Source: an uncultured Flavobacteriales bacterium (GTDB lineage Bacteria > Bacteroidota > Bacteroidia > Flavobacteriales > Flavobacteriaceae). From it: a DNA stretch of 37,769 nucleotides. The notes under the pieces are model-generated. The model saw only the letters and a program-made list of their open reading frames with translations, had not been told where the DNA came from and searched no databases. Every line of letters begins with the position of its first letter. Positions within the stretch are counted from its first letter, which is position 1. A program made the translations under genes and the position numbers. The stretch spans positions 1-37,769 of the forward strand of contig CAJWCT010000005.1 of the NCBI GenBank assembly GCA_913031385.1, read 5' to 3'. Positions 1 to 37,769 of this stretch are shown here, in pieces.

Positions 1-2954
1 TTTTTAATTCCTAATTTATTCCAGTCAATTATTAGTTCTATGTTTTCATCTTTATCAGACCATGATCCAATTACAATGAGTACTTTGTCGTTGTGTTTAT
101 AGATTGTAGATTTAATTTTATTATTATCTATTTTAATTGGTGATTTTTCTACCCAGTAACCCAACATTTCACTATTTTCTATATCAAATTCCTTAAATAA
201 ATTCCAAATCGCTCCTGGGTTGTATATGTGATATACTCGAGTAGTCATCCCATATATTAGTCCATGATATGGTCTACCTCCTTTTTCAAGCATTTCACCT
301 GTTAGTCCAAATGGAATTCCAGAGACTTCTGTTAGCCAGTAATCAGGTTCTAGATCATACTGAAAATATTCACCAAACCATAACCTAGATATATATGGGA
401 AGTGTTCCATATAAAGAAATGCACTGTTAATAAATCCATCTCTATGGTTATATTGATTTGCTGAGTGAAGATCAATTACAAATGAATCTCTATGCTTATT
501 AAAAACATTTGCTATTCTTTTTACGGTTGCTCTGCTGAAGGCTATATCATCTAAGTAAAGACCATCAATTTTGTTATTTTTTGCAAGCCAGTTTATCCCT
601 TCTATGTAGTAATTTGTCCATCTTGAAGTTCCTTTATTTAGTATTGCAGCATCATTTACTTCTGTAGCGTGCCATGCTGAATGATAGTTTGATTTAAAGT
701 GTTCTTGTAACCAGCTATGTCCTCCTCCTTTGCCATCATTTAATATTTCATCTCCAAGACTTTTTAGTGCAAATAACTCATGGGCTTTATAGCTGAGTTC
801 TCGAATGGTATTGTAGAGTTTAACTCTAATTCCTTTACTATGTGCCTCTTCTATGTATGCTTTTTGTTTTTCTATGTTGTAGAATGGGTAATTAATGTAT
901 GGGTTTATTTCATTAGCATGGTGCACATTTACTATGGTTCCATTAAATTTAATTACTGAGTCTACTGGAACATATTTATGTACAAATCTTGTGTTGAAAT
1001 GTTCTTTAGTATCAATGGTTTTAAATGGTGTAATTAAAAATCTAATGTTAAAATTAAGCGTTTCACCCTCTTTCATAGACCTCTCTCCACTATAATTTTC
1101 TATGTTTACAATACCATTTTCTGATGTGATGTTAATTCCACCTTTTTTATTATTATACCATGAATTTGGAAGATTTAATGGCTTTGCCTGGTAAAAATTT
1201 GTATTTAGTGGACGTTCATAGGTTTCATCTCTTAGGACGTACTGAATTCCCTTATTAATGTTTCCTAACCATGCACCTTCTTGATGTTTTGTAACATCCC
1301 ATTTCCATGTAATATTTTCATTAAATTTTCCTCCTTTGAGTCCTAGTCCAAGTATGTACTTTGCAGCTTCTTTTTCCATTGGAATTTGAAGTTTTATGTC
1401 TTTGATATTAACATCTTTGTTTGCAATTATATTTATTTTATAATCTAGCATTCCATCGTATTCTAAGACACCTGATATATTCATAGTAAAATCATTAGAA
1501 ATGTTGGTAGATTTCCAATAAGTGCTACTTTTATGAGTTTGATTGATTTTATATGAATTTGTTTTCCATTCCACCTTCAAGTTATTTTTTCTAATAATAT
1601 CGAACTTTATTGGGTGGGCTAATATACCTTCTTTTTCTTCTTTTAATTTTGTCATTTCTTCAGTGAAATAGGAGAATATATTTTCTGGAAAACCAAAGTT
1701 ATTTAGTTTAATATCTCTACCAAGAATGCTAATTATATTATTAGATACACTCACTGGTGTAAATGGTTTAATGATGAAATCTTTACCTGTTCCTATTGTT
1801 GAATTTAACCATCTCATACGAGACATATTTTTAGGGTTATCATCACCATAGTTGGCAATGCCTTTATCAGATACATTTAATTCAACGAAGATAGTATCAG
1901 CTGTAAAATTTTTTGGATTAATTATGATTTGACTCATATAAGATCCTTTTTTTGTATTTTCTGGAATTTCTACTCCAAACCAAAGTGCTTGTGTTTTTCC
2001 ACTATTTACAGATATTGTTTTACTAAACTCTTTACCATTTAAATCTATCCCACCTTTATTAAAACAGGTGATCATTTCTTTCTTAATTTTGTATCCATTT
2101 TTGCTTTTAAAATCCAAGAAATTTATGTCGATATCTTCTAGTCTTTTATTTGGTGAAAAAATTCCAATTTGGAATGAATAAAATTCTCCCTTAAAAACAT
2201 TATCAGATATTCCGTTAATTTTTTTAGTTTCAGAAATCCATCGAAAAGGTAAGAAATCCACCATTTTTATGGGGTTTTCTCTATATTCTGGAAATAGATA
2301 ATAGTCTTTGGGAAAATTGTTTATGAATTTTGAGACTTCTTTTTTTGTGGCTATTACTTCCATAGGGTAGAAGCTATGGAAGTCATCTATGGCCTGCATG
2401 CTAATTATTTTTGCTTTTGCAATATTTGATACAGTTTCTAAATTTAATTTAACCTCTGATAACCAAGATTTATCTAAAGATTCTTTTGGTTTATTGTATG
2501 TAAGTTTTGGGTAGTATCCCCCTGTTGATGAGTGAGGGAGAAAGTATACATAATATGTATTTGATCCTTTATTTGGTTTAAAGATAAGATGTCCAAATTC
2601 GTTATTACTTTCAATGACATACTTTTTGTTAATTACTGTATTTGATTTTGTATCTACAATGATTATATCTTTTTCATTGGGCTGATTATCTCTTCTTCGC
2701 CATGGGATAATAGCTTGCGTTATATTATTTGATGGATCTGTTGTTTGTATAACGACTCTGTGATTTCCATAAGATTCAAATGCTTTAGTATAATTTGGGT
2801 GATCCCAGTTTCCACTTTCATAGATAAGTTCATAATTAGATGCAGGACTGTTTTTTTCACGAAAATTTATTGTTTCTGTATTTTTTTGTGAGCATGAAAA
2901 TGTAACAATGATAAATAGAGCAAGTAGTTTTTTGATATGTTTATATGTTTTCAA
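1..2954 (-). CDS. Putative lipoprotein glycoside hydrolase (GH123/DUF6067-like), C-terminus truncated by window start
   Basis: Not in ORF track because it runs off the window. Minus-strand frame is open; N-term reads (TTG start) LKTYKHIKKLLALFIIVTFSCSQKN (lipobox); internal GINWLAKNNKIDGLYLDDIA and ...YINYPFYNIEKQKAYIEEAH; last residues SDKDENIELIIDWNKLGIK. Start codon uncertain. Confidence 0.7.
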   Translation of the reverse strand, partial: MKTYKHIKKLLALFIIVTFSCSQKNTETINFREKNSPASNYELIYESGNWDHPNYTKAFESYGNHRVVIQTTDPSNNITQAIIPWRRRDNQPNEKDIIIVDTKSNTVINKKYVIESNNEFGHLIFKPNKGSNTYYVYFLPHSSTGGYYPKLTYNKPKESLDKSWLSEVKLNLETVSNIAKAKIISMQAIDDFHSFYPMEVIATKKEVSKFINNFPKDYYLFPEYRENPIKMVDFLPFRWISETKKINGISDNVFKGEFYSFQIGIFSPNKRLEDIDINFLDFKSKNGYKIKKEMITCFNKGGIDLNGKEFSKTISVNSGKTQALWFGVEIPENTKKGSYMSQIIINPKNFTADTIFVELNVSDKGIANYGDDNPKNMSRMRWLNSTIGTGKDFIIKPFTPVSVSNNIISILGRDIKLNNFGFPENIFSYFTEEMTKLKEEKEGILAHPIKFDIIRKNNLKVEWKTNSYKINQTHKSSTYWKSTNISNDFTMNISGVLEYDGMLDYKINIIANKDVNIKDIKLQIPMEKEAAKYILGLGLKGGKFNENITWKWDVTKHQEGAWLGNINKGIQYVLRDETYERPLNTNFYQAKPLNLPNSWYNNKKGGINITSENGIVNIENYSGERSMKEGETLNFNIRFLITPFKTIDTKEHFNTRFVHKYVPVDSVIKFNGTIVNVHHANEINPYINYPFYNIEKQKAYIEEAHSKGIRVKLYNTIRELSYKAHELFALKSLGDEILNDGKGGGHSWLQEHFKSNYHSAWHATEVNDAAILNKGTSRWTNYYIEGINWLAKNNKIDGLYLDDIAFSRATVKRIANVFNKHRDSFVIDLHSANQYNHRDGFINSAFLYMEHFPYISRLWFGEYFQYDLEPDYWLTEVSGIPFGLTGEMLEKGGRPYHGLIYGMTTRVYHIYNPGAIWNLFKEFDIENSEMLGYWVEKSPIKIDNNKIKSTIYKHNDKVLIVIGSWSDKDENIELIIDWNKLGIK

Positions 2955-2959
2955 AATAG

Positions 2960-5476
2960 TTAATATTCTAAGTTGTACATCTGTCCTTTTTCAGTAGGAA
3001 ATTCTATGTATCCATTTTTGCTTTTAATTTGAACTTGATTTCCATTTGAAAAAACTTTTACTGTATTATTAGCACTGATTATACAATTTTTTCCTGCTTT
3101 TGAGAGTATTTCTACTTTTTTTGTAACACCATTTTCCCATTCTAAATTGAGTTCAAAAGCACCACGTGTACATACCCCATAAAATTTTCCTGAATTCCAT
3201 TCTTTAGGTAATGCTGGTAGCAATTGAATAACGTCTTCATGTGATTGAACTAACATCTCAGAAATAGCAGCTGTTACCCCTAAAGTACCATCTACTTGTA
3301 GTGGAGTATAGCATTTTGCAAATAGGGATAGATAGCACTGTTCTTGAAGGTATCCTTTATATATGGAGTTTGCACGATCTCCATCTGAAAGTCTTGCCCA
3401 TAACGCCATTTTCCAAGCTCTTGAAAAACCTGTTCCACCATCACCTCTCTGCTCAAGCACTGCTTTAATTGGATCTATTAATTCAGGGGTTTTTGCTGTA
3501 GAAAGTACATTTCCTGGAAATAATCCATACATATGCGAAAAATGTCTGTGTTTATCTTCTAACTGTCCAAAATCTTCCATCCATTCTTGTAAGGTACCGT
3601 CTTCACCTACTTGTGAAGGAACTAAACGTTCTCTAGCATTTAATACTTTATCTGCATATTCTCTATCTTTTTTTAGAATCTCTGTGGCTTTTCCATAGTA
3701 GCTAAATAAGTCTTTTAAAATTTGTATGTCCATGGTGGCTCCTGCAGTTATGGTTGTAAAATAATACATCCCCGTTACCTCATCATAGAAATATTCATAC
3801 CCAGGACCTTCAGGTGGATTTTCTGGTGAATTTGATGGATTTGTAACCAACCATTTTCCATTTGGATGTTCTACAAGAAATCCCATGAAAAAGTCAACAG
3901 AACCTTTTATAATCGGGTATATTTTTTTTAAAAAATTAATATCTTGGGTATATAAGTAATGTTCCCATATATGTGTTGTCAGCCATGCTCCACCAACGGT
4001 AAATGTTCCCCATGTAGGTCCATCCATTGGTGCTGCTACACGCCAAATATCTGTGTTTTGGTGAAATACCCATCCTTTTGACCCATAATGTTCTTTTGCA
4101 ACTTCAGCTCCTTGATCAGTAAGTTCTTCAATCATTTTAAATAATGGTTGGGTTAATTCAGAAAGATTGGATGCTTCTGCTGGCCAGTAATTCATTTCGG
4201 TGTTTATATTGGTTGTGTACTTAGAATCCCATGAAGGATTCATGTCTTCATTCCATATTCCTTGTAAATTAGTTGGCTGTGTTCCAGGTCTGCTTGAAGA
4301 AATTAATATATACCTACCAAACTGATAAGATAAGGATGCCATTTGTGGATCTGGATCTTTTTGTATACTTATCATTCTTTCATCTGTAGGAAGAAAAGAA
4401 GTAGGAGTAACTGGTAAGTTTAAGCTTACACGACTAAATAGATTTTGATAATCTTCTACAGAACTTTCTCGTATTGTCTTATAATCTTTGTCTTTTAAAT
4501 TGTTTAAGTAATTTTGAACACGGATTTTTTCATTTCCACTGACATCTTTATAATTATTAAAATTTGTAGCAGCGGCAAAGTAAATGGTGACAGAATTAGC
4601 GTTATCAACATGTATACGTGTTCCTTTTCTTTCTACTTTTCCACCTTCAGGGTGTACTTGTAGTCGTGCTTCGTATTTAAGTTTTCCATCTATTCCTAGA
4701 TAGTCAGCAGATTTTCCAGTAAGAATTAATTCATTTTCACCTTCTCCATCCATACGAAAATAGTCTGTTGCATAATTAGAATGTGCACTATTTCTTACTC
4801 CTCTTAATTCGGTTTCAAAACTAACCATTCCTGGTTCACTCGCAGTTAATCTAATAGCAATCGTTTGGTCTACATGTGAAGAAAAAACTTCGCGCAGGTA
4901 AGTAACACCATTGATTGTGTATTCTACACCTGTAATACCTTCGGAGAGATCTAACCATCTCTTGTAATTTTCTGATTCTTGATCCTCATTAAAAAATAGA
5001 TGCAGATTAGCGAGAGACTGGTATTTTTGTTGTTCAACAGGGTAACCCATTAAATGTCTACCAAATAGTTTATGTGCTTCAATAGGTTTTCCTTCGAAAA
5101 TAAGTTTTTGTATTTTAGGTAATACTTTATAACCCCCCTTTACCACTGTAGAATAGGGACCTCCTGACCAGTACGTATCTTCATTTAATTGTATTCTTTC
5201 TTCTTTAATACCTCCAAAAACCATAGCACCAAGTCTCCCATTTCCTACGGGTAGTGCCTTTTCCCATTCTTTTGCTGGTTTAGTGTACCACATTAATGTA
5301 GAAGGATTAAAAGATTTCTTTACGATACTCTCGGTTATTGGGCTTAAAAATGTAGAATTATCTATATTTTGTGTTTTTTCATCATTTTTGCAAGAAATTA
5401 ATATAATACAGAAAAAAAGTATCATTCTCATATTTAAATGGTTTATGTTGTTATCAAATTTATGATTTAAAATCAT
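2960..5476 (-). CDS. Glycoside hydrolase family 95 (alpha-L-fucosidase/alpha-L-galactosidase type), lipoprotein
   Basis: WYTKPAKEWEKALPVGNGRLGAMVFGGIKEERIQLNEDTYWSGGP, TTNINTEMNYWPAEASNLSEL, NPSNSPENPP are GH95 signatures; FFCIILISCKN lipobox. True start probably internal Met (position 16 or 18). Confidence 0.93.
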   Translation of the reverse strand: MILNHKFDNNINHLNMRMILFFCIILISCKNDEKTQNIDNSTFLSPITESIVKKSFNPSTLMWYTKPAKEWEKALPVGNGRLGAMVFGGIKEERIQLNEDTYWSGGPYSTVVKGGYKVLPKIQKLIFEGKPIEAHKLFGRHLMGYPVEQQKYQSLANLHLFFNEDQESENYKRWLDLSEGITGVEYTINGVTYLREVFSSHVDQTIAIRLTASEPGMVSFETELRGVRNSAHSNYATDYFRMDGEGENELILTGKSADYLGIDGKLKYEARLQVHPEGGKVERKGTRIHVDNANSVTIYFAAATNFNNYKDVSGNEKIRVQNYLNNLKDKDYKTIRESSVEDYQNLFSRVSLNLPVTPTSFLPTDERMISIQKDPDPQMASLSYQFGRYILISSSRPGTQPTNLQGIWNEDMNPSWDSKYTTNINTEMNYWPAEASNLSELTQPLFKMIEELTDQGAEVAKEHYGSKGWVFHQNTDIWRVAAPMDGPTWGTFTVGGAWLTTHIWEHYLYTQDINFLKKIYPIIKGSVDFFMGFLVEHPNGKWLVTNPSNSPENPPEGPGYEYFYDEVTGMYYFTTITAGATMDIQILKDLFSYYGKATEILKKDREYADKVLNARERLVPSQVGEDGTLQEWMEDFGQLEDKHRHFSHMYGLFPGNVLSTAKTPELIDPIKAVLEQRGDGGTGFSRAWKMALWARLSDGDRANSIYKGYLQEQCYLSLFAKCYTPLQVDGTLGVTAAISEMLVQSHEDVIQLLPALPKEWNSGKFYGVCTRGAFELNLEWENGVTKKVEILSKAGKNCIISANNTVKVFSNGNQVQIKSKNGYIEFPTEKGQMYNLEY

Positions 5477-5494
5477 TATATCAATATTTTAATT

Positions 5495-7906
5495 TTAATC
5501 TGAAACTGTAATTACATAGTCTCCATTATTTAATCTGAATTTTCCACTTTCAAGACCATTGATATCTTTTACTTCGATATTGTTTGATCTGATTTTTATT
5601 TGTTGTGAAAAAGAAACTGGTAATGAGACATTAGCAATACTGCCTTTGGGAATTGATATTTCATAACGATATGATTCTGAAGATTCTTTTTTCCAATTGG
5701 ATACAATTTTCCCAAAAGGAGAGTTATAGGTAGAGTTTACATGATCAAGTCCTTTTGGTGTTGAAGGATTTAGAATAAATTCTTTAAACCCAGGATGTTT
5801 TGGGTCGGGTCGTATTCCACCCAACCAACGATAATACCATTCTGTTACTACTCCAAACATAGGATGTGAGTTTGAAAAATAGTTATCACTTTCTTTCCAA
5901 GTTTCCCAAATTGTAGTAGCTCCCTGATCTATCATATATCCCCAGCCTGGATATTCTGTACTGTTTACAACATTAAAGACAGCTTCAGGAGATATGTGTT
6001 TGGAAAGTGTTTCTAGTATGTATTTGGTTCCAAAAATACCTGTGCTAAAATGTGCTGAAGGACCATTTTCTACAGCTTTTAATAGAGAATCTTTTGCAGC
6101 TTCAATCTCATTATTAGGGATAATATTATGATAGAGTAATGAGGAGAATAAAGTTTGACGGTTAATTTCTCCTTTAACTGGCTGATCCCAGAATTTAGCT
6201 TTTATTATTTTTTCAAGTTTTTGGGATAGATTATTATATTTCTTTTCATTTAGTTTATCGTTCATTAGCGAAGAAAATAATTTCATAATTCGAGCAGACT
6301 GGAGGTAATGCAGTGTGCCTGTTAATTCTACAGGAACAGGCTCTAATGATTCGTGATCACTTAGGCCTTTATCAACAATACCATTGGGATGAATTCTTTC
6401 AGCTTTATCCATCCACTCATTGTTTAGTGTATATAGTTCTTTAATAATTTCTGTGTCGTTATAGTATAGGTATAGGTAGTACTGGGTTATAAGGAATGCT
6501 GATTCCCAACTTAGCCCACAATAGTTTATTCCTACAAATGGAGCAGTATCAATAAATATAGAATCATTCATTGCATCCACCCAATCGTATATGGTTTTAC
6601 GGTAAAATGACTGCATGTCAAAATTATATATAAAAGATTCACTAGTAGCATTTAAATCTCCACCATACCCAAATTTTTCTCTTGCTGGACAGTCAGATTG
6701 TACGCTGATAAGATTTGCTAAGAACGTTCTCTTAGCTGCTTCTTGTATTGAATTTAATAGCTCTGAAGAAGAAGAGAAACTACTTTCATTAGTCACGTTA
6801 GAATGCATAGATAGTCCAATGATATCTGATATTTCAGGTTTTTTCTTTAGACCATCGATATCCATATATCGATAGGCGTGGTAGGTAAATTCAGGTTTGT
6901 ACCATGTACTTGTATTCTCACCAATTATGTAGCTGTCTGTCTGCCATGCAATTTCAGGAGCTCCTGGACCGCCAGTACCTTTATTTTTGATTTGGCCAGT
7001 TACGGCAGTCATAGTATTCAGTGTTCCATCGTTATAAATTCTTTCACCAAATCTAAAAGTAATAGTATCATCTGTGTTTCCAGATATCTTTATTTTGTAG
7101 GTACCAGTAAAATTTTCACCCATATCAACAACCCATACTCCTGGTCCAGAAGAATAGATATCTTTAGGAACTATCTCTTTAGTTATTTGAACGGGTGGGA
7201 AGAAAGTTTTTTCAAGCTTTCCACCAGGAGAATCGCTTACTTGCACATTTTTCCATGATTTATCATCAAAACCTGGAGCACTCCATTTTTTTATTTCTTT
7301 TCTTGCATCATAGTATGTACCTATATAAACACTGTTTTTTATTATTGGTCCATAAGCATATTTCCATGAGGAATCAGAAACTATTTCTTTAGATTTTCCA
7401 TCGTTATATGTAATAATTAGTTTTGATATGAAACTAGGTTTTCCAACGTTGATCTCCTTTCTTAGATTTATTCTACCCCACATTTTAAGTGGAAGAGGAT
7501 TGTAAAAACCATTTCCAAGAGATACCCCTAAGCAATTTTCACCATTTTTAATGAGTGAAGTAACATCGTACTCACTATAGTATATTTTTTTTGTGTAGTC
7601 AGTCCATGCTGGATCTAGCACATTTTTTCCTACTCTTTTTTCATTTATCGTGGCAATGTAATAACCGGCGGAAGTAATATAAAGTTTTGCATTTTTAATG
7701 GATTTATTTACACTAAACTCTTTGCGAAAAAGAGGAGATGGATCCTCTAGGTAGAATAAGGAATCAGTTTCTGGCAATTTTCTACTATCCTGAATCCATT
7801 TTGCATTGCCATCATTGAAAACAATTTCTTCTTTTATTTTTTTTACTTCAGAGCATGAAAATGTGAAAATAGCAGTTACTAAAAAAAGATTTTTAATATG
7901 GGTCAT
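5495..7906 (-). CDS. Glycoside hydrolase family 78 alpha-L-rhamnosidase, lipoprotein
   Basis: Bac_rhamnosid-type N-terminal (AKLYITSAGYYIATINEKRVGKNVLDPAWTDYTKKIYYSEYDVT) and catalytic region (SDCPAREKFGYGGDLNAT, GATTIWETWKE); lipobox AIFTFSCSEV. Confidence 0.93.
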   Translation of the reverse strand: MTHIKNLFLVTAIFTFSCSEVKKIKEEIVFNDGNAKWIQDSRKLPETDSLFYLEDPSPLFRKEFSVNKSIKNAKLYITSAGYYIATINEKRVGKNVLDPAWTDYTKKIYYSEYDVTSLIKNGENCLGVSLGNGFYNPLPLKMWGRINLRKEINVGKPSFISKLIITYNDGKSKEIVSDSSWKYAYGPIIKNSVYIGTYYDARKEIKKWSAPGFDDKSWKNVQVSDSPGGKLEKTFFPPVQITKEIVPKDIYSSGPGVWVVDMGENFTGTYKIKISGNTDDTITFRFGERIYNDGTLNTMTAVTGQIKNKGTGGPGAPEIAWQTDSYIIGENTSTWYKPEFTYHAYRYMDIDGLKKKPEISDIIGLSMHSNVTNESSFSSSSELLNSIQEAAKRTFLANLISVQSDCPAREKFGYGGDLNATSESFIYNFDMQSFYRKTIYDWVDAMNDSIFIDTAPFVGINYCGLSWESAFLITQYYLYLYYNDTEIIKELYTLNNEWMDKAERIHPNGIVDKGLSDHESLEPVPVELTGTLHYLQSARIMKLFSSLMNDKLNEKKYNNLSQKLEKIIKAKFWDQPVKGEINRQTLFSSLLYHNIIPNNEIEAAKDSLLKAVENGPSAHFSTGIFGTKYILETLSKHISPEAVFNVVNSTEYPGWGYMIDQGATTIWETWKESDNYFSNSHPMFGVVTEWYYRWLGGIRPDPKHPGFKEFILNPSTPKGLDHVNSTYNSPFGKIVSNWKKESSESYRYEISIPKGSIANVSLPVSFSQQIKIRSNNIEVKDINGLESGKFRLNNGDYVITVSD

Positions 7907-8005
7907 TAGGAATTAATTTATAGTAAAGTAATTAATTTCAATATAATGATAGTTTTTAATTATAGTAAAATGGAAATAAATGTTTTTCTTTTTTTTGATA
8001 TATAA

Positions 8006-8032
8006 AAAAACCCAACGTTTAGTTGGGTTTTT
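8006..8032. terminator. Rho-independent terminator, probably bidirectional
   Basis: AAAAACCCAACGTTTAGTTGGGTTTTT: 8-bp stem AACCCAAC/GTTGGGTT with flanking A and T runs, downstream of the 8054..8587 minus gene. Confidence 0.85.
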
Positions 8033-8053
8033 AATATTATAAGTTGGTAATTT

Positions 8054-8587
8054 TTAGTCTTGTAGAGACATCATCATTCCAGTAGCATCAAAGTAATCTC
8101 CCACAGTAAGAATTAAACCATTTTCATCAAAATCCCAGTAATGATAAGATCTAAGAGTTACATCTTTTTGAGATTCAGTATGTGTAGCTGTCCATACCCC
8201 ATAAACTCTAACACTTCCATTTAAATTACCTAATGAATCACTTCCTGGTAACCAGTAAGTAACATTAAAATTCATGTTTTCAAATTCATCTTGATATCCT
8301 TTAATATCGCTAATAAAGCCATCTTTATCTTGCATCTCTGAACCATATCTTGGGGGTTCATGTTGTAAATCATCAGATAGCAATGCTATTTGAGATTCTA
8401 AATCTTCAACTTCATGCAGTTGCATAAATTTTTGAGCAACTTCTAAATTTGCTGCATAATTTTCATTTGTGTTGTGATCATGATCACTAGCTGCATTGTC
8501 AACATCAACTCCGTCAGCTGTGTATAAGTATGCTATGACAAAACCTACTAAAAAAGCTACTAAAGTCATTAAATTAATATTTTTCAT
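8054..8587 (-). CDS. Membrane-anchored/secreted NTF2-like (SnoaL-type) protein of unknown function
   Basis: N-terminal hydrophobic segment; LEVAQKFMQLHEVEDLESQIALLSDD...VRVYGVWTATHTESQKDVTLRSYHYWDFDENGLI resembles the NTF2 fold. Confidence 0.6.
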   Translation of the reverse strand: MKNINLMTLVAFLVGFVIAYLYTADGVDVDNAASDHDHNTNENYAANLEVAQKFMQLHEVEDLESQIALLSDDLQHEPPRYGSEMQDKDGFISDIKGYQDEFENMNFNVTYWLPGSDSLGNLNGSVRVYGVWTATHTESQKDVTLRSYHYWDFDENGLILTVGDYFDATGMMMSLQD

Positions 8588-8738
8588 TGTAAATAAATTT
8601 ATAGTTTTAAAAAATTAAAGCTCAAGATTAACTATAAATCGTTAATATTTTGTTCTTTAAGAATATTATTTTTCAAATTTTAGTTATTTAATAGAGACCA
8701 TAAATTAATAATCTTAAAAAATTTATTATATTCATTAT

Positions 8739-10277
8739 ATGGTAAAGAGATTATTTATTTTTCTTGTTACTTCTACATTTTTTTTCTCATGTGAGATGTT
8801 TATTCCTGATTTTTCTAAAGAAAATCCAAATGTTATTTTGTTTTTTGTTGATGATTTAGGATATGGAGAATTAGGAGTTTATGGACAGAGAATAATTCAG
8901 ACAAGAAATATTGATGCTTTAGCAAATAATGGAGTGCTATTTACTCAATTTTATTCAGGATCACCTGTTTGTGCTCCGTCTAGAAGTGTTCTATTAACAG
9001 GAATGCATTCGGGTCATACTTACATAAGGGGTAATCATGAATGGGGTGAAAGGGGTGATGTGTGGAGTTATGAAAAGATGTCTGAAGATTCTAATTTAGA
9101 GGGTCAATATCCTATTAAAAAAAGTACTATAACTTTAAGTAAAGTGCTATCAGAAGGTGGATATAAGACTGGTATGGTTGGGAAATGGGGTCTTGGTGGA
9201 CCAAACTCAACTTCTGTACCAACTACTATGGGATTTGATTATTTTTATGGTTACAACTGTCAGAGAATAGCACATAATCTATATCCTCCCCATTTGTGGG
9301 AAAATGAAAATAAAGTACTCTTGGATAACGAATTAGTGTCACCTAGAACAAAACTGGATGAAGGTGCTGACCCATATGATGATAGTAGTTATGATTTATT
9401 TTTTCAAAATGATTATGCCCCAGATCTTATGCATCAGAAGGCATTAGAATTTATAAATGAGAATAAAAATGATCCTTTTTTTCTTTACTATGCGTCTCCA
9501 TTACCTCACGCTCCTCTACAAGTTCCTAAGCCACTAATAGAAAAGTATAAAAATTTAATTGGAAAAGAAGAACCATACCTTGGAGATAATGGCTACTTCC
9601 CTCATAGAAATCCAAAAGCTGCTTATGCTGCTATGATTGAATACATTGACATTCAGGTTGGTGAAATCATTCAGAAATTAAAGGATGAGGGGATATATGA
9701 GAATACAATAATTATGTTTACAAGCGATAATGGTCCAACTTATGCTGGTGGTGTTGATGCTAATTATTTTAATAGTACTGGAATTTTTCAAAATGATAAA
9801 AGTAGAATGAAAGGGTATACTTATGAGGGTGGTATAAGGGTACCATTTATTGTCTCATGGCCAGAAAAAATAAAAAATAATAGAGTAGAAAATGAGATTT
9901 CTGCTAGTTATGATTTGTTTCCTACTATATGTGATATGATTAAAATTCCTTATCCTAAGACCCTTGATGGAATCAGCTTAAAATCGACAATATTAAATGA
10001 AGGAAATCAAAATCATCATGAATATTTATATTGGGAATTTCCTGCATATAATGGTCAACAGGCCATAAGATTAGGGAAATGGAAGGCAATTAGAAATAAT
10101 ATTTTTAAAGGAAATAAGTCCATTGAATTGTATGATTTAGAAAAGGATTTAAAAGAGACTAATGATTTAGCAGACTCTAATCCAACTATTATTAAGAAAG
10201 TTGAAGAAATATTTCTTAAAGAACATGTTAAGTCAGAGATAGATAGATTTAGGCTTGGTTATATTGATGAAGAATAA
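8739..10277 (+). CDS. Sulfatase (type I, formylglycine-dependent; arylsulfatase family), lipoprotein
   Basis: NVILFFVDDLGYGELGVYGQ and CAPSRSVLLTGMHSGH (C-x-P-S-R; Cys codon at 8970..8972); lipobox TFFFSCEM. Confidence 0.96.
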   Translation: MVKRLFIFLVTSTFFFSCEMFIPDFSKENPNVILFFVDDLGYGELGVYGQRIIQTRNIDALANNGVLFTQFYSGSPVCAPSRSVLLTGMHSGHTYIRGNHEWGERGDVWSYEKMSEDSNLEGQYPIKKSTITLSKVLSEGGYKTGMVGKWGLGGPNSTSVPTTMGFDYFYGYNCQRIAHNLYPPHLWENENKVLLDNELVSPRTKLDEGADPYDDSSYDLFFQNDYAPDLMHQKALEFINENKNDPFFLYYASPLPHAPLQVPKPLIEKYKNLIGKEEPYLGDNGYFPHRNPKAAYAAMIEYIDIQVGEIIQKLKDEGIYENTIIMFTSDNGPTYAGGVDANYFNSTGIFQNDKSRMKGYTYEGGIRVPFIVSWPEKIKNNRVENEISASYDLFPTICDMIKIPYPKTLDGISLKSTILNEGNQNHHEYLYWEFPAYNGQQAIRLGKWKAIRNNIFKGNKSIELYDLEKDLKETNDLADSNPTIIKKVEEIFLKEHVKSEIDRFRLGYIDEE

Positions 10278-11039
10278 ATGAATATTTTTTTTACATACAT
10301 TTTTGCAATTGTATTATCTTTTTTTTTACCTAAGAATAATGAATGGGAATATCTATTTAATGGTAAGAACTTAGATGGATGGAAAATAAAAATACGAGGT
10401 CATAAATTAGGTGACAATTTTAATAATACTTTTAAGGTGAAAGATGGAACGTTGAAGGTTTCATATGAAAATTATGATTCTTTTGACGATAAGTTTGGTC
10501 ATATTTTTTTTACAAATAAAAAATACAAAAATTATCATTTAAGTCTAGAATACAAGTTCAGTGGCAATCATTTAAAGGGTGCTCCAGGATGGTCAATAAA
10601 GAATAGTGGAGTAATGCTTCACTGTCAAGATCCTGAAACTATGTTAATTGAACAAGATTTTCCGGTTAGTGCAGAAACTCAATTATTGGGAGGATTAGGA
10701 AAAAATAAAAGAACTACTGCTAATATTTGCACGCCTGGAACAGATGTTGATATTAATTCAAAGAAGGCAAAAGCTCATTGTATTAATTCAACTTCAAAAA
10801 CTTATCATGAAGATGACTGGGTTAAAATTGAAGTGATAGTTTATTCTGACTCATTAATTCATCATGTTATCGATAATGATACAGTTTTAACTTATACAAA
10901 TATTAGGGTAGGAGGAGATGAAGTTCCAAGTAACTATATAAATAAAATAGGTAATCCTTTAAAGGAAGGCTATATTTCATTACAATCTGAAGGTCATCCT
11001 GTAGAATTTAGGAACATAAAAATTAAGACAAATGAATAA
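10278..11039 (+). CDS. DUF1080 (3-keto-disaccharide hydrolase-like/LamG-like) protein
   Basis: EWEYLFNGKNLDGWKIKIRG...GWSIKNSGVMLHCQDPETM...GHPVEFRNIKIK typical of DUF1080; starts immediately after the sulfatase stop. Confidence 0.87.
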   Translation: MNIFFTYIFAIVLSFFLPKNNEWEYLFNGKNLDGWKIKIRGHKLGDNFNNTFKVKDGTLKVSYENYDSFDDKFGHIFFTNKKYKNYHLSLEYKFSGNHLKGAPGWSIKNSGVMLHCQDPETMLIEQDFPVSAETQLLGGLGKNKRTTANICTPGTDVDINSKKAKAHCINSTSKTYHEDDWVKIEVIVYSDSLIHHVIDNDTVLTYTNIRVGGDEVPSNYINKIGNPLKEGYISLQSEGHPVEFRNIKIKTNE

Positions 11040-12159
11040 TTCAATTGTTTTTTTTCTAGTAATATTAATTTCTATTTTTTCATGTAAATCAGTTAGTGAT
11101 GACTCACATATTAGAAGCAATCATCAGTGTATGCCAACACCTTTAGAAAGATTTTCTCATTCAGACAGTGTAGTGAATGGAACTCAAAATTCTCAAGAAG
11201 GAATGGTTTTTATCCAGGGTGGAAGTTTTGAAATGGGATCAGATGGTAACATTAAAGCTGATGGTGAGAAAGGTTACGTTGGAAGTGATGAATTTCCTAA
11301 GCATCAAGTTGAAATAAATTCTTTTTGGATGGATGCGACGGAAGTAACCAATATTCAATTTAAAGCTTTTGTTGACGCTACAGGTTATGTTACTACAGCG
11401 GAAATTGCTCCTGATTGGGAAGAAATTAAAAAATCATTACCACCAGGTACACCAAGACCACCTGATAGCGTATTAGCTCCTGCTTCCTTGGTTTTTATTC
11501 AAACAGATGGTCCCGTTTTACTTCAAGATTATTCTCAATGGTGGAGATGGACAATAGGAGCTAATTGGAGACATCCATTTGGACCTGGAAGTAATATTGA
11601 AGGAAAAGATAATTATCCTGTTGTACATATAAGTTGGGATGATGCTCAATCTTATTGTAAATGGGCAGGAAAACGTTTGCCTACTGAGGCAGAGTGGGAA
11701 TATGCCTCTAGAGGAGGTCAAATAAATCAAATTTATAGTTGGGGAAATGAACATATTAATAAAGGGATTTCTAAGGCAAATAGTTGGGAAGGTGATTTTC
11801 CTTATAATAATGAACTTAATGATGGGTATTTATATACAGCTCCAGTAAAATCATATCTCCCAAATGCTTATGGTCTTTATGATATGGCTGGAAATGTTTG
11901 GGAATGGTGTCAAGATTGGTACCATATAGATTATTATAAAATGATTGCAAATGAAATTTCTAATAACCCAGATGGACCAAATGTAAGTTATGATCCTGAC
12001 GAACCTTATATAAAAAAGAGAGTTATGAAAGGGGGGAGTTTTATGTGTAATGATTCTTATTGTAGTGGTTATAGAAATTCAATGAGAATGAAAAGTAGTC
12101 CTGATACAGGATCTTTACATACAGGATTTAGAACTGTTATGGATGCAGTAAGTCCTTAA
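11032..12159 (+). CDS. Formylglycine-generating enzyme (SUMF1/FGE family), lipoprotein
   Basis: MVFIQGGSFEMGSDG, FWMDATEVTN, RLPTEAEWEYASRGG, NVWEWCQDWY, and KGGSFMCNDSYCSGYRNSMRM with the two Cys spaced as in catalytic FGEs; lipobox ISIFSCKS; 8-bp overlap with the DUF1080 gene. Confidence 0.93.
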   Translation: MNNSIVFFLVILISIFSCKSVSDDSHIRSNHQCMPTPLERFSHSDSVVNGTQNSQEGMVFIQGGSFEMGSDGNIKADGEKGYVGSDEFPKHQVEINSFWMDATEVTNIQFKAFVDATGYVTTAEIAPDWEEIKKSLPPGTPRPPDSVLAPASLVFIQTDGPVLLQDYSQWWRWTIGANWRHPFGPGSNIEGKDNYPVVHISWDDAQSYCKWAGKRLPTEAEWEYASRGGQINQIYSWGNEHINKGISKANSWEGDFPYNNELNDGYLYTAPVKSYLPNAYGLYDMAGNVWEWCQDWYHIDYYKMIANEISNNPDGPNVSYDPDEPYIKKRVMKGGSFMCNDSYCSGYRNSMRMKSSPDTGSLHTGFRTVMDAVSP

Positions 12160-12210
12160 TTTTAACAACATTAGGATTAATATTATTATTAATTCTTAAC
12201 TTTAGTAGAT

Positions 12211-13941
12211 ATGGAGAGAAATATTTCAAACATAGGTTTTTTAGTAGTTTTAGTATTTACTATATACATCTGGTTGTTTGTTGGAGAAACAGATAATTCT
12301 TATGAAATTATTAAGCCTGTAAACTATGATTTAGTGATAAAAAATGGTTTAGTTTATGATGGTTCTGGTCAAAAACCTTTTATTGGAGACGTCGCAATTA
12401 AAAATGATAAGATAGAATATGTTGGAGAATCAAAATATTTAGTTTCTAAAAATATAATTTTTGCAAATCAAAAAGCTGTATCTCCTGGTTTTATTAATAT
12501 GCTTAGCTGGGCAGTAGATGATATAATAATTGATGGAAGATCTCAGGGTGATATTAGGCAAGGGGTTACTTTAGAGGTTTTTGGTGAAGGTGTTTCAATG
12601 GGTCCTTTAAACGTTGAAATGCAAAAAAATAGAGAAGCAAATGGTCTTGGTGTTGGAGATGTTGACTATGAGCTAACTTGGGTAACTTTAGGAGAATACC
12701 TACAATTTTTAGAAGATAAAGGTGTTTCAACAAATGTTGCATCTTTTGTTGGAGCGACAACTTTAAGAGTACATCAGATTGGATATGATGATAGGCCACC
12801 TACGGAAATGGAATTAGATTCTATGAAAATGTTGGTGAGGCAGGCAATGGAAGAAGGAGCACTAGGAATCGGATCATCTCTGATATATGCTCCAGCATTT
12901 TATGCTGCAACGGATGAATTGATTGAGCTTTGTAAAGTTGCCTCTGAATACGGAGGTATGTATATTTCTCATATTCGAAGTGAGGGAAATAGATTTCTTG
13001 AAAGTGTTGACGAATTAATAAGAATTTCTTCTGAAGCTAATATAGATGCTGAAATTTATCATTTAAAAGCTGGTGGAAAAGATAATCACTATAAATTAGA
13101 TATGGTTATTGATAAGGTTGATTCTGCTAGGTTAGCAGGTTTAAATATTACTGCTGATATGTATACATATACTGCAGGTGCAACTGGTTTAGATGCTTCA
13201 ATGCCACCATGGGTACAAGAAGGTGGTTATTCAGAGTGGAAGAGAAGACTTCAAGATCCTGATATTAGAGAAAGAGTAATTAATGAAATTAATACCCCAA
13301 CAGATGAATGGGAAAATTTATACTTGCAAGCTGGTTCAGCTAAAAATATAATTTTAATTGGTTTTGCTAATCCTGATTTAAGATATTTAACAGGAAAAAC
13401 GCTATATGAAGCATCTCAAATTTTAAATAAAGATCCAGTTGAGACTATGATGGATTTAGTTATTGAAGATGGAAGTAGGGTTGGAACTGTTTATTTTATT
13501 ATGTCAGAAGAAAATATAAAGAAAAAAATTGCTTTACCATGGATGAGATTTGGTTCTGATGCAGGCTCGATGACTCCTGAAGGTAAATTTTTAGAATCTA
13601 ACACACATCCAAGAGCATATGGAAATTTTGCTAGGCTATTGGGTAAATATGTTAGAGACGAAGGAATAATTTCCCTTGAAGAAGCAATAAAAAAATTAAC
13701 ATCAAATCCTGCAAAAACTTTAAAAATAAAAGGCAGAGGAATGCTTAAAAAAGGGTATTATGCTGATGTAGTAATATTTGATCAAAACGCAATACAAGAT
13801 TATGCAACTTTTAATCAACCTCACCAGTTTAGCACTGGGGTCAATCATGTAGTTGTAAACGGAGAGCAGGTTTTTAAATATGGTAATCATACTGGCGCTA
13901 CTCCAGGTAGGTTTGTGAAGGGACCTGGGTATAAGGATTAA
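12211..13941 (+). CDS. D-aminoacylase-like amidohydrolase (N-acyl-D-amino-acid deacylase family), atypical metal site
   Basis: DLVIKNGLVYDGSGQKPFIGDVAIKNDKIEYVG, YISHIRSEGNRFLESVDE, EIYHLKAGG, FGSDAGSMTPEG, SNPAKTLKIKGRGMLKKGYYADVVIFD; N-terminal membrane segment. Confidence 0.85.
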   Translation: MERNISNIGFLVVLVFTIYIWLFVGETDNSYEIIKPVNYDLVIKNGLVYDGSGQKPFIGDVAIKNDKIEYVGESKYLVSKNIIFANQKAVSPGFINMLSWAVDDIIIDGRSQGDIRQGVTLEVFGEGVSMGPLNVEMQKNREANGLGVGDVDYELTWVTLGEYLQFLEDKGVSTNVASFVGATTLRVHQIGYDDRPPTEMELDSMKMLVRQAMEEGALGIGSSLIYAPAFYAATDELIELCKVASEYGGMYISHIRSEGNRFLESVDELIRISSEANIDAEIYHLKAGGKDNHYKLDMVIDKVDSARLAGLNITADMYTYTAGATGLDASMPPWVQEGGYSEWKRRLQDPDIRERVINEINTPTDEWENLYLQAGSAKNIILIGFANPDLRYLTGKTLYEASQILNKDPVETMMDLVIEDGSRVGTVYFIMSEENIKKKIALPWMRFGSDAGSMTPEGKFLESNTHPRAYGNFARLLGKYVRDEGIISLEEAIKKLTSNPAKTLKIKGRGMLKKGYYADVVIFDQNAIQDYATFNQPHQFSTGVNHVVVNGEQVFKYGNHTGATPGRFVKGPGYKD

Positions 13942-13949
13942 TTTTAATT

Positions 13950-15032
13950 ATGCTAAGTAATAGTTGGTTTAAAAAGTATTTACTTCCAGGATTTATTTTT
14001 CAATCTTTAGTAATTGGGGGTGGTTATGGTACAGGAAGAGAACTTGTAGAGTTTTTTCTATTATTGGGACCAAAGAATGGAATTTTAGGCATGATTGTTT
14101 CCACGATTATTTGGTGTGTTGTTTTAGCTTGTACATTTGAATTATCGCGTCAATTTAGATCTTATGACTATAGATCTTTTTTAATAAAAATTTTAGGTAG
14201 AGGATGGATCTTCTATGAAATAACGTATTTAATTGGTCTAGTTTTAGTGATATCTGTTTTAGGTTCAGCGTCAGGAAACTTAGTTATGGAAGTTTTAGAT
14301 CTACCAACAATTGTAGGTACAATAGCTATGATATTGATGGTTGGGGTACTATCTTTTTTTGGTAGTAGAATCATAGAAGCTTTTTTATCTTACTGGTCAA
14401 TTTTTCTTTATCTAGTATTTATAATATTAGTTATTTGGATTAACTCAATATATGGAAATCAAATATCAAATAATTTTTCTCTAACTGAAGAATCTGCTCC
14501 TTGGTTAAAAAATGGTATAATGTATGCAGCTTATAATGTAGGGCCTGTTGCAGCTATTTTGTTTTGCTTAACAAGTATAAAAACAAGAAAAGAAGCTCTT
14601 ATATCAGGTGGTTTAGCAGGTATTATAGCTATAATTCCTGGTTTTATGATATTTTATAGTTTGGTAAGTTTTTATCCTAATATTAATCAAGAAACTATTC
14701 CTATTAATTTTTTATTAGATAAAATTGGATCAAATTCTTTTAAATTTATTTTTCAATTAATTCTCTTTGGTACTTTTATTGAAACGGGAGTTGGTTTAAT
14801 ACATGGGTTTAATGAGAGAATTTCTAATTGGTTAAAGAGTGATAGGGGTCAAGAATTGTCTAGAATTAGTCGTTTTATTATTAGTATTTTACTTTTAGTA
14901 ATATCCATTTTTATTGCTGAAAAGTTTGGGTTGGTAGATTTAATTAAAAATGGATATGGTACACTTACTTGGGCTTATTGGATTGTCTTTGTTATTCCAG
15001 TCTTATTTGTTGCTTTTAAAAAGATGTTCTGA
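13950..15032 (+). CDS. YkvI-like multispanning membrane protein (putative transporter)
   Basis: About 9-10 hydrophobic segments; LPGFIFQSLVIGGGYGTGRELVEFFLLLGPKNGILGM resembles the YkvI family; 8 nt after the amidohydrolase. Confidence 0.75.
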   Translation: MLSNSWFKKYLLPGFIFQSLVIGGGYGTGRELVEFFLLLGPKNGILGMIVSTIIWCVVLACTFELSRQFRSYDYRSFLIKILGRGWIFYEITYLIGLVLVISVLGSASGNLVMEVLDLPTIVGTIAMILMVGVLSFFGSRIIEAFLSYWSIFLYLVFIILVIWINSIYGNQISNNFSLTEESAPWLKNGIMYAAYNVGPVAAILFCLTSIKTRKEALISGGLAGIIAIIPGFMIFYSLVSFYPNINQETIPINFLLDKIGSNSFKFIFQLILFGTFIETGVGLIHGFNERISNWLKSDRGQELSRISRFIISILLLVISIFIAEKFGLVDLIKNGYGTLTWAYWIVFVIPVLFVAFKKMF

Positions 15033-15048
15033 AAAATAAATTTGCAGA

Positions 15049-15399
15049 ATGAAGGAAAAATATATTTTGTCAGTTTTATTATTTTTTTTGTTGGTATTAT
15101 CATGTCAGAAATCAGATGTAGAAAAAGATGTACCAAAATGCATTAATGATATGATTGATAACATTCAAAAAGAAGAAGTAAGAAATCCTCCTGCAAAAGT
15201 TTGGAAATGGGAAGTTGATGGTAGTACTTATTATTATATAACTTCTGATTGCTGTGATCAGTATAATTATTTATATGATGAGAATTGTAATGTAATATGT
15301 GCGCCAGATGGTGGATTTACAGGAAATGGTGATGGTAATTGTCCAGTTTTTATTGAACAAATAATAAGAACGTTAATTTGGGAAGATAGTAGGGATTAA
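15049..15399 (+). CDS. Small DUF6970-like lipoprotein
   Basis: Lipobox LLVLSCQK; VWKWEVDGSTYYYITSDCCDQYNYLYDENCNVICAPDGGFTGNGDGNCPVF. Confidence 0.65.
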   Translation: MKEKYILSVLLFFLLVLSCQKSDVEKDVPKCINDMIDNIQKEEVRNPPAKVWKWEVDGSTYYYITSDCCDQYNYLYDENCNVICAPDGGFTGNGDGNCPVFIEQIIRTLIWEDSRD

Positions 15400-15404
15400 T
15401 TATT

Positions 15405-16226
15405 CTATGGAAATAATGATGTAATCGTTGCTTTATCTGGAATGCTAAGGATTGTTTCTACATAGTCTTTATAGAGTTTATGTCCAAGTGGTAGTTGAGA
15501 TTCAATTTCAGTAGGAGTTCCGATGATAAATTCTTCATTTCCTGATATATCTTCTCTTTTTTTACCTGCAGTAATATAATAATCCCACTCCGCAAGAATT
15601 AACCAGTAAGCATATTCTTGAGTTATAACCTTATAATACATCTCTATATCTTCTTTTTTTATTTCTTCATATGAAGAAATATCATAAATGCCTTGATCTA
15701 TTGCTTCTTGTGTTGCTAAAGATAAAGCAGAAGTGGAATTCATATAATCCCAATCTTCTATATATGCTAGATATAATATTACATTAGTAATGGTATGCAA
15801 AAGATGTTCTATCACTTCACCAATTTGAGACTTTCCTCCCTCTTGCATTTCCCATATATAATCCGTTACATTATCTTGATAAGGAGCTGGAGGAGATCCA
15901 TATGCATAGTTTTCATTATTTTCAAAAGAAGCTTCTACGCCAACACGTTGATAGACATACTTATTTTTTGAAGTAGATAAATATTTTGAACGCATATCTT
16001 GATCAATCATAGGATTGTCAGCGAACATCTCTTCATAAGCTTTGCCTACATTATTTAAAAAATCAGAGCTTACATCTTCCTTAGCGAAAATTCTTAAATC
16101 ATATGCATCTATATAGTTTGTAAATTGAATGTTTTCTAAATCTGAATGTTTATCACAAGCTGATAAAATCAGGAATGAAAAAAGCAAAGAAATAAATACT
16201 ATTTTTTTAATAAAAAACTTTTTCAT
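15405..16226 (-). CDS. Hypothetical lipoprotein
   Basis: 273-aa ORF, lipobox LFSFLILSACDK; no family recognised. Confidence 0.7.
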   Translation of the reverse strand: MKKFFIKKIVFISLLFSFLILSACDKHSDLENIQFTNYIDAYDLRIFAKEDVSSDFLNNVGKAYEEMFADNPMIDQDMRSKYLSTSKNKYVYQRVGVEASFENNENYAYGSPPAPYQDNVTDYIWEMQEGGKSQIGEVIEHLLHTITNVILYLAYIEDWDYMNSTSALSLATQEAIDQGIYDISSYEEIKKEDIEMYYKVITQEYAYWLILAEWDYYITAGKKREDISGNEEFIIGTPTEIESQLPLGHKLYKDYVETILSIPDKATITSLFP

Positions 16227-16230
16227 ATTT

Positions 16231-16283
16231 TAAATCTACCAACTACAAATAAAAATTCAAAAGTGGTATGGTTTTTTTAATTC
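16231..16283. repeat. Intergenic repeat copy A (divergent)
   Basis: TAAATCTACCAACTACAAATAAAAATTCAAAAGTGG...TTTTTTTAATTC; fills the gap between genes at 16226 and 16277; matches copies B, C and E. Confidence 0.6.
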
Positions 16284-16888
16284 TTAATACCCATAAAAAC
16301 ATTTACTCCTTTTGGGATTGGATTTCCTGAGGTTCTTCTAAAACTAATGACCTGCCCCACGTGTGTAAGCGCATCAGCAATTGGACCATTTAACAAATAA
16401 AAAAAAGAATAAGAATTCTCAGTTTTACCACTTTTAAATGTAATTTGAAGATCAGCAATATCTTCATCTTTTAAGTTATTAAGAATTTTTACTGTTTTTT
16501 CTAAATTAAGTAGGGTTTCTGTACGTAAATATGAAAATTCTAAAATTGAATAATCTTCTCCATAAATTTTTGGCTTTTGAGCGAATGTAGTATATATAGT
16601 TTGTGATAAACTGTATATGTGTTCTAGAGTTTCCCTTGATGACATTCCTTTTTCAGAAGGTCTATAATTCAAGTCTTTTTCTTTTAAATCATATGTTCCC
16701 CAATAATATCTAAATCCTAAACCTTGAATAACTCTTTTTGCAACGGAACTAGCCTTATAAGATTCCTCAAATTTTGGCAGTTTACTAAATGGTAGATGTT
16801 CTATATCTTGACTCATAGTTTTTTCAATTGGTATTAAAATAACTAATATAAAACTTATTTTTTTTAAAAAATAAAGTAATTTTTTCAT
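16277..16888 (-). CDS. DinB-like superfamily protein, exported
   Basis: N-terminal signal-like segment; SSRETLEHIYSLSQTIYT...DALTHVGQVISFRRTSGNPIPKGVNVFMG resembles DinB/YfiT-like four-helix proteins. Confidence 0.65.
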   Translation of the reverse strand: MKKLLYFLKKISFILVILIPIEKTMSQDIEHLPFSKLPKFEESYKASSVAKRVIQGLGFRYYWGTYDLKEKDLNYRPSEKGMSSRETLEHIYSLSQTIYTTFAQKPKIYGEDYSILEFSYLRTETLLNLEKTVKILNNLKDEDIADLQITFKSGKTENSYSFFYLLNGPIADALTHVGQVISFRRTSGNPIPKGVNVFMGIKN

Positions 16889-16911
16889 AATCTTAACAGT
16901 TTAGTTGAAAT

Positions 16912-16960
16912 GGCAATTTACAATCAACAAATCAAAATTCAAAAGGGGGAGTTTAATTTC
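16912..16960. repeat. Intergenic repeat copy B
   Basis: GGCAATTTACAATCAACAAATCAAAATTCAAAAGGGGGAGTTTAATTTC; near-identical core to copy E. Confidence 0.75.
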
Positions 16961-17162
16961 TAGATTTTATAAAAGGAATTAAAAATTCTATAATAAATAT
17001 TAAGAATAACCATATAATTAAGCCTGCCAAATATCCATCCTCATCAGAAATTTTTGTAAACTTATCAAAAAACATTGATGTTAATACCATTCCAGTCCAT
17101 AGTATAAAATAGAAGAAAATTTTTCTTAAAATATTTTTTATTTTATCAAAAGTTAAAATCAT
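16953..17162 (-). CDS. Small two-TM membrane protein (paralog of 17164..17385)
   Basis: 69 aa; hydrophobic; ends IIEFLIPFIKSRN, paralogous to KEYLIPIIKSK of the neighbouring ORF. Confidence 0.6.
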   Translation of the reverse strand: MILTFDKIKNILRKIFFYFILWTGMVLTSMFFDKFTKISDEDGYLAGLIIWLFLIFIIEFLIPFIKSRN

Positions 17163-17163
17163 T

Positions 17164-17385
17164 TTATTTTGATTTTATTATTGGAATCAAATATTCTTTT
17201 GTAAAAACTATTAGGCATGTAAGTCCAAGACTTGGTAAATAACCAATATCATTAGTCTCATTCCAATATTTATCTAATACTGTTGATAACAGTAGAATTA
17301 ATCCAAAAAGAACAGCATAAAATAAAAATTTTTTTATACCAACTAGTAATAGTGTTAATAGACCTATAATTAAGTGTAAGTTCAC
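17164..17385 (-). CDS. Small membrane protein (paralog of 16953..17162)
   Basis: 73 aa, GTG start; KFLFYAVLFGLILLLSTVLDKYWNETNDIGYLPSL aligns with KIFFYFILWTGMVLTSMFFDKFTKISDEDGYLAGL. Confidence 0.6.
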   Translation of the reverse strand: MNLHLIIGLLTLLLVGIKKFLFYAVLFGLILLLSTVLDKYWNETNDIGYLPSLGLTCLIVFTKEYLIPIIKSK

Positions 17386-17405
17386 CTTAGTAAGATATTA
17401 ACATT

Positions 17406-18665
17406 TTAATTGAAGTTAAAAATTAAGGGAAAAAGAAACGTTACAAATAATGACCATAAGTAATAAATGGACATAAAAACTACTATTGAGATGCCAACTT
17501 TCATGGGTTTCGAATCATACATTAAGGTATAATATAATTTAGATGATACAACAATTAAATTAGTTAGAATTAAAATATTACTTCCTAATACAGCAGTTCT
17601 ATTTGGTGTAATTCCCCACTCCATAATTCTAATTAATATTGCTGATAATGCTATTCCATTAACTAGTATTGTAACTAATGACAACATAAAAAGTATGCTT
17701 ATCTCTATCTTGCTCATTGTAGTTGATAAGCCCTCAGTAATTGAAAAAAATATTAATGCCATTACTCCAATTAGTACTATGTTAAAAAGTAAAAGAAATT
17801 CTCTGTTATTATAGATATTGCTTCCAAAAAAAATTATTGATCCTATATAAATGGATAGAGTAATTAAAACTATTGGACTAAATAATTTTGCAATAAAAGG
17901 AGATATTTTATCCACTATGTTAGGGTTTTTATTTATAATATGAGTCCCAATTATAGGTAATGAAGCAAGACCAGTTATTACTATATATCTAAAATAAAAT
18001 TCTTCAATATCAATGTTTATAAGTTCAAATAATCCAACTGTTATTCCTGAAAATATACCTCCACCAAGTAAAATAAGGCCTGATATAACAACTAAGTCAC
18101 CGTTGTATTTTATGAAACTCAAACGCTCCTTATGACTGGTTATATTTTTGCCAAAAAATAATAAACTAAATGTTGTCCATAAAAAAACTGGCAAGTGTAA
18201 ACATGCTAAAATTAAAGTATCACTTTCTTTATTTAGAGGATGATTTGGAAGAAAGTTTATATATAAAATTGATGAAAAAATAACAATTGAAATAATGAGT
18301 ATTTTTTTAATTTTAGTCCTCTTTTTCCATATAAAATAAATTGCTAGAGGAGAAAAAACTATGAAACTAATATTTCTAGTATAAAAAAACTCTTCGTCTA
18401 TAGAAAATATTTCAGGAAGATTTGCAATGATTACTGCAAACAATGAGCACAAAAATATTACCATTAATTCTTTCCTGCTACCAATAGAAAAACCTGAATT
18501 AGTATAATTTAATCTTGCTTTCCAGTAGCTGTAAATTTTTTTGTCTTTGATCTTAGAAGACAGAGAAAAAAATTCACTTTTGAAGGCTAATTTATTGGAT
18601 TGATAAATTTTTTCTAATTTATCTGGATTATTTAAGTTTTTTAATATAATTTTTTTCAAATCCAA
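17406..18665 (-). CDS. DUF4153-like multispanning membrane protein
   Basis: 419 aa, many TM segments; layout and motifs resemble DUF4153 proteins. Confidence 0.65.
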   Translation of the reverse strand: MDLKKIILKNLNNPDKLEKIYQSNKLAFKSEFFSLSSKIKDKKIYSYWKARLNYTNSGFSIGSRKELMVIFLCSLFAVIIANLPEIFSIDEEFFYTRNISFIVFSPLAIYFIWKKRTKIKKILIISIVIFSSILYINFLPNHPLNKESDTLILACLHLPVFLWTTFSLLFFGKNITSHKERLSFIKYNGDLVVISGLILLGGGIFSGITVGLFELINIDIEEFYFRYIVITGLASLPIIGTHIINKNPNIVDKISPFIAKLFSPIVLITLSIYIGSIIFFGSNIYNNREFLLLFNIVLIGVMALIFFSITEGLSTTMSKIEISILFMLSLVTILVNGIALSAILIRIMEWGITPNRTAVLGSNILILTNLIVVSSKLYYTLMYDSKPMKVGISIVVFMSIYYLWSLFVTFLFPLIFNFN

Positions 18666-18698
18666 AAGTTAAATTCGAATTATGCTATGTTAGGGTTT

Positions 18699-18745
18699 CT
18701 AATCTACCAACAACAAATCAGAATTTAATAGAGAAGTTTAATTAG
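18699..18745. repeat. Intergenic repeat copy C
   Basis: CTAATCTACCAACAACAAATCAGAATTTAATAGAGAAGTTTAATTAG; terminal inverted CTAAT/ATTAG. Confidence 0.7.
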
Positions 18746-18755
18746 TAATGGCTAT

Positions 18756-18800
18756 TTAACCTTAATTAACAAATCAAAATTAAAATGAGATTTTAATTAG
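18756..18800. repeat. Intergenic repeat copy D (tandem to C)
   Basis: TTAACCTTAATTAACAAATCAAAATTAAAATGAGATTTTAATTAG; 10 bp from copy C. Confidence 0.6.
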
Positions 18801-19618
18801 TAAGATAGATGTAATTTGAATTTGATATTTTTATTTGAATCGTTATTGTCAATAATAACAATTCCTTGTTGATATAAGTCAATGCTGTAGTTTACATCAT
18901 TATCATTTTTAATTATATTCCATGCTTTTATCATTCCTTTACTCCAATTAATATCATCAAAAATAAAAACAGAAGAGTTAGATATCTTTTTTTTCAATAG
19001 ATTAAAATAATCTAATGTTGATTGTTTATTGTGATTTCCATCAACAAAAATAAAATCAAATAAGTGATTTTCTTTTAATAGAATCGGAAAAGTATAATCA
19101 TAAAGTCCTTGTTTAATTTCATACTTATTATTATCTACAATTGATGAAAATTGTTTTGAAGAAATTTTACAAAGTTCAGGTATTCCTTCCATGGTAATAA
19201 ATTTTCCTGCAGTTTGATTTTTAAGAGCTTTTAGAATATAAGTCCCAGATATACCTAAATTAGTTCCTATTTCAAGAACAGAAGAAGAATTTAAATTTTT
19301 TATAATAAAGTAAAGTAGTTGACAAAATTTAATTTTTGAAGCTCCTTTTTTACAAATATTTTTAACCATTTCTTTCCTGTTAATTCCAAAAATTTCATAG
19401 GAAATCAAAGTTTCATTTTTTAATGAGGACTGTCTGTACTCCTCACATTCTTTAAAAGAGTTAATTTCATCAATATTAAAATTAGAATATTTGACCTTAT
19501 TATAGGCTTTTAAAATTTTATGAAGAGAGTTATTGTTATATTCACTAATTCTCTTTATCTCTTTGTTTTGATTAAATATTCTAAATAGAATTTTACAATG
19601 TTTAATTAATTTATTCAA
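18797..19618 (-). CDS. Class I SAM-dependent methyltransferase (Methyltransf_24-like)
   Basis: SSVLEIGTNLGISGTYILKAL (motif I), FDFIFVDGNHNKQSTLDYFNLL. Confidence 0.82.
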   Translation of the reverse strand: MNKLIKHCKILFRIFNQNKEIKRISEYNNNSLHKILKAYNKVKYSNFNIDEINSFKECEEYRQSSLKNETLISYEIFGINRKEMVKNICKKGASKIKFCQLLYFIIKNLNSSSVLEIGTNLGISGTYILKALKNQTAGKFITMEGIPELCKISSKQFSSIVDNNKYEIKQGLYDYTFPILLKENHLFDFIFVDGNHNKQSTLDYFNLLKKKISNSSVFIFDDINWSKGMIKAWNIIKNDNDVNYSIDLYQQGIVIIDNNDSNKNIKFKLHLSY

Positions 19619-19623
19619 AACTA

Positions 19624-19938
19624 TTAGTTTATGTAATAATCATTTAATAGAATTGAAAACATCATCTTGTAAGTTTTATACCATTTTTTACCTTTTGCTT
19701 TTGCTTTTTTATGAAGAGTGTTGTTTTTCCATTTTTCAATAGAATTTTTATCTCTCCAATACGATATAAATATATTTTTCTTTCCGTCACCAAACAGTTC
19801 AGAACCTAAAAAACCATCAATTTTTTTTACTTCATTAATTGTTAACTTATCCATTTCTTCATATCCATCAAGGTTAGATGATTTTTCATAAACAAATGTA
19901 GCTAGTGTTGAACCTGAAGGTATTAGTATTTCTTTCAT
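19624..19938 (-). CDS. Antibiotic biosynthesis monooxygenase (ABM)-like/dimeric ferredoxin-like small protein
   Basis: 104 aa; EVKKIDGFLGSELFGDGKKNIFISYWRDKNSIEKWKNNTLHKKAKAKGKKWY resembles ABM-fold proteins. Confidence 0.65.
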   Translation of the reverse strand: MKEILIPSGSTLATFVYEKSSNLDGYEEMDKLTINEVKKIDGFLGSELFGDGKKNIFISYWRDKNSIEKWKNNTLHKKAKAKGKKWYKTYKMMFSILLNDYYIN

Positions 19939-19942
19939 CTTT

Positions 19943-19990
19943 CTAATCTACCCATAACAAATCAAAGTTCAAAAGGGGGAGTTTAATTAG
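19943..19990. repeat. Intergenic repeat copy E
   Basis: CTAATCTACCCATAACAAATCAAAGTTCAAAAGGGGGAGTTTAATTAG; terminal inverted CTAAT/ATTAG; shares TTCAAAAGGGGGAGTTTAATT with copy B. Confidence 0.75.
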
Positions 19991-20051
19991 TGGGTTTTTG
20001 TTTATTATTTAAATAAATGTAAACAAAACCTGACATTTTAATAAATTTGTC

Positions 20052-20077
20052 TATCTTTGTAAAGTAAACCTTACAAA
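20052..20077 (+). promoter_or_regulatory. Candidate Bacteroidota -7 box (TAnnTTTG) overlapped by a palindromic operator
   Basis: TATCTTTG at 20052..20059; inverted repeat TTTGTAAAGTAAACCTTACAAA at 20056..20077, 12 nt before the ATG at 20090. Confidence 0.6.
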
Positions 20078-20089
20078 ATTTAAAATAAA

Positions 20090-20479
20090 ATGAAAGAAAT
20101 ATTAAAGAAAAATACTAAAAAACTAGCTATTTGGACAGTTGCTTGGGTTGGAAGTCTAGCTTTTTTAACAGGGGCAGAAAACACCCTGTGGGATAGTTTA
20201 TTAATAACTAAAATAGGTCTTTTAATAAATTTTGCTATTGGAATAGGAATGATTATTGCAAACAAAAATTTATTTGACCATTATGATGAACTACAAAAGA
20301 AAATTCATTTGGAAGCATTAGCACTTACCTTAGGATTAACAGTAATTGTTGGTATTTCATATGAAGTTTCTTTTGATTTTGGTGTTATTAACTCAGAACC
20401 TGAAGGTGAGTATTTAGTAATTTTTATTAGCATTTGTTATATAGTTTCAACTTTACTTAATTCTAGAAGATATAAATGA
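20090..20479 (+). CDS. Small integral membrane protein
   Basis: 129 aa, about 4 hydrophobic segments; overlaps the following XRE gene by 4 bp. Confidence 0.75.
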   Translation: MKEILKKNTKKLAIWTVAWVGSLAFLTGAENTLWDSLLITKIGLLINFAIGIGMIIANKNLFDHYDELQKKIHLEALALTLGLTVIVGISYEVSFDFGVINSEPEGEYLVIFISICYIVSTLLNSRRYK

Positions 20480-20679
20480 AAAATCGAGTTAAAGAATTAA
20501 GATATAAAAGAAAAATAACACAGGAGGAATTGGCTGAGTTAATAGGTATATCCCGTCAGGCAATAAATGCAATTGAAAAAGAAAAATTTGATCCAAGTCT
20601 TCCAACAGCATTTAAACTTTCTGAATTATTTAAGATTTCAATTGAGGAATTATTTATTTTTAAATCATTATACTATTAA
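20476..20679 (+). CDS. XRE-family HTH transcriptional regulator (YozG-like)
   Basis: MKNRVKELRYKRKITQEELAELIGISRQAINAIEKEKFDPSLPTAFKLSELFKISIEELF. Confidence 0.93.
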   Translation: MKNRVKELRYKRKITQEELAELIGISRQAINAIEKEKFDPSLPTAFKLSELFKISIEELFIFKSLYY

Positions 20680-20688
20680 TTTTGTGTT

Positions 20689-21096
20689 ATGATATTTCAA
20701 AAAGAAATAATATTAAATCCCTACCCAAGAGGTTTTCATATAGTTACAAATGAGATTGTAGATATATTGCCTAGGATTACTGGAATTGCCCATATTTTTA
20801 TTAAACACACCTCAGCAAGTCTTACAATAAATGAAAATGCTGATCCTACCGTTAGAGAAGATTTTGAAACTCATTTTAATAAGATGGTATCAGAGGATGA
20901 AACTCATTTTAAACATACAATTGAAGGGCCTGATGATATGACTTCACATATTAAAAGTAGTCTTCTAGGCTCCTCAGTCTCTTTTCCGATTAAGGATGGA
21001 AAGCCACTACTTGGAACATGGCAGGGAGTTTTTTTATGTGAACATAGGAATCATGCAAAATCTAGAAAATTAGTTGTAACTGTTTATGGAGATTAG
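20689..21096 (+). CDS. YjbQ/UPF0047 family protein (secondary thiamine-phosphate synthase type)
   Basis: GIAHIFIKHTSASLTINENADPTVREDFETHFNKMV...GTWQGVFLCEHRN. Confidence 0.92.
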   Translation: MIFQKEIILNPYPRGFHIVTNEIVDILPRITGIAHIFIKHTSASLTINENADPTVREDFETHFNKMVSEDETHFKHTIEGPDDMTSHIKSSLLGSSVSFPIKDGKPLLGTWQGVFLCEHRNHAKSRKLVVTVYGD

Positions 21097-22376
21097 CTAA
21101 TAAGGAAATCTAGAATCTTTTCTAATTGCATTCCTCTAGATCCTTTTATAAGAATTGTAGAATTTGATATTTCCTCTAGGTTAATATTATTATTAAGATC
21201 TTCAAGATTAGCAAATGCTTTTATTTTTGAGGAAAATTTAGTTTTATTAAAGAGGTCTCCAAGTAGATAAGTTTGATCAAAATTCATCTCCTCGATTGTA
21301 CTTACAATGTCTTGATGCATTTCATGTGAGTTTTCTCCTAACTCATACATATCACCTATAAATAGAATTTTATTTTTTTCACTTATATCATTAAAGTTCA
21401 CTAATGCTAATTGCATACTTGTTGGATTTGCATTATAAGCATCTAGAATAATTTTGTTTGATCCTTTTTCTATTATTTGTGATCTATTACTATTGGGAAT
21501 ACAATTTTCAACACCTTCTTTAATCAATGTATTACTCATATTAAAATATTTTCCAATACATATTGCTGCAGCTAAATTCTCTACATTATATTCTCCAAAA
21601 AGAGGACTTTCAATAGTGACATCCTCTATTGAGATAGATATTTGAGGGTTAATCGTATTTACAGAGTAATTTACATTTGAATTTGTCTTTCCAAACGTAA
21701 ATTTGTTAGTATATTCCTTAGTTATTTCTAGCTGCTTATTATCATTGTTGTTAATAAAGATTAATCTAGACTTTTTCATTAAATAAGTATATAGCTCACT
21801 CTTTCCTTTGATTACCCCCTCTAGATTAATAAATCCTTCTAAATGTGCTTTGCCAAAATTGGTAATATATCCATAGTCAGGATCTGCTATATTACATAGT
21901 AATTCAATCTCCTTAAGATGATTAGCCCCCATTTCTATTATTGCTATTTCAGTTTCAGGCTCTATTGATAATAAAGTTAGAGGAACGCCTATATGATTGT
22001 TTAGATTCCCAGTAGTTGCAATAGTTTTAAATTGTAATTTCAAAACAGAGAAAATTAATTCTTTTGATGTGGTTTTTCCGTTACTTCCAGTTAAGCCAAT
22101 AATTTTTGCCTTAGATTTTTTTCTGTGATAATTTGCAAGGTTTTGAAGAGTATTCAGACAATCATTAACCAGGATATAGTTATCATTAACTGCAAATTCT
22201 TTTTGATCTACTATAGCATAATTTGCTCCATTTTCTAGAGCTGTTTCAGCAAACTTATTTCCATTAAAGTTTGGACCTTTAAGACTAACAAATAGATCAT
22301 TGTCTCTAATTTTTCTAGAATCTGTACAGACTTTATTAGAATTAAGGAATATTTGATAAATAGAGCTAATATCCAT
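21093..22376 (-). CDS. murF: UDP-N-acetylmuramoyl-tripeptide--D-alanyl-D-alanine ligase
   Basis: VCTDSRKIRDNDLFVSLKGPNFNGNKF, IIGLTGSNGKTTSKELI, IIEMGANHLKEI, LDAYNANPTSM. Confidence 0.95.
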   Translation of the reverse strand: MDISSIYQIFLNSNKVCTDSRKIRDNDLFVSLKGPNFNGNKFAETALENGANYAIVDQKEFAVNDNYILVNDCLNTLQNLANYHRKKSKAKIIGLTGSNGKTTSKELIFSVLKLQFKTIATTGNLNNHIGVPLTLLSIEPETEIAIIEMGANHLKEIELLCNIADPDYGYITNFGKAHLEGFINLEGVIKGKSELYTYLMKKSRLIFINNNDNKQLEITKEYTNKFTFGKTNSNVNYSVNTINPQISISIEDVTIESPLFGEYNVENLAAAICIGKYFNMSNTLIKEGVENCIPNSNRSQIIEKGSNKIILDAYNANPTSMQLALVNFNDISEKNKILFIGDMYELGENSHEMHQDIVSTIEEMNFDQTYLLGDLFNKTKFSSKIKAFANLEDLNNNINLEEISNSTILIKGSRGMQLEKILDFLIS

Positions 22377-22392
22377 GAAATAAAGTTAATAA

Positions 22393-22430
22393 AAAAGCCC
22401 TAACCTTTAGGGATTAGGACTTTTTGTTTT
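22393..22430. terminator. Rho-independent terminator downstream of gldJ (minus strand), possibly bidirectional
   Basis: AAAAAGCCCTAACCTTTAGGGATTAGGACTTTTTG: ~10-bp G-U-containing stem flanked by A and T runs. Confidence 0.75.
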
Positions 22431-22447
22431 GTTTTTAGTTAACTAGG

Positions 22448-24142
22448 TTAGTTTCTACTTTTTTTCATGTTAAAAGTTTTTGAGCCAACTCTTGACATAG
22501 CACATCTAAATCCTATAAAATCTGTTGCTTGATCTTGTGGATAAAATCTTCTTTGAGCAGGATCCAACCAATACGCTCTATCTTTCCATGAACCTCCTTT
22601 ATAAACTCTTGCCTGATCGTTTATAAGAGTTGTTTTATTTTCAGAAGGATCATAATCAAATTCTGGAGTATTTGGATTCGCATCTTCATAGCTTGGAGAT
22701 TTATACATCCCCCTAGTTTCTTCATCTGAACCAGAAGCTCTTTCAAGTTTTCTGTTTTCTGGATCATAATTTCTTGAAGACAGGAAATCACCATCTCTAA
22801 AGTTCACATTATATCCTTGGTTAAACTGTGTTCTATATCTAGTATCCAATTCTGTTAGATCTTCTACTGCAATTTCTCCAGGTAGTCTAGTAGCTACTCT
22901 TTTACCATTACTTAGAGTTTTATATTCTATCTCATCAGCTCCAACAACTACTGCTTTACCATCAGGACCAATTGAGAACTTTTTATAATCATTTCCTCTG
23001 AAATAATTGAAATCATTAAACTCATCATCAACTATTGGTCGATATACATCTGCCACCCATTCAGCAACATTTCCTGCCATATCATATAGTCCAAATCCAT
23101 TAGGTTGATACGATCTTACTTGATTAGTAATATCTGCTCCATCATCAGACCATCCTGCTATACCACCGTAATCACCATCACTATTTTTAAAGTTTGCCAA
23201 TTGATCACCTAAATTCTTTCTTTGTCCTGTTCTTGTATATTGACCTTGCCATGGATATTTTTTTCTTCCCCTATAGATATTAAAATCACGAACTTCACTA
23301 AGAGCTAAGGCTGCATATTCCCACTCAGACTCTGTAGGTAGTCTAAATTTTGGAGAAATAAATCCAGTTTCTCTAGAAGCAGAGCTAGGAGCTAAAGAAT
23401 CAGGTCCTTTACTACGTTTACCTCTTAAAACATTTGTATTTCCTCCGTATGTTGAATTTGGAACAAGTATGTAAGTATCTGTACTAAAAGTACTAGTTGA
23501 AGAAACACTATCAATTTTTGATCCTTTTGTTATATACCCTTCTCTTTCTAAAATTAACTCTTGGTATCTGTCTGATCTCCACTCTGCAAACTCATAAGCT
23601 TGAATCCAACTTACCCCTACAACAGGATAATCCCCAAATGCAGGATGACGTAAGTAATTATTTACCATATCTTCACTGTATCCAAGTTTATTTCTCCAAA
23701 CAAGTGTATCAGGGAGAGCATTGTAATAAATTGCACTGAAATTTTCATCCTCAGGAGGATAATTTCTTTTTAGCCAATCAAGATATTCTAGGTACATCAT
23801 GTTAGTTACCTCAGTTTCATCCATATAGAATGACATAACATGTTGTTGATTTGGGGTATTATTCCAATCCCTCATAGGATCATCTTGAACTCTACCCTTT
23901 GTATAGGTCCCACCTTCGATAAGAACCATGTTTGGAGGAGTATCTTGACCTTTGTAGTTGGTATTGTACTTAAATCCACCTTTCTTAGAGTTTATTGCCC
24001 AACCTGTAGCAGATGATAAATTCTTGTTTTTAGATGTAGTAGACTTATTACAGCTAGTAAAATATACGCATAGGACTAGTGTTAGCAATAGGTTAAATAT
24101 TTTTCTAAAATTACTTTTCATATTCAAATTATTTTTTAACAA
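22448..24142 (-). CDS. gldJ: Gliding motility lipoprotein GldJ (SUMF1-fold, non-catalytic)
   Basis: Lipoprotein (CVYFTSCNKS) with MVLIEGGTYTKGRVQDDPMRDWNNTPNQQHVMSFYMDETEVTN, NVAEWVADVYRP, YKGGSWKDRAYWLDPAQRRFYPQD; lies between murF and porU. Likely start at internal Met, 24121. Confidence 0.93.
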   Translation of the reverse strand: MLKNNLNMKSNFRKIFNLLLTLVLCVYFTSCNKSTTSKNKNLSSATGWAINSKKGGFKYNTNYKGQDTPPNMVLIEGGTYTKGRVQDDPMRDWNNTPNQQHVMSFYMDETEVTNMMYLEYLDWLKRNYPPEDENFSAIYYNALPDTLVWRNKLGYSEDMVNNYLRHPAFGDYPVVGVSWIQAYEFAEWRSDRYQELILEREGYITKGSKIDSVSSTSTFSTDTYILVPNSTYGGNTNVLRGKRSKGPDSLAPSSASRETGFISPKFRLPTESEWEYAALALSEVRDFNIYRGRKKYPWQGQYTRTGQRKNLGDQLANFKNSDGDYGGIAGWSDDGADITNQVRSYQPNGFGLYDMAGNVAEWVADVYRPIVDDEFNDFNYFRGNDYKKFSIGPDGKAVVVGADEIEYKTLSNGKRVATRLPGEIAVEDLTELDTRYRTQFNQGYNVNFRDGDFLSSRNYDPENRKLERASGSDEETRGMYKSPSYEDANPNTPEFDYDPSENKTTLINDQARVYKGGSWKDRAYWLDPAQRRFYPQDQATDFIGFRCAMSRVGSKTFNMKKSRN

Positions 24143-24277
24143 CGTTTCTAAGAAACAAAAAGTGTCGCAATATACTAATTTTTAATCAGATATCAATTAT
24201 TCAAAATTAATTACATTCCACTATAAATAAACGTTAAATTCATTTTTTTATTATCAACTTAGATTTTTTAAATAATA

Positions 24278-27200
24278 TTGTTGATCATTAGACGTTTCTC
24301 AGATATGAGATATTTTCTGCTTTTTTTATTTATTGCAATCTCTTCTATTGGTTTTTCACAATCCAAAGAAATAAATATAAATTGGGATGGTTATAGAGTT
24401 TTTTCAACATCTTCTGCTCAGTTTGAAATACCTTATTTTAATAATCACAATTTTAATTTTACACCTACTAAGGGTATATCATTATCTGCCCAGTGGAATG
24501 AAACTATCGAAATTGATCAGAATTCAATTGTTATAGAGAACGTTACTTTATCTGATATAACGACAGAAAATTTAAAACAGTTAGATAGAAATATAATTCC
24601 TAAGGAGGTGACTTATGATATTAGAACTTCAATTTCGAGAGGAAAAATTTATCTTTTTCTAGAATTATTTCCAATAATTAATCAAAATGGAAATTTTAAA
24701 AAAGTAAATTCTTTTAGATTTTCTTATAAAAAGGGTATAAGTAACAAGTTAAAAAGACAAAGAATTCAAAATTCTGTTCTGAATACTGGTGAGTGGTATA
24801 GGTTCTATGTAGATAAATCAGGAATTTTTAGGTTGAATAGAAGTTTTCTAAGCCAATTAGGAATAAATACAAACAATGTAGATCCTCGAGACATTAAAAT
24901 ATTTGGTAATGGGGGTAATATGTTACCATTAAGCAATTCAGTGGAATATCCAATAGATCCAATTGAGAATGCAATAAAAGTACATGGTGAAGACGATGGT
25001 GTTTTTAATAATAGTGATTATATTTTATTTTATGCCCAGGGACCTAATGCATACAATTCTGATAGTAATACAAATTTGAATTTATACTCAGATAAAACAG
25101 CATATTTTATAAACATTTCTTCATCTCCTGGAAAGAGAATTATTGAAAATGTGCAACCCGTAAATACTGCTAACACTATAGTAGACTCATATACAGCATA
25201 TAAATATCATGAATTAGATGAATATAATATTGGAAAAATTGGAAGAAGGTGGTTTGGAGATAGATTTGATTTTGAATCAAATCAAACATTTGAATTTATC
25301 TTTCCCAATCTAAGAACATCCGAACCAATAAATCTTAGAGTATATACTGCTGCAGTTTCTGAAATTTCTACTTCTATGTCAGTTGAGATAAATAATCAAG
25401 AAGTCTCTAATTTAAATTATTCATCAATTAATGATCCTATTCTTGTCTCAGGCGACTATTATACGGGAGAAATAATGGTTTCAAATTCTAATATATCTGT
25501 CAACTTAAACTATAATAATAATGGAAATCCAAGTTCTGTTGCATATTTAGACTATATATCCTTAGAAGGTACTTGCGATCTTAATTATAATGGAGATCAA
25601 TTTATTTTTTACAACAAAAATGTAGTTGACCTCTCAGGTATTGCACAATACAATATTACAAACGCAAATTCTATTTCTAATATTTGGGAAATTACAGATT
25701 TAAACAATGTGTCTGAAATATTCATTGATGGTAGTGAGAGTACAGTTAGTTTTAAGGCATTATTAGGTGAAGAAAAAAGATATATTGCTTTTAATCAGGA
25801 ATCGTTTTATGAACCTACAATAGAAGGAGAAACAAATGTTGAAAATCAGGATTTAAAATTTGACGTTTTTTTAGATGATCAAAATCAATTTCAGGATTTA
25901 GACTATTTAATTATTTGTAGGTCAGATATGTTATATGAAGCTGAACGTCTTGCACAGATAAATAGGGACTTTAATAACCTAAATGTAAAGGTAGTAACAT
26001 TAGAAAAAATATATAATGAATTTAGTTCTGGAAACCAGGATATTGCAGCCATAAGAAATTTTGTAAAATATATTTATTTTAATGCAAGTGATGAAGTTCA
26101 ACGAATTAAGTATTTATGTCTTTTTGGTGATGCTTCCTTTGATTATAAAGACAGGATTTCTCAAAATACAAATATAGTCCCATCATGGCATTCACTAAAT
26201 AGTTATAGCTTGGCAAGTGCATATGTTTCAGATGATTTTTTTGGTATGATGGACGATAATGAGGGAATGATGGAAAATTCAGATAAGTTAGACATAGCAG
26301 TAGGAAGAATTTTAGCAGACTCTCCTCAAAGGGCTACTGACTTGGTTGATAAAATAAGTGATTATTACAATGCAAACTCATATGGAGATTGGAGAAATAA
26401 ATTAATTGTTATCTCTGATGATGTAGATGAACCATGGGAAAGTATAATTCAAGGAACTTCAAATAGTCTAGCAGATTTAATTTCTGATAACAAACCTTTT
26501 TTTAATGTTAAAAAAATATTATCAGATGCATATGTGCAAGAATCAAGTTCTGGAGGAGAGAGATATCCAGAGGTTAACAAGGCAATTATAGATGGTATAG
26601 AATTGGGAGCATTGGCAGTTAATTATTTTGGTCATGGAGGTGAAGATGGAATTGCAAGAGAAAGAATATTTGATAAAATAGATGCAACTGAGTTATCGAA
26701 TGAAAATAAATTAAATTGTTTTGTTTCGGTAACATGTGAGTTTACAAAATTTGACAACCCTGGAAGAAATACAGCTGGTGAGTTCCTGTACTGGAATAAA
26801 AATGGAGGAGCAATAGCTCTTATAACAACTACAAGGCAAATATTTGTTAGTGTTGGAGTTAATTTTAATCTAACCCTAGAGAATTACCTATTTTCGTTGA
26901 ATTCTGACAACTATCATACGATGGCTGAGGCATTAAGATTAACAAAAAATGATCCATCAATTTCTGGTTCTGATCAAAGAAGATTGGTATTTTTTATAGG
27001 AGATCCTGCAATGAAATTGGCAATACCTAAGCCGAATATTAGAATAACTGAAATTAATGATATTCTAATTAATGAATTTACGGAACCATTACAAGGATTG
27101 AGTTCTGTAAAAATTGAAGGCCAGATTGATGATGAATTTGGCAATAAAATTGATGACTACCAGGGAGAATTAGTTACTACGGTATTTGATAAGAATATTG

Positions 27201-28135
27201 AGAGATCTACTCTTGGAAATGATGGTACATCTCAGAATGACTCTCCAATAATATTGGATTTTACTACATTAGGTGAAGTACTGTTTAGAGGAAGATCATC
27301 TATTGAAAATGGAGATTTTAGTGTCAATTTCATAGTCCCAAGAGATGTTGTAATGGAAGTTGGTAATGGAAAAATTAGTTTTTATTCAAAAAGTAATTCG
27401 AGTTTAATGGACCAAAATGGATCTAATTTGGATATTTTAATAGGAGGAATTAATGAAAATGCAGCTGAAGATAATATTGGTCCTGAAATTGAATTATTTA
27501 TGAATGATGAGGCTTTTATTAGTGGAGGAATAACTAATGAAAACCCCCATCTTTTGGTCAAATTATTTGATGAAAATGGCATTAATACTTCCAGTGGTAT
27601 AGGTCATGATATTGTAGCAGTTTTAGATGATGATGTTGCAAATTCATTTAGATTGAATGATTATTATGAGGCAAATTTAGATGATTATCAAAACGGAACG
27701 ATAAATTATCCATTGAGAGATATTTCTCCTGGCTTGCATACCTTAAGTTTAAAGGCTTGGGATGTGTATAATAATTCATCAACTTCTGAAATACAGTTTG
27801 TAGTCCATGATCAAGACCAGGAATTAGTCATTTCTAATGTTTTAAATTACCCTAATCCCTTTATTAATTTTACTGAATTTTGGTTTAATCACAATAGTTC
27901 TAGTGATTTAAGCGTTAGTATACAGATATTTACTATTTCAGGAAAACTTGTAAAAACAATTAATGGATATGCAAACACCTCAAATAGTTCTTCTTTATCT
28001 AGGGATTTATCCTGGGATGCAAGAGATGATTTTGGCGATAAAGTTGCAAAAGGTGTTTATATATATAGGTTGACTGTTAGATCTGATCAAATTGGCAAAC
28101 AGACTTCAAAAACTGAAAAACTTGTAATACTGTAA
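24278..28135 (+). CDS. porU: Type IX secretion system sortase PorU (peptidase C25 family)
   Basis: LCLFGDASFDYKDR, LDIAVGRILADSP, AVNYFGHGGEDG (His), CFVSVTCEFTKFDNP (Cys), C-terminal T9SS-type domain NVLNYPNPFINFTEFWFNH...GVYIYRLTVRS. More plausible ATG start at 24305 (MRYFLLFLFIAISSIGFSQ). Confidence 0.95.
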   Translation: MLIIRRFSDMRYFLLFLFIAISSIGFSQSKEININWDGYRVFSTSSAQFEIPYFNNHNFNFTPTKGISLSAQWNETIEIDQNSIVIENVTLSDITTENLKQLDRNIIPKEVTYDIRTSISRGKIYLFLELFPIINQNGNFKKVNSFRFSYKKGISNKLKRQRIQNSVLNTGEWYRFYVDKSGIFRLNRSFLSQLGINTNNVDPRDIKIFGNGGNMLPLSNSVEYPIDPIENAIKVHGEDDGVFNNSDYILFYAQGPNAYNSDSNTNLNLYSDKTAYFINISSSPGKRIIENVQPVNTANTIVDSYTAYKYHELDEYNIGKIGRRWFGDRFDFESNQTFEFIFPNLRTSEPINLRVYTAAVSEISTSMSVEINNQEVSNLNYSSINDPILVSGDYYTGEIMVSNSNISVNLNYNNNGNPSSVAYLDYISLEGTCDLNYNGDQFIFYNKNVVDLSGIAQYNITNANSISNIWEITDLNNVSEIFIDGSESTVSFKALLGEEKRYIAFNQESFYEPTIEGETNVENQDLKFDVFLDDQNQFQDLDYLIICRSDMLYEAERLAQINRDFNNLNVKVVTLEKIYNEFSSGNQDIAAIRNFVKYIYFNASDEVQRIKYLCLFGDASFDYKDRISQNTNIVPSWHSLNSYSLASAYVSDDFFGMMDDNEGMMENSDKLDIAVGRILADSPQRATDLVDKISDYYNANSYGDWRNKLIVISDDVDEPWESIIQGTSNSLADLISDNKPFFNVKKILSDAYVQESSSGGERYPEVNKAIIDGIELGALAVNYFGHGGEDGIARERIFDKIDATELSNENKLNCFVSVTCEFTKFDNPGRNTAGEFLYWNKNGGAIALITTTRQIFVSVGVNFNLTLENYLFSLNSDNYHTMAEALRLTKNDPSISGSDQRRLVFFIGDPAMKLAIPKPNIRITEINDILINEFTEPLQGLSSVKIEGQIDDEFGNKIDDYQGELVTTVFDKNIERSTLGNDGTSQNDSPIILDFTTLGEVLFRGRSSIENGDFSVNFIVPRDVVMEVGNGKISFYSKSNSSLMDQNGSNLDILIGGINENAAEDNIGPEIELFMNDEAFISGGITNENPHLLVKLFDENGINTSSGIGHDIVAVLDDDVANSFRLNDYYEANLDDYQNGTINYPLRDISPGLHTLSLKAWDVYNNSSTSEIQFVVHDQDQELVISNVLNYPNPFINFTEFWFNHNSSSDLSVSIQIFTISGKLVKTINGYANTSNSSSLSRDLSWDARDDFGDKVAKGVYIYRLTVRSDQIGKQTSKTEKLVIL

Positions 28136-28148
28136 TATTAAATTATAT

Positions 28149-29408
28149 TTGTTGGCTCAAAACAAAACTATGAAAAACCTTATTTATTCTGTTTTATTAT
28201 CGTTAATCACATTAAATTTAAATGCTCAAACTCTTACTGAAGTAACTCCTAATCCAAATGATAGTAGGGTTATCACAACGGGGGTCCCATTTCTTTTAAT
28301 TGCATCTGACGCTAGAGCAGCAAGTATGGGTGATATGGGTGTTGCAACATCTGCAGATGTATTTTCTCAACACTGGAATCCATCGAAATATGTTTTTTCT
28401 GAAAGTAAATCTGGTTTTGGTTTAAGCTATACTCCTTATTTGAGCAAATTGGTTAACGACATTTCGCTTGGCAACATAACCTACTACAATAGACTGAATG
28501 AAAGAAGTGCTTTTGCAGTTAGTTTTAAATATTTCTCACTAGGAGAAATAGAAATTATCCAAGATGAATTTTCAGAAGCATTAATTGAAAAACCAAATGA
28601 AATGACAATGGATGTTTCCTATTCATTAAGGCTAGCTGATAAATTTTCTATGGGTGTTTCAGCTAGATATTTAAGATCTGATTTAAAAATACAGGCAGTT
28701 GATGATACAGCACAAGCAGCAAGTTCATATGCTGTAGATATTTCTGGTTACTATCAAGGTGAGGAACAATCCTATGGCGGTATTGATGGTAGATTCAGAG
28801 GAGGTTTTATACTTCAAAATCTAGGTCCAAAAATTAAATATGACGAGTCAGGGAGAGAGACCTTTCTTCCTACAAATTTTAAGTTAGGAGGGGGATTTGA
28901 TTTTATTTTAGATCAATACAATAAAGTTTCAGTCACTGCCGAAGTTAGCAAATTACTTGTTCCTACACCACCACTATTAGGGACTTATACTGAGTTCAAT
29001 GATAATAATGATAATGGGATTTTTGATGAAGGTGATGAGCAAGTTGGCGAATCTTATGTTGAAATAATTGATGGGATGTCTACTGATGTAGATTTTCTTT
29101 CAGGAGTTTTTCAGTCATTTTCTGATGCACCAGGAGGGTTTAGTGAAGAATTGAAAGAATTTACTTGGGCTCTAGGAGCAGAATACTTATATGAAGACTC
29201 TTTTGCAATAAGAGCTGGATTTTTTAATGAAAGTGAAGAAAAAGGTGCAAGAAAATTTCTTGCCTTAGGGGCAGGTTTTAAATTTTCAGGAACAAAAATA
29301 GATCTTTCTTATCTTTTCTCAGCATCAAAAGTGCCTAGTCCATTAGAGAATACTTTAAGATTTTCATTAACATTTAATTTTGGCAGTAATGAATATACGG
29401 AGTATTAA
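28149..29408 (+). CDS. porV: Type IX secretion system outer membrane protein PorV
   Basis: VITTGVPFLLIASDARAASMGDMGVATSADVFSQHWNPSKYVF; directly follows porU. Likely ATG start 28170. Confidence 0.95.
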   Translation: MLAQNKTMKNLIYSVLLSLITLNLNAQTLTEVTPNPNDSRVITTGVPFLLIASDARAASMGDMGVATSADVFSQHWNPSKYVFSESKSGFGLSYTPYLSKLVNDISLGNITYYNRLNERSAFAVSFKYFSLGEIEIIQDEFSEALIEKPNEMTMDVSYSLRLADKFSMGVSARYLRSDLKIQAVDDTAQAASSYAVDISGYYQGEEQSYGGIDGRFRGGFILQNLGPKIKYDESGRETFLPTNFKLGGGFDFILDQYNKVSVTAEVSKLLVPTPPLLGTYTEFNDNNDNGIFDEGDEQVGESYVEIIDGMSTDVDFLSGVFQSFSDAPGGFSEELKEFTWALGAEYLYEDSFAIRAGFFNESEEKGARKFLALGAGFKFSGTKIDLSYLFSASKVPSPLENTLRFSLTFNFGSNEYTEY

Positions 29409-29416
29409 AATTAATT

Positions 29417-29899
29417 ATGAAAGAAATTAAGATCCATTCTAATTTTAAAGTTTTCGATTCAATTGATGAGCTTCCTGATCAAATTAAAGTTTTATTTAAT
29501 AAGGCTAAATTAATAAGAGAATCTGCATACTCTGAATATTCAAAATTTAGTGTGGGCGCTGCAGTTTTGTTGGAGAATGGAGAAATTTTATGTGGCTCTA
29601 ATCAAGAAAACGCGTCTTATCCATCTGGATTGTGTGCTGAAAGAACAGCTTTATTCTATGCGAATTCTAAATATCCAAAGATTAAAATCAAAGAAATAGC
29701 TGTTATAGCTGGATCAATTAATAAAATTAATGAAAATCCCGTTGCTCCATGTGGTTCGTGTCGACAAGTAATTTCTGAATTTCAAACTAAGCAAAACTCT
29801 GATATTGGATTGTATTTTATGGGTGAAAAAGGTAAAATAATATACACAGATTCCATAAATAATCTTCTTCCATTTAAATTTGACAAGTCTTTTTTATAA
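29417..29899 (+). CDS. cdd: Cytidine deaminase
   Basis: SKFSVGAAVLLENGEILCGSNQENASYPSGLCAERTALFYA...APCGSCRQVISEF. Confidence 0.95.
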   Translation: MKEIKIHSNFKVFDSIDELPDQIKVLFNKAKLIRESAYSEYSKFSVGAAVLLENGEILCGSNQENASYPSGLCAERTALFYANSKYPKIKIKEIAVIAGSINKINENPVAPCGSCRQVISEFQTKQNSDIGLYFMGEKGKIIYTDSINNLLPFKFDKSFL

Positions 29900-29968
29900 A
29901 AATTATAAAATTAACTTTTTACAATAGAAATCATTGTCTTATTTTTATGTATCATTCTTACTAATTAA

Positions 29969-30967
29969 ATGAGGAAAATAACAAAGGAAACATATTTATC
30001 TTGGTATGAGGACATGTTCTTCTGGAGAAAATTTGAGGATAAGCTTGCAGCTGTATATATTCAGCAAAAGGTTAGAGGTTTTTTACATCTATATAATGGG
30101 CAAGAAGCTGTATTAGCAGGATCCTTGCATGCAATGGATCTTAGTAAAGATAAAATGATAACTGCTTATAGAAATCATGTTCAACCCATAGGCATGGGAG
30201 TTGATCCAAAAAGGGTAATGGCAGAATTATATGGAAAAGTAACTGGAACTTCTATGGGTTTAGGAGGATCAATGCATATTTTTTCAAAAGAAAATCGTTT
30301 TTATGGTGGACACGGAATTGTAGGAGGTCATATTCCATTGGGAGCAGGTATAGCTTTTGGAGATAAGTACCATGGAAGAGATGTGGTGACACTATGCTAT
30401 TTTGGAGATGGGGCTGCAAGACAAGGTTCTTTACACGAAACTTTTAATTTATCCATGCTATGGAAATTACCAGTGGTGTTTATATGTGAAAACAATGGTT
30501 ATGCTATGGGGACTTCTGTAGAAAGAACTTCTAACAATCCAGATTTATGGAAGCTAGGTTTAGGGTATGAAATGCCTGCAGAACCCGTTGATGGTATGGA
30601 TCCAGCTAAAGTTGCTAGAGCAGTTAGTCAAGCAATAGTACGCGCTAGAAAGGGAGATGGTCCAACTTTCTTAGAAATGAAAACATATAGATATAGAGGT
30701 CATTCAATGAGTGATGCTCAACATTATAGAACTAAAGATGAAGTTGAAGAATATAGAAAAATTGATCCTATTTTACAGGTTAAGAAAATACTACTAGAGA
30801 AAAAGTACGCTTCTAAAAATGAGATTGAAAAGATTGATAGCAGGGTGAAAGAGAAAATTAAGGAGTGCGAAAAGTTTGCTGAAGAGTCACCATACCCTGA
30901 AAAAAATGTTCTTTATGATGCAGTGTATGAACAAAAAAATTATCCATTTTTAAAACACAAACTCTAA
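29969..30967 (+). CDS. pdhA: Pyruvate dehydrogenase E1 component, alpha subunit
   Basis: GFLHLYNGQEAVLAGSLHAM, GLGGSMHIFSKENRFYGGHGIVGGHIPLGAGIAFGDKY, TYRYRGHSMSDAQHYRTKDEV. Confidence 0.95.
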   Translation: MRKITKETYLSWYEDMFFWRKFEDKLAAVYIQQKVRGFLHLYNGQEAVLAGSLHAMDLSKDKMITAYRNHVQPIGMGVDPKRVMAELYGKVTGTSMGLGGSMHIFSKENRFYGGHGIVGGHIPLGAGIAFGDKYHGRDVVTLCYFGDGAARQGSLHETFNLSMLWKLPVVFICENNGYAMGTSVERTSNNPDLWKLGLGYEMPAEPVDGMDPAKVARAVSQAIVRARKGDGPTFLEMKTYRYRGHSMSDAQHYRTKDEVEEYRKIDPILQVKKILLEKKYASKNEIEKIDSRVKEKIKECEKFAEESPYPEKNVLYDAVYEQKNYPFLKHKL

Positions 30968-30970
30968 GCT

Positions 30971-32215
30971 ATGGCTGAATTAATTAAAATGCCGAGATTA
31001 AGTGATACCATGGAAGAGGGTACTGTCGCTAGTTGGTTTAAAAAAGTAGGAGACAAGGTAAGTGAAGGTGATATTTTAGCTGAGATAGAAACTGATAAAG
31101 CTACAATGGAGTTTGAATCCTTTTATGATGGAACACTATTATATATTGGGGTTAAAGAAGGGGAGAGTACTAAGGTTGATGAACCCTTAGCAATAATTGG
31201 TGAGGCTAATGAAGACTATAAATCCCTTTTGGATGATGCTAAGAAGTCTGATGAAGTAATTGAGGAAAAGATTGAAATAAAAGAAGAAGATAAAGAGATT
31301 GAAGTTGTTAAAGAAGAACTTGAAATTGAAAATGTTCCCGAACCAATTAGTAAAACTACATCATCTACAAAAAGAATATTTATTTCACCATTGGCTAGAA
31401 AATTAGCTAAGGAGCGCGGAATTAGTATTAGTGAAATAAAAGGCACGGGAGAGAATGGAAGAATTATAAAATCTGATGTAGAAAATTATACTTCATCTTC
31501 AAAAGATGCCAAATCTAAGACATTTGTTGGTATTGAAGATTTTCAAGAAATACCTCATTCTCAGATGAGAAAAACTATTGCTAAAAGACTTTCAGAATCT
31601 AAATTTAATGCTCCGCATTACTACCTAACGGTTGAATATGATATGTCAAATGCAATCATTATAAGAGAACAATATAATTCAATTCCTGATATTAAAATTT
31701 CATATAATGATATTATAATTAAAGCATGTTCATTGGCATTGGCCAGTAATCCAAAATTGAATTCACAATGGTTTGATGATAAGATTAGATACAATAATCA
31801 TATTCATATTGGTGTTGCCGTAGGAGTAGATGAAGGACTCATTGTGCCTGTTTTAAAGTTTGTTGATCAGATGAGTATCGTAGATATTAATTCAAAAGTT
31901 AAGGATCTTGCAGGCAGAGCAAGAAATAAAAAACTAACTCCGGAAGAAATGCAGGGAAGTACATTTACAATATCTAATTTAGGAATGTTTGATATAGAAA
32001 GCTTTACATCAATTATTAATCCACCTAATTCAGTTATACTTTCAGTTGGTTCAATTGTTCAAAAGCCAATTGTTAAGAATGGAAATATTGAAGTTGGAAA
32101 TACAATGAAAGTTACACTAGCATGTGATCATAGAGTAGTTGATGGGCTAACTGGATCAAAATTCTTACAAACATTGAGAGAGTTTATTGAAAATCCTATA
32201 ACAATGATAATTTAA
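30971..32215 (+). CDS. pdhC: Pyruvate dehydrogenase E2 (dihydrolipoamide acetyltransferase), single lipoyl domain
   Basis: Lipoyl motif EIETDKATMEFES, peripheral subunit-binding SPLARKLAKERGISISEIKGTGENGRI, catalytic DHRVVDGLTGSKFL. Confidence 0.94.
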   Translation: MAELIKMPRLSDTMEEGTVASWFKKVGDKVSEGDILAEIETDKATMEFESFYDGTLLYIGVKEGESTKVDEPLAIIGEANEDYKSLLDDAKKSDEVIEEKIEIKEEDKEIEVVKEELEIENVPEPISKTTSSTKRIFISPLARKLAKERGISISEIKGTGENGRIIKSDVENYTSSSKDAKSKTFVGIEDFQEIPHSQMRKTIAKRLSESKFNAPHYYLTVEYDMSNAIIIREQYNSIPDIKISYNDIIIKACSLALASNPKLNSQWFDDKIRYNNHIHIGVAVGVDEGLIVPVLKFVDQMSIVDINSKVKDLAGRARNKKLTPEEMQGSTFTISNLGMFDIESFTSIINPPNSVILSVGSIVQKPIVKNGNIEVGNTMKVTLACDHRVVDGLTGSKFLQTLREFIENPITMII

Positions 32216-32244
32216 TTTATTCTTTTCTTATTTAAATAAATTTT

Positions 32245-32934
32245 ATGGCTAAGAACATAATTATTACTGGGACCAGTAGCGGTATAGGTTATGAGTTGGT
32301 TAAAATTTTTTCCACCAAAGGACATAATGTAATTGCTCTTTCCAGAAATATTTTACCTACTAATGACTTAAGATTGTCAAATGTATACTCTATAAGTTTT
32401 GATATTAATAATAATTCTGATCACAAAGTGCTCATAGAATATATATCGAAAAATTGGAAACACGTAGATGTTTTAATTAATAATGCTGGAGTTTTAATTA
32501 ACAAACCTTTTTCTGAAACAACTACTGAAGATTTTAATAAAGTGTATTCTACTAATGTTTTTGGGGTAGCAGCAATTATTAATAATATACTTCCATTTGC
32601 AAAAAAAGGTAGTCATGTAATAAATATTAGTTCAGTTGGCGGTGTACAGGGAAGTGCTAAATTTTCTGGTCTTTCAGCTTATAGTTCTAGTAAGGGGGCA
32701 TTGATAACTTTAACAGAACTGCTTGCAGAAGAATATAAAAATTCAGGAATATTTTTTAATGTACTTGCACTTGGAGCAGTTCAAACAAAAATGTTAGAAA
32801 AAGCATTTCCTGGATATAAGGCTCCCTGTAGTGCTGGTGAAATGGCTAAATATATATATAATTTTTCTCTTAAAACCAATAGCCTTTCTAATGGAGGTGT
32901 TATTTTAGTTTCTGATATAACTCCTAAAAGATGA
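32245..32934 (+). CDS. Short-chain dehydrogenase/reductase
   Basis: NIIITGTSSGIGYELVKIF, LINNAGVLINKPF, AYSSSKGALITLTELLAEEY. Confidence 0.95.
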   Translation: MAKNIIITGTSSGIGYELVKIFSTKGHNVIALSRNILPTNDLRLSNVYSISFDINNNSDHKVLIEYISKNWKHVDVLINNAGVLINKPFSETTTEDFNKVYSTNVFGVAAIINNILPFAKKGSHVINISSVGGVQGSAKFSGLSAYSSSKGALITLTELLAEEYKNSGIFFNVLALGAVQTKMLEKAFPGYKAPCSAGEMAKYIYNFSLKTNSLSNGGVILVSDITPKR

Positions 32935-33524
32935 ATAGCTCTATTCTAAAATACATACCGTTGAACTCTAGAGATTATCTTAATAAGATTTTAAGTGAAA
33001 ATAAAATTAGCTTACTTATTAAGAAAGAAAGAAGAACAAAACATGGAGATTTTAGGGTACTAAAAAATGGAGAATGTCAAATTACAATAAATTCTAATTT
33101 GAATTCATATAGATTTTTAATAACATTAATTCATGAAATTGCGCATTATAAGGTATATAAAATTTATGATAAAAAAGTAAAACCTCATGGTCAGGAATGG
33201 AAGCAAATATTTAAATATATGATGTTCCCATTATTGAATCCTAAAATTTTCCCAAGTGATTTGATTTCATACGTCTCTAACTACATTAAAAACCCTAAAG
33301 CTTCTACTGATACAGATTTTAACTTGTCTTTAGCTTTAAGATCTTATGATTTTAATAAAGAAAAAAAGTATATTTTTGAAATAAATAATGGAAGTAAGTT
33401 TAAGATATACAATGGAAGGGCGTTTATTCTTGAGGAAAAATTAAGAAAAAGGTATAAATGCAAGGAAATAGTATCAGGAAGGACATATCTATTTAATCCA
33501 AATGCAGAAATTGAATTAGTATAA
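32931..33524 (+). CDS. SprT-like domain zinc metalloprotease-like protein
   Basis: LITLIHEIAHYKVYKIYDKKVKPHGQEWKQIF (HExxH plus H); 4-bp overlap with the SDR gene. Confidence 0.9.
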   Translation: MNSSILKYIPLNSRDYLNKILSENKISLLIKKERRTKHGDFRVLKNGECQITINSNLNSYRFLITLIHEIAHYKVYKIYDKKVKPHGQEWKQIFKYMMFPLLNPKIFPSDLISYVSNYIKNPKASTDTDFNLSLALRSYDFNKEKKYIFEINNGSKFKIYNGRAFILEEKLRKRYKCKEIVSGRTYLFNPNAEIELV

Positions 33525-33526
33525 AT

Positions 33527-33946
33527 ATGAGTAAAAAAATAACTAGTGTAGCGGTAAGTGGCTATTTTGACCCTATTCATGTTGGGCATCTTGAATATTT
33601 AGAACTTGCAAAAAAACTTGGCAATAAATTAATTGTTATAGTTAACAATAATCATCAGTGTGCTTTGAAAAAGGGCAAACCATTCATGGATGAATTAGAT
33701 AGGGTTAGAATTGTTAAATCTCTTGGAATGGTTGATGATGTATTTCTTTCAATTGATAATGATAAATCAGTTTGTAAATCTTTGGAAGAATTAAAACCTG
33801 ATATTTTTGCAAATGGTGGAGATAGAGCTACTTCAGAAGTCCCAGAATCAGCAGTATGTAGAAAATATAATATTAAAATGGTTGATGGTTTAGGGGATAA
33901 AATTAGGAGTTCTTCATCTTTAACGGGCCTGGAAGAAATAGAATAG
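33527..33946 (+). CDS. Adenylyl/cytidylyltransferase-family protein (nucleotidyltransferase)
   Basis: VAVSGYFDPIHVGHLEYLELAKKLGNKLIVIVNN (HxGH), ANGGDR, IRSSSSL. Confidence 0.9.
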   Translation: MSKKITSVAVSGYFDPIHVGHLEYLELAKKLGNKLIVIVNNNHQCALKKGKPFMDELDRVRIVKSLGMVDDVFLSIDNDKSVCKSLEELKPDIFANGGDRATSEVPESAVCRKYNIKMVDGLGDKIRSSSSLTGLEEIE

Positions 33947-33947
33947 T

Positions 33948-34712
33948 CTAACTATTTTTTATATACATTTCTCTTACTTTTTTATATAAATTTGAGGAAT
34001 ACACGAAGTTAGTTACTGATTCATTGTCAGTTTTGAAAATAGTGTGTTTACTTCCTTCCCATTCTTTATTTCCTTCTTTTAAAAAAATTATTTTTTCACC
34101 AATTTCCATAACAGAATTCATGTCATGAGAGTTTATAATTGTAACGATTTTGTACTCATCGGTGATTTCTTTAATTAAATTATCAATAATAATGGCTGTA
34201 TTAGGATCTAATCCAGAGTTCGGTTCATCGCAAAACAAGAATTTAGGATTATTTACAATTGCTCTGGCTATTGCAACTCTTTTTTGCATACCTCCAGATG
34301 CTTCACTAGGCATTTTTTTATTTGTATTTTCAAGGTTAACTCTTTTCAAAACTTGGTTTACCCTATCTAACATTTCATCATTACTGTAATTATTGAACAT
34401 TTTCAAAGGAAGCATTACGTTTTCTTCTATGTTCATTGAATCAAATAATGCACTTCCTTGAAAAACTGTACCAATTTTTGATTTGAGACCCATTTTTTCT
34501 TTATCAGAAATATTTTTATAATTAATACCATCAAATTTAATTTCTCCTAAATCATAATTATGCAATCCTAATAAACATTTTAACAAAACTGTTTTTCCAG
34601 ATCCACTTTCACCTATAACAAGACTAGTTTTGCCTCTTTCAAATGTTGCAGATATTGCACTTAGAACTTTTATTCCATCAAATGATTTCTGTAAATTTTT
34701 AATTTCTATCAT
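33948..34712 (-). CDS. ABC transporter ATP-binding protein, MlaF-like
   Basis: MIEIKNLQKSFDGIKVLSAIS, GESGSGKTVLLKCLLG, EASGGMQKRVAIARAI, LFCDEPNSGLDP. The track ORF starts at 34772, but Met21 (34712) is the more plausible start and overlaps the permease stop. Confidence 0.93.
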   Translation of the reverse strand: MIEIKNLQKSFDGIKVLSAISATFERGKTSLVIGESGSGKTVLLKCLLGLHNYDLGEIKFDGINYKNISDKEKMGLKSKIGTVFQGSALFDSMNIEENVMLPLKMFNNYSNDEMLDRVNQVLKRVNLENTNKKMPSEASGGMQKRVAIARAIVNNPKFLFCDEPNSGLDPNTAIIIDNLIKEITDEYKIVTIINSHDMNSVMEIGEKIIFLKEGNKEWEGSKHTIFKTDNESVTNFVYSSNLYKKVREMYIKNS

Positions 34713-35449
34713 TATCCTAAAAGTATTTGAGTTAAAATATAATTTAGTATGATAATGCATACACATGTCCATATAAAAGAGGTCGTGCTAGCTTTTCCAA
34801 CTTCTAATGCCCCTCCTTTCATATAATATCCATGAAATGATGGAACAGTTGCAATAATTAAACCAAAAACAAATGTCTTTATAAATGCATATGTCATATG
34901 GAATGGTATGAATTCTGTTTGAATTCCAGTAATAAAATTATCTACTGTGCTGTATCCACCATAAATACATGCAGCCATTCCGCCTAGCATTCCTAAAAAC
35001 ATAGCGACTGATATTAAAAAAGGGTATAATAACATTGCTATAACCTTTGGAAAAACAAGATAGTTTATAGAATTTACACCCATTACTTCTAGAGCATCTA
35101 TTTGCTCAGTCACTCTCATGGATCCAATACTAGATGTTATGAAAGATCCAACTTTTCCAGCCATAATTATTGAAATTATAGTAGGTGCAAATTCTAATAT
35201 AATAATTTCTCTTGTTGCGAATCCAATAAGATATTTGGGATATAATGAGCCAGTCATGTTAAGTGCCATTTGAATAGTGATAACTCCTCCAATAAAAAAG
35301 GAAACAAATGAAATAATTCCTAGAGAATTAACTACAGTATCTTCAGTATCTTTTATTATAAGTTGTCTCATAACCGACCACTTGGTTGGTTTATCAAACA
35401 TTTTCTTTAACATTGTAAAATATAAACCTATGTTGTGAAAAAAAATCAT
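34712..35449 (-). CDS. ABC transporter permease, MlaE-like
   Basis: VNSLGIISFVSFFIGGVITIQMALNM, EFAPTIISIIMAGKVGSFITSSIGSMRVTEQIDALEVMGVN. Confidence 0.94.
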   Translation of the reverse strand: MIFFHNIGLYFTMLKKMFDKPTKWSVMRQLIIKDTEDTVVNSLGIISFVSFFIGGVITIQMALNMTGSLYPKYLIGFATREIIILEFAPTIISIIMAGKVGSFITSSIGSMRVTEQIDALEVMGVNSINYLVFPKVIAMLLYPFLISVAMFLGMLGGMAACIYGGYSTVDNFITGIQTEFIPFHMTYAFIKTFVFGLIIATVPSFHGYYMKGGALEVGKASTTSFIWTCVCIIILNYILTQILLG

Positions 35450-35550
35450 CTATAATATTTCATTTATTAAATAAATTAGAATATAATTTACAACAAATTA
35501 TTTTTTATCGCACTTAACATCTAATTTTGGTGCAAAATTAATTAAAAAAA

Positions 35551-37188
35551 ATGTTAAGATTTTTTTGCATAACATGTGTTTTCCTATTTTTTAATTGTCA
35601 ATCTAATTTTTTAGATAATAACAGCTCAAAACCAAAAATTATTGTTGGTGTTGTTGTTGATCAGATGAGATATGATTATTTAACAAGATTAAGTAATAAA
35701 TTTTCTGATGATGGGTTTAATAGGCTAATTAATCAAGGGTTTAATTGTACAAATAATCATTTCAATTATGTACCTACCTATACCGGCCCCGGGCATGCTT
35801 CAGTATTCACTGGAACGACTCCAGCAAATCATGGTATTATAGGAAATAACTGGTATAACAAGTTCGAAGATTCGTTTGTCTATTGCGCAGGTGATGATGG
35901 AGTGAATCCAATAGGGACTGCAGACCGTGCTGGAAAAATGTCGCCGCATCGTATGAAGTCTACCACTTTTGGTGATGAGAACAGGCTGCAAACCCGGGGA
36001 AAGGGAAAAACCATCGGGGTAGCTTTAAAGGATCGTGGAGCAATACTTCCAGCAGGTCATGCTGCAAATGCCGCTTACTGGTTTCATGGCAAGAATGAAG
36101 CGAAATGGATCACAAGCTCTTACTATATGGAGCAATTACCTCAATGGGTGCAGGATTTTAATGATTCTGGTATCGCGAAGTCTTATTTGAAAGAATGGGC
36201 GCCGTTGAAGGACATCACAACATATGAGCAAAGTGGGGTGGACCGTAATGAATTTGAGTTTGGTTTCGACGGAAAAGAAACTGCAGATTTCCCTTATGAT
36301 CTGAAAACACTGGCTAAAGCAAATGGCGAATATGATCTTATCAAGGCCACACCTTTCGGAAATGATCTTACTGCCGAATTTGCTAAAGCTGCGATCAAAG
36401 GTGAAGAACTAGGAATGGACAATATTACAGACGTTCTTACTCTTAGTTTTTCCAGTACCGATTATGTTGGCCACAACTTTGGAGTGAATAGTAAGGAAAT
36501 TCAGGATACCTACATGAGATTGGATGAGAATATTGCCGATGTTCTGCAATTTCTGGATACTGAGGTTGGCGCTGGGGAGTATGTGGTTTTTCTAACCGCA
36601 GATCATGGTGGAGTAGATGTTCCTGCCTATCTAAGGTCTAAAAAGGTGCCAGCTGGTTATTATGATGAATTAACCATGAAGGAAAAACTGAATAAATATT
36701 CTTCTGAAACATTCAAAAATGATAGTCTTATAAAAAATATAAGCAACAGCCAGATCTTCCTGAATTACGATGAATTATTAGCTGAAGATCTCAGTGTGGA
36801 AGAAGTGACGTCTAAAATGTCTCATTTCTTATTGAAACAGGAGAAAATATCTAGAGTATTCACGAGGCATGAACTTCAGATTGGTGCGTTTTCAAACCAA
36901 ATTGGAGAACTTATTCAGAATGGGTATAACCAGAAGCGTAGCGGAGACCTGGTATTTGTAATCGATCCTGGTTATATTGTATACCCTGATAAGGGAACGA
37001 CTCATGGAAGTGGGTTCGCTTACGACACACATGCGCCTCTTCTTTTCTTCGGAAAAGGTATTAACAAAGGTGAAACTTACGAGAAAACATACATTAGAGA
37101 TATTGCACCTACTATTTCAGCGATGCTGGGAATTGCTTTCCCAAATGCCAGTACGGGAAGACCTTTAAAGGAAGTGTTGGACAGGTAA
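35551..37188 (+). CDS. Alkaline phosphatase family protein (PafA-like), composition-chimeric ORF
   Basis: VVVDQMRYDYLTRL, TYTGPGHASVFTGTTPANHGIIGNNWY, STDYVGHNFG, LTADHGGVDVP; intact frame across the composition change near 35780. Confidence 0.9.
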   Translation: MLRFFCITCVFLFFNCQSNFLDNNSSKPKIIVGVVVDQMRYDYLTRLSNKFSDDGFNRLINQGFNCTNNHFNYVPTYTGPGHASVFTGTTPANHGIIGNNWYNKFEDSFVYCAGDDGVNPIGTADRAGKMSPHRMKSTTFGDENRLQTRGKGKTIGVALKDRGAILPAGHAANAAYWFHGKNEAKWITSSYYMEQLPQWVQDFNDSGIAKSYLKEWAPLKDITTYEQSGVDRNEFEFGFDGKETADFPYDLKTLAKANGEYDLIKATPFGNDLTAEFAKAAIKGEELGMDNITDVLTLSFSSTDYVGHNFGVNSKEIQDTYMRLDENIADVLQFLDTEVGAGEYVVFLTADHGGVDVPAYLRSKKVPAGYYDELTMKEKLNKYSSETFKNDSLIKNISNSQIFLNYDELLAEDLSVEEVTSKMSHFLLKQEKISRVFTRHELQIGAFSNQIGELIQNGYNQKRSGDLVFVIDPGYIVYPDKGTTHGSGFAYDTHAPLLFFGKGINKGETYEKTYIRDIAPTISAMLGIAFPNASTGRPLKEVLDR

Positions 37189-37189
37189 T

Positions 37190-37769
37190 TTAAAGAAACT
37201 TATTTTTAATAGCGTCCCAACGCAATTTTCTAATAAAACGGCCTTCTTCTTCGGATACGAGAAAAGGTCGTTTTTTCTTTCTGGCATTAAAGAAACCAGA
37301 TAGATAATGTAAAAAAGCGAAAGGATTCATCTTTAGAGCAGCAAGTTTAGCTGAAGCGATCATGCTTAAAGCAATTCCATATCGAAGTCTGTAGAATGCC
37401 TCCCCTTGCTTGCGACCAGAATGCTCAAAATAATTCATTCCAGTGGGACGAAGATGTTTTACCAGAAGATTTTCATCGGTCACAACTTTCCATCCATGAA
37501 ATCTAGCCAGAAGTTCATCTGCTGTATCCCAGCCCATGGCAGGTTTAAGTTCCCCAATTTGTATAAAACAATGTTTGCTGTAAGCTTTTAGTGCGCCACG
37601 AATGTGATCCTTGCCTGTAAGATTTTCGGGAATCCATTTGTCCTTTCTCTGGACACTGCAAAAACCTCCAGCCATTCCAACACCCGGTTCCGACTCAAAT
37701 ATCTCAACGATCCTTTGCAGGTAGTTTGCAGGAAAAATAAGGTCGGCGTCAAATTTACAAATGATATCA
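37190..37769 (-). CDS. Glycosyltransferase family 2-like protein, N-terminus truncated by window end
   Basis: Frame continues past the listed ATG to the window end: DIICKFDADLIFPANYLQRIVEIFESEPGVGMAGGFCSVQRKDKW, then ...WDTADELLARFHGWKVV. Confidence 0.85.
   Translation of the reverse strand, partial: DIICKFDADLIFPANYLQRIVEIFESEPGVGMAGGFCSVQRKDKWIPENLTGKDHIRGALKAYSKHCFIQIGELKPAMGWDTADELLARFHGWKVVTDENLLVKHLRPTGMNYFEHSGRKQGEAFYRLRYGIALSMIASAKLAALKMNPFAFLHYLSGFFNARKKKRPFLVSEEEGRFIRKLRWDAIKNKFL

Follow-up and report, generated by a model that had tools for sequence, protein, structure and literature searches.

The short repeat that fills the gaps between small minus-strand genes in an uncultured Flavobacteriales bacterium is probably the recombination site of a non-integron, integron-like cassette system of the Flavobacteriaceae. 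The repeat was studied in a window of 37,769 nucleotides (the whole stretch of DNA analysed, contig CAJWCT010000005.1) belonging to a 1.2-Mb MAG that is 72% complete (G000). An initial annotation, made from the letters alone, had likened the array to integron gene cassettes with attC sites. The cassette system is retained here, whereas the canonical integron is abandoned; the polarity of the units is also different.

Five copies of the repeat (A to E, all on the minus strand) had been proposed, and they were re-evaluated with an nhmmer profile built from 40 copies that lie on other contigs or in other genomes, the window locus and its orthologue being left out. The best score of this profile among 200 first-order Markov random windows was 13.8 bits. 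Copies A (16230..16278; 18.6 bits, E 5e-5), B (16913..16968; 28.0 bits, E 5e-8) and E (19941..19998; 22.0 bits, E 4e-6) are real and far above chance by this locus-independent profile. Copy C (18697..18752; 6.7 bits, E 0.25), the next in rank, is weak, and its left 24 nt closely match copies A and E, whereas the marginal copy D (18756..18799; 1.9 bits, not significant) is at most a degenerate trace. The copies placed by the initial annotation at 16231, 16912, 18699 and 19943 are present, in a single sense and at junctions of minus-strand genes; the CTAAT/ATTAG ends of copies C and E are as it described them, and the profile search agrees with it that the window holds no convincing copy besides these five. 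Copy A has an orthologous copy in L103 (9552-9601). The repeat has no match in Rfam.

The genes of the array are all ORFs of the minus strand. Copy A adjoins the start codon of a 273-aa lipoprotein-like gene (15405..16226) located downstream of it, and its other end reaches the stop codon of a 203-aa gene (16277..16888), which in turn is downstream of copy B. Copy B lies between this gene and a 69-aa gene, whose stop codon is found inside the repeat, as had been described. The 69-aa, 73-aa and 419-aa membrane-protein genes (16953..18665) are situated between copies C and B, and copy C separates the 419-aa gene from a methyltransferase gene (18797..19618). Copy E is upstream of an ABM-like small monooxygenase gene (19624..19938) and is the rightmost copy; synteny with genomes G001 and G005 ends about 10-18 bp beyond it (20008-20016). 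Regarding the functions assigned at first, the methyltransferase is supported (PF13578, 1e-12) and the ABM-like label is a borderline case (PF03992, 22.9 bits; cut-off 23.1), whereas the labels DUF4153 (419 aa) and DinB-like (203 aa) are not supported by any Pfam match. The 69-aa, 73-aa and 273-aa proteins did not match Pfam either, and among seven genomes compared the lipoprotein-like gene is present in G000 and G802 only.

G000 contains around 15 copies in total, the further ones being located on two contigs only, C53 (eight copies) and C79 (two copies). C53 carries a denser array, in a single sense and mostly between ORFs of 55-140 aa, and on both contigs the sense of the copies is constant even next to oppositely oriented genes. 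A search for the repeat in relatives, suggested by the initial annotation, led by pattern (matched record L051) to G802, which has about 40 copies upstream of mainly small accessory ORFs. Some larger single genes bear the repeat outside arrays, and about 15 of 57 copies, found at gene ends or next to opposite-strand genes, are not followed by the start of an ORF. No viral, phage or plasmid collection yielded a true copy of either the repeat or the array, and candidates from G667 and G724 were rejected as matches at chance level. MAG contigs break at repeats and arrays, so that the order of the arrays is incomplete. L051 is titled Cytophagales, and transfer across classes was considered and rejected because G802 is collinear with the window from 7991 to 16824, sharing 8.8 kb at 95% identity; G802 is a close relative, near enough to be used as a strain comparison, and the label is probably wrong.

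In the orthologous locus of G802 (L095), the methyltransferase gene and copies C and D are missing, copy E and the ABM-like gene are kept, and a 263-aa gene, accompanied by a repeat of its own, is present in addition between the 73-aa gene and the 419-aa gene. Three units that are neighbours in C53 (98-aa, 55-aa and 27-aa genes) are spread over three different contigs in G802. Between close relatives, units have been gained, lost or moved to other places, and the blocks concerned have their boundaries within the repeat; this speaks for the cassette idea put forward initially, and mobility of this kind between strains is also a feature of integrons. When two sites have the downstream gene in common, identity begins at about TA|ACCCC, and when they have the upstream gene in common, it stops just past TTTTGAATTTT, which places the exchange inside a core of around 25 bp. 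This core is conserved in both partners, and therefore the crossover can be resolved from the common blocks to about 25 bp only. Judging from these alignments, the variable right half of the repeat moves with the gene whose start codon adjoins it. At the orthologue of junction B (L095:3070-3126) both flanking genes are kept and the middle of the repeat is different, a combination that a single crossover point does not explain. Comparison with G001 and G005 gave no clean empty site, since the right flank alone is syntenic and the left neighbour differs.

It had also been suggested to look for a tyrosine recombinase near other copies, and a family tied to such arrays was found in sister genomes. 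In G001, contig C5 encodes P0001, a 347-aa tyrosine recombinase (PF00589) with the tail ...LKEEDMPMV*, the tail of the family being ...LEIxxLKEEDMPMV*. The DNA at the 3' end of the P0001 gene, AAAAGAAGAAGATATGCCTATGGTTTAG, reappears several times downstream and forms a series of sites, one of which is identical to the recombinase end in 31/31 nt, and the start codons of opposite-strand genes adjoin several of these recombinase-type sites. In the genus G550 an intact recombinase is accompanied by three more copies of its 3' end, and the genes read toward the recombinase. An attI-like site beside the recombinase, with cassettes at it, is a feature of integrons that is found in these two sister genomes.

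Among 301 Flavobacteriaceae genomes, 13 from 12 genera carry the P0001 family, and a scan of 378 genomes of the phylum revealed it in two genomes of the same class and no relatives outside the class; no close relative was found in the viral, phage and plasmid collections. Six aligned members (from 42% identity up) conserve R207, K235, R298, H321 and Y330, these catalytic residues being assigned by their position within known tyrosine-recombinase motifs. They also conserve the tail L-E-x-D-M-P, right after which the sequences diverge, and in several genomes the reading frame of the recombinase continues into unrelated sequence past this tail, as would be expected if the end of the gene were a junction. 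A full list of the PF00589 proteins of G000, G001, G472 and G802 includes no IntI: P0001 itself reaches 18.5 bits against TIGR02249 (IntI; cut-off 265), and the remaining proteins look on inspection like XerC/XerD proteins or unrelated recombinases. In the two genomes where copies are most numerous, G000 and G802, no P0001-family recombinase appears.

Several observations connect the window-type sites with the recombinase-type sites. The two types adjoin each other or are fused at L055 (G472) and at L098, L097 and L089 (G802), four loci in all. In L055 the second copy of the recombinase end runs straight into a window-type repeat, its identity with the first copy stopping at GATATRCCTA. A common arm, TACAATTTACAATWAT, occurs in both site types (6 found vs 0.4 expected), its distance to the following start codon being fixed, and in gene sense both types have their boundary at TA|A(A/C)CC. 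Motifs of the TARATTG type within 22 nt of an ATG were detected at 14 of 213 ORFs, and 9-10 of these are at sites of either type. Outside the common arm the window-type core (CCCCACTCCCCTTTTGAATTTT) is unlike the recombinase 3' end, and none of the recombinases found has a 3' end of the window type. We infer, as the main step of the reasoning, that a P0001-family recombinase would act on the window-type site.

According to the mechanism proposed, a cassette would consist of one or a few genes with a site directly upstream of the start codon, and a tyrosine recombinase of the P0001 family would join sites in a short core near TA|A(A/C)CC (gene sense), the exact base of the crossover being placed tentatively next to this boundary. 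The recombinase would use the 3' terminus of its gene as the primary, attI-like site. Insertion of cassettes there would leave further copies of this terminus along the array; the genes of the cassettes would point toward the recombinase, and an inserted cassette would have its site on the distal side, directly before the start codon. In topology this would be an integron whose genes are inverted. Genes placed in this way would be out of reach of any upstream promoter, and hence the site itself may carry one; the right arm TTTTG-N19-TAGATTG, which ends about 5-7 nt before the ATG, is probably also the promoter of the cassette. The array of the window, which has no recombinase in its assembly, may be a remnant or may be served in trans.

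The same promoter-like arm is the basis of the main rival explanation, which is considered unlikely, namely that the repeat is the common promoter and activator box of a regulon and that recombination is not involved. In such a model the box ACCCCACTCCCC would be followed by a -33 element (TTTTG), a 19-bp spacer, a -7 element (TAGATTG) and a leaderless start. A length of exactly 19 nt is shared by the spacers of 41 of 58 copies, and among the 36 copies that have an ATG-started ORF, 21 show the ATG 6-7 nt past the fixed end of the site; this fixed spacing fits a plain promoter, and the larger single genes that bear the repeat also favour it. The arm is close to the Bacteroidota consensus (-33 TTTG, -7 TAnnTTTG), but does not coincide with it. 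However, a regulon promoter does not account for the copies lacking an ORF start downstream, for the movement of units whose boundaries are inside the repeat or for the recombinase 3' ends mixed into the same arrays. Besides, the S41-peptidase orthologues of G003 and G004 are without the repeat that is present in G001 and G002 (the upstream gene differs too), and the acylase orthologue of G001 is without the core.

Ordinary homologous recombination between dispersed repeats, with no recombinase dedicated to them, is less probable again. The lack of a recombinase in the assemblies of G000 and G802 would agree with it, and the exchange of repeat type at the kept junction B resembles gene conversion; nevertheless, the common identity is often just about 25-47 bp, and the arrays of the sister genomes, which hold the recombinase together with copies of its 3' end, share the arm of the site. 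A dispersed element of the REP/MITE type, intergenic by chance, was the other option offered by the initial annotation and would suit a short, multi-copy, intergenic sequence, but it is very unlikely in view of the lack of a fold on either strand (mean folding z around +0.55, 51 sites), the fixed placement before start codons, the constant sense within C53 and the joint movement of genes and repeats. A canonical integron array without integrase (CALIN) is hardly credible: its layout, small hypothetical genes and constant site sense are those of the array, but RYYYAAC...GTTRRRY boxes, which the initial annotation had not found either, are present in 0/51 sites, none of these sites folds into an attC-like hairpin, the linked recombinase is not IntI and the site is 5' of its gene. 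Membership of the integrons fails on the three features tested (IntI, core boxes and hairpin).

The cassette system proposed here resembles integrons in several respects: a primary site goes with the gene of a tyrosine recombinase, small accessory genes follow one another in tandem, each accompanied by a site, the polarity of the sites does not change, units are gained, lost and reordered, and some arrays are without recombinase. On the other hand, its recombinase is not IntI, its sites are devoid of R boxes and hairpin, its primary site would be the 3' end of the recombinase gene, toward which the genes read, and its site is 5' of the gene and travels with the gene whose start codon adjoins it. 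Arrays of sites without a nearby recombinase are also known as CALIN, whose sites, unlike these, are attC. The array is most likely a new type of integron-like cassette array, in which both the enzyme and the joining sites are unlike those of integrons.

The arrays of recombinase-associated acquired interbacterial defence (rAID) in gut Bacteroidales comprise a predicted tyrosine recombinase, an array of short genes and a conserved intergenic motif (PMC12247911), and by that description they are similar to the arrays reported here. However, the genes of rAID arrays follow the recombinase in its own orientation and code for orphan immunity proteins, whereas in G001 and G550 the genes read toward the recombinase; the two are set apart by gene orientation and by description. 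PADLOC, whose library may lack T6SS immunity models, assigned none of 10 cassette proteins to a defence family. The formation of rAID arrays is an area of active research (PMC12247911), which the present system may help to explain. No description of the system was found in the openly licensed literature, and publication elsewhere is possible.

Bacteroidota very rarely carry integrons, IntegronFinder 2.0 having reported one complete integron in Bacteroidetes proper, in Salinibacter (PMC9024848), although the phylum exchanges accessory genes. A wider proposal, that Bacteroidota capture cassettes independently of integrons, using the end of a recombinase gene as primary site and a site that acts as promoter and allows expression at any position, is advanced tentatively, at somewhat short of an even chance. 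If a separate cassette system does exist, it would explain part of that exchange and would be invisible to searches based on attC and IntI, and cassette arrays would have arisen more than once among the tyrosine recombinases.

The junction at copy B of the repeat (16913-16968), between the genes for 69-aa and 203-aa proteins, has an orthologous counterpart in the close relative G802 (L095:3070-3126), where both flanking genes are retained and about 20 nt in the middle of the repeat are swapped for another repeat type. The record of this relative that carries locus L051 (JAPYTU010000008.1) is titled Cytophagales, yet the MAG is collinear at 95% with the Flavobacteriaceae genome of the window, and the label is probably wrong. 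In several repeat copies, short modules (TATTTCTAAGGACTA and GATTGATTAATTAATAAC) separate the gene end from the TA|ACCCC core, the proposed exchange boundary (L009:6635-6685, L093, L089 and L091); these modules are possibly terminators or scars.

Synteny with G005 and the sister genome G001 ends at 20008-20016, no more than about 20 bp beyond copy E. The corresponding place in G005 is occupied by an iron-sulfur repair (ScdA-like) gene, which in G001 (contig C25) is flanked by recombinase-end sites. Further along the window (22448-29408) lie genes for putative type IX secretion or gliding components: GldJ-like (22448-24142), PorU-like (24278-28135) and PorV-like (28149-29408) proteins.

Recombinase-end sites are also adjoined, in two genera, by a block of four genes encoding thioredoxin-like and ApbE-like proteins, a lipoprotein of about 70 aa and a protein of about 490 aa (L105:2850-5983 and L136:4841-7973).
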